A stretch of DNA of 64,000 nucleotides from Solwaraspora sp. WMMD791 (lineage in GTDB: Bacteria; Actinomycetota; Actinomycetes; Mycobacteriales; Micromonosporaceae), in assembly GCF_029581195.1 (NCBI RefSeq), contig NZ_CP120737.1, positions 3,945,001 to 4,009,000 of the forward strand. Direction: 5' to 3'. The notes below the pieces were generated by a model. The model worked only from the letters and a program-made list of their open reading frames with translations, searched no databases and had not been told where the DNA came from. Positions 1 to 64,000 of this stretch are shown here, one piece after another. Position numbers and translations under genes: made by a program. Position 1 is the first letter of the stretch. Every line of letters starts with the position of its first letter.

Positions 1-145
1 CGTCGTCGAAGGTGCCGTTGACGATCTGTTCCGGTGCCTCGTCCTGCGCGTGGGCAGGAACAGCGGCGGTGAGGGCGGTAGCGGTGAGCGCCGCCACCGC
101 AGTAACGGCGAGCGGGACGGTCCGCCGCCGGGAGAGAATCGACAC
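1..145 (-). CDS. Secreted protein, amino-terminal fragment (probable CebR-controlled glycan-degrading enzyme)
   Basis: This is the first 48 codons of a gene that runs off the left edge. It starts at GTG (145-143) with an AAGGAA ribosome binding site 5 nt upstream (151-156). The peptide is a classical Sec signal: MSILSRRR, a hydrophobic Ala/Val/Leu core of about 20 residues and an AVPAHA cleavage site, followed by QDEAPEQIVNGTFDD. Export is therefore well supported. Family 4/9 carbohydrate-binding modules often begin with an NGTFD-like string right after the signal peptide, and the gene lies behind a perfect CebR-type palindrome. A cellulose- or glucan-acting enzyme is the best guess, but the catalytic part is outside the window, so the function is inferred. 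Confidence 0.75.
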   Translation of the reverse strand, partial: MSILSRRRTVPLAVTAVAALTATALTAAVPAHAQDEAPEQIVNGTFDD

Positions 146-222
146 GCCGGTTCCTTTCGATGGTCGTGCGGCGTGAGCAAGGCTCTGCCCGGCGCCGCGT
201 CAGCGGTCGTGCATCGAAAGCA

Positions 223-246
223 GCGGGTGGGAGCGCTCCCACCCGC
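223..246. promoter_or_regulatory. CebR-type operator, perfect 24-bp palindrome
   Basis: Positions 223-246 are a perfect inverted repeat whose core at 228-241 reads TGGGAGCGCTCCCA. This is the exact 14-bp site bound by CebR, the cello-oligosaccharide-sensing LacI-family repressor of cellulase and cellobiose-uptake genes in streptomycetes. It lies 78 bp upstream of the GTG of the truncated secreted-protein gene, a normal position for a repressor site. No cebR gene is in the window. Confidence 0.8.
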
Positions 247-302
247 AGTACTCGAATATTCGCAGCGTGTTTCGAGCATGTCAATAGATCTATGCAGGCC
301 CT

Positions 303-1208
303 TTACCGGGGGCGCAGCGCCGATACCCGGTCGTAGACCTCGTTGCGGTGCAGACCGGTCAGTGCGCCCGCCAGCGAGCGCACCGTCCGGGTGTCCAGGC
401 CGGCACCGAACAACAACTCGATCACCCGGTCCGGGTCGAGCGCACCGCCGACGCCACCGGCCGCCGCGTCGCGCCGTGGTGCACCCTCCACCACCACGGT
501 CACCTCACCCTTGACCTCGTCGCGGGCCGCCAGGTCGGCGTGCACCTGCGACACCGGCCCGCGCAGCCACTCCTCGTACGACTTGGTCAGGTTGCGCACC
601 AACGCCGCCGACCGGTCGCCGAGCACCTCACACACGTCGGCGAGCATCTCCACCACCCGGTGCGGCGCCTCGAAGAAAATCAACGTCGCGGCCACCGGGG
701 CAATCTCGGTCAACGCGGTCCGCCGCGCCGCCGACTTGCGGGGCAGGAAACCGACGTACAGGAATCGGTTGGCCGGCAGCCCGGAGCCGACCAGCGCGCT
801 CAGCGCGGCGCTGGCCCCGGGTAGCGGGTCGACCCGCAGCCCTTCGGCGAGCGCCGCACCGACGACCAGATAGCCGGGGTCGTTGACCAGCGGCGTACCC
901 GCGTCGGAGATCAACGCGACGTCGGTGCCGGCGTTCAGGGCGTCGACCAGCTCCTTCGTCCGCGCCTGCTCGTTGTGGTCGTAGCAGCTGACCACCCGGA
1001 CGTCGATGTCGTGCGCGTCGAGCAGCCGCCGCGCCCGCCGGGTGTCCTCGGCGGCGACCAGCCCGGCGGTCCGCAGCACGTCCAACGCCCGAAGCGTGAT
1101 GTCACGCGGGTTGCCGATCGGCGTCGGCACCACCGACAACGTGCCGCGCCGCTGCTCGCCTTCGGCGCTGCCCCGCGCGCCCTCAGCCCCCCGCTTCGCC
1201 TCACTCAC
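303..1208 (-). CDS. rsmI: 16S rRNA (cytidine1402-2'-O)-methyltransferase RsmI
   Basis: RsmI methylates the ribose of C1402 in the decoding centre of 16S rRNA, using S-adenosylmethionine. The 301-residue protein has the family order: TLSVVPTPIGNPRDITLRA near residue 24, then EDTRR, the glycine-rich SDAGTPLVNDPG motif near residue 100, PGASA, and FFEAPHR in the second half. Length is normal for the tetrapyrrole-methylase fold. The GTG at 1208 adds about 20 charged residues before the conserved core, so a slightly later start is possible. It stands alone, tail-to-head with the remnant at 1238-1564, and its 3' end faces the CebR-regulated promoter region. Confidence 0.95.
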   Translation of the reverse strand: MSEAKRGAEGARGSAEGEQRRGTLSVVPTPIGNPRDITLRALDVLRTAGLVAAEDTRRARRLLDAHDIDVRVVSCYDHNEQARTKELVDALNAGTDVALISDAGTPLVNDPGYLVVGAALAEGLRVDPLPGASAALSALVGSGLPANRFLYVGFLPRKSAARRTALTEIAPVAATLIFFEAPHRVVEMLADVCEVLGDRSAALVRNLTKSYEEWLRGPVSQVHADLAARDEVKGEVTVVVEGAPRRDAAAGGVGGALDPDRVIELLFGAGLDTRTVRSLAGALTGLHRNEVYDRVSALRPR

Positions 1209-1237
1209 CCGGCGATGGTAGCCAGCCCGGTCCGACG

Positions 1238-1564
1238 TCAGCAGGTCAGCCCGAGCGCCGTCGCCAGCCGGGCGACGCCGGCGACCTGCGGTCCGGTGCG
1301 GGCGATGTCCGCGACGAGGGTACGGGCGGAGGGTCGGGCGCGGATCTCAGCCGGTGGCGGTCTCGTGCCGGCGTCCAGCAGCTCCGGCGTCATCCGCAGC
1401 AACCGGGGATAGTCGCCGTGCTGGTACGTCGACCAGGCATGGTCGATCCGCCGGGACACGTCGCCCCTGTCAGTCGCTGGCCTGGGTGGGCCGGCGGTGA
1501 AGACGCCGTAGCGGGCCAGCGCCGCCCGGACCGCGTGGACACCGGCCGGCGCGGTGTTTGCGGT
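1238..1564 (-). pseudogene. Remnant of an XRE-family transcriptional regulator
   Basis: The open frame encodes about 108 residues. It lacks the helix-turn-helix and most of the ligand-binding region of a full regulator (normally about 280-400 residues). The surviving part, HAVRAALARYGVF then SRRIDHAWSTYQHGDYPRLL then MTPELLDAG, matches the middle of a common actinobacterial XRE family whose members share an ALxRYxxF segment and a WxxYQxxxYxxLLR segment. Upstream the frame is closed by TGA at 1565-1567 before any helix-turn-helix could be encoded. Downstream it ends at ATALGLTC. The only start (GTG, 1459) falls inside the conserved region. I read it as an eroded gene; a short functional peptide is unlikely. 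Confidence 0.7.
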
Positions 1565-1724
1565 TCATCGGATGCGGGTGATCTGACGAGGCGTCGGCGT
1601 GTCGAGTCGATGAGGCGTAGTGGATCAAGAGGCCGGTGGTCAGAGGTAGAGGCCGGCGAATTCGGCCCGGCTCGCCTGGCCCGAACCACCGAGGTAGAAC
1701 CGATCCGACCGCGCCGTGGGCGGT

Positions 1725-2093
1725 CTAGGACTGGGGTGGGATGGGCGTCTGCTGGTAGAGGGCGAGTCGCCAGACGCCTTCTTGACGGGTGTAGACGCTG
1801 GACATCAGCGCGACGAACGCGGGCTCGCCCTCCTCGCGGTAGGCGCGGCCGGTGTAGAGGAGGATCGCCTGATCGCCATTGAGGGCGATGAGCCGTTCGT
1901 CGGTGATGTCGTAGGTCCGCCACGGCGGTGCCTCGTTCAGGGATTCGGTGACTGCCTGCCGATCGAAGACCTGGCCGTGGGCGAGGACCATGACGCCGTC
2001 GCTGGTCATGATCCGTCCGTAGAAGTCCGCGCCGGTGCTGCCGCAGAGCGACGCCCACCCCTGGTGTTCAAGGTCGAGCAGCTCGTCGAGCAC
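1725..2093 (-). CDS. SnoaL/NTF2-like protein (DUF4440 type)
   Basis: This small protein of 122 residues starts with an amphipathic helix (MLDELLDLEHQGWASL), followed by GADFYGRIMTSDGVMVLAHG and RQAVTESL. That is the usual pattern of the DUF4440/SnoaL-like cone fold. The second half, IALNGDQAILLYTGRAYREE then MSSVYTRQEGVWRLALYQQT, provides the strands and the closing WRL-x(3)-QQT motif of the family. Members bind small ligands or are minor enzymes; no substrate can be assigned here. It starts with GTG, has only a weak AGGGGG upstream and no partner. It is divergent from the unknown gene at 2231. Confidence 0.75.
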   Translation of the reverse strand: MLDELLDLEHQGWASLCGSTGADFYGRIMTSDGVMVLAHGQVFDRQAVTESLNEAPPWRTYDITDERLIALNGDQAILLYTGRAYREEGEPAFVALMSSVYTRQEGVWRLALYQQTPIPPQS

Positions 2094-2230
2094 GATGTGG
2101 GCCCCCTGGCTAGGTGGAATTCCAGGCTACTTCGACAGCGACGGCACCGCCGAGAGTCTCCAGCACCGACGTGCCACCGCTGCGCTGCCGAGGCTCTGGG
2201 CTGGTTGGCCGGGTCTGTGATCATGCTGGG

Positions 2231-2671
2231 GTGATCGCCGTGCAGTTCGACGTGCCTGTCGATGCTCCAGCGCAGGTGACCGGGTTCGAGTTGGGGCACG
2301 TCAGTGTGTGCTGGGACGGCGGGGCCCACAGTTCCCGCCAGTTCGGGTCTCGCGGTTTGTCGATGGTGTATCTCGTCGCCGCAGACATGCTCAGCGGTGT
2401 CGTGACCCTGTTGGCGCACCCGGACGCCAGCTACGTGTTGACCAGCGCCGCCAGCGGCTGGGGTTTCGCCGTACGCCGTACCCGCCGTCATGGTCTGCAG
2501 CTGAGCACGCCCGCTGGTCGGCCGCTGTGCCAGGTGCCCGAGGCTGACTACGCAGTGGCGGTCTGGCGCGGCACCGGCGCGTTGCTGGCCGCCCGCACAC
2601 CGATCGACGGCGGACCCTTGGCCGACCTGCAGACCGCGATCGCCGCATTCCCGGACATCTACCGCCGCTGA
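2231..2671 (+). CDS. Protein of unknown function
   Basis: I do not recognise this 146-residue protein. The GTG at 2231 is chosen because the preceding frame gives a low-complexity extension that does not look like protein. Visible features are an amino-terminal beta-strand pattern (VIAVQFDVPVDAPAQVTGF), a central hydrophobic segment (LSMVYLVAADMLSGVVTLLA) too polar for a clear membrane helix, and an Arg-rich patch (AVRRTRRHG). It lacks a signal peptide. It precedes the predicted ECF41 promoter of the oxidoreductase gene and is not obviously in an operon with it. Confidence 0.6.
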   Translation: MIAVQFDVPVDAPAQVTGFELGHVSVCWDGGAHSSRQFGSRGLSMVYLVAADMLSGVVTLLAHPDASYVLTSAASGWGFAVRRTRRHGLQLSTPAGRPLCQVPEADYAVAVWRGTGALLAARTPIDGGPLADLQTAIAAFPDIYRR

Positions 2672-2737
2672 CGCCACGCACGACCACTCGCCCGACTCAT
2701 CACACCGAAGAGCTCGCCGCGTGACCTGGGTCACGAC

Positions 2738-2764
2738 AGTCACACCGGGCGCTGCGCCGGTGTC
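2738..2764 (+). promoter_or_regulatory. Predicted ECF41 (SigJ) promoter
   Basis: AGTCACA (2738-2744), 16 bp and TGTC (2761-2764) match the published ECF41 target pattern TGTCACA-N16-CGTC at all but two positions, with the exact spacer. The element ends 33 bp before the GTG of the oxidoreductase gene, and an ECF41 sigma factor gene lies directly downstream of that gene. Assignment rests on sequence match and context. Confidence 0.65.
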
Positions 2765-2797
2765 TTCGGGTCGGACCGTCAGCGAAGGGAGTCAGCA

Positions 2798-3994
2798 GTG
2801 AGCGGGAAGATCAGGGTGGTAGTGATCGGCGGCGGATTCGCCGGCGTCATGGCCGCCAATCGCCTGACGCGACGCGGCGACGTCACCGTGACGATGGTGA
2901 ATCCGCGACCGAACTTCGTGGTACGGCTTCGGCTGCACCACGTCGTCGCCGGGTCGCACGACGCGGTCGTGGACTACCGGGACGTACTTGCCCATGGTGT
3001 CCGGCTCGTCGGGGACACCGTCACGGAGATCGACCCGGCGCGGCGCAGGGTGACGCTGGCAACGGACGACCTGGTCGATTACGACTATCTTGTCTACGCG
3101 GTGGGCAGTGCGAGCACCGAACCGGGTGTTCCCGGAGCGGCTGAGTTCGCCTATCCGATGGCCACCCTGGAGACGGCCCAGCGGCTGCGTGCGGTCATCG
3201 TCGGCAGGCCCGCAGCGACCACGGTGACGGTCGTCGGAGCCGGGCCGACCGGCATCGAGACCGCCGCCGAGCTCGCCCATCGGGGTCACCGGGTCACCCT
3301 GGCCTGTGGCGGCGAGCTCGGCGCCTACCTGCATCCGCGGGCACGCCGCTCAGCCGCCAGGTCACTGACCAGGATCGGGGTGAACGTACTCGCCGGTCCC
3401 GGCACCGACGTCGCACAGGTCGGGCGGGACACCGTCCGGCTCGGCGACGGTCGTACGCTGCCGAGCACGGTCACGATCTGGGCGGCTGGCTTCGGGGTGC
3501 CGGATCTGGCCGCCCGCAGCGGTTTGCGGACCGACGCCATCGGTCGTCTGCTCACCGACGAGACGCTGACCAGCATCGACGACGAACGCATCGTCGCGGC
3601 CGGGGATTGCGTGGCGCCGTCCGGCCTGCCGTACCGAATGAGCGCCTACACCGCGAGCTGCCTGGGCGCGCACGCCGCCGACAGCGTGCTCCGGCGCATC
3701 GCGGGTGCCTCCGCCGAGCCGGCGAGTGTGTTCTTCGGCGCCATGTGTGTCGGGTTAGGCCCACGTGCCGGCATCTATCAGGTGGCAAACAGGGACGACA
3801 TCGCGACGAGGCTCTTCGTCGACGGCCGCCTCGGGGCGAAACTCAAGGCACTCACCTACAAGTTCAGCGTGAGCCACCTCGCCAAGGAGGCCCGCGAGCC
3901 CGGATCGCACAGGTGGCTGGGCAATGACAGGCGGCAGCGGTTGCTGCAGGCCGAAACGGGCCGGGTGCGGACTTCGGGTGCGTGGTCGGCCTAA
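2798..3994 (+). CDS. FAD-dependent NAD(P)H oxidoreductase (NDH-2/AIF-like)
   Basis: A two-dinucleotide-fold flavoprotein of 398 residues that would pass electrons from NAD(P)H to a quinone or another acceptor. The FAD Rossmann motif GGGFAGVMAANRL is near residue 11, the NAD(P)H motif VVGAGPTGIETAAELA near residue 147, and the second FAD contact AAGDCVAPSG near residue 267. The carboxyl-terminal region (LKALTYKFSVSHLAKEAR) is basic and amphipathic, as in membrane-associated NDH-2 relatives. It starts at GTG with GAAGGGAG upstream. Because it lies between a predicted ECF41 promoter and an ECF41 sigma gene, it is probably the target of that sigma factor; ECF41 partners are typically oxidoreductase-like enzymes. 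Confidence 0.85.
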   Translation: MSGKIRVVVIGGGFAGVMAANRLTRRGDVTVTMVNPRPNFVVRLRLHHVVAGSHDAVVDYRDVLAHGVRLVGDTVTEIDPARRRVTLATDDLVDYDYLVYAVGSASTEPGVPGAAEFAYPMATLETAQRLRAVIVGRPAATTVTVVGAGPTGIETAAELAHRGHRVTLACGGELGAYLHPRARRSAARSLTRIGVNVLAGPGTDVAQVGRDTVRLGDGRTLPSTVTIWAAGFGVPDLAARSGLRTDAIGRLLTDETLTSIDDERIVAAGDCVAPSGLPYRMSAYTASCLGAHAADSVLRRIAGASAEPASVFFGAMCVGLGPRAGIYQVANRDDIATRLFVDGRLGAKLKALTYKFSVSHLAKEAREPGSHRWLGNDRRQRLLQAETGRVRTSGAWSA

Positions 3995-4043
3995 TCCGCC
4001 GAGCTGTGGTCCATAGCACGGGAGCATTGCGAAAGGTCGGACA

Positions 4044-4943
4044 TTGAGTACGCAGGACATCGACCCGGCGACCGACATCTTCCTCAGCTACCGCAACCTT
4101 CTGTTCACCGTCGCCTACGAGATGCTCGGATCGGCAGCCGACGCCGAGGATGTTCTACAGGAGACCTGGCTGCGATGGGTCGACGTCGATCTCGGTCGAA
4201 TCCGCGACCGACGTTCCTACCTGGTTCGCATCACCACCCGCCAGGCGCTCAACCGGATGCGTACGACGAAGCGCCGCAGGGAGGCGTACGTCGGCCCCTG
4301 GCTGCCGGAACCGCTACTGACCACCCCCGATGTCTCCGAGGATGTCGAACTCGCCGAAAGCATGTCGATCGCTCTCATGCTGATCCTCGAGACGCTGTCG
4401 CCGACCGAGCGGGCCGTCTTCGTGCTGCGCGAGGCCTTCACTTTCAGCTACGACGAAATCGCCGCAGCTGTTGGCAAGAGCCCTGCCGCCGTACGCCAGA
4501 TCGCCCACCGCGCCCGCCGACACGTCGATGCCCGCCGGCCACGTCACCCGGTTTCGGCAGACCAGACCCGGGCCGCGCTGCAGTCGCTGCAACGCGCGAT
4601 CGAGACTGGCAACCCGCAGAGCCTGCTGGATGTACTCGCCCCCGGAGTCGTCCTGGTCGGCGACGGTGGCGGCGTCAAGCATGCCACGCTGCGACCGGTC
4701 GTCGGTGCCGACAAGGTGGCTCGGATGTTCCTTGGCGGTCTCGGCAAGGTTCCCGGCACCATCACGGTTCAACCGACCTTGGTCAACGGTAGCCCCGCGC
4801 TACTCGTGCACCTGGACGGCGAACTCGACGGCGTTCTCACCGTCCAGGTCGACACCGGCCTCATCGCCGGCCTCTACTACGTACGTAACCCGCGCAAACT
4901 CGCTCGGATACACACCGCAACCCCGCTGACCCTTGGCCGCTGA
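4044..4943 (+). CDS. sigJ: RNA polymerase sigma factor, ECF41 (SigJ) family
   Basis: An extracytoplasmic-function sigma factor of 299 residues. Region 2 is FTVAYEMLGSAADAEDVLQE and TWLRW near residues 17-45; region 4 is LSPTERAVFVLREAFTFSYD near residue 115, then EIAAAVGKSPAAVRQIAHRA. A SnoaL-like extension of about 120 residues follows. It carries the two ECF41 hallmarks: a DGGG motif (VGDGGGVKHA) and a terminal NPxKL-type motif (NPRKL). In this family the extension acts as a built-in regulator in place of an anti-sigma factor. The start is TTG at 4044 with GAAAGGTCGG 7 nt before it. No anti-sigma gene is nearby, as expected. Confidence 0.92.
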   Translation: MSTQDIDPATDIFLSYRNLLFTVAYEMLGSAADAEDVLQETWLRWVDVDLGRIRDRRSYLVRITTRQALNRMRTTKRRREAYVGPWLPEPLLTTPDVSEDVELAESMSIALMLILETLSPTERAVFVLREAFTFSYDEIAAAVGKSPAAVRQIAHRARRHVDARRPRHPVSADQTRAALQSLQRAIETGNPQSLLDVLAPGVVLVGDGGGVKHATLRPVVGADKVARMFLGGLGKVPGTITVQPTLVNGSPALLVHLDGELDGVLTVQVDTGLIAGLYYVRNPRKLARIHTATPLTLGR

Positions 4944-5005
4944 CGAGGCACACGCTCCACCGGCGGTAGGGCGGAGCCTGGCCGACATCTGTAGGAGCCT
5001 CACCG

Positions 5006-6289
5006 ATGAAAGTCCTGATCCTGACTCTGGGAACCCGTGGTGACGTGCAGCCGTTCGTGGCGCTGGCCCGCGAACTGCAGGATCGCGGCCATCATGCGGT
5101 ACTGGCGGCGCCGGAACGGTTCGCTGATCTCGTCACTGGGCACGGGGTGCCGTTCGCCCGGGTGGACGACGGCCCGCTGCGGGTCGTGGACAGCGCCAGC
5201 ACGGTGGGCGAGGTGGCCGCCGGTGGGGTCCGCGCGAAGTTCGCCCTGATGCGCAGGATGCGGACGATGGTCACCGCCGTGCTCGACGACTGCTGGCAGG
5301 TGGCCTCGACCGGGCCGGGCGCCGATGCCGATCTGATCGTGCACAACGGCCAGATCATGGCGGGTCATCACATAGCGGAGAGACTGGGTGTGCCGGCGGT
5401 CATGGCTCTGCCGACACCGGTGTACGTGCCCACCCGGCAGTTCCCATGGCCTGGCCAGCAGTTGCCCGAACGGCTCCCGACGTGGCTGAACCGGTCGACC
5501 TATGCCGGGATGACGGCGGTGACGGTGATGTTCGGTCGCACCGTGGACCGGTGGCGCGCCGGCCTCGGCCTGCCTCGACGACGCGGCCGGCACGATCCGC
5601 TGCGCCGCGCGGACGGCCAGGCTGCTCCCGTACTGCACGCCGTGAGCCAAGCGGTACTGCCCCGCCCGACGGACTGGCCGCCGACGGCCCGCGTCACCGG
5701 CTACTGGTTCATGGACGCGGCGACGGATGCGACGAGGGCCGTACCCGAGCCGGTGGCCGCCGCTCTGGAGCGCGGCGACGAGCCGGTGGTTTTCGTCAGC
5801 TTCGGCAGCATGGCGGGTCCGGATCCGGTGGCCACGACGCAGGAGGTGGTGCGGGCGTTGCGGCTCGCCGGCGTCCGTGGCGTGCTCGCCACCGGCTGGG
5901 GCGGGCTGCAGGAGATTCCGTCGACGGCAGACGTGTTCGCGACCGGGGACCTCCCCCACGACGTGGTGTTTTCCCGGGTGGCGGCGATCGTGCACCACGG
6001 TGGCGCCGGCACCACCGCCGCCGCGATCCGAGCGGGCAGACCGCAGGTGATCTGCCCGTTCGTCGCGGACCAGCCGTTCTGGGGCCGCCGGATGCAGCAG
6101 CTGGGTGTCGCGCCAGCGCCGATTGACCAACGGCGCCTGACCGCCTCCGGGCTGGCCGCCGCGATCCGCCAGGCCGTCGAGGATCCGGCGATGATCGCCG
6201 CCGCGCGTCGGCTGGGCGAACAGGTCCGGGCCGAGAAAGGCGTCGTCGTCGCGGTCGACCTGTTGGAGCAGTTCGCCGAGGAGCCGTAG
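5006..6289 (+). CDS. UDP-glycosyltransferase-like enzyme (GT1/GT28 type)
   Basis: A GT-B glycosyltransferase of 427 residues that would move a sugar from a nucleotide-sugar to a lipid, sterol-like or small-molecule acceptor. The amino-terminal domain opens with MKVLILTLGTRGDVQPFVAL, the signature of the sterol/macrolide glucosyltransferase branch. The donor-binding domain carries VFVSFGSM near residue 258 and HHGGAGTTAAAIRAGRPQV near residue 330, then PFVADQPFWGRRM. The ATG has TAGGAG about 9 nt upstream. It follows sigJ by 62 bp in the same direction and may be cotranscribed. No natural-product cluster surrounds it, so the acceptor is unknown. Confidence 0.88.
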   Translation: MKVLILTLGTRGDVQPFVALARELQDRGHHAVLAAPERFADLVTGHGVPFARVDDGPLRVVDSASTVGEVAAGGVRAKFALMRRMRTMVTAVLDDCWQVASTGPGADADLIVHNGQIMAGHHIAERLGVPAVMALPTPVYVPTRQFPWPGQQLPERLPTWLNRSTYAGMTAVTVMFGRTVDRWRAGLGLPRRRGRHDPLRRADGQAAPVLHAVSQAVLPRPTDWPPTARVTGYWFMDAATDATRAVPEPVAAALERGDEPVVFVSFGSMAGPDPVATTQEVVRALRLAGVRGVLATGWGGLQEIPSTADVFATGDLPHDVVFSRVAAIVHHGGAGTTAAAIRAGRPQVICPFVADQPFWGRRMQQLGVAPAPIDQRRLTASGLAAAIRQAVEDPAMIAAARRLGEQVRAEKGVVVAVDLLEQFAEEP

Positions 6290-6309
6290 AGCCGAGAGTT
6301 CGGGTTGTC

Positions 6310-6340
6310 TTGACCTTGTCGTAGCGGCAACGTTTCTACT
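6310..6340 (+). promoter_or_regulatory. MerR-type promoter with 19-bp spacer
   Basis: TTGACC (6310-6315) and TCTACT (6335-6340) are separated by 19 bp, the over-long spacing that MerR activators correct by twisting DNA. The -10 box ends 6 nt before the ATG of the merR-like gene, so the transcript should be leaderless and autoregulated. Confidence 0.7.
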
Positions 6341-6346
6341 GGTGGC

Positions 6347-7111
6347 ATGCGGATCGGCGAGCTTGCCGCGCTGGTCGGGGTCTCCACCCGGACCGTGCGC
6401 CACTACCACCACCTGGGGCTGCTACCCGAGCCCGAACGGCTCTCCAACGGCTACCGGGAGTACCGGCTGCGGGACGCCGTCGCGCTGGCCCGGGTACGCC
6501 GGCTGAGCGAGCTGGGGCTCTCCCTCGACGAGATCCGCGACGTGCTCGCCGACGACCAGGGGCGGGAGCTGCGCGAGGTGCTCACCGAGCTGGATGCCGA
6601 CCTGGCCCGCCAGCAGGCGGGGATCGCCGGCCGGCGGCAACGGCTCGCCGCGCTGCTGGCCGCCGGTGAGTCAGTCGAGGAGCTGGACGCCGATGCCACG
6701 GTCTCCGAGGAGATGGCGGAGGTGCTGCGTCAGCTGCCGACCGACGGCTCGGCGTTCGCCGCCATGGACCGGGAGATGCTGGCCCTACTGGACACCGGGG
6801 TCGCGCCGGAGCAGCGGGGCGAGTTCAGCGCGCTGTTCCAGCCGTTGACCGAGCCGGCCATGCTGGCCCGAACGCAGGATTTCTATCGGCGGCTCGACGA
6901 GATCGCCCACGCCGATCCGGCCGACGCGCGGGTGGCGTCGCTCGCCGCCGACCTGGAGGGTTTCCTGCCGGCCGAGATGACCGAGGCGATCGCCACGAAC
7001 GCCGACGACGCGGACGGCGTCCAGTGGGTCACCGCGATCACCCGCGAGTTCTCCCCCGCCCAGGCCGAGGTGTTCCGGCTGCTGGTCGCCCGGTTGCGAG
7101 GCCGACGATGA
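6347..7111 (+). CDS. MerR-family transcriptional regulator
   Basis: A 254-residue activator. The amino-terminal winged helix-turn-helix is typical: MRIGELAALVGVSTRTVRHY, then HHLGLLPEPERLSNGYREY and VRRLSELGLSLDEIRDVL. A long dimerisation helix (LDADLARQQAGIAGRRQRLA) follows. The remaining 140 residues are helical and have no metal-binding cysteines, so the effector is likely organic. The gene is probably leaderless, starting at the predicted transcription start of its own 19-bp-spacer promoter. Its stop overlaps the start of the next gene (ATGA), which implies translational coupling to the membrane protein. Confidence 0.9.
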   Translation: MRIGELAALVGVSTRTVRHYHHLGLLPEPERLSNGYREYRLRDAVALARVRRLSELGLSLDEIRDVLADDQGRELREVLTELDADLARQQAGIAGRRQRLAALLAAGESVEELDADATVSEEMAEVLRQLPTDGSAFAAMDREMLALLDTGVAPEQRGEFSALFQPLTEPAMLARTQDFYRRLDEIAHADPADARVASLAADLEGFLPAEMTEAIATNADDADGVQWVTAITREFSPAQAEVFRLLVARLRGRR

Positions 7112-7818
7112 CCGCGCGTCGGGTCGGGGTGGTGCTGCGCCGGCTGGCCGGCTTCGAGGCCGCCGGCCTGGTCAGCCTCTGGCTGTGGGTGCGCCGTCGC
7201 CGCCACGGCGTACCGGAGTCGGCGACGGCGGTGCCCTATGCCGGGGCGGTGGCGTCGACGATGGTGATGTTCCTGGTGGTGTCGATCGTCGAGCTGGTCG
7301 CGGTGGAGATCCTGCTGCGGGCGGTCGGCGCGCCGGACCCGCTGCGGCACGGGATCCTGATCGTCGACGCGTACGGCGTACTGATCGCTCTGGCCGTGAT
7401 CGCCGCGACCGTGACCCGACCGCATGTGATCGGGCCCGACGAGATCCGGGTCCGGTCCGCCGGGTTCCTGGACGTACGGGTGCCCCGCCGACTGGTCACC
7501 GAGGTGCGGATGGTGCGCAACTACAACGAGCAGGGCACCATCCTCGTCGACGGTGACGTGCTGATCGTGTCGGCGATCGCGCAGACGAACCTGGTGGTCG
7601 AGCTGGCCGAGCCGGTCCGGGTGGTCCGCCCCTTGGGCCGTGTCGCACACGTACGGACGGTCCGGTTCTTCGCCGACGACCCGACGTCCGCACTGTCGGC
7701 CTGGTCGACCCGGCGGGCCGCGACCGACCGTCCTGTGCCATCGCCGGTCAGCCAAGCAGCTGCTCCGAGCGCTCCCACAGTCGGCGGGCGAGATCAGGGT
7801 CGTACGCCTGGGAGTTGA
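7108..7818 (+). CDS. Membrane protein of unknown function coupled to MerR gene
   Basis: A 236-residue protein starting at ATG 7108, which overlaps the merR-like stop by 4 nt. Two hydrophobic helices are clear: one around residues 45-70 (VASTMVMFLVVSIVELVAVE) and one around residues 85-105 (ILIVDAYGVLIALAVIAATV). After them comes a soluble region with alternating strands (VRSAGFLDVRVPRRLVTEVR then ILVDGDVLIVSA), the shape of a bacterial PH-like or 'photosystem/transport-associated' domain; I cannot name the family. The last 71 bp overlap the 3' end of the convergent SDR gene. The coupling suggests it is the regulator's main target or sensor partner. Confidence 0.7.
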   Translation: MTARRVGVVLRRLAGFEAAGLVSLWLWVRRRRHGVPESATAVPYAGAVASTMVMFLVVSIVELVAVEILLRAVGAPDPLRHGILIVDAYGVLIALAVIAATVTRPHVIGPDEIRVRSAGFLDVRVPRRLVTEVRMVRNYNEQGTILVDGDVLIVSAIAQTNLVVELAEPVRVVRPLGRVAHVRTVRFFADDPTSALSAWSTRRAATDRPVPSPVSQAAAPSAPTVGGRDQGRTPGS

Positions 7819-8572
7819 CTCGTCGGGCGGGTCGGCGCTTCTCGTAGTACAAGCCGGGCTCCCAGTCGGCGCCGGGCCGACTGGTGGCCAGCCAGACCAG
7901 CTGATCGGCGCCCTTTTCCGGGGTGGTCAGCATGGCCCGGGTGACCGGGTTGGTGGTGATGAACCGCATCAGCCGGCTCGCCGACCGGGTGCCGAAGCTG
8001 GTCGCGACGTTGCCCGGATGGAACGCGGCGGCGGCGATGCCTTCGGCGTGGTAGCGGCGGTGCAGTTCCGTGGTGAACAGGATGTTCTCCAGTTTGGCGG
8101 CGCTGTAGGCGCGTACCGGGTCGAAGTCGCGGTCGAGGTTGAGGTCGTCGATGTCGAGCTTGCCGGCCAGCCGGGCCCCGACGCTGGAGGTCTGGATGAC
8201 GGTGGCCCGCGAGGCGGTCAGCTTGTCGATCAGCAGCCGGGTCAGCAGGAACGGCGCCAGGTGGTTGATCTGGAACGTCTGCTCGAAGCCGTCGACGGTC
8301 CTGGTCGGGTCGCCGAAGACGCCGCCGGCGTTGTTGGCGAGCACGTCGATGCGCGGGTACGTGGCGTCGAGATCGGCGGCGAGTGTGCGTACCTCGTCGA
8401 GGCGGGTGAAGTCGGCGAGGAAGTGGTCCGCGCCGATCGCGCGGGCGACGGCCTCGGTCTTGCCGGGGGATCGACCGACGATGACGACGCGGTGGCCGTC
8501 GTCGTGGAGTTGGCGGGCGGCCGCAGCGCCGATGCCGTCGCTGGAGCCGGTTATGACGATCGTCCTGGTCAT
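7748..8572 (-). CDS. Short-chain dehydrogenase/reductase (SDR)
   Basis: A 274-residue NAD(P)-dependent oxidoreductase with the classical SDR layout. The cofactor motif TGSSDGIGAAAA is at the start, NNAGG near residue 87, a catalytic Ser within SSVGARLAG, and YSAAK with the catalytic Tyr and Lys near residue 160. It resembles the retinol-dehydrogenase/WW-domain-oxidoreductase-like branch. The ATG at 8572 is preferred over that at 8584 because a TATGCT -10 box (8580-8585) covers the upstream ATG and would give a leaderless message from 8572. It is divergent from a TetR gene with one palindrome between them, so repression by that TetR is likely. Confidence 0.88.
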   Translation of the reverse strand: MTRTIVITGSSDGIGAAAARQLHDDGHRVVIVGRSPGKTEAVARAIGADHFLADFTRLDEVRTLAADLDATYPRIDVLANNAGGVFGDPTRTVDGFEQTFQINHLAPFLLTRLLIDKLTASRATVIQTSSVGARLAGKLDIDDLNLDRDFDPVRAYSAAKLENILFTTELHRRYHAEGIAAAAFHPGNVATSFGTRSASRLMRFITTNPVTRAMLTTPEKGADQLVWLATSRPGADWEPGLYYEKRRPARRVNSQAYDPDLARRLWERSEQLLG

Positions 8573-8579
8573 GGGTGAC

Positions 8580-8585
8580 AGCATA
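8580..8585 (-). promoter_or_regulatory. -10 box of the SDR gene (leaderless)
   Basis: TATGCT on the minus strand ends 7 nt before the ATG at 8572. A TTGTCA (8605-8610) 19 bp further up could be the -35 box and lies inside the TetR palindrome. Confidence 0.55.
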
Positions 8586-8594
8586 CGCCCAACA

Positions 8595-8609
8595 TGTCAG
8601 TGACTGACA
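8595..8609. promoter_or_regulatory. Operator of the divergent SDR/TetR pair
   Basis: TGTCAGT-G-ACTGACA is a perfect 7-1-7 inverted repeat between the divergent SDR and TetR genes. It overlaps the presumed -35 region of the SDR promoter, the usual place for a TetR-family operator. Confidence 0.75.
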
Positions 8610-8660
8610 AGTTCGGCGGAGGGTGTCCAACATGGCGGCGGGTGCTACCGTGGCGGCATC

Positions 8661-9260
8661 ATGAGCGGCAAGCAACCCACCAGCCTGCGGGAGCGCACCC
8701 GCCGAGCGGTGCAGCGCGACATCGCCGAAGCGGCGCTGCAGCTGTTCGTGTCCCACGGCTACGACGCCACGACCATCGACGACATCGCGGCGGCCGTCGG
8801 CATGTCCCAACGCAGCGTCTTCCGGTACTTCGCGACGAAGGAGGACATCGTCGTCGGCAAGTTCGACCTCGGCGCCGACGGCATGCTCGACAACCTGCGG
8901 ACCCGGCCCGGCGACGAACCGGTCTGGACGTCGCTGCGTCGGCTGTTCGACATCGTGGAGTCACCAGCCCAGCAGCAGGTCACCAAGCCGGTCCAGCGAG
9001 TGATCCTGGAGACACCGGCGCTGCTCGCCGTCTACCTGGGCAAACTGCAGAGCATGCAGAACGCCGTCGTCGCCGTGCTGCGCGAGCGCGCCGAGGCGGC
9101 CGGCACCCCGTACGCCGCCGACGACCCGACGCCGCGTGCCCTCACCGCCGCCGCCTTCGGCTGCCTGATCGCGGCACAGCACGCCTGGCTGGTATCGACG
9201 ACGGCCGACCCGCTGGCCGCGTACATCGACCGCGCGATGGCGACGCTCAGCCCACGATGA
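8661..9260 (+). CDS. TetR/AcrR-family repressor
   Basis: A 199-residue regulator. The amino-terminal helix-turn-helix is typical: IAEAALQLFVSHGYDATTID, then DIAAAVGMSQRSVFRYFATK followed by ED. The carboxyl-terminal helical ligand domain has the pattern of TetR proteins that guard a neighbouring SDR (RALTAAAFGCLIAAQHAWLV). A TACCGT box lies 10 nt before the ATG, so the leader is at most a few bases. The palindrome at 8595-8609 is the obvious binding site for both this gene and the divergent SDR. The inducer is unknown, probably an SDR substrate. Confidence 0.92.
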   Translation: MSGKQPTSLRERTRRAVQRDIAEAALQLFVSHGYDATTIDDIAAAVGMSQRSVFRYFATKEDIVVGKFDLGADGMLDNLRTRPGDEPVWTSLRRLFDIVESPAQQQVTKPVQRVILETPALLAVYLGKLQSMQNAVVAVLRERAEAAGTPYAADDPTPRALTAAAFGCLIAAQHAWLVSTTADPLAAYIDRAMATLSPR

Positions 9261-9305
9261 GTTGCTGCGCCGCTTCCCACGACGTTGGCGGAGACGTTGG
9301 CGGAG

Positions 9306-9560
9306 TCACTTCCAGCGGAAGTGGACGAACAACCGACCGAAGTTCTTCGAGTCCTTCTCCACCCGGTGGTAGAGCTGCTTGATCTCCTTCTGGTCGAGAA
9401 ACCGCAGCACCCGCTTCTTCAGCTGGCCGGAACCCTTGCCGGGAATGATCTCGACGAGGGTGGCCTTCTTGGCCACCGCCTCGTCGATGATCCCCTTCAA
9501 CGCCCGGTCGATGTCCTGGCCACGGTTGAAGATGTCGTGCAGGTCCAGTTTGAGCTTCAC
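9306..9560 (-). CDS. Smr-domain protein
   Basis: A stand-alone Smr (small MutS-related) domain of 84 residues. It begins LKLDLHDIFN, where LDLH is the first conserved Smr motif, and continues with LVEIIPGKGSGQLKKRVLRF, the HGxGxG-equivalent loop (here PGKGSG). It then closes with NFGRLFVHFRWK. Smr domains are nucleases or nucleic-acid binders, some involved in rescue of stalled ribosomes. Replacement of the usual His by Pro-Gly-Lys in the loop is seen in short actinobacterial forms. Its start overlaps the stop of the TPR gene by 4 nt (9557-9560), so the two are translationally coupled. Confidence 0.8.
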   Translation of the reverse strand: MKLKLDLHDIFNRGQDIDRALKGIIDEAVAKKATLVEIIPGKGSGQLKKRVLRFLDQKEIKQLYHRVEKDSKNFGRLFVHFRWK

Positions 9561-9928
9561 GACGCCCTTCCGTTGACCTTCTCCTCGACCCGGTGCAGCG
9601 CGGCCAGGTAGTCCGAGTGCTCGGACCGCATGGCGGCGGCCAACCGCAGGTGCCGCAGCGCCTGCGCCGGCCGACCGAGCCGTTCCAGGGTACGGCCCAG
9701 CACGTGGTGGGCGTAGTGGTCGCTCGGGTCCCGGGCGATCAACTCCCGCAGCTGCTCCTCGGCCCGACCCAACTGCGCGGACTGGAAGTAGGAGCGGGCC
9801 AGCAGTTGGCGGACGGCCGAGTTGTCCGGCTCGGCGGCGATGATCGGCTCCAGCAGCCGGGCCGCCCCGGACGGGTCACCGGAGTCGAAGTACAGGTTCG
9901 CCCGGCGGTACTCCTCCAGCAGATCCAT
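9557..9928 (-). CDS. Tetratricopeptide-repeat protein
   Basis: A small TPR protein of 123 residues with three helix pairs: EEYRRANLYFDSGDPSGAAR, then NSAVRQLLARSYFQSAQLGR, then YAHHVLGRTLERLGRPAQAL. The spacing of about 34 residues and the small-residue positions fit the TPR consensus. It has no signal peptide, so it would be a cytoplasmic scaffold. It is the first gene of a two-gene unit with the Smr protein. About 180 bp without a gene separate it from the downstream end of the ROK gene. Confidence 0.82.
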   Translation of the reverse strand: MDLLEEYRRANLYFDSGDPSGAARLLEPIIAAEPDNSAVRQLLARSYFQSAQLGRAEEQLRELIARDPSDHYAHHVLGRTLERLGRPAQALRHLRLAAAMRSEHSDYLAALHRVEEKVNGRAS

Positions 9929-10110
9929 GGCCGCCCCACCTTTCCGGTCGCCATCAGTATCAGGTCGCGATCACCGACAACCCTGACGCTGGCACAACCA
10001 CGGACGGAATGCGACTGTTCCCGTACCGGACATCCGCCGGTCACCCGGCCAGCTTCGTCGCTTTCCGCCATGAACCGGTCACGACCCGACCAGCGGCCCG
10101 GCAGGACCGG

Positions 10111-10863
10111 TCACGATCCGACCAGGGTCCAGGCCCGGACGCCGCCGACGATGCCGGCGGTGTTCGGCACCACCACCACGTCGTCGCCCATTCTGGCCAG
10201 CTGTTCGGGACGGATCAGCCGCGAGTTGCCGCCACCGAGGTAGAGCCGGTCCCAGCAGAACACCGGACGCAGACCGTCGACGACACCGCGTACCCGCCGG
10301 GACCAGAACGCGTCGCCGAGCCGGCGGCGTTCGTGCTCGCCGACGTAGGTGTCGTAGCTCTGCCCCCAGCGCACCGGCGCCTGGGACAGCTCCAGGTGCG
10401 GGGCGAGCAGGCCGCCGTCGAACAGCGCGCAGCCGAGTCCGGTGCCGAGGGTCAGGACCAGTTCGCAGCCGGCCCCGGCGACCACCCCGGCACCGTGCAC
10501 CTCGGCGTCGTTGAGCACCAGGACCGGCAGGTCGAAGGCGGCGTGCAACGCCGTACGGGCGTCGAAGCCGGACCACGCGGCGAACAGCGCCGGGTCGGCC
10601 CTGGTCCGCGGCCCGGCCTTCGTCACGTAGTGCGGGGTGGCGACCACGACGCCGTGGCGGATCATGCCGGGCATGCCGACGGTGACCCGGTCGGCGGCCG
10701 GCAGTTGGTCGCCCAGGCCGCGCAGGGTCTCGACGAAGCGTTCCGGCGGCAGCGGGTACGGCGTCGGCACCCGCAGCGGCCGGGCCCGCATGGTGCCGGT
10801 CTCGTCGAGTACGGACGCCTTGATGCCGCCGCCGCCGCAGTCGATCGCCAGCGTGGAAATCAT
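10111..10863 (-). CDS. ROK-family sugar kinase, polyphosphate-glucokinase-like
   Basis: A 250-residue kinase that would phosphorylate glucose or a related sugar using polyphosphate or ATP. The phosphate-binding loop is LAIDCGGGGIKASVLDETG at the start, with further motifs VTVGMPGMIRHGVV, LVLNDAEVHGAG and LTLGTGLGCALFDGG, then ELSQAPVRWG and LYLGGGNSRLI near the end. The short length and the absence of the ROK cysteine zinc motif favour the polyphosphate-glucokinase branch over ATP-dependent glucokinase. The ATG at 10863 is 39 bp from the divergent ABC-F start. Confidence 0.85.
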   Translation of the reverse strand: MISTLAIDCGGGGIKASVLDETGTMRARPLRVPTPYPLPPERFVETLRGLGDQLPAADRVTVGMPGMIRHGVVVATPHYVTKAGPRTRADPALFAAWSGFDARTALHAAFDLPVLVLNDAEVHGAGVVAGAGCELVLTLGTGLGCALFDGGLLAPHLELSQAPVRWGQSYDTYVGEHERRRLGDAFWSRRVRGVVDGLRPVFCWDRLYLGGGNSRLIRPEQLARMGDDVVVVPNTAGIVGGVRAWTLVGS

Positions 10864-10902
10864 CAGCACAGTTTGCCGGTCGGCGGCTACGATCGCCGGG
10901 CC

Positions 10903-12564
10903 ATGAGCGCCACATTGATCGCCAAGGACCTGTCCGCCGGGCACGGTGACCGGCAACTCTTCGCCGGGCTGGACCTCGTCGTCGCGCCGGGGGACGTGAT
11001 CGGGCTGGTCGGCGCGAACGGTGCCGGCAAGTCGACGCTGCTGCGGATCCTCGCCGGCACGGCCGCGCCCGAGTCGGGCACGGTCACGCTCAGCCCGCCG
11101 ACCGCCACCGTCGGGCTGCTGCCGCAGGAGCCGCAGCGCAGACCGGGCGAGTCGGTGCGCGACTTCCTGGCCCGCCGGACCGGGGTGGCGGCGGCGCAGC
11201 AGGCGATGGACGCCGCCGCCGAGGCCCTCGCGGCCGGCCGGGCCGGCGCCGACGACGACTACGCGGTGGCGCTGGAACGCTGGCTGGATCTCGGCGGTGC
11301 CGACCTGGCCGAACGCGCCGAGCAGGTGGTGGCCGATCTGGGTCTGGCGGTGGCGTTGGACCAGCCGATGACGGCGCTCTCCGGCGGCCAGGCGGCCCGC
11401 GCCCAGCTCGCCTCGCTGCTGCTCAGCCGCTACGACGTGGTACTGCTCGACGAGCCGACCAACGATCTGGACCTGGCCGGGCTGGCCCGGCTGGAGCAGT
11501 TCGTCACCGGGCTGCGGGCCGGTGCCGTACTGGTGTCGCACGACCGGGAGTTCCTGACCCGCACGGTCGACCGGATCGTCGAGCTGGACCTGGCCCAGCA
11601 GCAGGTCAACCAGTACGGCGGCGGGTACGCCGGCTATCTGGCCGAGCGGGAGGTGGCCCGCCGGCACGCCCGCGAGGCGTACGAGGAGTACGCCGACACC
11701 CGGGCCGGGCTGGAGGCGCGGGCGCGCACCCAGCGGGCCTGGATGGAGAAGGGGGTCCGCAACGCCCGGCGCAAGGCCACCGACAACGACAAGTTCGTCC
11801 CCAACTTCCGGGCGGAGACAGCGGAGAAGCAGGCGGCGAAGGCCCGGCAGACCGAGCGGCTGATCGAGCGACTGGAGGTCGTCGAGGAGCCACGTAAGGA
11901 GTGGGAGCTGCGGATGGAGATCGCTGCCGCGCCCCGCTCCGGCGCGGTGGTCGCGGTGCTGCGACAAGCGGTGGTACGCCGTGGCGGGTTCACCCTCGGC
12001 CCGCTGGATCTGCAGATCGACTGGGCGGACCGGGTGGCGATCACCGGTCCGAACGGGTCGGGCAAATCGACGCTGATCGGTGCACTGCTGGGCCGGTTGC
12101 CACTGGAATCGGGTGAGTCGTGGCTCGGCCCAGGAGTGGTGGTCGGCGAGATCGACCAGGCCCGCCAGCTGTTCCTGCGGGACGAGCCGGTGCTGGAGGC
12201 GTTCCGGGCGGCGGCCGACCTGGCCCCGGCGCAGGCCCGTACGGTGCTGGCGAAGTTCGGCCTGCGGGCCGGGCACGTGCTGCGGCCGGCGGCCACCCTG
12301 TCGCCAGGTGAGCGGACCCGGGCGGCGTTGGCGTTGCTGCAGGCCCGCGGGGTGAACCTGCTGGTGCTCGACGAGCCGACCAACCATCTGGACCTGCCGG
12401 CGATCGAGCAGTTGGAGTCGGCGTTGGAGTCGTTCACCGGCACGCTGCTGCTGGTGACCCACGATCGTCGGATGCTGGAGTCGGTCCGGCTGACCCGCCG
12501 GCTCACCCTCGGCGGTGGCGGCGGCCCCGCGTTCCAGTCGTTGCTGGACCTGTCCCTGGACTGA
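10903..12564 (+). CDS. ABC-F family ATPase
   Basis: A soluble protein of 553 residues with two ABC domains and no membrane part. ABC-F proteins bind the ribosome and either tune translation or protect against antibiotics. Domain 1 has Walker A GANGAGKST, signature LSGGQAARAQL and Walker B VVLLDEPTNDLDL. A linker rich in charged residues (ARARTQRAWMEKGVRNARRK) follows. Domain 2 has GPNGSGKST, LSPGERTRAAL and LLVLDEPTNHLDL, with ATP-switch His in each (VSHDREF, VTHDRRM). It is the housekeeping-like actinobacterial type; a resistance role cannot be told from sequence. A TACGAT box 9 nt before the ATG implies a very short leader. Confidence 0.92.
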   Translation: MSATLIAKDLSAGHGDRQLFAGLDLVVAPGDVIGLVGANGAGKSTLLRILAGTAAPESGTVTLSPPTATVGLLPQEPQRRPGESVRDFLARRTGVAAAQQAMDAAAEALAAGRAGADDDYAVALERWLDLGGADLAERAEQVVADLGLAVALDQPMTALSGGQAARAQLASLLLSRYDVVLLDEPTNDLDLAGLARLEQFVTGLRAGAVLVSHDREFLTRTVDRIVELDLAQQQVNQYGGGYAGYLAEREVARRHAREAYEEYADTRAGLEARARTQRAWMEKGVRNARRKATDNDKFVPNFRAETAEKQAAKARQTERLIERLEVVEEPRKEWELRMEIAAAPRSGAVVAVLRQAVVRRGGFTLGPLDLQIDWADRVAITGPNGSGKSTLIGALLGRLPLESGESWLGPGVVVGEIDQARQLFLRDEPVLEAFRAAADLAPAQARTVLAKFGLRAGHVLRPAATLSPGERTRAALALLQARGVNLLVLDEPTNHLDLPAIEQLESALESFTGTLLLVTHDRRMLESVRLTRRLTLGGGGGPAFQSLLDLSLD

Positions 12565-12599
12565 GTGGGACTACGGGGCCGCCGGCAGCGTCGCGCGGG

Positions 12600-13991
12600 T
12601 CAGCGGCTGTCGTCGGGTGCCGCTGTCGGACCGTCGGCCGACTCGGTGACGTCCGGCGGGTCCTGCTGCTGGTAGATGTCGGGGATCCCGTCGCCGTCGG
12701 CGTCGCGCTGTTCCTGAGCGGAGATCCTTCGGTAGACCTTGTTGCGCTGGATCAGGATGACGGCGGCGAGCAGGGCGGCGGTCAGCGAACCGATGAGCAC
12801 GGCCGCCTTGACGTGGGCGTCGCGGTCGCTGCCGGCGCCGAACGCCAACTCGCCGATCAGCAGCGACACGGTGAAGCCGATGCCGGCCAGTAGGGACACC
12901 CCGAGCAGGTCGACCCATTTCAGGCCGCCGAGGTCGGCCCGGGTGAACCGGGTCATCAGCGCGGTGGCGCCGAGGATGCCGATGGTCTTGCCCAGGACCA
13001 GACCGGCGATGACGCCGATGGCCACGGGGTCGGTCAGCACGGAGCCGATGCCGCCGTCGCGCAGCGACACTCCGGCGGCGAAGAACGCGAAGACCGGTAC
13101 GGCGAAGCCGGCCGAGACCGGTCGCCACAGGTGTTCGAAGTGCTCGGCGAGGCCGTGGTGTTCGCCCTTGCGGGGCAGTACGGGGACCATGAACCCGAGC
13201 AGCACCCCGGCGATGGTGGCGTGCACCCCGGAGGCGTGCATCAGGGTCCAGGTGACGGCGGCCAGTGGGATGAGCGCCCACCACCAGGTCTTTCCGGCCC
13301 GCAGCAGCAACGCGAAGATCAGCAGTGGCAGCAGTGAGCCGCCGAGGGCGAGGAAGTTGACCTGCTCGGTGTAGAAGAAGGCGATGATGGTGATCGCCAG
13401 CAGGTCGTCGACGACGGCCAGGGTCAGTAGGAAGGCGCGCAGGCCCTGCGGCAGATGGGAGCCGATCACGGCCAGGACGGCCAGGGCGAAGGCGATGTCG
13501 GTGGCGGTCGGGATCGCCCAGCCGCGCAGCGCGCCGTCGCCGGTGTTCAGGTTGATCAGTACGTAGATGAGCGCCGGTGCCGTCATGCCGCCGATCGCGG
13601 CGACCACCGGCAGAGCGGCGCGGCGCGGGCTGCGCAGTTCACCGGCGACGAATTCCCGCTTGAGTTCGAGACCGACCACGAAGAAGAAGATCGCCAGCAG
13701 CCCGTCGGCCGCCCAGTGTGCGAGGTTGATGTCGAGGTACAGCGGTTCCCCACCGGCCCACGGCACGAACTGCCCGAGGCTTTCGTAGGTGTCGCCCCAG
13801 GTCGAGTTCGCCCAGATCAGCGCGATGACCGCGCCGAGCAGCAACAGCCCGCCGCCGACGGTCTCGGTGCGCAGCACGTCGCCGATGAACTTGGCTTCCG
13901 CCCAGGAGGAGAGTTGGAACGGCCGGCGGGACTCGGGCGGTGTGGGGTTCTTGTCGGGTTTGGACGCCTTGGTGGGGGTCGGGTCGGCCAT
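12600..13991 (-). CDS. nhaA: Na+/H+ antiporter NhaA
   Basis: A 463-residue inner-membrane exchanger that expels Na+ in return for protons. About 12 hydrophobic helices are visible. The family's functional residues are present: [19 protein letters not shown], and the paired aspartates in [17 protein letters not shown]. The ATG at 13991 is preferred because GGAGGTGGAG precedes it; the upstream GTG at 14027 has no ribosome binding site. The carboxyl tail is unusual: after [15 protein letters not shown] comes [14 protein letters not shown], an EF-hand/thrombospondin-3-like calcium loop with acidic residues at positions 1, 3, 5 and 9, then an acidic Pro-rich end. Confidence 0.95.
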
Positions 13992-14247
13992 GTTGTAGGT
14001 CTCCACCTCCACTGTCACATCGGGCACCGCTGGCGTGGGTCACCGGCGCACTGGCGGTCACCACACTATCCGTTTCGCCCCGATCACTGAAGGTCGGCAC
14101 ATGGTGAACATGATCATGGGCGGTACGCTCTCCCCCGTACCCGGATTCTTCCAAGGTCATGTTCGCCTGACCAGGCACTGTGCGACTGACGGACGGCCCG
14201 AGCGGCCGCCGTACGACCCACGCCACTCAGCGCACCGGCCCGACCGC

Positions 14248-16197
14248 CTACCGCAGCGGCGGAACAGTCGCCACACCGGCCCGCTGTCCGGTGGGAGCGA
14301 ATGCCACCACCCCGCCCCAGTGTCGGATCCACAGTTCCAGTTGCAACAACGTGAAGAGGGTGTAGGCGTGGTCCAGGCCCGCGTCGTGTTCGTCCAGCAA
14401 CCGACGTACCGCCGCCGGCCGCCACAGACCACGGTCCCGGCAGGTCTGGTCGGTCAGCGTGTCGCGGGCCAGTTCCCGCAGCTCGACGCGTAGCCAGCCG
14501 GCCAGTGGCAACCGGTCGGACACCGGCGCCGGCCAGGTAAGCCGCGCCGGCAGCCAGCCGGCGGCCGCCTGCCGGGCCAGCTGCCGCCGGCCGCCCGGCG
14601 CCTTGCACCGCGCCGGCAGGCAGGCCGCCCAGTCCAACAACCGGTGGTCCAGCAGCGGTGCCCGCAGCCGCAGGCCGGCCCCGACCGTCATCGACGACCA
14701 CCGGTAGAGCACACCGCCGGGCAGGTAGCCGTGCCGGTCGGCGTCGATCATCCGGGCCAGCGGGGAGCCGCCGTCGCCGGCCAGGTAGGCGGCCTCGGCG
14801 AGCCGGCCACTGTCCACATCGGCAAGTTCGGTACGCAGCGCCCCGGTGTACAGGTCGTCCTTCTGTTCGCCGCTGCACTGCCCGACGATCCGGGCGTAGC
14901 GCAGCGGCGGGGCGCAGCCGGCCACCTCCAGCAGTCGGCCCAGCCGACGCACCGGCGTACCGGGGAAGCTGCGGTCCACCAGCGCGGCACCGACCCGTTG
15001 CACCCGGGGCAGCCCGCCGGCCCGGTCCGGCCAGCGGCTGAGCCAGCCCAGCAGCAGATGGTGCGGGAACCCGCCGTACACGGCCGGGCCGCCGAGCCCG
15101 CTGAGGACGTCGGTGGAACGCACCGCCGCGTACCGGGCGACCAGGAAGGAGCCGAACGCGGCCGGATCGCCGGACGGTTCGTCGCACCAGCGGACCATCT
15201 CCTGTGCGACAGCCGAGTCGATCCCCGACGCCGGGTACTCCTGGTGCTCGGCGCCGAGATGCCCGGCGACCTGGCGGGCGGTCGCCCGCTGGTCCAGGCG
15301 CGGATCGTCGAAGGTCACCGTGCAGGTCCGGATCGGCCGGCCGGTGCAGGTCGCCGCCGCCGCCGCGACCAGGGACGCGCCGATTCCGCCGGAGAGCAGC
15401 ACCTGCGGGGGCCCGTCGGCGGGCAGCTGGGCGCGGACCGCCGCGACGAGTCGTTGCCGGAACTGCCCGGCGATGTCGGCGGTCGGGCCGGCCGACGGGT
15501 CACCGGTCGCGACTGCCGGTGCGGCGTGGGCCGACGCGGAGTCGGCATCGACGTGGGCCGGCACGACGTCGGCACGGGCCGGCGCGGTCGGGCTCCAGTA
15601 GCGGTCGACGACGACCCGCCCGTCCTGCCAGATCAGCCGACTGCCCGGTGGCAGTTTGCGGACCCCGGCCACGATCGACCAGGGGGCCGGGACGTACCGG
15701 TAGGTCAGGTAATGGTGCAGCGCGACGAGGTCCAGGTCACGGCCGGTACGGGGATCGGCGAGCAGGGCGCGCAACTGGGAGGCGAAGACGAGCTGCCCGC
15801 CGCGCAGCCGCCAGTAGATCGTCTGCTGACCGGTGTGGTCGCCGGCCAGCAGCAGTCGACGTCGGCGGCTGTCCCAGACCGCGACGGCGAACCCCCCGGC
15901 GAGGTGCCGGACGAGGTCGTCGCCGTGGCGTCGGTAGCGCTCGGCCAGATCCGGGTGGGCTCCGGTGCCGACCGCGACGATGCCGTCCCCGACCCCGCTC
16001 CCCGGACGGGGTCCTCGCCCGGGGCGTGGTCCGGGTCCGCCGCCGCTGTACGGCGAGGAGCGGGCGATGATGGTCGCCCAGTCGTCGCCGTACCAGCCGG
16101 CGTCGGCCATGTCCGCCGGTGCGCAGGCGGCAGCGAGGCGCCGAGCCAGCTCGCCGTCACCTCCTGTATCTCCGACAATCCCGACTATTGCTGACAT
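14248..16197 (-). CDS. Asparagine-synthetase-like protein with degenerate active sites
   Basis: A 649-residue protein with the full AsnB architecture but damaged catalytic motifs. The amino terminus reads MSAIVGIVGD where active glutamine amidotransferases have MCGI, so the Cys nucleophile is missing, and the RHRGPD and NGEIYN motifs are absent. In the synthetase half the PP-loop reads LLSGGIGAS instead of SGGLDSS, losing the Asp, and the second ATP/Mg motif reads VLSGLGGPAVYGGF instead of SGDGGDELFGGY, losing both acidic residues. Fold markers remain (DHTGQQTIYWR, CDEPSGDP, RAPLLDHRLLDWAACLP). It is probably a pseudoenzyme or uses other chemistry. A TAGCGT box (16204-16209) 6 nt before the ATG suggests a leaderless message. 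It is divergent from the LCP gene. Confidence 0.85.
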   Translation of the reverse strand: MSAIVGIVGDTGGDGELARRLAAACAPADMADAGWYGDDWATIIARSSPYSGGGPGPRPGRGPRPGSGVGDGIVAVGTGAHPDLAERYRRHGDDLVRHLAGGFAVAVWDSRRRRLLLAGDHTGQQTIYWRLRGGQLVFASQLRALLADPRTGRDLDLVALHHYLTYRYVPAPWSIVAGVRKLPPGSRLIWQDGRVVVDRYWSPTAPARADVVPAHVDADSASAHAAPAVATGDPSAGPTADIAGQFRQRLVAAVRAQLPADGPPQVLLSGGIGASLVAAAAATCTGRPIRTCTVTFDDPRLDQRATARQVAGHLGAEHQEYPASGIDSAVAQEMVRWCDEPSGDPAAFGSFLVARYAAVRSTDVLSGLGGPAVYGGFPHHLLLGWLSRWPDRAGGLPRVQRVGAALVDRSFPGTPVRRLGRLLEVAGCAPPLRYARIVGQCSGEQKDDLYTGALRTELADVDSGRLAEAAYLAGDGGSPLARMIDADRHGYLPGGVLYRWSSMTVGAGLRLRAPLLDHRLLDWAACLPARCKAPGGRRQLARQAAAGWLPARLTWPAPVSDRLPLAGWLRVELRELARDTLTDQTCRDRGLWRPAAVRRLLDEHDAGLDHAYTLFTLLQLELWIRHWGGVVAFAPTGQRAGVATVPPLR

Positions 16198-16203
16198 ACG
16201 GTG

Positions 16204-16209
16204 ACGCTA
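16204..16209 (-). promoter_or_regulatory. -10 box of the AsnB-like gene (leaderless)
   Basis: TAGCGT on the minus strand ends 6 nt before the ATG at 16197, and no ribosome binding site is present between them. Confidence 0.5.
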
Positions 16210-16358
16210 GCCGTCTCGGTCGCCCCAGCGGCCCCGGTCGGCGAAACCACCTCACCCGGACGGCCTGAGATTCGCTCCGGCTATTGACCAGTTCTCCTGA
16301 TAGATGCCGAATGTCTGGTTAGTCTGATCCCGAATCGACCGAGGTCAGAGGTGACAAA

Positions 16359-17723
16359 ATGACCGGACGACCGGATGACCGGGACCAATTCCCGGAGTAC
16401 CCGCAGGAACCCGAACGGACCCAGCAGCACCAGGCATGGCCGGCCGACCAGGCCCAGTGGACGGCAGACCAGGAACAATGGACAGTCGACCGGACCCAGT
16501 GGTCGACCGGGCAGGAGGACTGGCCGGCCGAGCACGCGCACTGGTCAGACGAGCAGGCGCACTGGTCAGGCGATCAGGGACAGTGGTCGACCGAGCAGGC
16601 GCAGTGGTGGACCGGGCAGGCCGTAGCTGATGCACCGGCGTCGGCGGAGCCGGCACCGGAGCCGGTGGTCACCGTCTCGTCGACCGGCGGCGGGGCGCAC
16701 CGACGCCCGGAGCCCACCCGTCGCCCCCGCCGACTGCGCCGGATCGCCCTGCTCGGCATCACCGGCCTGGTGGCCACCGCGCTCGCGGCCGCCGGCGCGG
16801 TCACCCTCGTCGGCCACCACTACCTCGGTGAGATCGAGCGGATTCCCGACCCGTTCTCGGCCATCCCCGCCGAGCAGCGCCCCGCGCCGACCCCGGAGGG
16901 TATGACGTTCCTGCTTGCCGGCATCGACAGCCAGGCACCCGGCGCGACCGGAGCGGACGCCGCCGACACCCCGTACGGGCGCACCGACTCGCTGATGGTC
17001 GTCCGGATCACCGCCGACCATGAGCAGGCGTACGTCGTGTCGATCCCCCGCGACGCCTGGGTGCCGATTCCCGGCCACGACAACTTCAAAATCAATTCGG
17101 CGTACGCCCTCGGCGGGGTCAGCCTGGCCGTCCAGACCGTCGAGAACGCGACCGGCCTGCGGATCGACCACGTCGCGGTGATCGACCTCGCGGGCCTGCG
17201 CGACCTGACCGACGCGGTCGGCGGCGTCACGGTCGACATCCCGGCCGGCACCCCGGGGCTGAGCCTCAACGCCAGCTGGCCGGCCGGCCCACAGCGGCTC
17301 ACCGGTGAGCAGGCCGTCCAGTACGTGCGGCAGCGCCACGGCCTGCCCGAGGGCGACTTCGACCGGATGCGCCGGCACCAGAACTACCTGCGGGCACTGC
17401 TCACCGAGACCCTGGACCGGGACACCCTGACCAGCCCTCGCCAGCTCAGCGCCCTGCTCGACGCGATCACCGGCACGGTCACCGTCGACGACGGGCTAAC
17501 CAACGACAAGCTCCGCCAGCTCACCTTCGACCTGCGCAAGATCCGCAACGACGTCCGATTCGTCACTGCTCCGGTCGCCTCCACCGGCTTCGTCGGCGAC
17601 CAGTGGGTGATGTGGCTCGACACCGAACGCGGCGTGGACTTCTGGAGCGCGGTACGCAACGACGACCTCGACGGCTACATCGACCGGTACGGCGCCGACC
17701 AGCTCGACACCGTCGTGCGCTGA
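16359..17723 (+). CDS. LytR-CpsA-Psr (LCP) family phosphotransferase with Trp-heptad cytoplasmic tail
   Basis: LCP proteins move undecaprenyl-phosphate-linked polymers onto peptidoglycan or other acceptors outside the cell. This one has 454 residues. Residues 1-120 are cytoplasmic and contain nine Trp residues exactly seven apart (27 to 83). One membrane helix follows (LLGITGLVATALAAAGAVTL). The LCP domain begins at MTFLLAGIDS and carries the usual Arg/Asp sites: GRTDSLMVVRI, VSIPRDAWVPIPG, KINSAYALGG, AVGGVTVDI, and YVRQRHGLPEGDFDRMRRHQ. The ATG has AGAGGTGAC 5 nt upstream. It is divergent from the AsnB-like gene and followed by the WxL-like/DUF916 pair. Confidence 0.93.
   Translation: MTGRPDDRDQFPEYPQEPERTQQHQAWPADQAQWTADQEQWTVDRTQWSTGQEDWPAEHAHWSDEQAHWSGDQGQWSTEQAQWWTGQAVADAPASAEPAPEPVVTVSSTGGGAHRRPEPTRRPRRLRRIALLGITGLVATALAAAGAVTLVGHHYLGEIERIPDPFSAIPAEQRPAPTPEGMTFLLAGIDSQAPGATGADAADTPYGRTDSLMVVRITADHEQAYVVSIPRDAWVPIPGHDNFKINSAYALGGVSLAVQTVENATGLRIDHVAVIDLAGLRDLTDAVGGVTVDIPAGTPGLSLNASWPAGPQRLTGEQAVQYVRQRHGLPEGDFDRMRRHQNYLRALLTETLDRDTLTSPRQLSALLDAITGTVTVDDGLTNDKLRQLTFDLRKIRNDVRFVTAPVASTGFVGDQWVMWLDTERGVDFWSAVRNDDLDGYIDRYGADQLDTVVR
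16437..16607 (+). repeat. In-frame 21-bp repeat encoding Trp heptads
   Basis: Eight degenerate 21-bp units encode the pattern W-[ST/P]-x-x-Q-x-[QH]. The TGG codons for residues 27, 34, 41, 48, 55, 62, 69, 76 and 83 of the LCP protein fall every 21 bp. The typical unit is close to TGGTCGACCGAGCAGGCGCAG. The units differ at several bases each, so the periodicity has been kept under selection and is not a fresh slippage product. Confidence 0.9.
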
Positions 17724-17740
17724 CCCGGCCGCCGCGAGCC

Positions 17741-17755
17741 TCCTCGGGCCGAGGA
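17741..17755. terminator. Short palindrome after the LCP gene
   Basis: TCCTCGG-G-CCGAGGA is a perfect 7-1-7 inverted repeat 18 bp past the LCP stop codon. There is no T-run. It may act as a GC-hairpin terminator or as an operator. Confidence 0.4.
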
Positions 17756-17799
17756 TCACCGGAGCCCGGGGAGTACGGGTCCCAGCGGGGACCGCCACC

Positions 17800-17820
17800 G
17801 TGCGGCGACGGACGCCGCAC
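17800..17820 (+). terminator. Hairpin between the LCP and WxL-like genes
   Basis: GTGCGGCG and CGCCGCAC pair perfectly (8 bp) around the loop ACGGA. It lies 28 bp before the WxL-like start and just ahead of its AGGAGG. It could be a terminator, a transcript-stabilising hairpin or an attenuator. Confidence 0.4.
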
Positions 17821-17848
17821 CCGACCGAATCAGGAGGCAGGAAGAATC

Positions 17849-18403
17849 GTGCGTAAAAATTACAAGGTAGGGATCGTCGCGATGGCGGCGGTTGCCACGC
17901 TCGCGCTGACCACCATGCCGGCCCTCGCTCAGGAGAACACCGCCACGACCTTCGACGTCGCCGCCGGGACGTTGGACCTCTCCGTTCCCGCGACCGCCGA
18001 CCTCGGCTCGGGTGACGGCGGCACCACCATCACCGCGCAACTCGGCGCGGTCACCGTCGACGACACCCGCGCGGCGGCGGACGCCTCCTGGGACGCCACC
18101 GTCGAGGGGACCGACTTCGAGACCGACGACGGCGGGGACCCGAGCGAGATCATCGACGTGACGAGCATCGACTACTGGTCCGGCGCCGCGACCGCGACCA
18201 CCGGCAACGGGACGTTCACCCCCGGCCAGCCCCTGGCGGAGAACGCCGTCGCGCTGAGCGACGTCACACCGGTCACCGCGTTCAGTCACGACGGTGGCAC
18301 CGGCAGCAACTCCGCGACCTGGAACCCGACGCTGGACGTCAACGTACCGCTCGCCAACGTCGCCGGCACCTACACCGGGACGGTGACCCATTCGGTCGCC
18401 TGA
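17849..18403 (+). CDS. WxL-like secreted protein
   Basis: An exported 184-residue protein. It starts at GTG with a full AGGAGG 11 nt upstream. The signal peptide (RKNYKVGIVAMAAVATLALT to ALAQE) is clear. The mature part is beta-rich, with repeated Thr/Val/Asp strands, and contains SWDATVEGTDFETDDGG. That resembles the WxxTVxxTxF segment of WxL cell-surface domains of Firmicutes. It has a single domain and no LPxTG or membrane anchor. The next gene overlaps it by 14 bp and encodes a DUF916-like membrane protein, the known WxL partner type, which strengthens the assignment. Confidence 0.72.
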   Translation: MRKNYKVGIVAMAAVATLALTTMPALAQENTATTFDVAAGTLDLSVPATADLGSGDGGTTITAQLGAVTVDDTRAAADASWDATVEGTDFETDDGGDPSEIIDVTSIDYWSGAATATTGNGTFTPGQPLAENAVALSDVTPVTAFSHDGGTGSNSATWNPTLDVNVPLANVAGTYTGTVTHSVA

Positions 18404-19412
18404 CCGCTACCGGCACCGGCTCGCCGTCGCCGGCGTCGCCGCGCTGTGCCTCGTCGCCGGTCCGGGCCTCACCGCCCGGGCCGGCGCCGGTCAGCAGCCC
18501 GCGCCGGGCGGCATCGGCATTCAGTTGCTGGAGGCCCCGGTGCAGCGGCGGGCCGACCCTCGGGCGCACCGGTACATCGTCGACCACGTGCCACCCGGCA
18601 CCGGGATCGAGCGGCGACTACTCGTGGTCAACAAGTCGGCTCAGCCCCGTCGGGTCGACGTGTACGCCGGTGCCGCCAGCATCGAGCAGGGGCGGTTCCG
18701 GTTCGCGAGCGGCCGGACCGGCAACGAACTCACCTCCTGGATCACCGTCGGCGAATCGACGGTGGATCTGGCAGCGTACGGGCAGGCCGAGGTCGAGGTC
18801 GCGATCGCCGTACCGACGCAGGCCTCGGAGGGCGAGCGGTACGCGGTGGTCTGGGCCGCGACCGGTGCATCGGCCGACGGCACCGATGCCGCCGAGATCC
18901 GCCAGGTGCATCGCACCGGCGTCCGGGTCTACCTGGACGTCGGGATGGGCGGCGAGCCGCGCTCCGACTTCTCTATCGAGGGCATGGTGCCGGCCCGCGA
19001 CAACGCCGGGACACCGTCGCTCACGGTCGGGGTACGCAACACCGGCGGCCGGGCGGTCGACCTGACCGGAGAGGTCGACCTCGCCGACGGCCCGGCCGGC
19101 ATCCGGGCCGGACCGTTCGACGTCGCCACCGCCACCACGTTGCTACCCGGGGAGTCCGGCGAGGTCCGGATCGAGCTGCCGGGTGATCTGCCGGCCGGGC
19201 CGTGGACGGTCACCGTACGGCTGCGCAGCGGGCGGATCGAGCACAGCGCCACCGGCCGGATCACCTTCCCCGCGCCGGGCACGACCGGCGTGCCGGCGAC
19301 GCTGGCCGCGCAGATGGTGACCACCCCGACGGTCGTCGGCGCGTCGTTGCTGGTCGGTCTGGTGCTGCTGACCGGCGTCGGGCTGGTCGCCCGGCGGGTC
19401 AGGTCCGCCTGA
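18390..19412 (+). CDS. DUF916-like (WxL-interacting) membrane protein, probable ATT start
   Basis: A surface protein with signal peptide, two beta-sandwich domains and a carboxyl-terminal helix (VVGASLLVGLVLLTGVGLVA then RRVRSA). The first domain has the DUF916 pattern: IQLLEAP, DPRAHRYIVDHVPPGTGIER, VVNKSAQPRRVDVYAGAA and EVAIAVPTQASEGERYAVVW. The second resembles the partner fold (SLTVGVRNTGGRAVDLTG). The signal peptide (YRHRLAVAGVAALCLVAGPG) lies upstream of the first conventional start codon (TTG 18525), which would cut it off. Going back to the in-frame stop, the only plausible initiator giving a complete signal peptide is ATT at 18390, inside the end of the WxL-like gene. Translation may depend on coupling. 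Confidence 0.72.
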   Translation: MRSPDRYRHRLAVAGVAALCLVAGPGLTARAGAGQQPAPGGIGIQLLEAPVQRRADPRAHRYIVDHVPPGTGIERRLLVVNKSAQPRRVDVYAGAASIEQGRFRFASGRTGNELTSWITVGESTVDLAAYGQAEVEVAIAVPTQASEGERYAVVWAATGASADGTDAAEIRQVHRTGVRVYLDVGMGGEPRSDFSIEGMVPARDNAGTPSLTVGVRNTGGRAVDLTGEVDLADGPAGIRAGPFDVATATTLLPGESGEVRIELPGDLPAGPWTVTVRLRSGRIEHSATGRITFPAPGTTGVPATLAAQMVTTPTVVGASLLVGLVLLTGVGLVARRVRSA

Positions 19413-19413
19413 C

Positions 19414-19428
19414 CCTCGGGGACCGAGG
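19414..19428 (+). terminator. Small hairpin after the DUF916-like gene
   Basis: CCTCGG-GGA-CCGAGG forms a perfect 6-bp stem two bases past the stop codon and before the convergent transporter gene. No T-run follows. Confidence 0.4.
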
Positions 19429-19462
19429 AACAGCGCCCGACCGGCCTCGGCGGGGCGCGGGG

Positions 19463-20470
19463 TCAGCCGGCGGCGGCCGGCTGACCGGTCTCGGCCTCGG
19501 CGGTGGTCGCCCGGCCCGACCACCAGCGGGCCAGCGCCGCGCAGACGATCAACTGGATCTGGTGGAAGATCATCAGCGGCAGGACCAGCAGGCCGAGCAG
19601 TTGCGGGCTGAACAGTACGGCGGCCATCGGCAGCCCGGTGGCGAGGCTCTTCTTCGCGCCGCAGAAGACCGTGGCGACCCGGTCGGCGTGGTCGAAGCCG
19701 AGCAGTCGACTGACCCCGAACAGCAGCCCCATGACGACGGCGAGCAGCGCGCTCACGGTGGCCGCCAGGATCAGCAGCTGCCCGACGGAGATCTGCTGCC
19801 AGATCCCGGCGACGATGCCGGCGCTGAACGCCGTGTAGACCACCAGCAGGATCGAGCCGCGGTCGACCATCGAGGTGAGACTCTTGTGCCGGGTGATCCA
19901 CCCGGCGGTCCACTGGCGCGACAGCTGGCCGGCGACGAACGGCAGCAGCAGCTGGCCGACGATCGACCCGATCGAGCCGGCGGTGAGGCGCAGGTCCCCG
20001 GTGTCTGCCATCAGCAGCACCGCGAGCAGCGGGGTGAGGGCGATCCCGGCGATGTTGGAGAAGGACGCGCTGAACACCGCCGCCGGGACGTTGCCGCGGG
20101 CGATCGAGGTGAACGCGATCGACGACTGCACGGTCGACGGCACCACGCAGAGGAAGAGCACGCCCTGGTACAGGTCGGCCGGCAGCAGTTGCGGACTGAT
20201 CAGCCCGACGGCGAGGCCGAGCAGCGGAAACACCACGAACGTGGTGCTCAGCACGACCGTGTGCAGGCGCCAGTGGCGAGCCCCGGCGAGCGCCGCAGCG
20301 GGGGCGATCCGGGCCCCGTGCAGGAAGAACAGCAGCGCGATGCCGACACTGGCGACGACGCCGGCGACCGAGGCGGCGGTGCCGCGTACCGGTAGCAGGG
20401 CCGCCAGTGCCACGACGCCGAGCAGCATCGCGATGAACGGGTCGATGATCAGCCAACGGGGCCAGCGCAT
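19463..20470 (-). CDS. Bile acid:sodium symporter (SBF/YocS-like) family transporter
   Basis: A 335-residue membrane protein with about ten helices. Family marks include LFFLHGARIAPAAALAGARH, the helix VVPSTVQSSIAFTSIARGNV with the crossover Pro and small residues, FSASFSNIAGIALTPLLAV, and VFCGAKKSLATGLPMAAVLF. This long-loop SBF branch imports organic anions with sodium. I chose ATG 20470 because GGAG lies 7 nt upstream; ATG 20506 has no ribosome binding site. It is divergent from a LysR regulator with two strong inverted repeats between them, so LysR control in response to an anionic substrate is likely. Confidence 0.9.
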   Translation of the reverse strand: MRWPRWLIIDPFIAMLLGVVALAALLPVRGTAASVAGVVASVGIALLFFLHGARIAPAAALAGARHWRLHTVVLSTTFVVFPLLGLAVGLISPQLLPADLYQGVLFLCVVPSTVQSSIAFTSIARGNVPAAVFSASFSNIAGIALTPLLAVLLMADTGDLRLTAGSIGSIVGQLLLPFVAGQLSRQWTAGWITRHKSLTSMVDRGSILLVVYTAFSAGIVAGIWQQISVGQLLILAATVSALLAVVMGLLFGVSRLLGFDHADRVATVFCGAKKSLATGLPMAAVLFSPQLLGLLVLPLMIFHQIQLIVCAALARWWSGRATTAEAETGQPAAAG

Positions 20471-20535
20471 CCGGTCGCTCCAGGTCAGGGGTGGGTGCAC
20501 CGCCATTCTGGGCCGACCCAGGGTCAGCGGGAAAG

Positions 20536-20571
20536 GCGATCACCGCGCTCACTGTGATCGCGAACCGCGAT
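20536..20571. promoter_or_regulatory. Two overlapping inverted repeats between SBF and LysR genes
   Basis: GCGATCAC (20536-20543) and GTGATCGC (20554-20561) form a perfect 8-10-8 inverted repeat. ATCGCG-AAC-CGCGAT (20557-20571) is a second, overlapping 6-3-6 palindrome that reaches the LysR -10 box. Such a recognition/activation site pair is what LysR-type regulators usually use. Confidence 0.7.
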
Positions 20572-20576
20572 AACAT
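20571..20576 (+). promoter_or_regulatory. -10 box of the LysR gene (leaderless)
   Basis: TAACAT ends 7 nt before the GTG at 20584 and overlaps the end of the second palindrome, which fits negative autoregulation. Confidence 0.55.
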
Positions 20577-20583
20577 CGGTACG

Positions 20584-21477
20584 GTGTACGACCCCACCCA
20601 CCTCCGCAGCTTCCTGGCGGTCGCCCAGGCGCTCAGCTTCACCCGCGCCGCCGGCCGGCTCGACGTCGGCCAGTCGACGGTCAGCGCCCACGTCCGCCGG
20701 CTGGAGGAGGCCGTCGGCCGACCGTTGCTGCTGCGCGACACCCACACCGTCGAGCTGACCGTGGACGGCGAGGCCATGATCGGGTTCGCCCGCGAGATCC
20801 TCGACGCCCACGACCGGGCCCAGCGCCACTTCGGTGCCAGCACCGTACGCGGCAAACTCCGCCTCGGCGTCTCCGAGGACCTGATCTCCACCTACCTTCC
20901 GGCGGTGCTGCAGACGTTCCGGCGGCGCAACCCGCTGGTCGAGGTCGAACTGACCGTCGCGCTGAGCGGGACCCTGCACCAACTGCTCGACGCCCGCGGC
21001 CTCGACCTGGTCTTCGCCAAGCGGTTGACCGGGCAGAACCGGGGCAGTGTCATCTGGCGGGACCGGCTGATCTGGCTCGGCGCGGCGGAGCCCGGCGGGC
21101 AGCCGGCGGCCCGGCGGCGGCCGGGCGACCCCGTACCCCTGGTGGTCTACCCGCCGCCGAGCATCTCCCGGGCGCAGGCCCTCGCCGCGCTCTCCGCCGC
21201 CGGCCAGCCGTGGCAGGTCGCCTGCACCAGCGGCAGCCTCGGCGGCCTGGTGGCAGCCACCCGCGCCGGGCTCGGACTGCTGCCGCACTCAGCCCGGCTG
21301 GTGCCCGCCGGGCTGACGCCGGTGGCGGCGCCGGAACTGCCGCCCCTGGGCGAGGTGGCGTTCATCCTGCTGTCCCGACCGGACACCGAACCGGCGGTCC
21401 GCGACGCGGTGAGCAGCGCGATCGCGGCGGTCGGGCCACCCTCGGGTGACGATCTGACGGAACGGCCTCGGCTGTAG
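20584..21477 (+). CDS. LysR-family transcriptional regulator
   Basis: A 297-residue regulator. The amino-terminal helix-turn-helix is typical: LRSFLAVAQALSFTRAAGRL then VGQSTVSAHVRRLEEAVGRP followed by LLLR. The effector domain starts near residue 90 (GKLRLGVSEDLISTYLP) and keeps the second-lobe motif near ACTSGSLGGLVAATRAGLGL. The GTG at 20584 is preferred since a TAACAT box lies 7 nt before it. The most likely target is the divergent SBF transporter. Confidence 0.92.
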   Translation: MYDPTHLRSFLAVAQALSFTRAAGRLDVGQSTVSAHVRRLEEAVGRPLLLRDTHTVELTVDGEAMIGFAREILDAHDRAQRHFGASTVRGKLRLGVSEDLISTYLPAVLQTFRRRNPLVEVELTVALSGTLHQLLDARGLDLVFAKRLTGQNRGSVIWRDRLIWLGAAEPGGQPAARRRPGDPVPLVVYPPPSISRAQALAALSAAGQPWQVACTSGSLGGLVAATRAGLGLLPHSARLVPAGLTPVAAPELPPLGEVAFILLSRPDTEPAVRDAVSSAIAAVGPPSGDDLTERPRL

Positions 21478-21547
21478 TCTGCCCTGATAACCTCGGCACG
21501 GCCGACGACCTGGCCAGCGTCCACCCGTCTGACGGAAGAGGTTGCCT

Positions 21548-22483
21548 GTGCGGATCGGGCCCCGGATAGCGACCGTCGTCGTCAACTACCGCAACGATGA
21601 CGACACGGTCCGGTGCCTCACGTCGTTGCAGGCCAGCGAGCACGCCGATCAGCGGATCATCGTGGTCGACAACACCGAGCCGGAGCATTCCGACGCGGTC
21701 CTCGCCGACCTGCTGGACCCTGCCGTCGAGGTGATCACCGTCGGCGACAACGTCGGCTTCGCAGCAGGGTGCAACATCGGTATCCAGGCGGCGCTGCGCA
21801 CCGGCGTCGACTTCGTCTGGCTGGTCAACCCGGACGCGGTGGTCGGTCAGGAGACGCTGGGCCGGCTGCTGGCCACGGCAGCGGACGAGCCGGACGCCGG
21901 CATCGTCGGCTGCCGCATCCTCGACGGTGGGCATCCGGCCCGGATCCTCTTCAACGGCGGGGTCATCACCGGCGCAGGGTCCACGTTCCACGCCAACGCC
22001 GGCGAGTTCGACCCAGCCGTTCCCGACGGCACGGTCCGGGACGTCGACTACGTGACCGGTGCGTGCTTCCTGATCCGGCGGGACACCCTGCACCAGATCG
22101 GCCTGCTGTCCGAGGACTACTTCCTGTACTACGAGGAGACCGACTACTGTCTGCGGGCACAGCGGGCCGGGTGGCGTACCGTCCTCGCACCCCGGGCTCG
22201 GACGTGGCACTACAAGCGGTCGGCCGGGAAACCCCCGCCACCGCACTACGTCTACTACATGTGCCGCAACCGGGTGCACTTCAGCCGGCGTTTCTTCGCC
22301 GCCGCGATCGCGGAGATCGAGGTCGAGTTGGCGCCGTTCATCTCGGGTTGGCGCAAGCAGGTCGCCACCCACGCGCCTGAGCTCGTCGACGCGTACGAGA
22401 AGATCATCGACATCGCACTCGCCGACGGCCGGGAGGGTCGCCTCGGCCGGCGTGACGACATCAGCGACCTCGTGCCCAGCTAG
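21548..22483 (+). CDS. Glycosyltransferase family 2 (rhamnosyltransferase-like)
   Basis: A GT-A enzyme of 311 residues. Hallmarks are ATVVVNYRNDDDTVRCLTSL at the start, VVDN, GDNVGFAAGCNIGI near residue 76, the metal site reading NPDA (WLVNPDAVV) in place of DxD, VTGACFLIRRDTL, and EDYFLYYEETDYCLRAQRAG. This pattern is typical of WbbL/dTDP-rhamnosyl- or galactofuranosyltransferase-like GT2 proteins. The GTG at 21548 is chosen since GGAAGAGG lies 6 nt upstream; TTG 21542 is too close. It precedes, by 113 bp, the large fusion glycosyltransferase and probably works in the same surface glycan pathway. Confidence 0.88.
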   Translation: MRIGPRIATVVVNYRNDDDTVRCLTSLQASEHADQRIIVVDNTEPEHSDAVLADLLDPAVEVITVGDNVGFAAGCNIGIQAALRTGVDFVWLVNPDAVVGQETLGRLLATAADEPDAGIVGCRILDGGHPARILFNGGVITGAGSTFHANAGEFDPAVPDGTVRDVDYVTGACFLIRRDTLHQIGLLSEDYFLYYEETDYCLRAQRAGWRTVLAPRARTWHYKRSAGKPPPPHYVYYMCRNRVHFSRRFFAAAIAEIEVELAPFISGWRKQVATHAPELVDAYEKIIDIALADGREGRLGRRDDISDLVPS

Positions 22484-22596
22484 TCGGACCAAAGTCAGGC
22501 TGGTCGGACCGGACCAGCGTCGGTCGGATCAGATCGGAGTCGGGCGAGCGGCCCCCCGGCTGCCCCGTGTTCACCAGCGCACCTGTGGAGGCGGAC

Positions 22597-25500
22597 ATGA
22601 GCAGGTACTCGTACAGCTTCGACCCCGACGACACCAACAACACCGCCGCCGCGGTCTACCGGTTGGCGTCGACCGGCGGTCAGCGGGTGCTCGACCTCGG
22701 TTCCGGCCCGGGCATCGTCGCCGGAGCCCTCGCCACCGCTGCCGGCCGCACAGTCACCTGCGCCGACGTCGACGTCGAGGCGCTCGCCGAGGCCCGCGCC
22801 GCAGGCGTGGCGGAGACCGTCCTGGTCGACCTGCGGGAACCCGGGTGGACGCGGCAGCTCACCGGACGCGACTACGACGTGGTGATCCTGGCCGACGTAC
22901 TGGAGCACCTGGTCGAACCGGAGCTCGTCCTGCGTGCCCTGCGCGCCGAGGGCATCCTCGCGGCGGACGGCATCCTGGTGGTCAGCTTCCCGAACATGGC
23001 CCACGAGTCGGTGATCCTCGAGCTGATGACCGGCAACTTCGAGTACACCCGGACCGGGCTGCTGGACTCGACCCATCTGCGGTTCTTCACCCGGACCAGT
23101 ATGCAGACCCTGCTGGAGTCCACCGGCTACCTGGTCACCGAGCTGCACCGGACGGTCCGTACCGCCGAACAGACCGCCCAGCGCGCCCGGGCCGTCGAGG
23201 TCGACCCCGAGCTGCGCAAGGTCGTGGCGAAGCTCGGCGAGGACGCCGAGACCTACCAGTACGTCGTCCTGGCCCGGCCCTCGACCGAGGCGGTACGGAT
23301 CAACCTGGCCGAGCGGCGGCTCACCGCCGAACACTCGGCCCACCTGAGCGTCCTGACCGACAATCAGCGCCTGGCCACCCAGCTGGAGCAACTGCAGCAC
23401 CGGCACCAACAGCTGGACGTGCAGCTGCGCCGGGCCCAGGACGCCGTCGCCCAGGAGCGACTCGACGCGCTGCAGGCCCGCGAGATGCAGCGCCGGGCCG
23501 AGCAGGAGCGCGTCGACTTCCAGGCCAAGCTCAAAGAGAGCCAGGCCAGGCTCAAGGAGGCCCAGGACAAGGCGCGGGCGCTGCAGGACAAGGCCAACAA
23601 GCTCCAGGCCCGGGTCCAGCAGCTGACCACCAGCAACACGTACCGGGCCGGAAAGATGGTCCGCTACGTCCTGCGGCCGGCCGAAGGCATGCGGGCCGTC
23701 AAACGGCGGCGGGGGCGCGCCGCCGGCCGCGCCAGCGGCGGCGGTGCCAGCACCGACGGAGCCGATGGTCGCGGTGCACCGGTCACCCCGGTTCCCGACC
23801 ACTTCCGGACGCTGACCGCCGACCCGGCGGTCCGCCACGCGTACGAGACGGCCTGCCGACAGGACCGGTTCCACGCCACCGGGGCGGTACGGGTGGCGTT
23901 CTGTGTCTCCACGACCGACCTGGACGCCGGTCGTGGCGACCTCTACGTAGCGGTGGGCATCGGCCGCCACCTGCAACGGCGCGGCTACGAGGTGGCGTAC
24001 CTGCCGGCCGACCGGTGGACCGATCTGCCACCGGACACCGACATCACGGTCGCGATGATCCCCACGTTCGATCCGTTGGCCGTACCGGACGACTGCCGGA
24101 CCATCGCCTGGGTCCGCAACGAGACCGACACCTGGCAGCAGCACCCGCACCTGGCACTGTTCGACATGGTCGTCGCGTCGTCGTCGGTGTCGCTGAACCG
24201 GCTACGGGACCGCTACGACGGGCCGACCGGGGTGCTGCCGCTCGGGGTGGACACCGAACTGTTCACCCCGCCGGCCGAGGACCGGCCCCGGGTCGGTGCG
24301 GTGACCACGGTGAACAACTGGGGCCGGCAACGGCATCTGTACCAGTGCCTGGGCGGGCTCGATCTCGAGTTCCCGTTCGTCATCTTCGGGGAGCTGCGCC
24401 GTCTCGACTCCTGGTTCTCCCGCTACGGAGCCGGTCCGACCAGCTACTTCAACCTGCCGGAGATCTACCGGCGGTCGCTGCTGGTGCTCGACGACCTGAA
24501 CCACACCACCCGCCCGTACGGCAACGTCAACTCCCGGCTGATGGAGAGCCTCGCGGCGGGCGCGCTGCCGGTGACGAACAGCCGGGTCGGCCTGGCCGAA
24601 CTCGGGCTCGACGAGCTGCCGGTCTACCACGACACGACGAGCCTGGGCGAGGCGCTGGGCCGGTTGACCGCCGACCCGGCCGGCACGGCGGCGCTGGCGC
24701 GGCGGTTGGCCGACGTGGTCCACGAACGGCATTCCTACGAACGCCGGGCCGAGGAGCTGGACGCGCTGGTCGGTGGTCTCGACCGGCGACCCCGGCGGGC
24801 CCGTGACCGGTTCGTCGGCGTGTATCCGTACTATGTAGACAATCCGTACCAGATGGTACTGATGTCGGGTCTGCGCGACGCCGGAGTGCGGTGGTTCCCG
24901 GTCCCGGACGTCGTCGATGCCGCGCCCGCGCCGCACCTGACCGGCGGACGGTTGGACAACTACATCCTGCACGTGCACTGGACCGACCCGATCGTGCATC
25001 CGGCGACCGACGCCGGGCAGGCGGCCGCCCGGCTGGCCGGGTTCCGGGAGCGGGTCCGCGACCTGCGTCGCCGGGGCGGGCGGCTGATCTGGACGATCCA
25101 CAACGTCTTCCCCCACGAATGCAAGTACCCGGAGGTGGAACGGGAGCTGGCGGCGTTCCTCGCCGCCGAGGCCGACGTGGTGCACGTGCTCTGTCCGGAG
25201 ACGGCCGCCGCGGTCGCACCGCACTACGTGCTGCCACCCGACCGGACCCGGGTGATCCGGCACAGCAGCTACCTCGGGGTGTACCCGGACGCGGTGAGCC
25301 GGCTCGCCGCCCGACGCCGGTTCGGCTTCGACTCCGACGATCACGTCCTGCTGTTCTTCGGCGGGATCCGACCGTACAAGGGGGTCGGGGAACTGCTGGA
25401 CGCGTTCGACGCGGCCGCCGCGCGCGATCCCCGGCTGCGGCTGGTCGTCGCCGGCGCCGCCAAACGGCTCGACCCCCGGGACGACCTGCCGCAGCGGTGT

Positions 25501-25929
25501 GCCGGCGACCCACGGATCACCGCAGTGTTCGACCCCGTCGCCGACGAGGAGATCCAGTTCTACTTCAAGGCGGCGGACTCCGTGGTGCTGCCGTACCGGT
25601 CGGTGCTCAACTCGGGCAGTTTCCACCTCGCGGTGTCGTACGGGCGGCCGGTCGTGGCACCCCGGGTGGGCGCCCTGCGGTCGTTGCTGGATCCGGCGTA
25701 CACCGTCGGGTACGACCCGGACGACCCCGACGGGCTGATCGAGGCGTTGCTGGCCGCGACCGCGCTGCGGGGCCGGCAGGTGGAGCTGGCCGCGCGGGCC
25801 GCTGCCGGCACCTACCGGTACGGCGAGATGGCACGCGACTACGCCGCGCTGGTGACCGAGTTGTTCGCGGCACCGGTCGGCGCCGGACTGGGCACCGCCA
25901 CTGTGGATGGCACTATGGATGATCATTAA
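22597..25929 (+). CDS. Fusion protein: methyltransferase, coiled coil and two glycosyltransferase domains
   Basis: A cytoplasmic protein of 1110 residues. Residues 1-220: class I SAM methyltransferase (RVLDLGSGPGIVAGAL, LADVLEHLVEPELVLRAL, VSFPNMAHES). Residues 255-355: a continuous coiled coil rich in Gln, Glu and Lys (QLEQLQHRHQQLDVQLRRAQ). Residues 405-735: a GT4/CgeB-like glycosyltransferase (PLGVDTELFTPP, NSRLMESLAAGALPVTNSRV). Residues 750-1105: a second GT-B (VHWTDPI, TIHNVFPHE, LLFFGGIRPYKGVGELLDAF, YFKAADSVVLPYRSVLNSGS). The last domain closely resembles the whole protein at 50692-51873. The ATG has GGAGG 5 nt upstream. The coiled coil probably measures distance or drives oligomerisation, as in WbdD-type chain-length regulators. 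Confidence 0.88.
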   Translation: MSRYSYSFDPDDTNNTAAAVYRLASTGGQRVLDLGSGPGIVAGALATAAGRTVTCADVDVEALAEARAAGVAETVLVDLREPGWTRQLTGRDYDVVILADVLEHLVEPELVLRALRAEGILAADGILVVSFPNMAHESVILELMTGNFEYTRTGLLDSTHLRFFTRTSMQTLLESTGYLVTELHRTVRTAEQTAQRARAVEVDPELRKVVAKLGEDAETYQYVVLARPSTEAVRINLAERRLTAEHSAHLSVLTDNQRLATQLEQLQHRHQQLDVQLRRAQDAVAQERLDALQAREMQRRAEQERVDFQAKLKESQARLKEAQDKARALQDKANKLQARVQQLTTSNTYRAGKMVRYVLRPAEGMRAVKRRRGRAAGRASGGGASTDGADGRGAPVTPVPDHFRTLTADPAVRHAYETACRQDRFHATGAVRVAFCVSTTDLDAGRGDLYVAVGIGRHLQRRGYEVAYLPADRWTDLPPDTDITVAMIPTFDPLAVPDDCRTIAWVRNETDTWQQHPHLALFDMVVASSSVSLNRLRDRYDGPTGVLPLGVDTELFTPPAEDRPRVGAVTTVNNWGRQRHLYQCLGGLDLEFPFVIFGELRRLDSWFSRYGAGPTSYFNLPEIYRRSLLVLDDLNHTTRPYGNVNSRLMESLAAGALPVTNSRVGLAELGLDELPVYHDTTSLGEALGRLTADPAGTAALARRLADVVHERHSYERRAEELDALVGGLDRRPRRARDRFVGVYPYYVDNPYQMVLMSGLRDAGVRWFPVPDVVDAAPAPHLTGGRLDNYILHVHWTDPIVHPATDAGQAAARLAGFRERVRDLRRRGGRLIWTIHNVFPHECKYPEVERELAAFLAAEADVVHVLCPETAAAVAPHYVLPPDRTRVIRHSSYLGVYPDAVSRLAARRRFGFDSDDHVLLFFGGIRPYKGVGELLDAFDAAAARDPRLRLVVAGAAKRLDPRDDLPQRCAGDPRITAVFDPVADEEIQFYFKAADSVVLPYRSVLNSGSFHLAVSYGRPVVAPRVGALRSLLDPAYTVGYDPDDPDGLIEALLAATALRGRQVELAARAAAGTYRYGEMARDYAALVTELFAAPVGAGLGTATVDGTMDDH

Positions 25930-25932
25930 GAT
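25927..25932 (+). promoter_or_regulatory. -10 box of the VWA gene (leaderless)
   Basis: TAAGAT contains the TAA stop of the preceding fusion gene and ends 6 nt before the GTG at 25939, giving a leaderless message. Confidence 0.5.
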
Positions 25933-25938
25933 CGCCCG

Positions 25939-27285
<1,347 letters not shown>

Positions 27286-27286
27286 A

Positions 27287-28171
27287 ATGACCCGGCAGAT
27301 TCTCGACCAGGTCCGGACCGGCCTCGCCGCCAGCGCCACGGTGCTGCTCGCCGCCGGTGCCGTCACGCTGCTCGACCCGGCCCCGCGACCGGCCACGGCC
27401 GACGGGCCGACACCGCTGCCCGCCGACGCGACCCTCACCAAGGCCGGTACGTCGTTCCTCACCGCGGCGGCGGTCAACATCGACCAGCCGGTCCGGGTCG
27501 CCGCCGCCACCGGCGAGTACCTGTACTGGTCGTTCCCGGCGGTCGCCGGCCAGACCAGCACCATCTCCGCGACGGTCACCCTGGCCGATCCGGCCGACCG
27601 CGGCGGTCCGTCCACCTGGTCGGTCGACGTCTTCGACGGACTCCGCCGCCGACAGCCCTGCACGGCCGGCATGCAGTCACCGACCGGTGCCGCCACCGAC
27701 CGGGAGATCCGGGCCGGCTGCGTGCTCCGGCAGGTACGCGGCTGGGCCGAGCCGTGGTCGGCCGACCCGCTGCCCGGCACGTACTTCGTCCGGATCGCCG
27801 TCACCGACGTGCCCGAGTCCGACCTCGGACTACCGGTGCAGGTCGAGTTGCGGATCAGCGCCGAGGTCTCTGACGACGTCACTCCGGAAGGTGGGCGACT
27901 CGACGCCCCGCTGACCCCGACGGCCAGGCAGGGCGCGGTGCTGACCACGGTCGCGGACGACAGCACCACGGCCTACGGCGCCGCCGCTGACGCCGGTGAC
28001 ACCGACGACGGGCAGTGGTGGTGGGAACGGCTGGCCGGCTGGTTCGCCGACCGGCTGCCCGCGTTCTCCAGCCGGTGGGTCTGGACCACCATCGGCGGGG
28101 TGCTCGCCGCCGTCGGTGGCGTCGTCGGCTTCGGCCTGACCCGGCGTCCCCGGCGGCCGACTGTCAACTGA
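27287..28171 (+). CDS. Membrane-anchored extracellular protein, partner of the VWA protein
   Basis: A protein of 294 residues I cannot assign to a named family. It has a signal-like helix (ASATVLLAAGAVTLL), a beta-rich region resembling a pre-peptidase/jelly-roll domain (EYLYWSFPAVAGQTSTISAT and GTYFVRIAVTDVPESDLGLP), and two Cys pairs. A Trp-rich juxtamembrane segment (GQWWWERLAGWFADRLP) and a terminal membrane helix (IGGVLAAVGGVVGFGL) follow. It starts one base after the VWA stop. The same two-gene order (VWA protein, then a jelly-roll protein with a single anchor) suggests an extracellular complex held to the membrane by both partners. Confidence 0.75.
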   Translation: MTRQILDQVRTGLAASATVLLAAGAVTLLDPAPRPATADGPTPLPADATLTKAGTSFLTAAAVNIDQPVRVAAATGEYLYWSFPAVAGQTSTISATVTLADPADRGGPSTWSVDVFDGLRRRQPCTAGMQSPTGAATDREIRAGCVLRQVRGWAEPWSADPLPGTYFVRIAVTDVPESDLGLPVQVELRISAEVSDDVTPEGGRLDAPLTPTARQGAVLTTVADDSTTAYGAAADAGDTDDGQWWWERLAGWFADRLPAFSSRWVWTTIGGVLAAVGGVVGFGLTRRPRRPTVN

Positions 28172-28219
28172 CCGTCGGCCGGTCAACTGACGGTTAGCCG
28201 GTCAACTGACGGTCAGCCG
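28163..28219 (+). repeat. Three tandem 19-bp repeats at a gene end
   Basis: GTCAACTGACGGTCAGCCG and two near copies stand head to tail; the first copy contains the stop codon of the upstream gene. Each unit holds the small palindrome GTCA-AC-TGAC, so the RNA can form several alternative hairpins. It may act as a terminator; no T-run is present. Confidence 0.8.
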
Positions 28220-28231
28220 GGTTGCCACCGG

Positions 28232-28960
28232 TCAGCCGGCGACCGCCACTGGCGCTCGACGGCCGGTCAGGGATACGCCTGGCCGGCCGGCGAGCGCCGG
28301 CGGGTCGAGGTCGGCCAGCAGCCGCCGGAACAGCGCCGGTCGGTCCACCCGCACGACGGTGCTACGGGCGCCGCGTTCCAGGACGGTGTGCGGCAACGCG
28401 AGCACCGGCGCGGCGCTGCGCAGCAGGGCCGCCGCCGGGGTGCTCACCGCGAAGGTGAGCACCCCGGCGGTCTGGTCGGTCGGGGCGAGCAGCGCCGCCA
28501 TCCGCCAGACCGCCAACGCCGCCGGGTAGTGGGCCGCCGCGGTCTCCGGGCAGGCCAGCATCCGCCGCCCGTCGCGCCACGCACCGGCCAGCGCCCGTAG
28601 CACCCGGTGGTACGCCTCCGCGGTCACGTCGACCCGGGTCAGCACCGCCGATCCGCCGACCGGCGTGCTGACCGCCCAGGTCATCGTGGTCAGCAGCCGG
28701 GTCAACCGGGCGGCGGCGGCCGGCTGCCCGGTCTGGGCGACCGGCAGCTGCCGCTGCGGCGTGGTCGGCGCCGGTCCGAGCCGTCGCCAACCGACCGGTC
28801 GCCGCTCGTTCCAGCAGAACGCCGCCTCCAACATCGGGTACGGCCCGAGTGGCCCCTCCGCGACGACCCGCAGGACCTTGTCGACCCCGGTGCCCGTACG
28901 GTGGTCGGGACGGGCGTCGGCCATGCCGATGGTGCCACCGTTCGTCATCGATACGGTCAT
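28232..28960 (-). CDS. Protein of unknown function
   Basis: A 242-residue cytoplasmic protein I do not recognise. There is no signal peptide. Alternating helix/strand segments are visible: AEGPLGPYPMLEAAFCWNER, LTRLLTTMTWAVSTPVGGSA and VDVTAEAYHRVLRALAGAWR. It is rich in Ala, Arg and Leu, and I see no metal or nucleotide motif. The ATG at 28960 is chosen for its GAGGGAG 6 nt upstream. It follows the solute-binding lipoprotein gene by 48 bp in the same direction and is likely cotranscribed, so its role may be tied to the ligand sensed outside. Confidence 0.6.
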   Translation of the reverse strand: MTVSMTNGGTIGMADARPDHRTGTGVDKVLRVVAEGPLGPYPMLEAAFCWNERRPVGWRRLGPAPTTPQRQLPVAQTGQPAAAARLTRLLTTMTWAVSTPVGGSAVLTRVDVTAEAYHRVLRALAGAWRDGRRMLACPETAAAHYPAALAVWRMAALLAPTDQTAGVLTFAVSTPAAALLRSAAPVLALPHTVLERGARSTVVRVDRPALFRRLLADLDPPALAGRPGVSLTGRRAPVAVAG

Positions 28961-29008
28961 CTCGCACTCCCTCGCCACGTTCATGGATGCGCCCCGGTGG
29001 GCGCGTGG

Positions 29009-30151
29009 TCAACTCGCCGGAATGGCCCGCTCCGCCACGAACAGGCCCTGTCGCACGCGGAACGCCCACACCGAGACGGAGGAGCTCACCAGCTCGCCAC
29101 TGGACGTCCAGGCGATCCGGGTGGTCACGCCGGGACCGTCGTACGCGTCGACGAACGCCTCCATCCCGGCCCGGTCGCCGTGACCGGCCCGGATACCGGC
29201 CAGGAACACCCGGGCGGCGTCGTACGACTCGGCGCTGTTGGTGCCGGGTTCCCGCCCGAAGCTGTCCCGGTAGTGCTGGGGGAACTGCTCCCCGGCCCGC
29301 TCCGGCGGCAGGCAGGGGCAGGTGATCACGACGTCGTCGGCGGCGGCGTCGCCGGCGGCGTGCAGGAACCCGTCGGCCTTCACCCCGTCCCCGGCGACGA
29401 AGGTCGCCGCGACCGCGCCGGCGCGCAGCTGCCGTAGCAGCCGACCCGCCTCCGCGTAGTAGCCGCCGTAGAAGACGACGTCGGCGTCGGCCGAGCGGAC
29501 CTGGCCGACGACCGCGCCGAAGTCGGTCGCCCGTGCGGCCACCGTCGCCCGCTGCACGACCTTGGCACCGAGCCGGTCCACCACCTCGTCGGCAAGCCCC
29601 CGGCCGTACGCGCTGCCGTCGTCGACGACGAACACCGCGGTGCCGCCGAGCACCTGATCGATGTACCAGCCGGCGGCACGGCCCTGCGCCGCGTCGTTGC
29701 CGACCAGCCGGTGGAAGGTCGGCCAGCCACGTGCGCTCAGTTCGGTACGGGTGGCCGAGGTGGTGATCGTGGTGACGCCGCCCTGGTCGAGGATCGGCAG
29801 GGCGGCCTCGGCCTCGCCGGAGAACCCGGGTCCGATGACGCCGACGATGCGCGGGTCGTCCACGATCCGCTGGGCCAGCGCCGGCGCCTGCTTCGGGTCG
29901 CCCTGGGAGTCGAAGTCGACCAGGTCGACCGGGCAGTCCGGGTGCGCCGCCGCGTACTGGTCGAACGCCAGACGGGCGCCGTCGTAGATGTTGCCGCCGA
30001 AATCCGCCGAGTCGCCGCTGAGCGGTCCCAGCACCGCGATCCGGCTGCCACAGGCGTCGACTGGCGACGGCTCGTCGTCACCGGTCGCGGAACACCCCGC
30101 GAGGACGGTCACCAGGGCGAGCAACGCCGTGCGGGCCCGCAACGTCAGCAC
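29009..30151 (-). CDS. Branched-chain-amino-acid-type solute-binding lipoprotein
   Basis: A periplasmic-binding-fold protein of 380 residues. The lipoprotein signal ends LVTVLAGC, so the Cys is lipidated and the protein sits on the outer face of the membrane. The type I binding fold is seen in IAVLGPLSGDSADFGGNIYD, IVGVIGPGFSGEAEAALPIL, TISTSATR-like TITTSATRTELS, VVDDGSAYGRGLADEVVDRL, VVFYGGYYAEAGRLLRQLRA and YDAARVFLAGIRAG. The GTG at 30151 has GCAGGAGG just upstream. No permease or ATPase lies nearby, so it may feed a distant transporter or serve as a receptor. Opposite it starts another lipoprotein gene. Confidence 0.88.
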   Translation of the reverse strand: MLTLRARTALLALVTVLAGCSATGDDEPSPVDACGSRIAVLGPLSGDSADFGGNIYDGARLAFDQYAAAHPDCPVDLVDFDSQGDPKQAPALAQRIVDDPRIVGVIGPGFSGEAEAALPILDQGGVTTITTSATRTELSARGWPTFHRLVGNDAAQGRAAGWYIDQVLGGTAVFVVDDGSAYGRGLADEVVDRLGAKVVQRATVAARATDFGAVVGQVRSADADVVFYGGYYAEAGRLLRQLRAGAVAATFVAGDGVKADGFLHAAGDAAADDVVITCPCLPPERAGEQFPQHYRDSFGREPGTNSAESYDAARVFLAGIRAGHGDRAGMEAFVDAYDGPGVTTRIAWTSSGELVSSSVSVWAFRVRQGLFVAERAIPAS

Positions 30152-30210
30152 GTACACCTCCTGCACCCGGCCGGATCGGCATATCCTGCGCCTGGGAGCG
30201 TGAGGTTTTG

Positions 30211-30681
30211 ATGAGACGGATCCTGTGGATCGCGGCGGTGCTCGCGCTGGCCGGTTGCGACCGGCCGGCGGCCCTCGCCCCGTCCGGCGCGCCGCCGAAC
30301 CCGGTCGCCACCGCCGCCGGCACCGCGCTGTTCGCGGTGGAGTCCGCGACGCTGGACGAGATCGTCATCGACGCGCAGGGCTTCGTGCTGTACCGCTCCG
30401 ACCGGGACACCGCCGGCGTGAGCGACTCCGCCTGCACCGGGCAGTGCCTGCAGTCCTGGCTGCCGGTGCCGTGCCAGGGCGAGGTCCGGGTCGAGGGCAT
30501 CGACCGGCAGCTGGTCACCTGTTTCACCCGGTCCGACGGCCGGCGGCAGTTGTCGTTGGCGGGCTGGCCGCTGTACGGCTACGCCGGCGACCGGATGCCT
30601 GGCGACACGAACGGCCACGGGCAGGCCGACGAGTGGTACGCCATCAGCCCGAACGGGCAGCGCGCCGGTCAGGTGCCCTGA
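30211..30681 (+). CDS. Small lipoprotein with secreted repeat of PF03640 type
   Basis: A 156-residue lipoprotein. The signal ends ALAGC. The mature part holds the repeat of this family, GFVLYRSDRDTAGVSDSACT with the YxxxxD motif and CTGQCLQSWLPV, then a second copy with LAGWPLYGYAGDRMPGDTNG. The function of this family is unknown; members are surface proteins, often near redox or electron-transfer genes. Four Cys residues suggest two disulphides. The ATG is preferred over the adjacent TTG (30208). It is followed by the convergent histidine kinase gene. Confidence 0.85.
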   Translation: MRRILWIAAVLALAGCDRPAALAPSGAPPNPVATAAGTALFAVESATLDEIVIDAQGFVLYRSDRDTAGVSDSACTGQCLQSWLPVPCQGEVRVEGIDRQLVTCFTRSDGRRQLSLAGWPLYGYAGDRMPGDTNGHGQADEWYAISPNGQRAGQVP

Positions 30682-30722
30682 CCGGGCGACCGGGCCGGCT
30701 ACCGGCCCCGCACCGGGGCGGA

Positions 30723-32012
30723 TCAGCTGCCCTGACCGGGCAGCCGCAGCCGGGCCTCGGTGCCGCCGCCCTCGGCGTTGCCCAGCCGCAGCTGGCCGCC
30801 GTGCAGCTGCACCACCCAGCTGGCGATCGCCAGCCCGAGCCCGGTGCCGTCGGCGGCGCCGGTGCGGAACCGCTGTTCCGGGGTGGCCGCCACCGCTTCG
30901 CTGAGCCCCGCCCCCCGGTCGCGAACCCGTACGGTCGGCGGTTCGGCGCTGACCTGCAGCCGCACCTCGGCCGGCCGGTCGGCGATCCGCCCATGTTGGA
31001 CGGCGTTCTGGATCAGGTTGCGCAGCGCGATGCGCACCAGTGCCGGATCCCCGACGGCGACCACCGGCACGGTGTCCGGTACGGCGACGTGCGGCGGCTG
31101 GACCGTGTCGGCGAGCACCTCCTCCGCCAGTTGGTCCAGCCGGAACGGTTCGCGGCGCAGGTCCCGCAGGCCGGCGACCAGTTGCGCGCGGGTGAGCAGG
31201 ACGGAGACCGAGTCGGCGAGCCGGTCGGCGGAACGCACCACCTGGCGTAGCGCCGCCGGCCGCCGGTCCGGCTCGGCCAGCGCGTCCTCGGAGACCGCCC
31301 GGATCACCGTCAGCGGGGTGCGCAGCTCGTGCGCGGCGTCGGCGACGAACCGCTCCTGCTGGTTGAGCGCGTCGGCGATCGGCTCGGTGCCGCGCCGGGC
31401 GAGCAGGTAGCCGCCGGCGCAGGCGAGGATGGTGAAGGCGACGCCGCCGGCGGTCAACGCGAGCGCGAGTCGCTGGTTGGCCGCCTGCGCCGGGCCGGTG
31501 TCACCGAGGACGACGACGGCACCGGCGACGGTGCCGGTGACCGCGTGTTCGAACGGTACGGCGAGCAGCGGGGTCGGCGTACCGGCGCGGTCGGCGAGCG
31601 GGTCGACGATCTCGGTACCGGACGACCAGACCTGCCGGGCGGGGGCGAGCAGCTGCGCGGGCGGGACCACCGGCAGCCGTGCCGGGTACGCGAAGACCAG
31701 GCTGAGCTCGGCGCGGCCGGCTTCGTAGACGTAGACGGCGGTCGGTCCGTTGGCTACCGCGTTGTCGAACAGCTTGTCGAGTTGCAGGGCGCCGGAGTCG
31801 TAGTAGAGCAGGGCGGCGGCGGTGCTGGCGGTGCGCCGTAGTTCGGCGGCGACCACTTCGTCGCGTTGCCGTTCGTCGACCAGCAGGGCGACCGCGCCCA
31901 TCCCGGCGAGCCCGACCACGTTGATCGCCATGACCAGGACGGTGATCCGGATCCGCAGACCGCGCAGCCGCTCCGCGGTCTGCAGCGGTTTGCCCGCCCG
32001 TCGTCCGCTCAT
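30723..32012 (-). CDS. Sensor histidine kinase
   Basis: A 429-residue membrane kinase. Two membrane helices (ITVLVMAINVVGLAGMGAVA and LALTAGGVAFTILACAGGYL) flank an extracytoplasmic sensor domain of about 120 residues. The dimerisation box carries the phosphorylated His in FVADAAHELRTPLTVIRAVS. The ATPase part shows the N box NLIQNAVQHG, the G1 box VRDRGAGLS and the G2 box GTGLGLAIA. It lies 22 bp after its response regulator in the same transcript. The signal is unknown; a neighbouring binding lipoprotein is a candidate. Confidence 0.92.
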   Translation of the reverse strand: MSGRRAGKPLQTAERLRGLRIRITVLVMAINVVGLAGMGAVALLVDERQRDEVVAAELRRTASTAAALLYYDSGALQLDKLFDNAVANGPTAVYVYEAGRAELSLVFAYPARLPVVPPAQLLAPARQVWSSGTEIVDPLADRAGTPTPLLAVPFEHAVTGTVAGAVVVLGDTGPAQAANQRLALALTAGGVAFTILACAGGYLLARRGTEPIADALNQQERFVADAAHELRTPLTVIRAVSEDALAEPDRRPAALRQVVRSADRLADSVSVLLTRAQLVAGLRDLRREPFRLDQLAEEVLADTVQPPHVAVPDTVPVVAVGDPALVRIALRNLIQNAVQHGRIADRPAEVRLQVSAEPPTVRVRDRGAGLSEAVAATPEQRFRTGAADGTGLGLAIASWVVQLHGGQLRLGNAEGGGTEARLRLPGQGS

Positions 32013-32034
32013 GGTGTCGGTGCCTGCCGTCCGG

Positions 32035-32703
32035 TCATGGCTGGGACGCCGCGATCTGGTAGCCGAAGCCGCGTACGGTGTGGATCAGTTGCGGCTCGCC
32101 CAGCTTGCGGCGCAGTTGGGCGACCACCGCGTCGACCACGTTCGAGCTGGGGTCGGCGAGCTCGTCCCAGCAGTGTTCGAACAGGTCGCCGCGGCTGACC
32201 GCGGCCGGGCAGCGGACCAGGAGCATCTCCAGAACGGCGAACTCCTTGCGGGTCAGGGTCAGCAGGATGCCGGCTCGGCGGACCTCCCGGCGGGCCGCGT
32301 CGACCTCCAGGTCGGCGATGCGCAGCAGCGGCGGGCTGGTGACGCCCCGGCGCCGGCACAGCGCCCGGACCCGCAGCACGAGTTCGGCGGTGACGAATGG
32401 TTTGACCACGTAGTCGTCGACGCCGGCCTGGAAACCGGCGATCCGGTCCCCGGCGCTGTCGAGGGCGGTCAGCACCAGTGCCGGTACGGTCAGGCCGGCG
32501 CGGCGGCGGTGGCCGAGTTGGTCCAGCGAGTCGCCTTCCGGGAGGATCCGGTCGAGCACCAGGCAGTCGTAGTCGTTGACGCTCATGTTCAGGTCTGCCT
32601 GGCTCCAGTCGGCCGCCTGGTCCACCGCGAAGCCGCCGGTACGCAGCGCGGTCACGACGGCGCCCCGTACCTCGGGGTCGTCCTCGACCACCAGCACCCG
32701 CAT
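32035..32703 (-). CDS. OmpR/PhoB-family response regulator
   Basis: A 222-residue DNA-binding response regulator. The receiver domain has the acidic pair VVEDDPEV, the phosphorylation site LVLDRILPEGD, the Thr/Ser switch LVLTALDS and the Lys in DDYVVKPF. The winged helix carries LTRKEFAVLEMLLVRCPAAV, SRGDLFEHCWDELADPSSN and the recognition segment VVDAVVAQLRRKLGEP, then IHTVRGFGYQI. It is first in an operon with the histidine kinase. Confidence 0.95.
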   Translation of the reverse strand: MRVLVVEDDPEVRGAVVTALRTGGFAVDQAADWSQADLNMSVNDYDCLVLDRILPEGDSLDQLGHRRRAGLTVPALVLTALDSAGDRIAGFQAGVDDYVVKPFVTAELVLRVRALCRRRGVTSPPLLRIADLEVDAARREVRRAGILLTLTRKEFAVLEMLLVRCPAAVSRGDLFEHCWDELADPSSNVVDAVVAQLRRKLGEPQLIHTVRGFGYQIAASQP

Positions 32704-32758
32704 GCGGGCGAGGCTAGCAAGTTGTCGTCACCAGGACATTTCGCCGGCCGTTTCCGGG

Positions 32759-33826
32759 TCAGCGTACCGCCGTGCACTTCGCGCCGTTGAGGGTGAAGTC
32801 GGTCGGCGCGGTGGTCGCGGTGGCGGCGGTGACCATGAAGCCGAGCTGGACGCTGCCGCCGGGCGCGATCAGGCGGTTCCACTGGTAGTTGCGGACCGTG
32901 AAGTCGGGTGGGGTGAGATCGACCGGCTCGGCACCCCACAGGTACGCGATCCGGTGGTCGCCGGGCCAGGTCCAGCTCAGCGTCCACCCGTCGATCGGCT
33001 CCGCCGCGAGGTTGCGGACGTCCAGCTGCGCCTGGAGGGCACCCGGCCAGTGGTTGATCACCTGGTAGGCGACCTCGCAGGCCGGGGCGACCGGGGTGGT
33101 GGTCACGGTCAGCGGTGCCGACAGCGGTGAGCTGTTGCCGGCGTCGTCGTGGGCCCGTACCGCGAAGGTGTAGCTGGTGCCGGGCTGCAGACCGCCGACC
33201 CGGGCGGTCGGACCGGTCGGCGGGTGCTGCGGAGCGGTGGCCACCCGGGTGGTGGAACCGTCGGGGTGCAGCCGCAGCACCTCGTACCAGGCGACGTAGA
33301 CGTTGTCGGTGGACGGCTGCCAGCGCAGGGTGACCGCGTCGGCGCCGGTCTGGGTGGCGGTCAGGCCGGTGGGGGCGGTCGGCGCCTGGTCGTCGCCGGG
33401 CGGCATGGTCAGTCGCAGGCTGGGGCTCGACGGCGACCGGTTGCCGGCGGCGTCGCGCGCGGCCACCCAGAACTGGTACGTACGCGACGGCTGCAGGCCG
33501 ACGACGGTGATCTCGTTGACCGGGGTGGTCGTGACGATGACGTAGTCGGTGTGCAGCTGGGCGACCTCGTAGCCGGTGACCGCGACGTTGTCGGTGGCGG
33601 CAGTCCAGGTGAGGGTGACCTGGTCCGGGCTGATGGCGGCGACGGTCGGGGCACCGGGGGCGGTGGGTGCCTCGGTGTCCGCGGCGGTCGCGGCACTCGC
33701 GGTCGCCGCTGGCAGGGCGAGCCCGAGCAGTACGGCGGCGAGCAGGGTACCCAGCGGCCGGGCCGGCCGGCGGCGACGGCCCCGGTGAACTGTGTGGCGG
33801 GAACACGACGGCGGCACAGTGGTCAC
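32759..33826 (-). CDS. Secreted Fn3-Fn3-CBM2 protein without a catalytic domain
   Basis: A 355-residue exported protein. After the signal peptide (LGTLLAAVLLGLALPAATAS) come two fibronectin type III domains (TAPGAPTVAAISPDQVTLTW and TAPTGLTATQTGADAVTLRW), then a family 2 carbohydrate-binding module: CEVAYQVINHWPGALQAQLD, IDGWTLSWTWPGDHRI, VRNYQWNRLIAPGGSVQLGF, closed by CTAVR. The Cys pair and the three aromatic Trp positions for binding crystalline cellulose or chitin are present. There is no enzyme domain, so it is a pure binding/adhesion protein or a helper for separate enzymes. The GTG at 33826 has a weak GAAAGCGAG before it. The long upstream gap holds a CebR-like site. Confidence 0.88.
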   Translation of the reverse strand: MTTVPPSCSRHTVHRGRRRRPARPLGTLLAAVLLGLALPAATASAATAADTEAPTAPGAPTVAAISPDQVTLTWTAATDNVAVTGYEVAQLHTDYVIVTTTPVNEITVVGLQPSRTYQFWVAARDAAGNRSPSSPSLRLTMPPGDDQAPTAPTGLTATQTGADAVTLRWQPSTDNVYVAWYEVLRLHPDGSTTRVATAPQHPPTGPTARVGGLQPGTSYTFAVRAHDDAGNSSPLSAPLTVTTTPVAPACEVAYQVINHWPGALQAQLDVRNLAAEPIDGWTLSWTWPGDHRIAYLWGAEPVDLTPPDFTVRNYQWNRLIAPGGSVQLGFMVTAATATTAPTDFTLNGAKCTAVR

Positions 33827-34073
33827 GGGTGTCTCGCTTTCGGTGCGGGCACCGGCGAACGAACCAGCGCCAAGACATCCATGGTCAACGATATCTGCCG
33901 TGGGTCGCCATCCGCCGTCCGGTGACAGTTCCGTAGCGGGCACCCGAGCGACCCACTGTGAGCTGGGACACCATCGCGCCGTGGCCCCAGACGACCGGCG
34001 ATGCCCGCACGGCGCCGCCGCCACGCCTGACCGCAGCCAGGCCAGGCAGCCACGACATCCTCATACACAACGA

Positions 34074-34097
34074 AGCCTGCCGATGCATCGGCAGGCT
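34074..34097. repeat. Perfect 24-bp palindrome
   Basis: Two 12-bp arms without a spacer, centre GATGCATC. It lies in the noncoding region 33827-34550 and can form a cruciform or RNA hairpin. I see no T-run. Confidence 0.85.
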
Positions 34098-34174
34098 GGG
34101 CAGGACAGTTGGACGCAGCGGCGTCGCGGTCCTGACTTGTCGGCGATTCCACGTCGTAACAATCCCGGACTAGC

Positions 34175-34206
34175 GTGGGGACGGGGAGGGCAACCCCCGT
34201 CCCCAC
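34175..34206. repeat. 12-bp stem with 8-nt loop
   Basis: GTGGGGACGGGG and CCCCGTCCCCAC pair perfectly around AGGGCAAC. It is a very stable hairpin on either strand. It could be a terminator, although no gene ends close by on either strand. Confidence 0.85.
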
Positions 34207-34219
34207 CATCAGTTACTGA

Positions 34220-34254
34220 CACGCACGAGCGGTTTGGCGTCCAGGTCGTGCGTG
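34220..34254. repeat. 9-bp inverted repeat, 17-nt spacer
   Basis: CACGCACGA (34220-34228) and TCGTGCGTG (34246-34254) are perfectly complementary. Confidence 0.75.
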
Positions 34255-34317
34255 ACGCGCGGGAGCCGGGCCACGCGAGTGGCTCTGGTTCCACCTCCTC
34301 TCGACAGGTGGTGCGTC

Positions 34318-34354
34318 GGCTGGCGGCGGAGTCCGGGCTGGCCCGCCGCCAGCC
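34318..34354. repeat. 12-bp inverted repeat, 13-nt spacer
   Basis: GGCTGGCGGCGG (34318-34329) and CCGCCGCCAGCC (34343-34354) are perfectly complementary. It is the fourth strong hairpin in under 300 bp. Confidence 0.8.
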
Positions 34355-34435
34355 CAAGGGCTGAGCGGTCGACGAGGCACTGCGAACAGCACCACGCCAC
34401 GCGTCGGTACAGTGTTCCGGGTGCACATCCATCAA

Positions 34436-34449
34436 TGGAAGCGCTCCCA
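34436..34449. promoter_or_regulatory. CebR-like operator, one mismatch
   Basis: TGGAAGCGCTCCCA differs from the CebR consensus TGGGAGCGCTCCCA at one base. It stands in the noncoding region between the Fn3-CBM2 gene (start 33826) and the RCK gene. The only plausible target reading away from it is the Fn3-CBM2 gene, 610 bp off on the minus strand. Confidence 0.55.
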
Positions 34450-34550
34450 TGGGAGGACTGTAGCCTGAGTCACGAGTTTGCGAAAGTCCAGAGCCTGATC
34501 AGCTCACGAAATGAAGGCGTGACGAGACGGTTACGCCCAGGATCCCAGGG

Positions 34551-35288
34551 TCAGCCGCCGAACCGCTGCACGTCCGCGGTCGACCCGGCGACGATCAGCA
34601 GCGCGTCCGGCGGGATCACCGAGTCCGGTACGGCGTACCGCAGGTGCTGGTCACGTTCCTTGATGCCGACGACGGTGATGCCGTACCGCTGCCGCAGCCG
34701 GGCCTGCGCCAGGGTCTGGCCCGCGCTCTCCACCGGCGCGCACACCTTCGCGATCGCGAAGCCGTCGTCGAACTCGATGAAGTCGAGCATCCGGCTGGCC
34801 AGCAGGTGCGCGACCCGGTCGCCCATGGTGGCCTCCGGGAAGATCACGTGGTGGGCACCGACCGAGGCGAGGATCCGGCCGTGCTTGGCGGTGATGGCCT
34901 TCGCCCAGATCTCCGGTACGCCGATCTCGGTCAACGCCACGACGGTCAGGATGCTGGCCTCGATGTCGGCACCGATGCCGACGACCGCGCACGGATAGTC
35001 GGCCACGCCGAGGTGTCGCAGGGACTGTTCGTCAGTAGGATCCGCCTCGACCGCTCGGGGCAGCCGGTCGGTCCAGCGCTGCACCAGGCGGGGATCGCCG
35101 TCGATGCCGAGCACCTGGTGACCGAGCCGGCACAGCGACAGCGCCACCTGGCCACCGAAGCGACCCAGGCCGATGACGGCCACGCTGTCGTCGGCGACGC
35201 CGTCGTCACCGTCGGCCACGCCGGCAGCGCTGCCGCCGACGTCGGCCAGGGACGGGTCGCCTGCCGCCAGGGACAGGTCGTCTGCCAT
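34551..35288 (-). CDS. RCK-domain (TrkA/KtrA-like) potassium regulator
   Basis: A 245-residue cytosolic subunit that gates a potassium channel or transporter. After an acidic low-complexity leader of about 35 residues, the RCK_N fold has VIGLGRFGGQVALSLCRLGH with the nucleotide-binding GLGRFG, then GIDGDPRLVQ. RCK_C follows after residue 165 with LAQARLRQRYGITVVGIKER then PPDALLIVAGSTADVQRF. RCK_C domains of this type bind c-di-AMP in several Gram-positives. No TrkH/KtrB membrane subunit is adjacent, so its partner is elsewhere. The gene is divergent from the peptidase gene with a c-di-AMP riboswitch. Confidence 0.9.
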   Translation of the reverse strand: MADDLSLAAGDPSLADVGGSAAGVADGDDGVADDSVAVIGLGRFGGQVALSLCRLGHQVLGIDGDPRLVQRWTDRLPRAVEADPTDEQSLRHLGVADYPCAVVGIGADIEASILTVVALTEIGVPEIWAKAITAKHGRILASVGAHHVIFPEATMGDRVAHLLASRMLDFIEFDDGFAIAKVCAPVESAGQTLAQARLRQRYGITVVGIKERDQHLRYAVPDSVIPPDALLIVAGSTADVQRFGG

Positions 35289-35569
35289 CAGGGAATCAAT
35301 CCAGAGGTGTTATTTCCTATTTTCAACTTCTGTCGTATTTTAGGCAGTTGTACCCCTCGGCCGCAGCTCTATCGACACAGCCGGCCACGACATGCCGTAG
35401 GCCCGCCGATGCAGAAAGTGGACATTACCCAAAGTCGTTGTCCAGTAACGGAATTCTCCCTGGTCAACGACGGTCGTCGAGGTGTTGTCGCCGGTCACCG
35501 ATCCGGTAAGCTTGCCGGCGGTCTCCGCCAGGCGGCACCCACCGGTGCCGGCGGTGACCGCCGCCTAAT

Positions 35570-35676
35570 CGTCCTTCGGGGTGAGCCGGGGAACCACGTT
35601 TCCACCGGGGTGAATCCGCGACGTCGCGGTAGGGATCGTTCCGTCCCGAACCCGTCAGCTAACTCGGTCGGCGGCC
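35570..35676 (+). ncRNA. c-di-AMP (ydaO/yuaA-type) riboswitch
   Basis: The leader of the M15-like peptidase gene carries the conserved blocks of the actinobacterial ydaO motif in order: GCCGGGGAACCA near 35585, GGGGTGAATCCGCG near 35608, CGGTAGGGATCGTTCCG near 35627, and CCCGAACCCGTCAGCTAAC near 35645, ending just before the AAGGAAAGG ribosome binding site. This RNA binds c-di-AMP and usually switches off cell-wall hydrolase genes such as rpfA or NlpC/P60 genes in actinobacteria. The ends are approximate. The rest of 35289-35569 holds the divergent promoters and a GC-rich stretch with several short inverted repeats (35500-35565). Confidence 0.85.
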
Positions 35677-35691
35677 AAGGAAAGGAACAGG

Positions 35692-36708
35692 ATGACCGCA
35701 CCCCTATACCGGCGGGTTCCGTTCACCGCCGCACTGGCCGCCGTGACCACCTTGCTCGCCGGCCTGGTCGTCGCCACCCCGGCCGCCGCCCAGGACCCCT
35801 CGGACGAAGGTGCGCAGCCACTGCTCAGCGACGTCATCGAGTCGACCAGCCGAGGCTTCGTCGAAGCAAAGGCCGCCGTCGAGGAGTCACGCAAGCGGCA
35901 ACTTCAGCTCAACCTCGAACTGGAGAAGGTGGAGGAACGACTGGAGGCGCTCACCCCGCAGATCGGCGAGGTCGCCTCCAATTCGTACCGTCTCGGCCGG
36001 ATCACCCCGGTGATGGTGCTGCTCAACAGCGCCAGCCCGGACGATCTGCTGGACCGGGCCGAGGGCCTGGACATGATCGCCATGCACGACAACAAGCGGG
36101 TCCGCGAGCTCAACGAGGCCCGCGAACAGGCCGCCCGGGCCGTCGCGGCGATCGAGGCCGAGGTGACCCGTGAGGAACAGCAGCTCGAGGTGATGTCCCG
36201 TCAGAAGAAGGAGGCGGAGAAGGCCCTGCAACTGGTCGGCGCGGTCGCCACCAACGGGTTCGTCTCGGCCACCTCGCCGGTCGCCGCTCAGGCACCCCGC
36301 AACGCGAACGGTTCCTGGCCGTCCGAGTCGTGCAGCCTGGACGACCCCACCACGAGCGGCTGCATCACCCCTCGGACCATGCACGCGCTCAACGAGGCCA
36401 AGAAGGCCGGCTTCACCCGCTTCGTCTCCTGCTTCCGACCCGGTGGTCCGTTCGAGCACCCGAAGGGCCGGGCCTGCGACTTCTCCATGCAGTCCAGCGG
36501 ATTCGGCGGCGACGCCACCGGCGACGCCCGGCTCTACGGCAACAACCTGACCGCGTTCCTGGTCCGCAACGCCGACAAACTCGGCATCCTCTACGTGATC
36601 TGGTACCGCCAGTTCTGGTCACCGACGACAGGCTGGAGCTCCTACAGCGGCGCTGGCGGCGACCCGAGCAGCGACCACACCAACCACGTGCACCTGTCCC
36701 TGCTCTGA
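35692..36708 (+). CDS. Secreted coiled-coil peptidase of M15/VanY-like fold
   Basis: An exported 338-residue wall enzyme. The signal peptide (TTLLAGLVVATPAAAQ) is followed by about 150 residues of coiled coil (RKRQLQLNLELEKVEERLEA then LNEAREQAARAVAAIEAEVT), as in NlpC/P60 and RipA-type hydrolases. The carboxyl domain of 130 residues has the M15-like metal site: HPKGRACDF (His and Asp) and SDHTNHVHLSL (HxH). It is the ARB_07466-like variant of the fold. The likely role is trimming of peptidoglycan peptides. The gene has a GGAAAGGAA ribosome binding site directly after the c-di-AMP riboswitch, so its expression should fall when c-di-AMP rises. Confidence 0.85.
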   Translation: MTAPLYRRVPFTAALAAVTTLLAGLVVATPAAAQDPSDEGAQPLLSDVIESTSRGFVEAKAAVEESRKRQLQLNLELEKVEERLEALTPQIGEVASNSYRLGRITPVMVLLNSASPDDLLDRAEGLDMIAMHDNKRVRELNEAREQAARAVAAIEAEVTREEQQLEVMSRQKKEAEKALQLVGAVATNGFVSATSPVAAQAPRNANGSWPSESCSLDDPTTSGCITPRTMHALNEAKKAGFTRFVSCFRPGGPFEHPKGRACDFSMQSSGFGGDATGDARLYGNNLTAFLVRNADKLGILYVIWYRQFWSPTTGWSSYSGAGGDPSSDHTNHVHLSLL

Positions 36709-36778
36709 GTGCCCGCGCGCCGGTCAGTCAGGACGGCTGGCCGGCGCGCGAAGCGTCGTACCCGCAACCGGTACGGGG

Positions 36779-39148
36779 TCAGTCGGTACGGGCCGACCGG
36801 CGTACCGGGGAGCGACCCGCCGGCTGCTGCGGCGGCGGGCTTGCCACCCCGGCCGGCGCGATCGCCCGGGTGACCGGCTTGTCGGCGGCGACGGTGATCG
36901 CCTCGCCGTGGTGGGTCAGTTCGATCGTCGCGTTCGGATCCACGTCGCGCAGCGCGTAGGTCACCTCGTCGCGCCCGACGGACACCCGCAGCCGCATGCC
37001 CCGCCACATCATCGCGAACTCGAGCCGGTTGATCCGCTGCGGCAACCGGGGGGCGAAGGAGAGCTCCCCGGTGTGGTCGCGCATCCCGCCGAACCCGGCC
37101 ACCAACGCCAGCCACGCCCCGGCCAGCGCCGCGACGTGGATGCCGTCACGGGTGTTGCGGTTGATGTCGTGCAGGTCCATCAGCGCGGCCTCGCCCAGGT
37201 AGTCGTGGGCGAGCTCCAGGTGACCCGTCTCGGCCGCGATCACCGCCTGGGTGCAGGCCGACAACGAGGAGTCCCGCACCGTACGCCGCTCGTAGTAGGC
37301 GAAGTTGCGGGCTTTCTCCTCGTCGGTGAAGGCGTCGCCCCGCCAGTGCATCGCCAGCGCCAGGTCGGCCTGTTTGACCACCTGTTTGCGGTACAGATCG
37401 AAGTACGGGTAGTGCAGCAGCAGCGGATAGCGGTCCTGCGGAGTGCCCGCGAAGTCCCACTCCTGGTGCCGGGTGAACCCGGCCGACTGCGGGTGCACAC
37501 CCAACTCGTCGTCGTACGGAACGTGCATGGACAGCGCGGCGTCCCGCCAGGCCGCGGTCTCCTCGTCGTCGACGCCGAGCACCCAGGCCCGGTCGGCGTA
37601 GCGCAGCGCGCAGTCGGCCGCCGTCAGCAGGTTCCGCTGCGCCATCAGGTTGGTGTAGATGTTGTCGTCGACCACCGCCGTGTACTCGTCCGGCCCGGTC
37701 ACCCCGTCGATGTGGAACCGGCCGTGCCGGTCGTGGTGGCCGAGCGACCGCCACAGCCGGGCCGTCTCCACCAGCAGCTCGAGGCCGATCTCCCGCTCGA
37801 ACTCGACGTCGCCGGTGGCCTGGACGTAGCGCCGGACCGCGTCGGCGATGTCCGCCGCCACGTGGAAGGCGGCGGTGCCGGCCGGCCAGTACGCCGAACA
37901 CTCCTGCCCCCGGATGGTCCGCCAGGGGAAGGCCGCCCCGTTGAGCCCGAGCATCCGGGCCCGTTCCCGCGCCTGGTCCAGGGTCGAGTGCCGCCAGCGC
38001 AGCACCGAGGCGACCGCCGCCGGCTGGGTGTAGGTCAGCACCGGCAGCACGAACATCTCGGTGTCCCAGAAGGCGTGTCCGTCGTACCCGGGCCCGGTCA
38101 GGCCTTTGGCGGCGATCGGCCGCTGCTCGGCGCGGGCACCGGCCTGCAGTACGTGGAACAGGCCGAACCGGACCGCCTGCTGGATCTCCGGGTCGCCGTC
38201 GACCCGCACGTCGGAGTGGTCCCAGAAGTCGTCGAGGTACTTGCGCTGCTCGGCGCAGAGCCCTTCCCAGCCGGAGATGCGGGCGCCGGCCAACGCCGCA
38301 CCGACCTGGTCGCGCAGCGCCGGCAACGAGCGCTGACTGGACCAGCCGTACGTCAACAGCTTCACCATCCGCAGCCGCTGCCCCGGCTGCAGCAGGCAGG
38401 AGACGGTGGTGCGGACCCAGTCGTCGAAGCCTTCGGTGCTCACCGCCACGTCACCGGGACCGTCGATCTCGTGCCCCATCGCCGCCGCCATCCGCAGCCC
38501 GCTGGCCTTGGTCCGGTGGATCAGCAGCCCGCCGTCGGACTGCACCAGCCGCTCCTCGGCCTGCAGCGGCTGGTCCAGTACGGCGGCCACCCGGGGGTCC
38601 TTGCTCTGCGCCGGCAACTCCTCGTTGGCGACCAGCTCGGACTGGACGATGATCCGCAGCGGCTCGTCGACCGCCTCGACCTCGAAGCAGATCGCCGCGA
38701 CCGCCCGCTGGGTGAACGACACCAGCCGGGTGCTACGGACCCGGCAGGTCCGCCCGGCCGGTGACCGCCACTCCAGGCGCCGGTCCAGCAGCCCGGCCCG
38801 CAGGTCGAGCACCCGTTCGTGGGAGATCAGGTCGCCGTAGCGCACATCGAACGGTTCGTCGTCGACCAGCAGCCGGATCGGCTTGCCGTTGGTGACGTTC
38901 ACCAGGGTCTGCCCGGACTCGGGGAAGCCGTACCCGGCCTCGGCGTAGGGCAGCGGCCGCAACTCGTAGAACGAGTTGAGGTAGGTGCCCGGCAGGCCGT
39001 GCGGCTCCCCCTCGTCCAGGTTGCCGCGGAATCCGATGTGCCCGTTCGCCAGGGCGAAGACCGACTCCGACTGCGCCAGGATGTCGAAGTCCAGCCGGGT
39101 CTCCCGGACGTGCCAGGGCTCGACCGGATAGGCCCGCTCGCGGATCAC
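36779..39148 (-). CDS. Glycoside hydrolase family 65 (disaccharide phosphorylase)
   Basis: A 789-residue enzyme that would split an alpha-glucosyl disaccharide such as maltose, trehalose or kojibiose with phosphate, giving beta-glucose 1-phosphate. The amino-terminal beta-sandwich begins with VFALANGHIGFRGNLDEG. The (alpha/alpha)6 barrel holds GYDGHAFWDTEMFVLPVLTY, GAAFPWRT, and the general-acid Glu in VTGPDEYTAVVDDNIYTNLM. Phosphate-binding HDIN/GIHVAALAG follows. The gene overlaps the HAD gene by 4 nt, and beta-phosphoglucomutase is the next enzyme of the same route. Which disaccharide is used cannot be read from motifs. Confidence 0.92.
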   Translation of the reverse strand: MIRERAYPVEPWHVRETRLDFDILAQSESVFALANGHIGFRGNLDEGEPHGLPGTYLNSFYELRPLPYAEAGYGFPESGQTLVNVTNGKPIRLLVDDEPFDVRYGDLISHERVLDLRAGLLDRRLEWRSPAGRTCRVRSTRLVSFTQRAVAAICFEVEAVDEPLRIIVQSELVANEELPAQSKDPRVAAVLDQPLQAEERLVQSDGGLLIHRTKASGLRMAAAMGHEIDGPGDVAVSTEGFDDWVRTTVSCLLQPGQRLRMVKLLTYGWSSQRSLPALRDQVGAALAGARISGWEGLCAEQRKYLDDFWDHSDVRVDGDPEIQQAVRFGLFHVLQAGARAEQRPIAAKGLTGPGYDGHAFWDTEMFVLPVLTYTQPAAVASVLRWRHSTLDQARERARMLGLNGAAFPWRTIRGQECSAYWPAGTAAFHVAADIADAVRRYVQATGDVEFEREIGLELLVETARLWRSLGHHDRHGRFHIDGVTGPDEYTAVVDDNIYTNLMAQRNLLTAADCALRYADRAWVLGVDDEETAAWRDAALSMHVPYDDELGVHPQSAGFTRHQEWDFAGTPQDRYPLLLHYPYFDLYRKQVVKQADLALAMHWRGDAFTDEEKARNFAYYERRTVRDSSLSACTQAVIAAETGHLELAHDYLGEAALMDLHDINRNTRDGIHVAALAGAWLALVAGFGGMRDHTGELSFAPRLPQRINRLEFAMMWRGMRLRVSVGRDEVTYALRDVDPNATIELTHHGEAITVAADKPVTRAIAPAGVASPPPQQPAGRSPVRRSARTD

Positions 39149-39894
39149 CGTTCGGCTCCGACCAGCAGCTCCCCCAGGTCGCTCACCACGATGTCGGCAC
39201 CGTGGGCGAGCAGTTCGTCGCCGATACCGACCCGGTCGACGCCCACCACGCAGCCGAAGTCACCGGCCCGTGCCGCCGTCACGCCGGCCAGCGCGTCCTC
39301 GAAGACCGCCGCGTTCGCCGGCTCCACCCCCAACTGCGCGGCGGCGGCCAGGAACGTGTCCGGTTCCGGCTTGCCGCGCAGGCCCTTCTCTCTCGCGATC
39401 ACCCCGTCTACCCGCACCTCGACCAACTCCTCAATCCCCGCCGCGATCAGCACGTCCCGGCAGTTGGCGCTGGCCGACACGACGGCCCGGTGCAGCCCGA
39501 CCCAGCGGGCAGCGTGAAGGTAGGCCAGCGAACCGTCGTAGACCTGCACGCCGTCTTCGGCGATACGTCGCAGCAGGACCTCGTTCTTCCGGTTGCCGAT
39601 GCCGTTGACGGTGTCGGCCGCCGGGGGGTCGTCCACCGACCCCTCGGGAAGCTCAACGCCTCGCGAGGCAAGGAAGGAACGCACCCCGTCGGCCCGTGGT
39701 CGGCCGTCGACGTACCGGCTGTAGTCGGCGCCGGGATCGAACGGGAGAAAGGGGTGACCGGTGGCCAGGGCACGGGCACGGAGGAAGTCGTTGAAGGTCT
39801 CCTCCCACGCCTTGTTGTGCACTTTCGCGGTCTGAGTCAACACCCCGTCGAGGTCGAAAAGGCAGGCGGTCACATGAGTGGGTAGACCGAGCAC
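39145..39894 (-). CDS. pgmB: Beta-phosphoglucomutase-like HAD hydrolase
   Basis: A 249-residue HAD enzyme that should convert beta-glucose 1-phosphate to glucose 6-phosphate. Motif I is LFDLDGVLTQT with the two aspartates, motif II VVSASANC, the Lys of motif III in LRGKPEPDTFLAAAAQLGV, and motif IV VFEDALAGVTAARAG. The helical cap carries YVDGRPRADGVRSFLASRG, typical of this branch. It lies upstream of, and overlaps, the GH65 gene (39145-39148), so the two enzymes are made together and act in sequence. The ABC ATPase gene is 90 bp upstream. Confidence 0.9.
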   Translation of the reverse strand: MLGLPTHVTACLFDLDGVLTQTAKVHNKAWEETFNDFLRARALATGHPFLPFDPGADYSRYVDGRPRADGVRSFLASRGVELPEGSVDDPPAADTVNGIGNRKNEVLLRRIAEDGVQVYDGSLAYLHAARWVGLHRAVVSASANCRDVLIAAGIEELVEVRVDGVIAREKGLRGKPEPDTFLAAAAQLGVEPANAAVFEDALAGVTAARAGDFGCVVGVDRVGIGDELLAHGADIVVSDLGELLVGAER

Positions 39895-39984
39895 CCCGCC
39901 AATCTAACCTGATCTCCACGGTGCCGGCCCGGTTTCCGTCGCCCGCCGGCGACGCGTGGCGGGTGAACGCGGCGGGTGAACCGG

Positions 39985-41301
39985 TCACCGCCACCCGACG
40001 TCGATGCGGTCACCCCGCTCGTCGAAGAAGTGCAGCGCGTCCATCCGGACCGAAACCGCCAACGGGTGCCCTGCGGTGACCGCCGGGTACGGAGCGAGCC
40101 GTACCGCCAGCTCGGCCGGGCGACGGTGGTGCCGGCCGCCGTCGCTGAGCACGCTCTCCCGGGCACCGCCGGACCGGGGCGAGGCCGGGTCGGCAGCCAC
40201 CGGCTCGGCGATACGCCCGGTGAGACGTTGCATCACGTTGCCGAGGCGACGCAGCCGCTGACCGGAGCCGCCGGTCGGCTCCACCGGCGTACCGCCGAGG
40301 TCGTCGACGACGATCGCGGTCGCGCCGATGTCGAGGTAGGCCAGGGATTCGTGGCCGTGGTGTTCGAGGAAACGGATCCGGCCCTGCAGGACGTCGCCGG
40401 GGGTGTCCGGGGCGACCGGGGTGAGTGCCTCGGCACGCATTCCGACCACGATGCGTTCGCCGTGGTAGTGCGACACGGCGCGGGCCCGGATGTCGGTCCA
40501 GGGCAGGTAGAGGGCCTGGTCGCCCAGGCTGAGCGTGACGTACCGGTCGAGGTGCACGTAGACCGAGGCTTCCAGCAGGTTCATCCGGGGGCTGCCGAGG
40601 AACGCGGCGACGTAGAGGGTGGCCGGCCGGCCGTACACCTCGGTCGGGGTGCCGACGTCCTGGAGCACGCCCTTGCGCATGATCGCCACCCGGTCGGCCA
40701 TGGTGAGCGCCTCGGCCTGGTCGTGGGTGACGTAGATGGTGCTGACGCCGAGCTCGCGGACCAGGCCGGAGATCTCGGCGCGCAACTCGGCCCGCAACCC
40801 GCTGTCCAGGTTGGACAGCGGCTCGTCCATCAGGAACAGCCCGGGCCGACGGACGATCGCACGGCCCATCGCCACCCGTTGCCGCTGGCCGCCGGAGAGC
40901 TGACTCGGCCGACGGGCGAGCACGTCACCGATGCCCAGCGCGCTGGCGACGTCGGCGACCCGTTCGGAGCGGGCCTCGGTGTCGACCCCGGCCAGCCGCA
41001 GCGGGAAGGCGATGTTGTCGCCGACGGTCATGTGCGGGTAGAGCGCGAAATCCTGGAAGACCATGGCGACCCGCCGGTCGCGCGGCGGGACGTCGTTGGC
41101 CAGCTCGCCGTCGAGCATGATGGCACCGCTGCTGGGATCCTCCAGACCGGCGACCATCCGCAGTACGGTCGACTTGCCGCAGCCGGAAGGGCCGAGCAGC
41201 ACCATGAACTCGCCGTCGTTGACGTCGAGATTGACGTTGTCGACGGCAACGGTCCCGTCGGTGAAGACCTTGGTCACGTCCTTGAGCGCGACGGTGGTCA
41301 C
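39985..41301 (-). CDS. Sugar ABC transporter ATP-binding protein (MsiK/UgpC type) with enlarged TOBE region
   Basis: A 438-residue ATPase of the class that energises several sugar importers. Walker A is GPSGCGKS, the signature LSGGQRQRVAMGRA, Walker B LFLMDEPLSNLDS, with the switch His in YVTHDQAEAL. The carboxyl-terminal MalK-like regulatory domain contains VGMRAEAL and VVDDLGG. About 60 additional residues rich in Arg, Gly and Pro (around residues 325-385) split the TOBE domain; relatives have about 370 residues. The GTG at 41301 is preferred since GGGGAGGTGA lies 4 nt upstream. No permease genes are adjacent, as expected for a shared ATPase. Confidence 0.88.
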   Translation of the reverse strand: MTTVALKDVTKVFTDGTVAVDNVNLDVNDGEFMVLLGPSGCGKSTVLRMVAGLEDPSSGAIMLDGELANDVPPRDRRVAMVFQDFALYPHMTVGDNIAFPLRLAGVDTEARSERVADVASALGIGDVLARRPSQLSGGQRQRVAMGRAIVRRPGLFLMDEPLSNLDSGLRAELRAEISGLVRELGVSTIYVTHDQAEALTMADRVAIMRKGVLQDVGTPTEVYGRPATLYVAAFLGSPRMNLLEASVYVHLDRYVTLSLGDQALYLPWTDIRARAVSHYHGERIVVGMRAEALTPVAPDTPGDVLQGRIRFLEHHGHESLAYLDIGATAIVVDDLGGTPVEPTGGSGQRLRRLGNVMQRLTGRIAEPVAADPASPRSGGARESVLSDGGRHHRRPAELAVRLAPYPAVTAGHPLAVSVRMDALHFFDERGDRIDVGWR

Positions 41302-41363
41302 CGTCACCTCCCCGCAGCATCGATTGCCCGCCCCGCATTGACTGTGACGAGCACCATGCCTCT

Positions 41364-41399
41364 GGCACATCGGGTAAACGTGCCATGTTCACATTGTGA
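41364..41399. promoter_or_regulatory. Possible operator of the ABC ATPase gene
   Basis: Two short inverted repeats stand between the glycosyltransferase gene and the ATPase gene: GGCAC...GTGCC (41364-41384) and the palindrome TCACA-T-TGTGA (41389-41399). Placement 63-98 bp upstream of the start fits a sugar-responsive regulator site; identity unknown. Confidence 0.35.
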
Positions 41400-41428
41400 C
41401 AGTGTGATTACCGATGATGCCGGGGAGA

Positions 41429-43402
41429 TTACCGAGCGGTTACTTCCGCAGGGTGGGGCGCTGGGGCCGGGGCGGTGCCGAACTCCGCGTACCGGGGGAC
41501 GCCGTCCCACTGCTGACCGGAACGGCGCAGGAAGTAGTCGAGCCCGGCGTCCCAGGTGTGCCCGGTCGCCCGCCGCTCGTACAGGTACCCGAGCGGATGG
41601 GTCCGGTAGATCAGCCCACCGGCGCGCAGCACCCGGTCCATCAGGCCGCGGTCCACCGACCGGGGCACCGGCCGCCAGCCGCCGACCGCCTCCAGGTCGC
41701 CCCGGGCCATCAGCATGGTGCCGCCGGCGACCGGAGCGCCGTACGTCTCCGGCGGTACGGCGGCCCGCCGTACCGTCACGCCCAACGTCTGCAGCACCAC
41801 GAACTCGGCCGCCTTGCCGACCAGCATCGCCCCGGAGAACTCGCGGGCCAGCACCAGGTCCCAGACGTGCTCCGGGCCGTACACGTCGTCGTCGTCGACC
41901 TTGGTGACCAGGCTCCCCCGGGCCTGGGCGGTCGCCGCCCCCATCACCTCACCGAAGCTCAACCCGGCCGGCGCGCTGAAGATCTGGATCGGCCGGCCGC
42001 AGTCGGCCAGCTGCGACCGTACGTCCGCCGCCAGCTCGATGCCGTGCAGGCAGAGCACGATCTCCAGCTCCGGGTAGGTCTGCCCGGCGAGTTGCCGCAC
42101 CACCTCCGGCAGATACTCGGGCCGGCGGGTGACCAGCACCGCGCTCACCGACGGCGGGGCGGCCAGCGCCGGGAACGTACCGCCGGTGACGTCGCCGGCG
42201 GCGAACGCCGCGCCGTGTCCGCGCAGCGCCGCCGACCGCTGCCGTACGCTGCGGATCTCCCACTCCAGCGGGTCCGCGCCCACCCCGGGCAGCTCGGTAC
42301 GCAGCACCTCGAGCAGCCCTTCGGCGAGCCGGTCGGCGACCGACGGCGGCAGCTGTGGCACCCGCAGCACCGCCCCGCCCGCCGCCACCTGGGCCAGCAG
42401 CGTCGCCTCCGCCGCCGGGTCCGCCGCCGGCAGCTCGGGGCAGGTCAGCTGGGCGAACCGCCGGGTCGCCGCCAGCTGGTCGCCGGTGAGCGGCAGCGCG
42501 TCGAGGCGGCCGGACGCGACCGGTGGCGTGTCGGCACCGCCGGACGGACGGATCCGCCACCGCAGGACCGGCTCGCCGGTCAGCAACTCCAGCACCCCGG
42601 ACGGTTCCTCGGGCCCGTACCGGCGGCCGCGCCCGATCGGGTTCGCCATCGCGGCGTCGACAAGCACCAGCGGCTGCCGGTTGGTCACCCGGGCACCGGT
42701 CCCGCCGGCCGTCACCGCGACCCCGACCAGCTCGGGCCCGGCGGTCAGGACCGCCGCGTCCGGCGCGAGCACCACGTCGTACGCCCGGATCTCCGGGTTG
42801 ACCGCCAGTTGGTCGGCCACCGTGACGTTGCCCGCCGGCGCCTGCCAGGCCGGGACCGGGCCGACCACGGTGACGTCGGCGCTCGCCGGGCGCGGCAACG
42901 GCCGCACCGGCGCCAGCACCGCCCAGACAGCGGCCAGTACGTCGTGCAGCGCGACGGGCGCGGCCAGCTCGACGGTGACCCGTGCGGTACCGCCGCCGGC
43001 CGGCAGCACCACCCGCTGCCCCCGGACACCGGGCACCGGGCCGAGCCGGCCCGACCAGCCCGGCGTCGGCGGGCGCCAGCGACGCACCCGGACGGTGAGC
43101 CGACGCACCGGGGTGCGGGCGGCCGGTGCGGTGAACAGCGTGCGCAGCGCGGCCAGCGACTCGGCGTCGACCAGCAGGTGGCGCAGCGGGCCCGCCATCG
43201 CGGGCAACGCCCGCTCGGGGCCCTGTTCGGACAATCGGATCCGCCGCCACCAGCGGCGGGAGCCGACACCGCCGGCCCGCATCCGGTCCGCTGCCGTCGA
43301 GGAGGACTGCACCGCCGCCTGCTCCGTCACCCTGCTGCCACCCTGCCCTCGGATCAGATCCCGCAACGGGGCCGACGCGCGCCCGCGCCCGACCCACGTC
43401 AC
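41429..43402 (-). CDS. Two-domain glycosyltransferase (GT2 at carboxyl end)
   Basis: A 657-residue protein. The first 380 residues form an alpha/beta region with no familiar motif (LVVDAESLAALRTLF-like LLVDAESLAALRTLF, ADVTVVGPVPAW, YDVVLAPDAAVLTAG), possibly a degenerate GT domain. Residues 385-640 are a GT-A domain: SAVLVTRRPEYLPEVVRQLA, YPELEIVLCLHG, a metal site LVTKVDDDDVYGPEHV, VAGGTMLMARGDLEAVGGWR and DRGLMDRVLRAGGLIYRTHP. It probably adds a sugar to a surface polymer. The GTG at 43402 is chosen over 43330 because a TAGCCT box lies 5 nt before it. A sister gene starts 39 bp away on the other strand. Confidence 0.85.
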   Translation of the reverse strand: MTWVGRGRASAPLRDLIRGQGGSRVTEQAAVQSSSTAADRMRAGGVGSRRWWRRIRLSEQGPERALPAMAGPLRHLLVDAESLAALRTLFTAPAARTPVRRLTVRVRRWRPPTPGWSGRLGPVPGVRGQRVVLPAGGGTARVTVELAAPVALHDVLAAVWAVLAPVRPLPRPASADVTVVGPVPAWQAPAGNVTVADQLAVNPEIRAYDVVLAPDAAVLTAGPELVGVAVTAGGTGARVTNRQPLVLVDAAMANPIGRGRRYGPEEPSGVLELLTGEPVLRWRIRPSGGADTPPVASGRLDALPLTGDQLAATRRFAQLTCPELPAADPAAEATLLAQVAAGGAVLRVPQLPPSVADRLAEGLLEVLRTELPGVGADPLEWEIRSVRQRSAALRGHGAAFAAGDVTGGTFPALAAPPSVSAVLVTRRPEYLPEVVRQLAGQTYPELEIVLCLHGIELAADVRSQLADCGRPIQIFSAPAGLSFGEVMGAATAQARGSLVTKVDDDDVYGPEHVWDLVLAREFSGAMLVGKAAEFVVLQTLGVTVRRAAVPPETYGAPVAGGTMLMARGDLEAVGGWRPVPRSVDRGLMDRVLRAGGLIYRTHPLGYLYERRATGHTWDAGLDYFLRRSGQQWDGVPRYAEFGTAPAPAPHPAEVTAR

Positions 43403-43441
43403 GCCAGAGGCTACCGGTCGGCGTTGCGGTACGCTGCACGC
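43403..43441. promoter_or_regulatory. Compact divergent promoter pair, both leaderless
   Basis: On the minus strand TAGCCT (43408-43413) lies 5 nt before GTG 43402. On the plus strand TACGCT (43430-43435) lies 6 nt before GTG 43442. Only 39 bp separate the start codons, so the two promoters must overlap back to back. Confidence 0.6.
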
Positions 43442-44878
43442 GTGTCCCAGCCCGGCGCCGTGTCCTCCGCTGCCTCACCACACAACGACTGGTCGCGGAT
43501 CCGTCCCGCCGAGCCGGGGCAGTCGACGACCCGGGCCCAGGTGACCGTCTGCGTGGTCGGCGGCGGCGGCGACCCGACGGCCGCCGCCCGGACAACCGCG
43601 GCGCTCGCGCATCAGCGCCACCCCGCCGAGCTGCTGCAGGTCGCCACCTGCGCCGACGACAACGGGTTCGTCGACCTGGTCGCGGCGGCCACGAGCGAGA
43701 TCATCGTCCGGATCCCGGCCGGCGCGGTGCCGGGGCCGGATCTCGTCGGTGCCCTGGCCCGCTGGCCGCAGGCCGACCCGGATGCGGTCAGCCTGGCCGT
43801 ACCGGCGTGCTTCGGTGGCACGGTCCCGGAGCCGGAGATGGTCGCCGCGCACGCCAGCGCCGGCACTCTCGGGCAACTCTTCGCCAGCAGCGCCGTCGAC
43901 GCCGGGCTGACCCGTCGCCTCGAGACCACCCATCAGCTGCGCACCGCCGACCACACCGCCTTCCAGACCGCCGCCGGCACCGCCTTCGCCTTCCACCGCA
44001 GCCGCTACCGGCCCGGCACCGATCCGTACCAGGGCGCCGACGTCGAGGTCGCCTACCGGCTGGCGCAGGCCGGCGCCGTGTTCGTCCCGGAGCCGACGGC
44101 CAGCCTCTGGACGCTCGTCCCGGCCGATCCGGCCGGGCGTGACCGGCAGGCCCGCGCCGAGCTGACCGATCTGCTGCCCTACCCGCGTCAGCACCGTGAC
44201 CGGCCCGGTCGGACCTGGCAGGTGCCGCTGATCTGCGCCGTGGTGCCGGTCGACCAGCCGTACGAGGTGGTCCGCGCGTGCGTCGACCGGCTGCTGGCCA
44301 GCGACGAGCGGGACCTGCAGGTCGCCCTGGTCGCCGACTGGGCCGCCGCCGGGCAGCCGGACGACCTGCGGCTGCTGGCCGCCGAGTACCGCCACGAGCC
44401 GCGGGTCCGGCTGGTCGACACCGCCCCGACCAGCGCCTACCCGTCGCCGTACCTGCTGCGGGTGCCGGCCCGGCTGGGCGTCGGTCGGCGGACCGTGGGT
44501 GCGGTGACCGCCGCCATGGAGAAGTGGCGCTGCGGACTGCTGCGGGTGCTGCCCGCCGGTGCCGGCTCCGCGACGTACGCCGTCGAGCTGTGGTCGACCG
44601 CCGCCCGATCCCGGGCCACCCACGCCGGGACGCCGGAGGACGGCCTGGTCGAGGCGGTCGCGGCGAGCCACGGCCAACGCTGGGAGACCGGCAGCGAGTA
44701 CGACGTCGTCGACCTGGCCGCCACCGGGCCCGGTGCCGCCGACGCCGCCCCGACGGCCGCCCCCCGACGGGCGGCGCAGACCGTACCCGTCGGTGGTGCC
44801 CGCAGCCTCGGCCGGGCCACCGTCTTCGTCGCCAGACAGTACGCCCGTGGAGTTCGTCGACGGCTGGTGTCCCGCTGA
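43442..44878 (+). CDS. GT2-like protein with degenerate donor site
   Basis: A 478-residue protein with two GT-A-like halves. The first (residues 30-230) shows VTVCVVGGGGDPTAAARTTA, CADDNGFVDLVAAATSEIIV, TAFQTAAGTAFAFHRSRYRP and ADVEVAYRLAQAGAVFVPEP, the order of a GT2 fold, but I see no DxD metal site. The second half starts VPLICAVVPVDQPYEVVRAC and resembles a second, shorter fold. It may be a regulatory or scaffold partner of the divergent glycosyltransferase, with which it shares a 39-bp promoter region. The gene ends with an Arg-rich tail (RQYARGVRRRLVSR) that could touch the membrane. Confidence 0.72.
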   Translation: MSQPGAVSSAASPHNDWSRIRPAEPGQSTTRAQVTVCVVGGGGDPTAAARTTAALAHQRHPAELLQVATCADDNGFVDLVAAATSEIIVRIPAGAVPGPDLVGALARWPQADPDAVSLAVPACFGGTVPEPEMVAAHASAGTLGQLFASSAVDAGLTRRLETTHQLRTADHTAFQTAAGTAFAFHRSRYRPGTDPYQGADVEVAYRLAQAGAVFVPEPTASLWTLVPADPAGRDRQARAELTDLLPYPRQHRDRPGRTWQVPLICAVVPVDQPYEVVRACVDRLLASDERDLQVALVADWAAAGQPDDLRLLAAEYRHEPRVRLVDTAPTSAYPSPYLLRVPARLGVGRRTVGAVTAAMEKWRCGLLRVLPAGAGSATYAVELWSTAARSRATHAGTPEDGLVEAVAASHGQRWETGSEYDVVDLAATGPGAADAAPTAAPRRAAQTVPVGGARSLGRATVFVARQYARGVRRRLVSR

Positions 44879-45080
44879 GCGGGTCGCACCCGCGCACCTT
44901 TCGAACACCGCCCGGCCAGGCCGCACCGCTGGGCCGACCGGGCCTCGATGGTCGGGTTTCCGCCGGCCCGTTACCGTGGAGTGGACGCCCTGCGTGGGCG
45001 GTGACGTGCGACGGTCCCGAAGGTGGTGGATCGATGGCCGGGTTCGGCAGGTCGAGCCGGGTGACACCGGCGGGCCGGCC

Positions 45081-46073
45081 ATGAGCACGACGGTCGACGC
45101 GCTGGACCCGGTCGACCGGCTCCGCCCAGGTTTCGACCACATCGGGTTGCTGTACGGCGACGAACAGGCCTACCTCACCACGGTCACCCGGTTCGCCCGC
45201 GACGCCGTCCGGGCGGCGGCACCACTGCTGATCGCCGTACCGTCGGAGAACCTGGCGGCGCTGCGCGGCGCTCTGCGTGAGGATCCGGCGGTCGACACCG
45301 CCGAGGTCGGCTTCGTCGACATGCGGGTGGTCGGCCGTAATCCCGGCCGGATCATTCCCAAGGTGCTGCTCGCCTTCACGCAGCGGTACCCGGACCGGCA
45401 GGTCTGGATCGTCGACGAGCCGGTCTGGTCGGGTCGCCACCCGGACGAGTACCCGGCCTGCACGGAACACGAGATCCTGGTCAACGTGGCGTTCGCCGGT
45501 CGTCCGGCGGTGCTGCTGTGCCCGTACGACGCCCGGTCGCTGCCCGCCGAGGTGGTGGCCGACGTGCAGCGTACCCACCCGATCGTGACCGACGGTGCCG
45601 GCCGCCGGCCGAGCGCCCGGTACCTGCCGCCGGCCTACGCGCTGCACCGGGTCCGCCGGCCGTTGCCGGCACCGCCGGCGCGGGCGGCGACCATCGGGTT
45701 CGCCGACATCCCGGCCCTGGCCGGGGTCCGCCGGTTCGTCGCCGGGCAGGCCCGCGCGGCCGGGCTCGACCACGACCGGGTCGACGATCTCGCCCTGGCC
45801 GTCAACGAACTCGCCACCAACACCGTGCGGCACACCGACGGCGGCGGCCGGGTGTGGCTGTGGGTCACTTCGGACGCGGTGGTCTGCCAGGTCGAGGACA
45901 CCGGCCATCTGCCCGACCCGCTGGTCGGGCGGATTCCCCGGCCGCCGGATCAGCCAGGCGGCCGGGGGCTGCTGCTGGTGCACGACCTGTGCGATCTGGT
46001 CCGGGTGTACAGCCGGCCCGGACGGACCACGGTCCGGGTGCAGGTGGACCGATCCCGACACCGTGAATCATGA
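45081..46073 (+). CDS. MEDS-domain anti-sigma-type ATPase (RsbW-like)
   Basis: A 330-residue soluble regulator. Residues 15-185 are a MEDS sensory domain (FDHIGLLYGDEQAYLTTVTR, PLLIAVPSENLAALRGAL, GFVDMRVVGRNPGRIIPKVL). Residues 200-325 are an HATPase_c_2 kinase of the anti-sigma-factor type: VRRFVAGQARAAGLDHDRVD, LAVNELATNTVRHTDGGGRV, then QVEDTGHLPDP and PGGRGLLLVHDLCDLV. Proteins of this design phosphorylate anti-anti-sigma factors or bind sigma factors. No STAS or sigma gene is adjacent. It could control the surrounding surface genes, but that is inference. Confidence 0.88.
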   Translation: MSTTVDALDPVDRLRPGFDHIGLLYGDEQAYLTTVTRFARDAVRAAAPLLIAVPSENLAALRGALREDPAVDTAEVGFVDMRVVGRNPGRIIPKVLLAFTQRYPDRQVWIVDEPVWSGRHPDEYPACTEHEILVNVAFAGRPAVLLCPYDARSLPAEVVADVQRTHPIVTDGAGRRPSARYLPPAYALHRVRRPLPAPPARAATIGFADIPALAGVRRFVAGQARAAGLDHDRVDDLALAVNELATNTVRHTDGGGRVWLWVTSDAVVCQVEDTGHLPDPLVGRIPRPPDQPGGRGLLLVHDLCDLVRVYSRPGRTTVRVQVDRSRHRES

Positions 46074-46287
46074 AAACTTCTCGTTTCCTGGCCGCCGTAC
46101 CGCAGCCTTTGCGACGAGGAAACCCGCTGGTCGAAGGTCCTTTCGGACGTTCCATCGCGCCAACGGTATGAGCGATCCGGAATACACCTTTCAGTATCGA
46201 CTCAGATTACTCTCAGCTAGATCGGCGTTCACTGATCCGCTGTGACCGTCAGCGGACGGACCCGCCGGTGGAATGGGAGGACGGGAG

Positions 46288-48144
46288 ATGCATCTCCCCC
46301 ACAGAGTCGTCATCGTCGGTGCCACCGCGCTGGCCATGGTGGCCGCTGCTGCCGTACCCGTCAGCGCGGCACCACCGGAAGGAACCATCCGGCACGCCGG
46401 CGGCGCCACCGCCGTACCGGACAGCTACATCGTGGTGTTCAAGGACAGCGCCGTGGCCCCCGGGCAGGTCAGCGCCACCGCGCAGGCCCTGGCACGGCAG
46501 CACGGACGCACCGTGGCCCGCACCTACAGCGCGGCGCTGCGCGGCTTCGAGATCAGCGCGACCGCCCGTCAGGCCGCCCGGATCGCGGCCCACCCGTCGG
46601 TCGACTACGTCGAGCAGAACCACACCGTGACGCTCACCGACACCCAGCTGAACCCGCCATCGTGGGGCCTGGACCGCATCGACCAGCGAGCCCTGCCGTT
46701 GGACGACTCCTACACGTACCCGAACACCGCGTCGAACGTGCACGCGTACATCATCGACACCGGCATCCGGTTCAGCCACAGCGACTTCGGCGGCCGCGCG
46801 ATCAGCGGGTACGACGCCGTCGACGGCGGCTCCGCCGACGACTGCAACGGCCACGGTACGCACGTCGCCGGCACCGTCGGCGGCACCGCGTACGGCGTCG
46901 CCAAGGGCGTCACCCTGGTCGGCGTACGGGTGCTCAACTGCGCCGGCAGCGGCACCAACGCCGGCGTCATCGGCGGCGTCGACTGGGTCACCGCCAACGC
47001 CGTCACGCCGGCCGTGGCGAACATGAGCCTCGGTGGCGGCGCGAACACCTCGCTCGACACCGCGGTACGCAACTCGATCGACGCCGGCATCACCTACAGC
47101 CTGGCCGCCGGCAACAGCTCCGCGAACGCCTGCAACACCTCGCCGGCCCGGGTCACCGAGGCCATCACCGTCGGCTCCACCACCAGCACCGACGCCCGGT
47201 CCAGCTTCTCCAACTTCGGCACCTGCCTGGACATCTTCGCGCCCGGCTCGTCGATCACCTCGGCCTGGCACACCAGCGACACCGCCACCAACACCATCAG
47301 CGGTACGTCGATGGCCGCCCCGCACGTCGCCGGCGCGGCCGCCCTGGTCGCCTCCGCCAACCCCGGTTGGAGCCCGCAGCAGGTCCGCGACTACCTCTAC
47401 GACAACGCCACCGTCGACGCGGTCGGCAACCCGGGCAGCGGATCGCCGAACCGGCTGCTGTACGTCGTCAACGACGGCACCCCGCCGGCGGACGACTTCA
47501 CCGTGTCGGTCACGCCGACCAGCGGCTCGACCGCCCCGGGCGGCACGGTGTCGGCGACGGTCACGACCAGCACCACCGCCGGTACGCCGCAGTCGGTCAG
47601 CTTCTCGGCCAGCGGTCTGCCGAGCGGCGCGACGGCCAGCTTCAGCCCGGCCACCGTCACCTCCGGCGGCAGCGCCAGCCTCACCGTCGCCACGTCGGCC
47701 GGCACCGCCCCCGGCACCTACCCGGTGACCGTCACCGGCACCGGCGCCTCGGCGACCCGGACCGCGTCGTTCACCCTGACGGTGACCGGCTCCGGCGGCG
47801 GCTGCTCCGGCACCAACGGCACCGACGTGGCGCTGCCCGACCCCGGTACGGCGGCCAGCAGCATCGTCATCGCCGGCTGCGGGCGCAGCGCCTCGTCGTC
47901 GTCGAGCGTGGACGTCGACATCAAGCACACCTACCGGGGCGACCTGATCATCGACCTGGTCGCACCGGACGGCTCCGCCTACCGGCTGAAGAGCTGGGCG
48001 CTGTTCGACGGCGCCGACAACGTGATCACCACGTACTCGGTGAACCTCTCCTCCGAGGCGGCCGACGGCACCTGGCAGTTGCGGGTCCGTGACGTCTTCA
48101 GCGGGGACACCGGCTACATCGACACCTGGACGCTGACGCTGTAA
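46288..48144 (+). CDS. Secreted subtilisin-like serine protease (S8) with P domain
   Basis: An exported protease of 618 residues. After the signal peptide (VVIVGATALAMVAAAAVPVS) comes an I9 inhibitor propeptide (PDSYIVVFKDSAVAPGQV to VDYVEQNHTV). The catalytic domain has all three residues: Asp in AYIIDTGIRFSHSD, His in GHGTHVAGTVGG, Ser in SGTSMAAPHVAGAAALV, plus the oxyanion region AAGNSS. A Ser/Thr-rich beta domain follows, then a proprotein-convertase P domain (VDVDIKHTYRGDLIIDLVAP, WQLRVRDVFSGDTGYIDTW). The ATG at 46288 is chosen for GGGAGG 7 nt upstream. A strong terminator follows at 48154. Confidence 0.93.
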   Translation: MHLPHRVVIVGATALAMVAAAAVPVSAAPPEGTIRHAGGATAVPDSYIVVFKDSAVAPGQVSATAQALARQHGRTVARTYSAALRGFEISATARQAARIAAHPSVDYVEQNHTVTLTDTQLNPPSWGLDRIDQRALPLDDSYTYPNTASNVHAYIIDTGIRFSHSDFGGRAISGYDAVDGGSADDCNGHGTHVAGTVGGTAYGVAKGVTLVGVRVLNCAGSGTNAGVIGGVDWVTANAVTPAVANMSLGGGANTSLDTAVRNSIDAGITYSLAAGNSSANACNTSPARVTEAITVGSTTSTDARSSFSNFGTCLDIFAPGSSITSAWHTSDTATNTISGTSMAAPHVAGAAALVASANPGWSPQQVRDYLYDNATVDAVGNPGSGSPNRLLYVVNDGTPPADDFTVSVTPTSGSTAPGGTVSATVTTSTTAGTPQSVSFSASGLPSGATASFSPATVTSGGSASLTVATSAGTAPGTYPVTVTGTGASATRTASFTLTVTGSGGGCSGTNGTDVALPDPGTAASSIVIAGCGRSASSSSSVDVDIKHTYRGDLIIDLVAPDGSAYRLKSWALFDGADNVITTYSVNLSSEAADGTWQLRVRDVFSGDTGYIDTWTLTL

Positions 48145-48153
48145 CACACCGTA

Positions 48154-48193
48154 CGTACGGGGGGTGTGGTCGGCCGACCGCACCCCCCGTACG
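48154..48193 (+). terminator. Strong 20-bp hairpin after the protease gene
   Basis: Arms 48154-48173 and 48174-48193 pair at all 20 positions with one G-U wobble (48167/48180). The stem is GC-rich and contains a G6/C6 block. It begins 10 bp after the stop codon. No T-run follows, as is common for actinobacterial terminators. Confidence 0.8.
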
Positions 48194-48367
48194 GCGGTGA
48201 CATCCTGGGCGTCACGGCAGCGTCACGCTGCCGAACGACCCCACTGTCGGGCATCTGACCAGCAGGTTCGTACTCCGGTCCGGCGCCGTGCGCGTCTAGC
48301 GGATACCTCGGCTCACCAGCCGTGGCCCGCTGTGCACCGCGTACCGCCCGACCGGCAGGAGCCCAAG

Positions 48368-48985
48368 ATGACCGCGATCCATCCCGCCGCCGTGACGATC
48401 CGTACCGCCGGGATGGACGACATCCCGCAGGCAGCGACCCTGCTCACCGAGGCGTTCCTGATCGCCCCGGTGTCGCAGTGGCTGATCGGTGACCTCGACG
48501 CACGGGCCGACGTCTTCCGGACCCTGTTCACCCTCGAACTGGACCACGCGATCCGGTCCGGCGGCGCGGTGCACGTCGCCGGCCAGTTCAGCGGCGTCGC
48601 GGTCTGGCACCCCCGGGGCCGTCGGATCGCCACCGACCCGGAGACGGTCAGCGAACACGAACTGCGTCTGCTGAGCGCCGCCGGGCGCTGGCAACCACGG
48701 TTCGCCGCCCTCGCCCGGATGCTGTCGGCGCACCACCCGTGGCAGCCGCACTGGCACCTGGCGTACCTGGCGGTGGCGCCCTGGCGTCAGGGCGGCGGCC
48801 TGGGCAGCGCGTTGCTGCGCCACCACCACCGCCACCTCGACGGCCACGGCACGCCGGGCTATCTGGAGGCGACCACGCCGCGCAACCGGGACCTGTATCT
48901 GCGGCACGGCTACCGGGCACACGGGCCGATGCGGCTGCCCGATGGCCCACCGATCTGGCCGATGTGGCGGGAGCCGCGCCAGTAG
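48368..48985 (+). CDS. GNAT-family N-acetyltransferase
   Basis: A 205-residue acetyl-CoA-dependent acyltransferase. The first strand and helix are VTIRTAGMDDIPQAATLLTE. The acetyl-CoA loop is LAVAPWRQGGGLGSALLRHH with the Q/RxxGxG/A pattern, and the last motif is YLEATTPRNRDLYLRHGYRA. The ATG has CAGGAG 6 nt upstream. The substrate is unknown. It stands alone between the protease terminator and the AraC gene. Confidence 0.88.
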   Translation: MTAIHPAAVTIRTAGMDDIPQAATLLTEAFLIAPVSQWLIGDLDARADVFRTLFTLELDHAIRSGGAVHVAGQFSGVAVWHPRGRRIATDPETVSEHELRLLSAAGRWQPRFAALARMLSAHHPWQPHWHLAYLAVAPWRQGGGLGSALLRHHHRHLDGHGTPGYLEATTPRNRDLYLRHGYRAHGPMRLPDGPPIWPMWREPRQ

Positions 48986-49078
48986 TCCGGTGGCCCCGAG
49001 CCGTGATCGGATCGGACCGTAGATGTCGGGCGCGACCCGGGTGTGGTCGACCAGGCTGGTCGGTGAAGGGAGGCCATC

Positions 49079-50002
49079 GTGATCTCGGCACTCAACCACC
49101 TCGTCGACCTGGTCGAGGCACACCTCGCCGGCCCGGTCGAGACGCACCTCGCCGGGGAACCCCGGGTCGGGGAGCGTCCAGGCGGAGAGTTCGACGTCGA
49201 GTCGGTGGCGGGTAGGCACGGCACGACCGAGTACCACCTGCGCCGGATGTTCTCGTCGTTGGCCGGCATGCCGCTGTCGGAGTACGTACGGCGGCGACGG
49301 ATGACCCTGGCGGCCGCCGACGTGGTCCGGGGCGAGGACGACCTGCTGACCATCGCCGTCCGCTACGGGTACGGCTCGACCGAGGCGTTCGGGCGGGCGT
49401 TCCGGGCGGTCCACGGTGCCGGTCCAGGTGAGGTACGCCGCGACGGTGGCCCCCTTCGCAGCCAACCACAACTCAGGTTCCGCCTGACCGTCGAAGGAAA
49501 CACCCGCATGGACACCCGCATCGTCGACCGCCCCGCGTTCCGGCTGGTCGGACACGCCACCCGGGTCCCACTGATCCACCACGGCGTCAATCCGCACATC
49601 CAGCAGCACATCGCCGCTCTGCCGGCAGCGGAGCATCAGCGGTTGAAGGCCCTCAGCGACACCGAGCCGGCCGGCATCCTGCAGGTCAGCGACGACCTGG
49701 CGCCGGACGACCCGGAAGGCAGCGAGCTGACCTACCTGCACGGGGTCGCCGTCGCGGCGACCGGCACCGCCCCCGACGACCTCGATGTGATCGAGGTGCC
49801 GGCCGGTAGGTGGGCGGTCTTCCGTACCGCCGGACCGTACCCGCAGGCGCTGCAGGCCACCTGGGCGGCGACCGCCGCCGAATGGTTCCCGTCGAACCCG
49901 TGGCGGCTGCGGCCCGGCCCGTCGATCGTCGCCGTCGTCGAGCGGGCGGCCGATTTCAGCACCGCGACCTGCGAGCTGTGGCTACCCGTCGAGCCCGGCT
50001 GA
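49079..50002 (+). CDS. AraC-family regulator with GyrI-like effector domain
   Basis: A 307-residue regulator. The amino-terminal double helix-turn-helix is VESVAGRHGTTEYHLRRMFS then EYVRRRRMTLAAADVVRG and AVRYGYGSTEAFGRAFRAVH, followed by a GyrI-like/effector-binding domain (RIVDRPAFRLVGHATRVPL, VIEVPAGRWAVFRTAGPYP, CELWLPVEP). This is the Rob/BmrR-like architecture sensing lipophilic compounds. The first helix region contains a duplicated VExHLAG block not seen in typical relatives (see repeat at 49112). GTG at 49079 has AAGGGAGG 5 nt upstream. Confidence 0.9.
   Translation: MISALNHLVDLVEAHLAGPVETHLAGEPRVGERPGGEFDVESVAGRHGTTEYHLRRMFSSLAGMPLSEYVRRRRMTLAAADVVRGEDDLLTIAVRYGYGSTEAFGRAFRAVHGAGPGEVRRDGGPLRSQPQLRFRLTVEGNTRMDTRIVDRPAFRLVGHATRVPLIHHGVNPHIQQHIAALPAAEHQRLKALSDTEPAGILQVSDDLAPDDPEGSELTYLHGVAVAATGTAPDDLDVIEVPAGRWAVFRTAGPYPQALQATWAATAAEWFPSNPWRLRPGPSIVAVVERAADFSTATCELWLPVEPG
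49112..49155 (+). repeat. In-frame 24-bp duplication in the AraC gene
   Basis: GTCGAGGCACACCTCGCCGG (49112-49131) recurs with two changes at 49136-49155. The copies encode VEAHLAG and VETHLAG, and the second copy plus the following EPRVGERPGGE segment adds about 20 residues ahead of the first helix-turn-helix. Confidence 0.75.
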
Positions 50003-50638
50003 CGTCGCTGCCGGCGGCGGGGCAGACTCGCTGCCGGGACGACGCTCGGTCGGCCGCCCGACCGGCTGGCCGGCGAGACGCTCGGCCGGCTCGCCGACGG
50101 GGTCGGCTCGGCGCCCGCGCGTCAGCAGCCGGAACACCAGCATCGGCAGCAGATGCAGGACGACGGCGACCGCGCCGGCCAGCGCCGCGATCTGGCCGGG
50201 GGCGAGCCCCGCCAGTGCCAGCACCACCGCCGCGAGCGCCCCGGTCCGCGCCGCGTTGCCGGCCAGGCGCAGCAGCAGTCGCGATCGGCTCAGGGCTTCG
50301 GGGTCCGCCGACTCGGTAGCGGCCCGCCGGTGCGACATCAGCGCGGACACGACGGCCCACAGCGCGATCAAGGTGGCGATCTGCAGCGCCCAACCGGCGG
50401 TCGCGCCGACGCTGGCCGCCTCGGTCAGCGGCGGCGCGACCACGGTCGCGACAGCGAGGACGCCGAAGGCCGGCGGCCAGGTGAAGACGTACGCGAGCAG
50501 CACCCCTCGGATGATCATGATCCGCAACGGCTCGCGGGTCGGCAGCGGCTCGACCTGCTGGGCGATGCCGGTCAGCACCTCGGCGGGTGCCCACACCAGC
50601 TGACGGTCCGGGCGGCGGTCCGACGCAGGGCTCGACAT
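49982..50638 (-). CDS. Membrane protein of unknown function
   Basis: A 218-residue protein with four likely membrane helices (MIIRGVLLAYVFTWPPAFGV, WALQIATLIALWAVVSALM, GALAAVVLALAGLAPGQIAA and VAVVLHLLPMLVFRLL) between a basic start and a Pro/Ser-rich cytoplasmic tail. I recognise no family. The start at 50638 is the ATG opening MSSPASDRRP. Its last 21 bp overlap the end of the convergent AraC gene. Confidence 0.7.
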   Translation of the reverse strand: MSSPASDRRPDRQLVWAPAEVLTGIAQQVEPLPTREPLRIMIIRGVLLAYVFTWPPAFGVLAVATVVAPPLTEAASVGATAGWALQIATLIALWAVVSALMSHRRAATESADPEALSRSRLLLRLAGNAARTGALAAVVLALAGLAPGQIAALAGAVAVVLHLLPMLVFRLLTRGRRADPVGEPAERLAGQPVGRPTERRPGSESAPPPAATSAGLDG

Positions 50639-50691
50639 GCGGCCAGGGTAGCGCGCCGACACCATCGACGATGGACCCCGGACGGCGCAGA

Positions 50692-51873
50692 TCAGGTCGT
50701 CGGGTCCAAGTGGCGGCGCAGCTCGGTGGCGAGCAGGTCGCTGACCTGTGCCGGGGCGAGCGGTCCGAGGTGGTCGCGCAGCGCCGTACGGACCGTGTCG
50801 GCGGCCGCCCAGCCGCTCCCGGTCGCCTCGGTGATCACCTCGGCGGCCTTGTCGGGGTCGGCGAGGTCGAACCGGCGCAGCGCGGCGTCGGGCATCAACC
50901 CGCCGACGGTGGTGCCGGTCGAGACGAACGCCGGCAACTCGAACCCGGCCGTCAGGGCCAACGCACCGGAGTTCAGCGACGACCGGTACGGGTAGACGGC
51001 GGCGTCCGCAGCGCGCAGGAAGTACTGCACGTCGGAGTCGGGGGCGAAGCCGGGGTGGAAGACGACCGCCGGGTGTTCGGCGGCGCGGCGCATGAACTCG
51101 GGCCCGCCGGTCTCCTCCCGGACCTTGCCGGCGACCAGCCAGCGCAGTCGCGGGTCGTGGCGGGTCGCGGCGTCGAGTACGTCGAGAAAGTCGGTGTGTC
51201 CCTTGTACGGTCGGACCTGGCCGAAGGTGACCAGTAGCCGGGCACCGAGCGGGATCCCCAGATGGCTGCGGGCCGCAGCCCGGTCCACCCAGTCCGGGTA
51301 CGCCCCGACGAAGGTCGGATGCCGGGCGACGACCACCTGCCGGGGCGAGGTGCCGAACGCCTCCTGCAGGATCTCCAGGTGGCTGTCGTGCATCAGGTGG
51401 ACGACGTCGGCGGCGACCAGCATCACCTGCCGCAGCCGGGTCTCGGTCTGCCGGTGCACGGTCTCGTGCGGCAGCAGATTGTGCACCGTCCAGACCAGCC
51501 GTACGCCGTCGGCCCGCAGACTGTCCAGTGTGGCCGCAAAGGCGTCGACGGCGGCCTCGGCCCGCGCGGTGGTGGCGCAACCGGCGGTGACGTCGTACAG
51601 CCAGTGGACGTGCAGCACCCGGGTGACGCCGTCCGGCAGCGCGGGCAACAGGCGGTCGAGCTGGTCGAGGCGCCGGATCCGGATCGGCACCAGGTTGTGC
51701 CGAGGGAACCGGCTGTAGATCAACGACTGGTACGGGTTGGCCGAGTCCACCGGCCAGTGCAGCCAGGCGATCGGCGGGCGGGCGCGGTCCGCCCAGTCGG
51801 CGGCGGCGAGGGCGGACAACGCATCGTCGACGAGGTGGCCGGCGGAGGTGCCCCGACGCCAGGGAACGATCAC
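50692..51873 (-). CDS. GT-B glycosyltransferase (GT4-like)
   Basis: A 393-residue glycosyltransferase. The acceptor domain has WLHWPVDSANPYQSLIYSRF, VHWLYDVTAG and LVWTVHNLLPHETVHR; the donor domain has LLVTFGQVRPYKGHTDFLDV and YFLRAADAAVYPYRSSLNSG. The order and spacing match the last domain of the fusion protein at 22597-25929, so the two are paralogues. Its GTG overlaps the stop of the preceding unknown gene by 4 nt (51870-51873), so it is translationally coupled. Confidence 0.88.
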   Translation of the reverse strand: MIVPWRRGTSAGHLVDDALSALAAADWADRARPPIAWLHWPVDSANPYQSLIYSRFPRHNLVPIRIRRLDQLDRLLPALPDGVTRVLHVHWLYDVTAGCATTARAEAAVDAFAATLDSLRADGVRLVWTVHNLLPHETVHRQTETRLRQVMLVAADVVHLMHDSHLEILQEAFGTSPRQVVVARHPTFVGAYPDWVDRAAARSHLGIPLGARLLVTFGQVRPYKGHTDFLDVLDAATRHDPRLRWLVAGKVREETGGPEFMRRAAEHPAVVFHPGFAPDSDVQYFLRAADAAVYPYRSSLNSGALALTAGFELPAFVSTGTTVGGLMPDAALRRFDLADPDKAAEVITEATGSGWAAADTVRTALRDHLGPLAPAQVSDLLATELRRHLDPTT

Positions 51874-52478
51874 GGTTGACCACCGTACCGGGCGCCGATG
51901 CCGGCGGCGACCGCCCGGGCGACCGGGGCGCTGGCGGCGTCCGCGGAATGCACGGTGGTGACCTGACGGTCGGCCGCGAGCCGGGTCAGCACGCCGGTGG
52001 TGAGCTGGTCGACGAGCGCGGGCGGCAGCTCGGCCCAGGCGGCCCGCCAGTACGCCAGCGGCTCGTCCTCGTCACCGACGGTGACCTGCAGCGGAGCAGT
52101 AGCGGTCGGCCGCCGTACGGTCAGCCGGGTGGCCGCCTGGTCGGCGATGAGCGATTTACCCCGTTCGGTCGGATCCTGGTCGGTCGGATCCTGCGGGCAG
52201 TGACCTACCGCCGGTGCCGGTGCCCCGGTGCCGATCAGTCGCGCCGCGCGCTGTTCACCCTCATTGGCAACCCCCCGCTGCACCATGCGCAGCAACACCG
52301 CGTTCACCATCGCCCGATCACCCTTGTCGTTGGCAATCTTGGCGAGTACCCGAATCTCGTTCGGGGTAATGTTCGGGCTGTACAGTAGCGCCGCTGGTTG
52401 CATGATCCGCGCCCGGGAGCGACGAAGCACATTCCTGACCGGACGCAGCAGGCGACGTACCCTAGGCAAATAGGTCAC
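51870..52478 (-). CDS. Unknown protein coupled to a glycosyltransferase
   Basis: A 202-residue protein of unknown family. The amino terminus is very basic (YLPRVRRLLRPVRNVLRRSR), suggesting membrane-surface or nucleic-acid contact. A helical block (NITPNEIRVLAKIANDKGDR) follows, and the end is Ala-rich with short strands. No signal peptide and no catalytic motif are visible. A TAATCT box (52485-52490) lies 6 nt before the GTG at 52478, so the message is leaderless. The stop overlaps the glycosyltransferase start, so it likely assists that enzyme. The divergent GT2 gene starts 37 bp away. Confidence 0.68.
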   Translation of the reverse strand: MTYLPRVRRLLRPVRNVLRRSRARIMQPAALLYSPNITPNEIRVLAKIANDKGDRAMVNAVLLRMVQRGVANEGEQRAARLIGTGAPAPAVGHCPQDPTDQDPTERGKSLIADQAATRLTVRRPTATAPLQVTVGDEDEPLAYWRAAWAELPPALVDQLTTGVLTRLAADRQVTTVHSADAASAPVARAVAAGIGARYGGQP

Positions 52479-52484
52479 TGATCC

Positions 52485-52490
52485 AGATTA
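52485..52490 (-). promoter_or_regulatory. -10 box of the unknown gene at 51870-52478
   Basis: TAATCT on the minus strand, 6 nt before GTG 52478; no ribosome binding site between. Confidence 0.5.
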
Positions 52491-52515
52491 CCCAGTCGTG
52501 ACACGAGGTGAGCGC

Positions 52516-54168
52516 GTGCCATCCCCGACGGTCAGCGTCGTCGTCCCGGTCTACAACACCGAAAAGTGGCTCGAAGAGGCACTCGACTCGATCGAACGAC
52601 AGCCCGCCCGGGACCGCATCGAGGTAGTCGTCATCGACGATGGCTCCACCGACGGCTCGGCCGACATCGCGCGCCGGTACGCCGACCGGGCCACCGGGGT
52701 GCGCTACGTCCGCCAGGACAACGCGGGCCTGGGCGCGGCACGCAATCATGGGGTACGCCTCGCCACCGGCCGCTACCTGGCCTTTCTTGACTCCGACGAT
52801 CTCTACCCCGACGGGGCGCTGAGCTACCTCGTCGACCTCGCCGACCGCGAGCAGGCGGCGGTGGCCGTCGGTGACATGCAGGGACTGCCGCCCCGGCCCA
52901 ACCCGGCGTGGCGTCGGGAGCTGCTCGTCGGGGAACGGGTCGTGGAGCGGATCGCCCAGGCCCCCGGCCTGGTCGGCAACCCGTCGGCATGCAACAAGAT
53001 CTTCCGGCGTGACCTGGTCGACTCGACCGGTGTCCGGTTCACCGAGAACACGGCCTTCGAAGACGTGCTGTTCACCGTACCGGTGCTGGCCCGTTCCCCA
53101 CGGACGGCGCTGACCCCCCGGCTGAGCTATCTGTACCGGCAGCGCGGGGACAACTCCTCGCTGATGGACACCCGCAGTCAACCGCTACGGATCATGCAGC
53201 ACGTCGCCATCGTCGAGCAGCTCGCCGACGAGTGCCGCGACCTGCCGTCCGACGACCGCGACGCGGTGTACCGGTGGATCGCCTACATGCAGCTGCACTA
53301 TGCGTGGCGGGCCGCGAACGGCTGTGACGACGAACAGCTCGACGAATTCACGATCCGGATGCACACCCTGTTCAAGGACATCCCGGTGCGGTTGGCGACC
53401 GAGTTCGTCAGCAACGCCGGTGCCGGGTTGCGCGCCGCCGCGATCTACGAACAGAATCCGGCGACCATCCGGGAGCCCCGGTCCGCGCTGCCACTGCGGG
53501 TGTACGCCGGACAGGCCTACCTGGGGCACACCGATTTCGACGCCTACCGCGACCTGCTGCTCATCCGGGAGATCACGGCGACCGTGCACCGCATGCGCGG
53601 CAGTGGGCCGGCCATCGCACTCGAAGGCAGCGTCCGCACCAAGGGGATCGACGGCGAGCCCGGTCAGGTACGCCACGACCTGCTGGTGGAGATCGGCGAC
53701 GGGCTGGCCCGACAGCCGGTCACGGTGCTCCGGCGGACCGGCAACGACCTGCGCTGGTCCTGCACGATCCCGGTCGACCACCTGCCCGGTGGGCGCTACG
53801 ACGTGCGGGTCGTGGTGCGCGACAACGACCGGGAGTACGCCGTACCGCCGGGTCCTCAGCAGGGCGGCCGGGGCACCCGCGGCACCCGCCCGACGCGGAT
53901 CGGTACCCGGGTCGGCTGGCTGACCCCGGGGCCGGACGGCGCGCGGTTGATCATCACCGACACCGCTGGTGCCGTGGCCCGCAGCCCGCAGTGGCTGTCC
54001 CAGATGGGCGCTCGGCAGAGCCGGTCGTTGTGGGGCCGGGCGTGGGGCACCGCCCGACGTACCGCCCGCAACCGGCTGCGGCCGACCACGCCGACCGCAC
54101 CGCCGCCGGCGGCTCCGGCCTCGTCGCCGTCGGCTCCGGCCTCGTCGCCGTCGCCGCCCGCGCGCTGA
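52516..54168 (+). CDS. Glycosyltransferase family 2 with beta-rich tail
   Basis: A 550-residue GT-A enzyme. The catalytic domain covers residues 1-320: SVVVPVYNTEKWLEEALDSI, VVVIDDGSTDGS, QDNAGLGAARNHGV, the metal site FLDSDDLYPDGAL, and SACNKIFRRDLV. The rest (330-510) is a beta-rich domain (PVTVLRRTGNDLRWSCTIPV then GGRYDVRVVVRDNDREY) like that of wall-teichoic-acid glycosyltransferases, ending in a Pro/Ala/Ser tail with repeated ASSPSAP. GTG at 52516 is chosen for GAGGTGA 4 nt upstream. It faces away from the GT4 gene and meets the convergent GT2 gene at 54192. Confidence 0.9.
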   Translation: MPSPTVSVVVPVYNTEKWLEEALDSIERQPARDRIEVVVIDDGSTDGSADIARRYADRATGVRYVRQDNAGLGAARNHGVRLATGRYLAFLDSDDLYPDGALSYLVDLADREQAAVAVGDMQGLPPRPNPAWRRELLVGERVVERIAQAPGLVGNPSACNKIFRRDLVDSTGVRFTENTAFEDVLFTVPVLARSPRTALTPRLSYLYRQRGDNSSLMDTRSQPLRIMQHVAIVEQLADECRDLPSDDRDAVYRWIAYMQLHYAWRAANGCDDEQLDEFTIRMHTLFKDIPVRLATEFVSNAGAGLRAAAIYEQNPATIREPRSALPLRVYAGQAYLGHTDFDAYRDLLLIREITATVHRMRGSGPAIALEGSVRTKGIDGEPGQVRHDLLVEIGDGLARQPVTVLRRTGNDLRWSCTIPVDHLPGGRYDVRVVVRDNDREYAVPPGPQQGGRGTRGTRPTRIGTRVGWLTPGPDGARLIITDTAGAVARSPQWLSQMGARQSRSLWGRAWGTARRTARNRLRPTTPTAPPPAAPASSPSAPASSPSPPAR

Positions 54169-54191
54169 TCAGGATCAGGCCGCCCCGGGTC

Positions 54192-56510
54192 TCAGTTCGC
54201 CACCAGCGCCACCCGGTACAGCCGCTCCGGCTCCAGCCGCAACCGGGGCAGCGCCACCGGGCCCGGTCCCACCTGACCCGCCCCGTCCCGGATCCGCAGC
54301 GACATCGACAACTCATGCACCCGGTCGTCGTCCGCCGACCGGTAGCCGAACCACCAGCGCCCCGGCTCCGGCCGGTCGGGGCCGTCCGCCGGTACCCGCA
54401 CCAGCCAACCTTCGTCGACCGCTTCGACCGGCAGTTCCCGGTCCGCCGGGGCCGCCGGGTCCCGCAGGTCGTCGGCGTGGCGCAGCACCACCGACGACGG
54501 CGCCGCGTCGACCGGACACGCACCGCCCAGGGTGACACCGGCCTCCTCGACGGTGGCCCAGGTCGCCAGCGGCCCGGCCGGTAGCACCCGGATCGACAGC
54601 TGCCCCTGATCGGCCGACTCGACCAGCAGACCCGGCCCCCCGGGCAGCGGACGCAGCTCGGTGAAGTCGGCGCCGACCGGCAACCCGCGCCCGGCGGAGG
54701 CGTCGGCACCGCCGTCGATGTGCCAGCCCACCAGCCAGCCGACCGCCGGGTCGCCGACCGCAGCCGGTCGCGCGGGTGCCGCCGGACCGGTCAGCAGGTC
54801 GTCCAGCGGAATCCGGCAGCTGAACCCGGTGCCGCCCGACGAGGGCCCGACGGCGTCGTCGGGCCGGGTCGGATACCGCCGGGCCACGATCATCGGGGTC
54901 CGGGCCAGGGTCAACGCCGACGGCACCGGAGCACCGGCGACGGCCGTACCGCTGATCACCAGATCCTCGCCGACCAGCCGGGCCGCCGCCGCCCACACCG
55001 ACGGGTGTTCCACCCGCAGTCGCAGCGCTCCGTCGTGCAGCACCGGCACCACCCGTACCCCGGGTGCCACCCAGACCGCCGGTAACGCCGGCACCACCTC
55101 GCCGACCTTGACCGGCCCGCTCTCCGGCCCGCCTGCCACGTCGATCACGCCCGCCATCACCAGCCACGTCGCCGGCGGCCAACTGGCGGCGGAGCGCAGC
55201 GCCAGAACCGGCAACGACGTGGCGAACCCGGACCAGGCCGGCAGGTCGTCCGTCGCCGGGTCCGCCGCGATGGTCCGGCGAGGCAACAGCCGCGACCTGG
55301 CCGGTGCCGGCCCCAACCGGCGGCGGCGGCCCTGCTCGCTCAGCCACAGGGCGCGCAGCTGCGGCCCCGGCGGCGCGTCCGACGCCGCCGGAGTCCGCAG
55401 GACGTGTCCGGAGATCCGCAGCTGCCCGGCCGACCAGGAGATCGCCCGTAGCGTCGTACGCAGCCGGGGCGTCGGGCGGTACAGCGCCGCCGGGACGTCG
55501 CTGACCCTCGGCGGTACGCCACCGGACCGGGTCGCGGTGACCACGCGCAGCAGCTCCGGCAGCCGACCGTCGCGGGCCAGCCGCCACGCCACCCGTAACC
55601 GGGGATCGAGCCGGTCCGGCACCGCCGGATCCACCTCGGCGAGGAACTCCGCCGCCAGCTGGCAGAACCGCTGCCGGTACGCCACGTCCGACACCTCCGG
55701 CAGCAGGTGCAGGAACATCCGCAGGTCGCTGCGCAGCGCGGTGGCGTCGTAGTGGTTCTTCAACGACCGGTCACCGGTCGCGGCCAGTGACCGGCTGGCG
55801 CTGCGTACCGCCGCGAAGCGGTCCACCAGGTTGGCGACCTCGGCCTGTCGCTGGCTGATCGACTCCTCGGCACCCGCTTCGCGCTGCCGCCAGTGGTAGA
55901 CCACCGTGGGCAGCACGTCGATCGACTCGGCCAGCGCGTACGCCGGGATCGTCACCGGGATGTCCTCGTAGCGCACCCCTTCGGGAAACCACAGGTCGTG
56001 GCCGGTCCAGAAGTCCCGCCGGAACACCTTGTTGCAGGCCAGCCGGTCGTAGACGAGGTTTCGGCGACGGCGCAACCGGGTGCCGAGCCAGGTCTGTCGG
56101 TGGGTGCCGCGGTGCAGCGGCGACTGCCACAGCCCACGTGAGTTGAACAACGCCACGTTGCCGGAGGCGATCTGCGAACCGGTCGACTCCACCGCGCCGA
56201 CCAGCACCTCGAAGGCGTACGGCGGCAGCACGTCGTCGCTGTCGACGAACGCCAGGTAGTCGCCGGTGGCCGCGCGGATGCCGGTGTTGCGGGCCGCGCC
56301 GAGGCCCTGGTTCGGCTGGCGGATCAGCTGGAACCGGGCATCGGCGGCGACCCGGGCGGCGGCGATGTCGCCGCTGTCGTCGGTCGACCCGTCGTCGACC
56401 AGGACGATCTGAACGTCGGAATGGGTCTGCGCGGCCAGCGAATCGAGACATTCGGTCAGGTAGCGGGCCACGTTGTAGATCGGAACGACGACGCTGAGCA
56501 GGGCACCCAT
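54192..56510 (-). CDS. Glycosyltransferase family 2 with long beta-rich carboxyl region
   Basis: A 772-residue protein. Residues 1-320 are a GT-A domain: LLSVVVPIYNVARYLTECLD, VLVDDGSTDDSGDI, QPNQGLGAARNTGI, FVDSDDVLPPYAF and LACNKVFRRDFW. The remaining 450 residues contain two or more beta-sandwich units (LRISGHVLRTPAA, LVISGTAVAGAPV, RWWFGYRSADDDRVHELSMS) of the same kind as the tail of the 52516-54168 protein, but duplicated. It starts 8 nt after the stop of the GT2-TagF gene, with GGAGCAGGG as ribosome binding site inside that gene's end. It is part of the polymer operon reading leftward from 60963. Confidence 0.88.
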   Translation of the reverse strand: MGALLSVVVPIYNVARYLTECLDSLAAQTHSDVQIVLVDDGSTDDSGDIAAARVAADARFQLIRQPNQGLGAARNTGIRAATGDYLAFVDSDDVLPPYAFEVLVGAVESTGSQIASGNVALFNSRGLWQSPLHRGTHRQTWLGTRLRRRRNLVYDRLACNKVFRRDFWTGHDLWFPEGVRYEDIPVTIPAYALAESIDVLPTVVYHWRQREAGAEESISQRQAEVANLVDRFAAVRSASRSLAATGDRSLKNHYDATALRSDLRMFLHLLPEVSDVAYRQRFCQLAAEFLAEVDPAVPDRLDPRLRVAWRLARDGRLPELLRVVTATRSGGVPPRVSDVPAALYRPTPRLRTTLRAISWSAGQLRISGHVLRTPAASDAPPGPQLRALWLSEQGRRRRLGPAPARSRLLPRRTIAADPATDDLPAWSGFATSLPVLALRSAASWPPATWLVMAGVIDVAGGPESGPVKVGEVVPALPAVWVAPGVRVVPVLHDGALRLRVEHPSVWAAAARLVGEDLVISGTAVAGAPVPSALTLARTPMIVARRYPTRPDDAVGPSSGGTGFSCRIPLDDLLTGPAAPARPAAVGDPAVGWLVGWHIDGGADASAGRGLPVGADFTELRPLPGGPGLLVESADQGQLSIRVLPAGPLATWATVEEAGVTLGGACPVDAAPSSVVLRHADDLRDPAAPADRELPVEAVDEGWLVRVPADGPDRPEPGRWWFGYRSADDDRVHELSMSLRIRDGAGQVGPGPVALPRLRLEPERLYRVALVAN

Positions 56511-56518
56511 CGGGCGGT

Positions 56519-58717
56519 TCAGCCCTGCTCCCCGAGCAATGCCCGGCGGACCACCCGCTCGGCCGCGCGCCCGTCGTCGAGGTGGCAGAACCGGGCGCGG
56601 AACTGGGTCCGGGCCTTGACCGCGGCGTCGTCGCCGACCGCACCGGTACGGAAGACGTCGAGCAGGTGTCCGAAGGTGGTGGCGACGGCACCCGGCGGCT
56701 CGGCGGTGATGTCGAAGTAGACGCCACGGGCCATCGCGTACGCCTCGGCGTCCGGCGCGTAGATCACGATCGGCCGGTCCAGGACCGCGTAGTCGAACAT
56801 CGCCGAAGAATAGTCGGTGACGAGTACGTCGGCCGCGAGGTACAGGTCCTCGACGACCGGATAGCTGGACATGTCCCGGATCCGACCGCTGGCCGGGGCG
56901 TCCGGGGCCCGGCCGGTGCGCTGCCGGTCGTGGAAGTAGTGGCTGCGGATCAGCAGCCAGGCGTCCGGGCCGAGCACTTCGGCCAGGGCGTCGGCGTCGA
57001 AGTCGGGTTGCCAGCCGGGCTGGTGTTCCCGGTGCGTCGGCAGGTAGAGCACGACCCGCTCGCCGGGGCCGATGCCGAGCGCTGTACGGGCCGCCGCCAC
57101 GTCGGCGTCGGTGGCCAGCGCCAGCCGGTCGTTGCGCGGGTAGCCGGTGTCGAGCGAGACGAAGTCGCCCGGGTAGGCCCGCTCCCACATCTGGGTGGAG
57201 AAGTGGTTCGCGCTGACGCTGAAGTCCCACCGGTCGATGCGGCGCAGCAGATGGGGGAAGTTCATCGACGCGGCGCCGACCGGGTGCCGCTGCTGGTCGA
57301 GCCCCATCACCTTGACCGGAGTGCCATGGTGGGTCTGGATGTGCACCGATCCGGGCCGCTTACGCACGTAATCGGGGAAGTTCACGTTGTTGATCAGCCA
57401 CTTGGCGCGGGCCAGCGCCCGGTAGTAGCGCCAGGTGCCGGCGACGACGTACCGGACGCCGGTCGGCATGCTGGCCGCCCGGTCCCGGCGGACCACCCAG
57501 ACCCCGTTGATGTGTGGTGCCAGCTCGGCCGCCTTGGCGTAGATCGCCGCCGGGTTGCAGCTGTAGCCGCGGTACCAGTAGGCGGCGTACAGCGCCATCG
57601 ACTGGTCCATCGGCAGGCGCAGTTGGATCCGGTAGTAACCGAGCAGCGCCGTCCGCCGTCCGGTGCGGGCCAGTTCGCGCAGGCCGCGCTTGACCGGGCG
57701 GCCGATCCGCTTGACCGTGGAGATCAGCTTCTTGCGGGCGCGTTGGCCGACCCGCAGCGCGGCGAAGGTCCGCCAGCGGTTGGCGGCGAGCAGCCGGCGT
57801 TTGAGCCCTTCGACACCGCCGGGCACGGGGTACCCGCCGGGCGGGAGCCGGCGCTGGTAGTCGGCGTGGGCGCGGGCGAAGAACTGCTGATGCAGCTGCG
57901 GGGGCAGCCGGCCGCTGTGGCCGAGCACCATCAGGTAGTGCGAGATCATCAGAGCGAACAACTGCGGCCGTACGGCGTCGACCTGCGGCCCACGCTGGTC
58001 CAGCCAGTCGAAGGTGTGTCCCCAGTGGTCGAACATCTCGAAGTGCCGGGGGCTGCGGGTCCGGGTGATCGCACCGGTACGCCGCTGCCGGTAGTTGACG
58101 CACACGCGGTCGAGTACGGTGACCCGCTCGGCGGCGACCAGCAGCGGGAAGGTGAACGAGACGTCCTCGTACCAGCCGTCGGCGAACCGCAGTCCCAGGT
58201 CCACCAGGAACTGTCGCCGGGTGACCTTGTTCCAGGCGGTGTGCAGCACCTTGAGCGTCTCGGGCCGGGTCCGTACGTCGAACACCTCGGCACCGGGTGA
58301 CGTGGGGAACGCCTGCCGCAGCGCGCTGGCCGATTCGTGGAAGTTCCAGAACACCCGCACGTGGTCGACGATCAGCACGTCCGGGGTGGTGTCACGGAGC
58401 CGGTTGGCGACCGCGCGCAGCGATCCGTCGGTCAGCCAGTCGTCGCTGTCGAGGAACCAGACGTACTCACCGGTCGCCACGTCCAGCCCGGCGTTGCGGG
58501 CACCGCCGAGGCCGGCGTTGGCCGGCAGGGACAGCACCCGGAGCCGGGGGTCGCGGGCGGCGTACTCGGCGAGGATCTGCCCGGAGCTGTCCGGGGAGCA
58601 GTCGTCGACCGCGATCACCTCGATGTCGGTGAACGACTGGTCGAGAATCGAGTCGAGGCATTCTCGCAGGTAACCCTGCACCTTGTAGACCGGCACGACA
58701 ATGCTGATCAATGTCAT
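56519..58717 (-). CDS. Fusion of GT2 and CDP-glycerol glycerophosphotransferase (TagF-like)
   Basis: A 732-residue bifunctional enzyme for a teichoic-acid-like polymer. Residues 1-310: GT2 domain (ISIVVPVYKVQGYLRECLDS, IAVDDCSPDSSG, WFLDSDDWLTDGSL, TAWNKVTRRQFLVDLGLRFA). Residues 375-725: CDP-glycerol:poly(glycerophosphate) glycerophosphotransferase with the Tag motifs HIQTHHGTPVKVMG, VLYLPTHRE and VTDYSSAMFDYAVLDRPIVI. A basic linker (GQRARKKLISTVKRIGRPVK) between them probably lies on the membrane. It would add both a sugar and an alditol phosphate. The start overlaps the upstream CDP-alcohol phosphotransferase stop (TGATG). Confidence 0.92.
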   Translation of the reverse strand: MTLISIVVPVYKVQGYLRECLDSILDQSFTDIEVIAVDDCSPDSSGQILAEYAARDPRLRVLSLPANAGLGGARNAGLDVATGEYVWFLDSDDWLTDGSLRAVANRLRDTTPDVLIVDHVRVFWNFHESASALRQAFPTSPGAEVFDVRTRPETLKVLHTAWNKVTRRQFLVDLGLRFADGWYEDVSFTFPLLVAAERVTVLDRVCVNYRQRRTGAITRTRSPRHFEMFDHWGHTFDWLDQRGPQVDAVRPQLFALMISHYLMVLGHSGRLPPQLHQQFFARAHADYQRRLPPGGYPVPGGVEGLKRRLLAANRWRTFAALRVGQRARKKLISTVKRIGRPVKRGLRELARTGRRTALLGYYRIQLRLPMDQSMALYAAYWYRGYSCNPAAIYAKAAELAPHINGVWVVRRDRAASMPTGVRYVVAGTWRYYRALARAKWLINNVNFPDYVRKRPGSVHIQTHHGTPVKVMGLDQQRHPVGAASMNFPHLLRRIDRWDFSVSANHFSTQMWERAYPGDFVSLDTGYPRNDRLALATDADVAAARTALGIGPGERVVLYLPTHREHQPGWQPDFDADALAEVLGPDAWLLIRSHYFHDRQRTGRAPDAPASGRIRDMSSYPVVEDLYLAADVLVTDYSSAMFDYAVLDRPIVIYAPDAEAYAMARGVYFDITAEPPGAVATTFGHLLDVFRTGAVGDDAAVKARTQFRARFCHLDDGRAAERVVRRALLGEQG

Positions 58718-60963
58718 CAGAGGTCACCTGTGGTCGGGCCGGCGGGGCGGCCGGCGGAGCTGAAGGGTGGTGCCGGGTCGACCGGCGGATCGGTGGGGCG
58801 GCGGGGAGCCGGCACCGACACCCCGGCCGCCGGTCGCCGGCCAGGCTCAGCGGACGCCGGCCGCTGGCCAGGCTCAGCGGACGCCGGCCGGTGGCCAGGT
58901 TCAGCGGACGCCGGCCGGTGGTCGAGTACGGCGGTGGCCACGAAGTGCACTGCCAGATAGCCGGCGAGCGCGCCGGTGGCGCCGGTGGCCAGGGTCGTCG
59001 GGTCGGCCGCGCCCGACCCGGTGGCGGCGGCCAGGGCCGCCCCGGCGCTGGTCAGCGTGATCAGCAGGACCCGGCCGTCCCAGCCGAGGCTCCACCGGTG
59101 CAGCGGCGGCGCACCGAGCCGCTTCTCCAGCCGCGCGGTCAGGTCGTAGTGCCCCAGGGCGAGGACGAACAGCAGTCCGTAGGTGACGACCGGAGGCACG
59201 TCGGCGACCGCGCCGGCGGCGACGACGATCAGGAACTCGACGGCCCGCAGCCCGGCCGGCACCAACCAGTCCAGCGACCCCACGGCTGGCCGGGCCGCAC
59301 TGGCGATCCCCGCCGCCAGCGCCGCACCCGCCCCGGCCAGCAGCGCCACGGCGCTGATCCCGCCGGCGACGCCGAACGCCGGCAGCAGCAGCGCGGCGGT
59401 CGCCGCGGCCACCGCCGCGCCGACGAGCGGCAACTGGCCCGACCCGGCGGCGACCACCGCACCGACCCGGTGGGCGAGCAGCCGGGCGAGCGGCCCGTCG
59501 TCGCGGTACCGGGCGGTGTCGACCGCCGCGAGGACCGGCACCCGCATGGACCGCGACCGCAGCGACCGCAGGGCCAGCGTGTAGCAGAAGGCGAGCACCC
59601 CCCAGCCGAGTACGGCGAGCAGCGCGGCCCGTTGGCCGAGGACGGCGGCGGTGACCGCGATCAGCGCCCACCGCTCGCCGATCGGGAAGACCACCGTGCG
59701 CTTCGCCCAGTAGACCAGTGACCCGGGGGCGGCCAGGACCCGGTCGGAGACCTGGCTGAGCCGGCTGCCGACGCCGGCCGGCGCGCTCGCCTCGGTCGAC
59801 ACCGCCGGTACGCGGCGGGCGGCGTCGTCGTGCAGCGCCCCGTACCAGGCGTCGGTCATGTGCCGGACGGTCTGCAACACGATTGCGGCGGTGGCCAGCA
59901 GCCAGCCGTCGGCGGCACCGGACAGCTGTACGCCGGCTCCCAGTCCGGCGTACACCAGGTATTCCTTGCCCCGGTCGGCGATGGTGTCGAGCCAGCCGCC
60001 GAAGGCGCTGTACCGACCGGTGTAGCGGGCGAGCTGACCGTCGACGCAGTCGAGGACGAAGCCGAGGTAGAGCAGGACCGCGCCGAGCAGCAGCACGAGC
60101 GGCCGGTCACCGACCGCGAACAGCAGCGCGGCCGCGCCGGCGAACAGCACCGAGATGGCGGTGACTCCGCTCGGGCTCAGCCCGAGCCGCGCCGCACCCT
60201 TGGTGACCAGCGGCGACCAACTGCTGACGCAGTACGTAGCGAACAGATCGTCGTGTTCCTTGACCGCCAGCCGCAGCCGGGCCCGATCCGGGTCGACGGC
60301 ACGCACCTGCGCCTCGGCGGCGGCCACCCCGGCCTGGTCGGTGACCCGGACCGCGACGAGCTGACGCAGCGGGTACGCGCCGACGGTGGTGCCGGCGGCC
60401 ACCAGCTCGGCGAGGATCGCGTCGAGCGGTTGCCGGGTAGCGTCGCCGGGACGGTCGGCGACCCGGCGGGCGGCGGTGGCCAACGCCGGCAGGTCGCCGA
60501 CGCCGACCCGCAGCACCCCGCCGAAGACCGGCCCGCCGGCGGCGCTGGCCGAGGCCGCACTGGCCGGGGCGGCACTGTCGGTGGTCGGTGCCGGGGCGGC
60601 ACTGTCGGTGGTCGGTGCCGGGGCGGCAACGAGGTTTCCGCGCCGGGCCCCGACCGCGAGGGCGCCGGTGCCCTCGTCGGCGGGCAGCAACAACGCTCTC
60701 GTGGTGGTCGTCGGCCCCGAGCCGAGCAGGCGGAACAGCTCGGTGTGGGCGACCACGTCGGCGGCGCACAGCAGCATCGGCCCGGTCGCCTGCTCGGCGA
60801 GGTCCGCCAACTCGGCCGGCCCGGCGGTGCGCACCTCGTCGGCCCCGGCTTCGGCGAGCTGGGCCCGGATCCGGTCGGGCAGGGTCAGCCCGCCCGCGAT
60901 CAGTAGTCCGCCCTGGTCGGCGGCGGGGGCTCGGGTGGCCGGGGTGAGGATCGCCAGTGTCAC
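58717..60963 (-). CDS. CDP-alcohol phosphotransferase with DUF5941-like tail
   Basis: A 748-residue membrane enzyme. The first 230 residues are soluble, resembling a decayed nucleotidyltransferase (LLIAGGLTLPDRIRAQLAEA, MLLCAADVVAHTELFRLLG). The central domain carries the complete CDP-alcohol signature DG-x2-AR-x8-G-x3-D-x3-D in CVDGQLARYTGRYSAFGGWL then DTIADRG, inside several membrane helices. A second hydrophobic half follows, of the DUF5941 kind, with about six helices. The very end is a Pro/Ala/Gly tail built from 27-bp repeats. The product would be an alditol- or inositol-phosphate lipid or polymer. It opens the operon ending at 54192. Confidence 0.87.
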   Translation of the reverse strand: MTLAILTPATRAPAADQGGLLIAGGLTLPDRIRAQLAEAGADEVRTAGPAELADLAEQATGPMLLCAADVVAHTELFRLLGSGPTTTTRALLLPADEGTGALAVGARRGNLVAAPAPTTDSAAPAPTTDSAAPASAASASAAGGPVFGGVLRVGVGDLPALATAARRVADRPGDATRQPLDAILAELVAAGTTVGAYPLRQLVAVRVTDQAGVAAAEAQVRAVDPDRARLRLAVKEHDDLFATYCVSSWSPLVTKGAARLGLSPSGVTAISVLFAGAAALLFAVGDRPLVLLLGAVLLYLGFVLDCVDGQLARYTGRYSAFGGWLDTIADRGKEYLVYAGLGAGVQLSGAADGWLLATAAIVLQTVRHMTDAWYGALHDDAARRVPAVSTEASAPAGVGSRLSQVSDRVLAAPGSLVYWAKRTVVFPIGERWALIAVTAAVLGQRAALLAVLGWGVLAFCYTLALRSLRSRSMRVPVLAAVDTARYRDDGPLARLLAHRVGAVVAAGSGQLPLVGAAVAAATAALLLPAFGVAGGISAVALLAGAGAALAAGIASAARPAVGSLDWLVPAGLRAVEFLIVVAAGAVADVPPVVTYGLLFVLALGHYDLTARLEKRLGAPPLHRWSLGWDGRVLLITLTSAGAALAAATGSGAADPTTLATGATGALAGYLAVHFVATAVLDHRPASAEPGHRPASAEPGQRPASAEPGRRPAAGVSVPAPRRPTDPPVDPAPPFSSAGRPAGPTTGDL
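58841..58921 (-). repeat. Three 27-bp repeats in the tail of the CDP-alcohol phosphotransferase
   Basis: Three near-identical 27-bp units (58841-58867, 58868-58894, 58895-58921) encode [HQR]RPASAEPG on the minus strand, in the cytoplasmic carboxyl tail. Frame-neutral copy-number change is expected. Confidence 0.88.
60563..60616 (-). repeat. Two and a half 27-bp repeats in the linker of the same gene
   Basis: Two perfect 27-bp copies (60563-60589 and 60590-60616) plus a partial third encode APTTDSAAP in the amino-terminal soluble part. They are unrelated in sequence to the 58841 repeats but have the same length. Confidence 0.88.
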
Positions 60964-61356
60964 ATCCGCGCTTCCGTCGTACGAGCCGGGAGCGACCGGC
61001 GCTCCGAGGGGTGGCGTCGCCCGGCGGCGGCCCGTGACGACACCACCTGTCCGACGGCTGGGGAGACCGTCGGGCGGACGACGCGGGCAAGGTTAGCAGT
61101 CGGTGAACAAAGCGGGTAGCGCACACATCCGGCAGGTGACGCGGACGGGAGCCGACCCGATCGACCGGTTGCGATGATCTTGATCAGATCAGGGTAGGAC
61201 CCGTACGGGAGCCGCCATCGCCGATCCGTCGCAGGACTGAGGGAGCCGGCCGGCGGCACCCCTACCGTTGAAGATGGCTGGCAGTCGCGATCCAGTGACG
61301 GAGGGCGGCCGACACCCGACAGGGGCAGCCGAGACTAGTGGACAAGGAGCGTGGCG
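60964..61356. other. Intergenic region between the CDP-alcohol phosphotransferase and PspC genes
   Basis: No gene is visible in this 393-bp stretch. It must hold the divergent promoters of the polymer operon and the PspC-domain gene. A perfect 7-bp inverted repeat CCGACGG/CCGTCGG stands at 61051-61057/61067-61073. I see no convincing TANNNT box next to either start, and both genes have ribosome binding sites, so their transcripts have ordinary leaders. Confidence 0.5.
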
Positions 61357-61563
61357 ATGAGCCGCAAACTGGTACGACCCCGCGACGGACGGATGATCGC
61401 CGGTGTCTGCGCCGGCCTGGGCCGGCGGTTCGGCATCTCGGCCGGGATGGTCCGGTTGCTGTTCCTGCTCTCCCTACTGCTTCCCGGCACCCAGGTGATC
61501 ATCTACCTGGCGCTCTGGATCATCATGCCGAACGAGGACCGGTACCTCGCCACCTCGCACTGA
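61357..61563 (+). CDS. PspC-domain membrane protein
   Basis: A 68-residue protein with a single PspC domain: KLVRPRDGRMIAGVCAGLGR, FGISAGMVRLLFLLSLLLPG and VIIYLALWIIMPNE. PspC domains sense membrane stress or anchor partners; stand-alone forms are common in actinobacteria. The ATG at 61357 is chosen since AAGGAG lies 7 nt upstream; the GTG at 61351 is too close to it. It converges with the AftA-like gene. Confidence 0.9.
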   Translation: MSRKLVRPRDGRMIAGVCAGLGRRFGISAGMVRLLFLLSLLLPGTQVIIYLALWIIMPNEDRYLATSH

Positions 61564-61596
61564 CCGTGGTCACCGCCGGACGAGGCACGACGGTGC

Positions 61597-63543
61597 TCAC
61601 CGCCGGACGAAGACCGCCACCTGCGCCGGAAGGTCATCGCGGACCGCCCAGTACCGCTCGTCGAACTGGTCCCGGTGGAACCGCAGATCCTCCCAGATCA
61701 GCTCGTCGCCGTCGCGGGTGAGCACGAAGACATCGATCGGCCCGTACGCCGTGGCGGCGGACTCGGCGGCGAAGGCCGCCGGGTCCCGCTGGGTGGCCAG
61801 CGCCGCCAGCTCGGCCTTGCGCTCGTCCCAATGGGTGAGCGTGCCGCCGGCGGTACGGTCGTTGCTGAGGTAGCCGGGCCACGGCAGGTAGGAGAAGAGC
61901 CGTTCGTCGACGCTCACCGTCACCCGCTCGGGGTCCGGTCCGGTCACATCCTCCACAGCCAGGCGGATCGGCTCGACCGGGAACCAGGCGGGGCGCCCGC
62001 TGGCCGGTGCGAACCGGGGGTAGCCGCCACCGGGCAGCGGTTCGGCGTGGGCGGCGGTCGCGTAGGACGAGCCGGACCCGTTGATCGACGGCATCCAGGC
62101 CCCGGTGTAGGCGGTGACACCCCAGGCGAGCAGCACCGCGAGCGGTGCGCCGACCAGCCCGACCGGTGGCACGACCCGCAGCCGACGCAACACCAGCGGT
62201 ACGACGTGCACCAGGGTCAGCACCCCGGCGATCGCCAGCACGACGCCGTACAGCCGCACGGTGTAGTGGGCGAAGGCGGTGTGCCCGGTCAGCAGGAAGC
62301 GGACCATCGACAACAGTCGGTACGCGAACGCGGCCCCGGCGATCAGCAGCAGCGGAGGCGCCCACCAGGTGCGGCGGAGCAGCCACACGAGGCCGATCAT
62401 GCCGACCAGTTGCAGGGCCCGCAGCAGGACGTTGCTGCCGTCGGCGGACTGGATGTCCAGGAACGGCAGCAGCCCGGAGAGGTAGTACGGCGAGGTGTAC
62501 AGGTCGGAGACCAGCTGCCCGCCGCCGTCGGTGAGCAACGTCCAGCCGTACGGCAGCACGTACCAGGACGAGGTGACGGTGGCGACGACCGCGACGCCCA
62601 CCAGCCGGCGGACGTACGCCCAGCGGTCCGGCTCGGCCCGCCAGGCCAGCACGATGATCACCATCAGCCCGAGCGCGGCGTAGACCAGCCAGGCCTGGTA
62701 GAGCACAACCAGCAGGCCCCCGAGCAGCCCGGAGGTCAGCCAGTGCAGGCGGTTGCGCGGCGGCCGGGTGAAGGTCTCCAGCACCCAGGGGATGAAGATC
62801 ACCAACGCCAGGACCTCGTACGCCTTGCGCGGGTCGGACCAGGCGAGCACCGCGACACAGGAGATCGCGAACGCGGTCCAGGCCCCCGCCTGCCGACGCC
62901 ACAGTAAGAAGCCGGCCAGCAGTGACGCGGAGATGAACAGCACCTCGGCATCGGCCAGCAACCGCCAGGCGGGCTGGTCGAGCAGCACCGAGGCCCGGCC
63001 GACCAGCCAGGCGTACAGCGGCGGGTACTCCGACGGCAGCCCGACGATGTTGGTGTCCGCGCTGGCGGTGGTGACCGTGTAGCGGGTCACCGACGCGGTC
63101 ATCCTCAGCATGTCGCCGCTGAGGCCGCCGAAGCCGAACGGGGTGCCGTACAGCGCGGACCGCAGCACCAGCACCAGCCAGGCACCGGCCAGTCCGGCAC
63201 TGGCCCCGGCCAGGGCGTCCATCGCCGTAGGCACCCAGCGACGGGCGACCGCCGCAGCGGCCAGCACCGCCGACACCAGCAGCAGGCCGCTGGCCACCGG
63301 CAGCGCGCGGCCGGCGACGGTGAACGGATCCTTGCCGACGATGCCGGGCAGTACGAAGGCCACCGGGGTGGCGACCAGCCAGGCCAGCACCGCGACAAGG
63401 CCGGGATGGCGCAGGACCGCGCGCAGCTGTCGAGGACCGCGCCGGGCCGCAGCCGTACGGTCGGCGGCGGCCACGACGCCCGGCGTAGGCCTGGCCTCGT
63501 CCGGCGCCTCGCCGAGATCGGCCGGGGTTGTCTCGACAGTCAT
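61597..63543 (-). CDS. Arabinofuranosyltransferase, AftA-like
   Basis: A 648-residue polytopic membrane protein of the GT-C fold. About 11-13 hydrophobic helices cover residues 45-465 (for example VLAWLVATPVAFVLPGI and LHWLTSGLLGGLLVVLYQAW). The loop SADTNIVGLPSEYPPLYAWL holds the acidic and Tyr-Pro-Pro motif typical of AftA/galactan arabinosyltransferases. A soluble domain of 170 residues on the outer face follows (SVDERLFSYLPWPGYLSNDR, LTHWDERKAELAAL). It would use decaprenyl-phosphoryl-arabinose to start an arabinan chain. ATG at 63543 has CGGAG upstream. The polyprenyl-sugar synthase fragment at 63606 lies just upstream and is likely cotranscribed. Confidence 0.82.
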   Translation of the reverse strand: MTVETTPADLGEAPDEARPTPGVVAAADRTAAARRGPRQLRAVLRHPGLVAVLAWLVATPVAFVLPGIVGKDPFTVAGRALPVASGLLLVSAVLAAAAVARRWVPTAMDALAGASAGLAGAWLVLVLRSALYGTPFGFGGLSGDMLRMTASVTRYTVTTASADTNIVGLPSEYPPLYAWLVGRASVLLDQPAWRLLADAEVLFISASLLAGFLLWRRQAGAWTAFAISCVAVLAWSDPRKAYEVLALVIFIPWVLETFTRPPRNRLHWLTSGLLGGLLVVLYQAWLVYAALGLMVIIVLAWRAEPDRWAYVRRLVGVAVVATVTSSWYVLPYGWTLLTDGGGQLVSDLYTSPYYLSGLLPFLDIQSADGSNVLLRALQLVGMIGLVWLLRRTWWAPPLLLIAGAAFAYRLLSMVRFLLTGHTAFAHYTVRLYGVVLAIAGVLTLVHVVPLVLRRLRVVPPVGLVGAPLAVLLAWGVTAYTGAWMPSINGSGSSYATAAHAEPLPGGGYPRFAPASGRPAWFPVEPIRLAVEDVTGPDPERVTVSVDERLFSYLPWPGYLSNDRTAGGTLTHWDERKAELAALATQRDPAAFAAESAATAYGPIDVFVLTRDGDELIWEDLRFHRDQFDERYWAVRDDLPAQVAVFVRR

Positions 63544-63605
63544 CGTGCTCCGTCAGCTGTCGCCGTTGTCAGGATCGGTCGCCGCGCCCGGCCCGGGCGC
63601 CTCGC

Positions 63606-64000
63606 TCAGTTGGCGCTCGCGGCCAGGGTGCTCGGCGACGGGGTCTCCTGGTCGGCGACCGCGGCGGAGACCCGTCGCAGGCTGAGCAGGCTGGAGAAGA
63701 GCCCGGCGAAGATGAGTGTGGCACCCAGGCCGATCGCCGTCGAGGAGGGCAGCACCACACGCATCGTGGCGCTCACGTCCTGGGCGCCGAATCCGGTCGC
63801 TCCCCAGGTCGCGACGGCGACGATGGTCCCGACGAGGCCGAGCAGGATCAGCGCGACGCCCCCGGCGGTGCAGGTCTCGAACCGGATGTAGCGGCCCCAG
63901 CGGTCGGCCTGTTGCAGGTTGGTGATGCCCTCGTACCTGCCGTAGATCAGCGCGAACGCCCCGAACAACAGCAGCTGCGCGCCGACCAGCATCGCGAGAC
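63606..64000 (-). CDS. Carboxyl-terminal membrane part of a polyprenyl-sugar glycosyltransferase, fragment
   Basis: The frame is open to the right edge, so the gene's start is outside the window. The visible 130 residues contain a membrane helix pair (VGAQLLLFGAFALIYGRYEG, VALILLGLVGTIVAVATW and AIGLGATLIFAGLFSSLLSL). GT2 polyprenyl-phosphate sugar synthases such as PpgS often end in such a helix bundle with a GxQxxxFG-like segment. The catalytic domain is missing from the window, so the call rests on this similarity and on the AftA-like neighbour. Confidence 0.55.
   Translation of the reverse strand, partial: LAMLVGAQLLLFGAFALIYGRYEGITNLQQADRWGRYIRFETCTAGGVALILLGLVGTIVAVATWGATGFGAQDVSATMRVVLPSSTAIGLGATLIFAGLFSSLLSLRRVSAAVADQETPSPSTLAASAN

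Follow-up and report, generated by a model that had tools for sequence, protein, structure and literature searches.

A fused methyltransferase, coiled coil and two GT-B domains as a possible single-chain device for extending and capping a glycan

Can a single polypeptide extend a glycan and also, by adding a methyl cap, set the point at which extension stops? The question is raised by a gene at 22597..25929 (+ strand) of the window, that is, the whole 64-kb stretch of DNA that was analysed. The source DNA has a G+C content of 72% and carries AftA_N and LytR-CpsA-Psr genes; together with the Actinophytocola relatives mentioned below, these features point to a probable actinobacterial host. The gene has a GC3 of 0.91 and an alternative start at 22567, 10 codons earlier, and its translation runs for 1110 residues without an internal stop. 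The product contains, in order, a SAM-dependent methyltransferase (MT; residues 1-223, 22597..23265), a coiled coil (about residues 232-345, 23290..23631), a SNTYRAGK motif with a basic amphipathic tail (residues 346-372, 23632..23712), a low-complexity linker of variable length (23713..23892), and two GT-B domains, the first of the Glyco_trans_1_2 type (residues 433-735, 23893..24801) and the second GT4-like (residues 736-1090, 24802..25866), all on the + strand. Pfam gave Methyltransf_23 at residues 26-182 (5.8e-13), Glyco_trans_1_2 at 590-721 (2.1e-15), Glyco_transf_4 at 817-888 (5.6e-8) and Glyco_trans_1_4 at 916-1053 (2.8e-13), and the domain limits were drawn from these matches together with alignments. 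It was found that the fusion is a single open frame in 7/7 sampled genomes of the genus, the six other orthologues being 70–95% identical to it, and therefore it is neither a frameshift nor an assembly artefact. The order MT, coiled coil, GT-B, GT-B in one chain, which an earlier note had read from the sequence, is thus confirmed. Among 61 genomes of relatives the fusion is present in seven, which are all the genus members sampled, and a match spanning the whole of it is absent from the other 54. In samples of the phylum (396 genomes) and the order (101 genomes), where the number of candidates scored in each genome was limited and the family was thinly sampled, a full-length match was obtained in the own genome only. 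Nine plasmid records were matched, all on the GT parts and none reaching 80% coverage, and a scan of named genome contigs gave five loci, all of the MT type, Actinophytocola relatives included.

Class I SAM methyltransferases are marked by a glycine-rich SAM loop and an acidic residue after strand 2. Both marks are present in the fusion as DLGSGPG (D33-G39) and D57; further motifs are D100-V-L-E-H-L and T159-H-L-R. The loop, D57 and DVLEHL (100-105) are invariant in all seven genus orthologues. A wider alignment of 16 MT homologues, made of 5 genus members and 11 further sequences, some of them separate MT-coil proteins, shows G35, G39, D94, D100, E103 and H104 unchanged in every sequence; L019 (a duplicate of L011) and the partial L031 and L088 were left out, and distant homologues (about 27–37% identical) went into the MT profile and were excluded from the coil counts. 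Loss of the SAM-binding residues in orthologues had been named earlier as an observation that would refute the idea, and these residues are retained. On the other side of the coil, the motifs G-N-x-N-x-R, G-G-I-R-P-Y-K and L-N-S-G are invariant in 6/6 aligned coil-GT-GT sequences, an alignment that used 3 of the 7 genus members. Membership in the GT-B class is indicated by family profile matches and conserved C-terminal motifs, both of which are present. A pair of glutamates, EX7E, is the classical GT-B motif. This pair is not evident in GT-B domain 2, and therefore activity of that domain is not assured. The MT and the coil nearly abut. No kinase family was found between them among all 14 Pfam matches to E 0.1, nor a kinase anywhere in the protein among the best 25 of 33 NCBIfam matches, and a WbdD-like kinase was rejected on these Pfam and NCBIfam matches. 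The best PDB sequence match of the MT among those listed is 3cc8; WbdD structures are absent from all 10 PDB matches in one search and from the best 60 of 224 in another.

Between the two ends lies the part that could measure distance. Residues 224-345 contain one proline and no glycine and show a hydrophobic period of 3.49, with a power at 3.5 that was matched by 0.1% of 5000 shuffles. The coil of some 100 residues described before is borne out as a heptad coil of about residues 232-345, to which a basic tail is added. In the seven orthologues 122, 122, 115, 115, 115, 122 and 94 residues separate the MT from SNTYRAGK, and the differences of 0, -7 or -28 are whole heptads only. The variable part is confined to residues 306-333 (23512..23595, + strand), all 28 of which are absent in one orthologue, that of G002; 7 residues near position 322 are absent in three. 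The MT, the proximal coil (224-305) and the tail keep a constant length in 7/7 orthologues, and each GT domain varies by one residue at most. The linker (residues 372-433) differs in the six other orthologues by 0, +2, +2, +7, -1 and +6; one of these differences is thus also a +7. As the 7-residue and the 28-residue changes are both whole heptads, they fit a register-bound rod. Two independent changes that are both multiples of 7 would have odds of about 1 in 49 by chance, and slippage in a heptad repeat would yield the same whole-heptad changes. Such heptad-step lengths speak for a rod and not by themselves for a ruler. The rise along a coiled coil is 0.15 nm per residue, so that about 114 residues would span roughly 17 nm; the coil of the shortest orthologue would reach about 13 nm, some 4 nm less. 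The tail that follows (SNTYRAGK and the basic stretch) has 27 residues in all seven orthologues. Its character is that of a probable membrane contact, as the 40 residues from position 346 carry a net charge of +10 and the hydrophobic moment over 18 residues reaches 0.55, compared with 0.47 for the 95th percentile of the protein.

The neighbourhood of the gene suggests which pathway it could belong to. Directly upstream lies a GT2 glycosyltransferase gene (21542..22483, + strand; PF13641, 2.4e-19), whose product has a weak match to the GlfT1 model and a homologue beside the fusion in 7/7 genus genomes. Nine bases downstream, a VWA-domain protein recognized by Pfam (25939..27285, + strand) is also a neighbour of the fusion in all seven, with about 4 kb and other ORFs between the two in G002, and a gene for a protein without a Pfam match (27287..28171, + strand) adjoins the VWA gene in each of them. 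A LytR-CpsA-Psr gene, kept in 7/7, precedes the GT2 gene by about 4 kb. The gene calls for these comparisons came from a simple codon-bias script. With respect to export, all 16 ABC2_membrane matches of the own genome fall outside the 64-kb window, and the six other genus genomes were checked by a 20-kb gene order comparison; Wzm/Wzt genes in the same cluster were seen only for MT-less relatives in G262 and G523, where the order is GT2, coil-tail-GT-GT, Wzm, Wzt. The occurrence of the GT-GT half in these operons of two other genomes upholds the link to a surface glycan that had been proposed. By its kinship label each of the two genomes shares the phylum of the source and not its class. Their contigs are short (6.1 kb for G262, 10.1 kb for G523), so the absence of an MT gene there is weak evidence.

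It could be that the fusion makes a glycolipid or other short saccharide, with one sugar added by each GT and one methyl group by the MT. A tri- or tetrasaccharide is within reach of the two GTs and the GT2, a polymer is not known, and the window holds no ABC2-membrane match. The Wzm/Wzt operons of the relatives and the conserved LytR-CpsA-Psr gene both argue against this explanation, and it is regarded as unlikely. Far less probable is a cytoplasmic pathway for a polymethylated polysaccharide, such as the methylmannose polysaccharides of mycobacteria. The fusion presumably resembles that pathway in having an MT and a GT4-like domain in one protein; however, the basic amphipathic tail and the exporter operons of the relatives point to a membrane-linked chain.

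We favour, with a probability of about 0.4, the reading that the fusion is a membrane-associated, oligomeric glycan-assembly polymerase for an ABC-exported glycan, in which the MT sits at the far end of a rod and a methyl cap ends growth. The basic tail that follows the coil would rest against the cytoplasmic membrane from inside. The neighbouring GT2 would start a lipid-linked glycan, which the two GT-B domains beside the tail would then lengthen, and the coil would keep the MT at a distance from the membrane. Once the end of the chain reached that distance, the MT would O-methylate the terminal sugar and growth would stop, after which the chain would leave through an exporter of the TagGH/Wzm-Wzt type. 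At the level of sequence this reading has behind it the domain order, the intact SAM loop, the conserved GT motifs, the heptad-stepped coil, the conserved tail and the GT2 partner, and in two other genomes an exporter operon for the GT-GT half. We infer the Gram-positive actinobacterial host, the membrane contact, the oligomer, the sugars, the terminal methylation, the ruler action and the exporter served. Capping and ruler action by the enzyme are plausible.

The candidate exporter itself bears on the capping step. A permease encoded about 1.7 Mb from the fusion in the own genome, at 2.292 Mb, is 43% identical to the G262 Wzm (the second match is 25%), and an ATPase gene overlaps the end of its gene; this pair may serve another polymer. 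An ATPase domain and no cap-binding domain is what Wzt shows in the own genome (273 aa), in G262 (269 aa) and in G523 (266 aa). The own-genome Wzt is the likeliest candidate to serve the pathway of the fusion. In PMC11231755 all the examples given of terminated O antigens have a cap-binding module on Wzt. A Wzt without this domain is the strongest point against a strict WbdD- or O7-like interpretation.

The second body of evidence that has to be weighed comes from proteins in which the two halves occur separately. L030, from an Actinophytocola MAG (G517), and L038 (G435) are MT-coil-tail proteins, 61% (over residues 2-235) and 48% identical to the fusion, and both stop soon past the basic tail. 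L035 (G085), L036 (G262) and L097 (G523) are coil-tail-GT-GT proteins without the MT, 40–42% identical over residues 290-1091 or less; L035 and L097 carry variants of the coil-tail. The GT2 of the window has a homologue beside the coil-GT-GT gene in G262 (L057; 45% identity) and near the MT-coil gene in L030 (51%), and a weak one near that of G435 (L058; 29%). When the fusion protein was searched for split partners against G085, G262, G435 (80% complete), G070 and G517, the four genomes that have one half each (G085, G262, G435 and G517) gave nothing of the other half beyond weak matches (34–35% for the MT in G085, 30% for the GT in G517). Obligate split partners were rejected, as both halves were never found together beyond weak matches in the five genomes searched. 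Since the halves were not found together in these genomes, they look like modules that were joined and are not a proven pair.

At the L030 locus a coil followed by an S-x-[ST]-[FYW]-R-x-G tail closes three proteins. These are the MT, a GT2 and, beside the MT and after a TylF-like gene, a coil-only protein of roughly 97 residues. As the coil-tail thus also occurs outside MT and GT-GT proteins, the coil may serve to anchor or dock them. According to this second explanation, which is nearly as likely as the polymerase-terminator reading, the coil and tail form an exchangeable module that gathers the enzymes of one pathway, and the MT methylates within the repeat or as a decoration, with neither ruler nor cap. 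It would account for the coil-tail on the MT alone (L030, L038), on the GT-GT part alone (L036, and the variants) and on the two further L030 proteins. It also agrees with the Wzt proteins that lack a cap-binding domain, and with the sulfotransferase genes found near the MT-coil-tail genes in 2/2 clusters read, and a heptad-stepped change is expected of any register-bound coil. In G182, of the same phylum, L051 joins an MT to two GT2 domains; 5–19% of shuffles reach the observed power there and no convincing coil is seen, and therefore MT-GT-GT chains also occur without a rod. On the other hand, the MT of the genus stands at the far end of the coil from both GTs, which is the order of known terminators, and an MT that decorates would have no need of such separation. 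A scan for the coil-plus-tail pattern over 3566 stop-to-stop frames of at least 100 residues from the collected loci gave 10 distinct matches, all in the proteins described or in genus orthologues; the pattern was written after the first examples had been seen and it misses L035, which has a variant tail. A further point against the polymerase-terminator reading is that generic MT proteins often match into the coil region in the phylum sample, at about 31–34%, with at least eight such matches extending past residue 285.

Taken as a whole, the interpretation in the earlier note is partly supported. The most specific form of the polymerase-terminator reading is a Gram-positive single-chain polymerase-ruler-methyl-cap enzyme, which would have arisen when an MT-coil protein was fused with a coil-GT-GT polymerase whose glycan is ABC-exported and carries no cap. 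Its rod would later have altered by one heptad and by four in one genus, and glycan length should follow coil length. This is a doubtful proposition, with a probability of perhaps a third. If the enzyme does cap and measure its own product, the coil-ruler strategy would extend beyond Gram-negative O antigens, and the seven species, in which the MT-to-tail stretch measures 94, 115 or 122 residues, would be a natural experiment on glycan length. Useful new facts are the halves that occur apart, together with their operons, and the coils that differ by whole heptads in one genus; the halves also suggest how all-in-one enzymes can arise.

Known systems place these data in perspective. The closest is ORF6 of Klebsiella pneumoniae O7, which according to PMC11231755 begins with an MT-kinase terminator, continues as a coil and ends in two GT2 modules. 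Like it, the fusion has an N-terminal MT, a central coil and two C-terminal GT modules in one chain, with a terminator-type domain beyond the coil and a further GT on a separate protein. Unlike the fusion, O7 ORF6 is described as carrying, between its MT and its coil, a kinase as well as a carbohydrate-binding fold. For the fusion the search gave no kinase and, in the window, no exporter gene, and its GTs are of the GT-B type. The same source describes WbbB of Klebsiella O12 as a polymerase, coil and terminator in one polypeptide. The fusion resembles this protein of Raoultella terrigena and Klebsiella O12 in its GTs, coil and putative terminator; the WbbB terminator, as described, is a Kdo transferase and not a methyltransferase, and its GT modules are GT99, GT102 and GT103. 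The fusion has a terminator-type domain, then the coil, then both GTs on a single chain, its terminator role being putative. WbdD-WbdA of E. coli O9a and O8 is similar in having an MT beyond the coil, an amphipathic helix described after the coil of WbdD and a two-module polymerase; terminator and polymerase are on separate proteins there, in contrast to the fusion. For WbdD, PMC5082667 reports that coil insertions lengthen and truncations shorten the O antigen. The E. coli O8 enzyme is reported to methylate without a kinase (PMC3482155) and the O antigen of Aquifex to end in 3-O-methyl sugars (PMC9445017), and thus methyl caps without a kinase appear from these reports to exist. Among Gram-positive exporters the own and G262 pairs are like TagGH and the mycobacterial galactan exporter, with matches to the galactan_ABC_perm/_ATP and TagH models that fall below the cut-offs; the operons seen differ in that they contain GT2, coil-GT-GT, Wzm and Wzt. 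PMC13274773 describes the wall glycans of Streptomyces as varying between species, non-reducing ends included, and the lectins of umbrella toxin particles as binding them, which suggests why glycan ends can matter in actinomycetes. No comparable enzyme of a Gram-positive organism is reported in the open-access literature searched. Since the polymerase-terminator idea has a close Gram-negative precedent, the fusion does not represent a new class of machine; Klebsiella O7 and O12 already combine the two functions in a single chain, as described in PMC11231755. The fusion differs from these cases in its probable Gram-positive host, in its GT-B modules and in that no kinase was found, and further in coil lengths that change by heptad steps within one genus and in halves that also occur as separate proteins.

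Around the methyltransferase-coiled coil-GT-B-GT-B fusion gene, all seven genomes sampled from the genus have a LytR-CpsA-Psr gene in the corresponding neighbourhood; in the window it lies at 16359-17723 and precedes the GT2 gene by about 4 kb. It was observed that three genus genomes carry an extra gene immediately 5' of the GT2 gene, and that the window has no such gene. The copy at L061 13357-15591 is alpha-amylase-like with CBM20 matches, and those at L062 5281-7536 and L063 5024-7300 resemble it, as judged on the first residues only. An unclassified ORF of similar size is present at L065 12563-14881, a locus of genome G002. In the same genome two additional ORFs occupy the interval between the fusion gene and the VWA gene (L065 4157-7529), one of which was judged by eye to be transposase-like.

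The window contains a second glycan region at 50692-63543. It encodes a GT4-like protein whose GT domain shares 35% identity with GT-B domain 2 of the fusion, a GT2, a GT2-TagF-like glycerophosphotransferase (PF04464), a CDP-alcohol transferase/DUF5941 protein and an AftA_N protein. These may be teichoic-acid and arabinan genes.

Elsewhere, the glycan cluster of an Actinophytocola MAG (L030 5706-12077) encodes a sulfotransferase, a GT2 with a coiled coil and basic tail, a Stealth-family protein, a methyltransferase-coil-tail protein, a TylF-like methyltransferase and a short coil-tail protein. A putative ABC-2 permease, judged by eye, is encoded at L098 1032-1904, on the same contig as the coil-GT-GT gene of genome G085. 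In other genomes of the phylum, four large proteins (L041, L042, L043 and L055) each combine one GT2 domain with a pair of Glyco_trans_1_2 domains, both related to the fusion's GT-B domain 1. On the minus strand at L051 1-2532 a methyltransferase is followed in a single frame by two GT2 domains; this protein has no convincing coil, but its domain order is like that of Klebsiella O7 ORF6.
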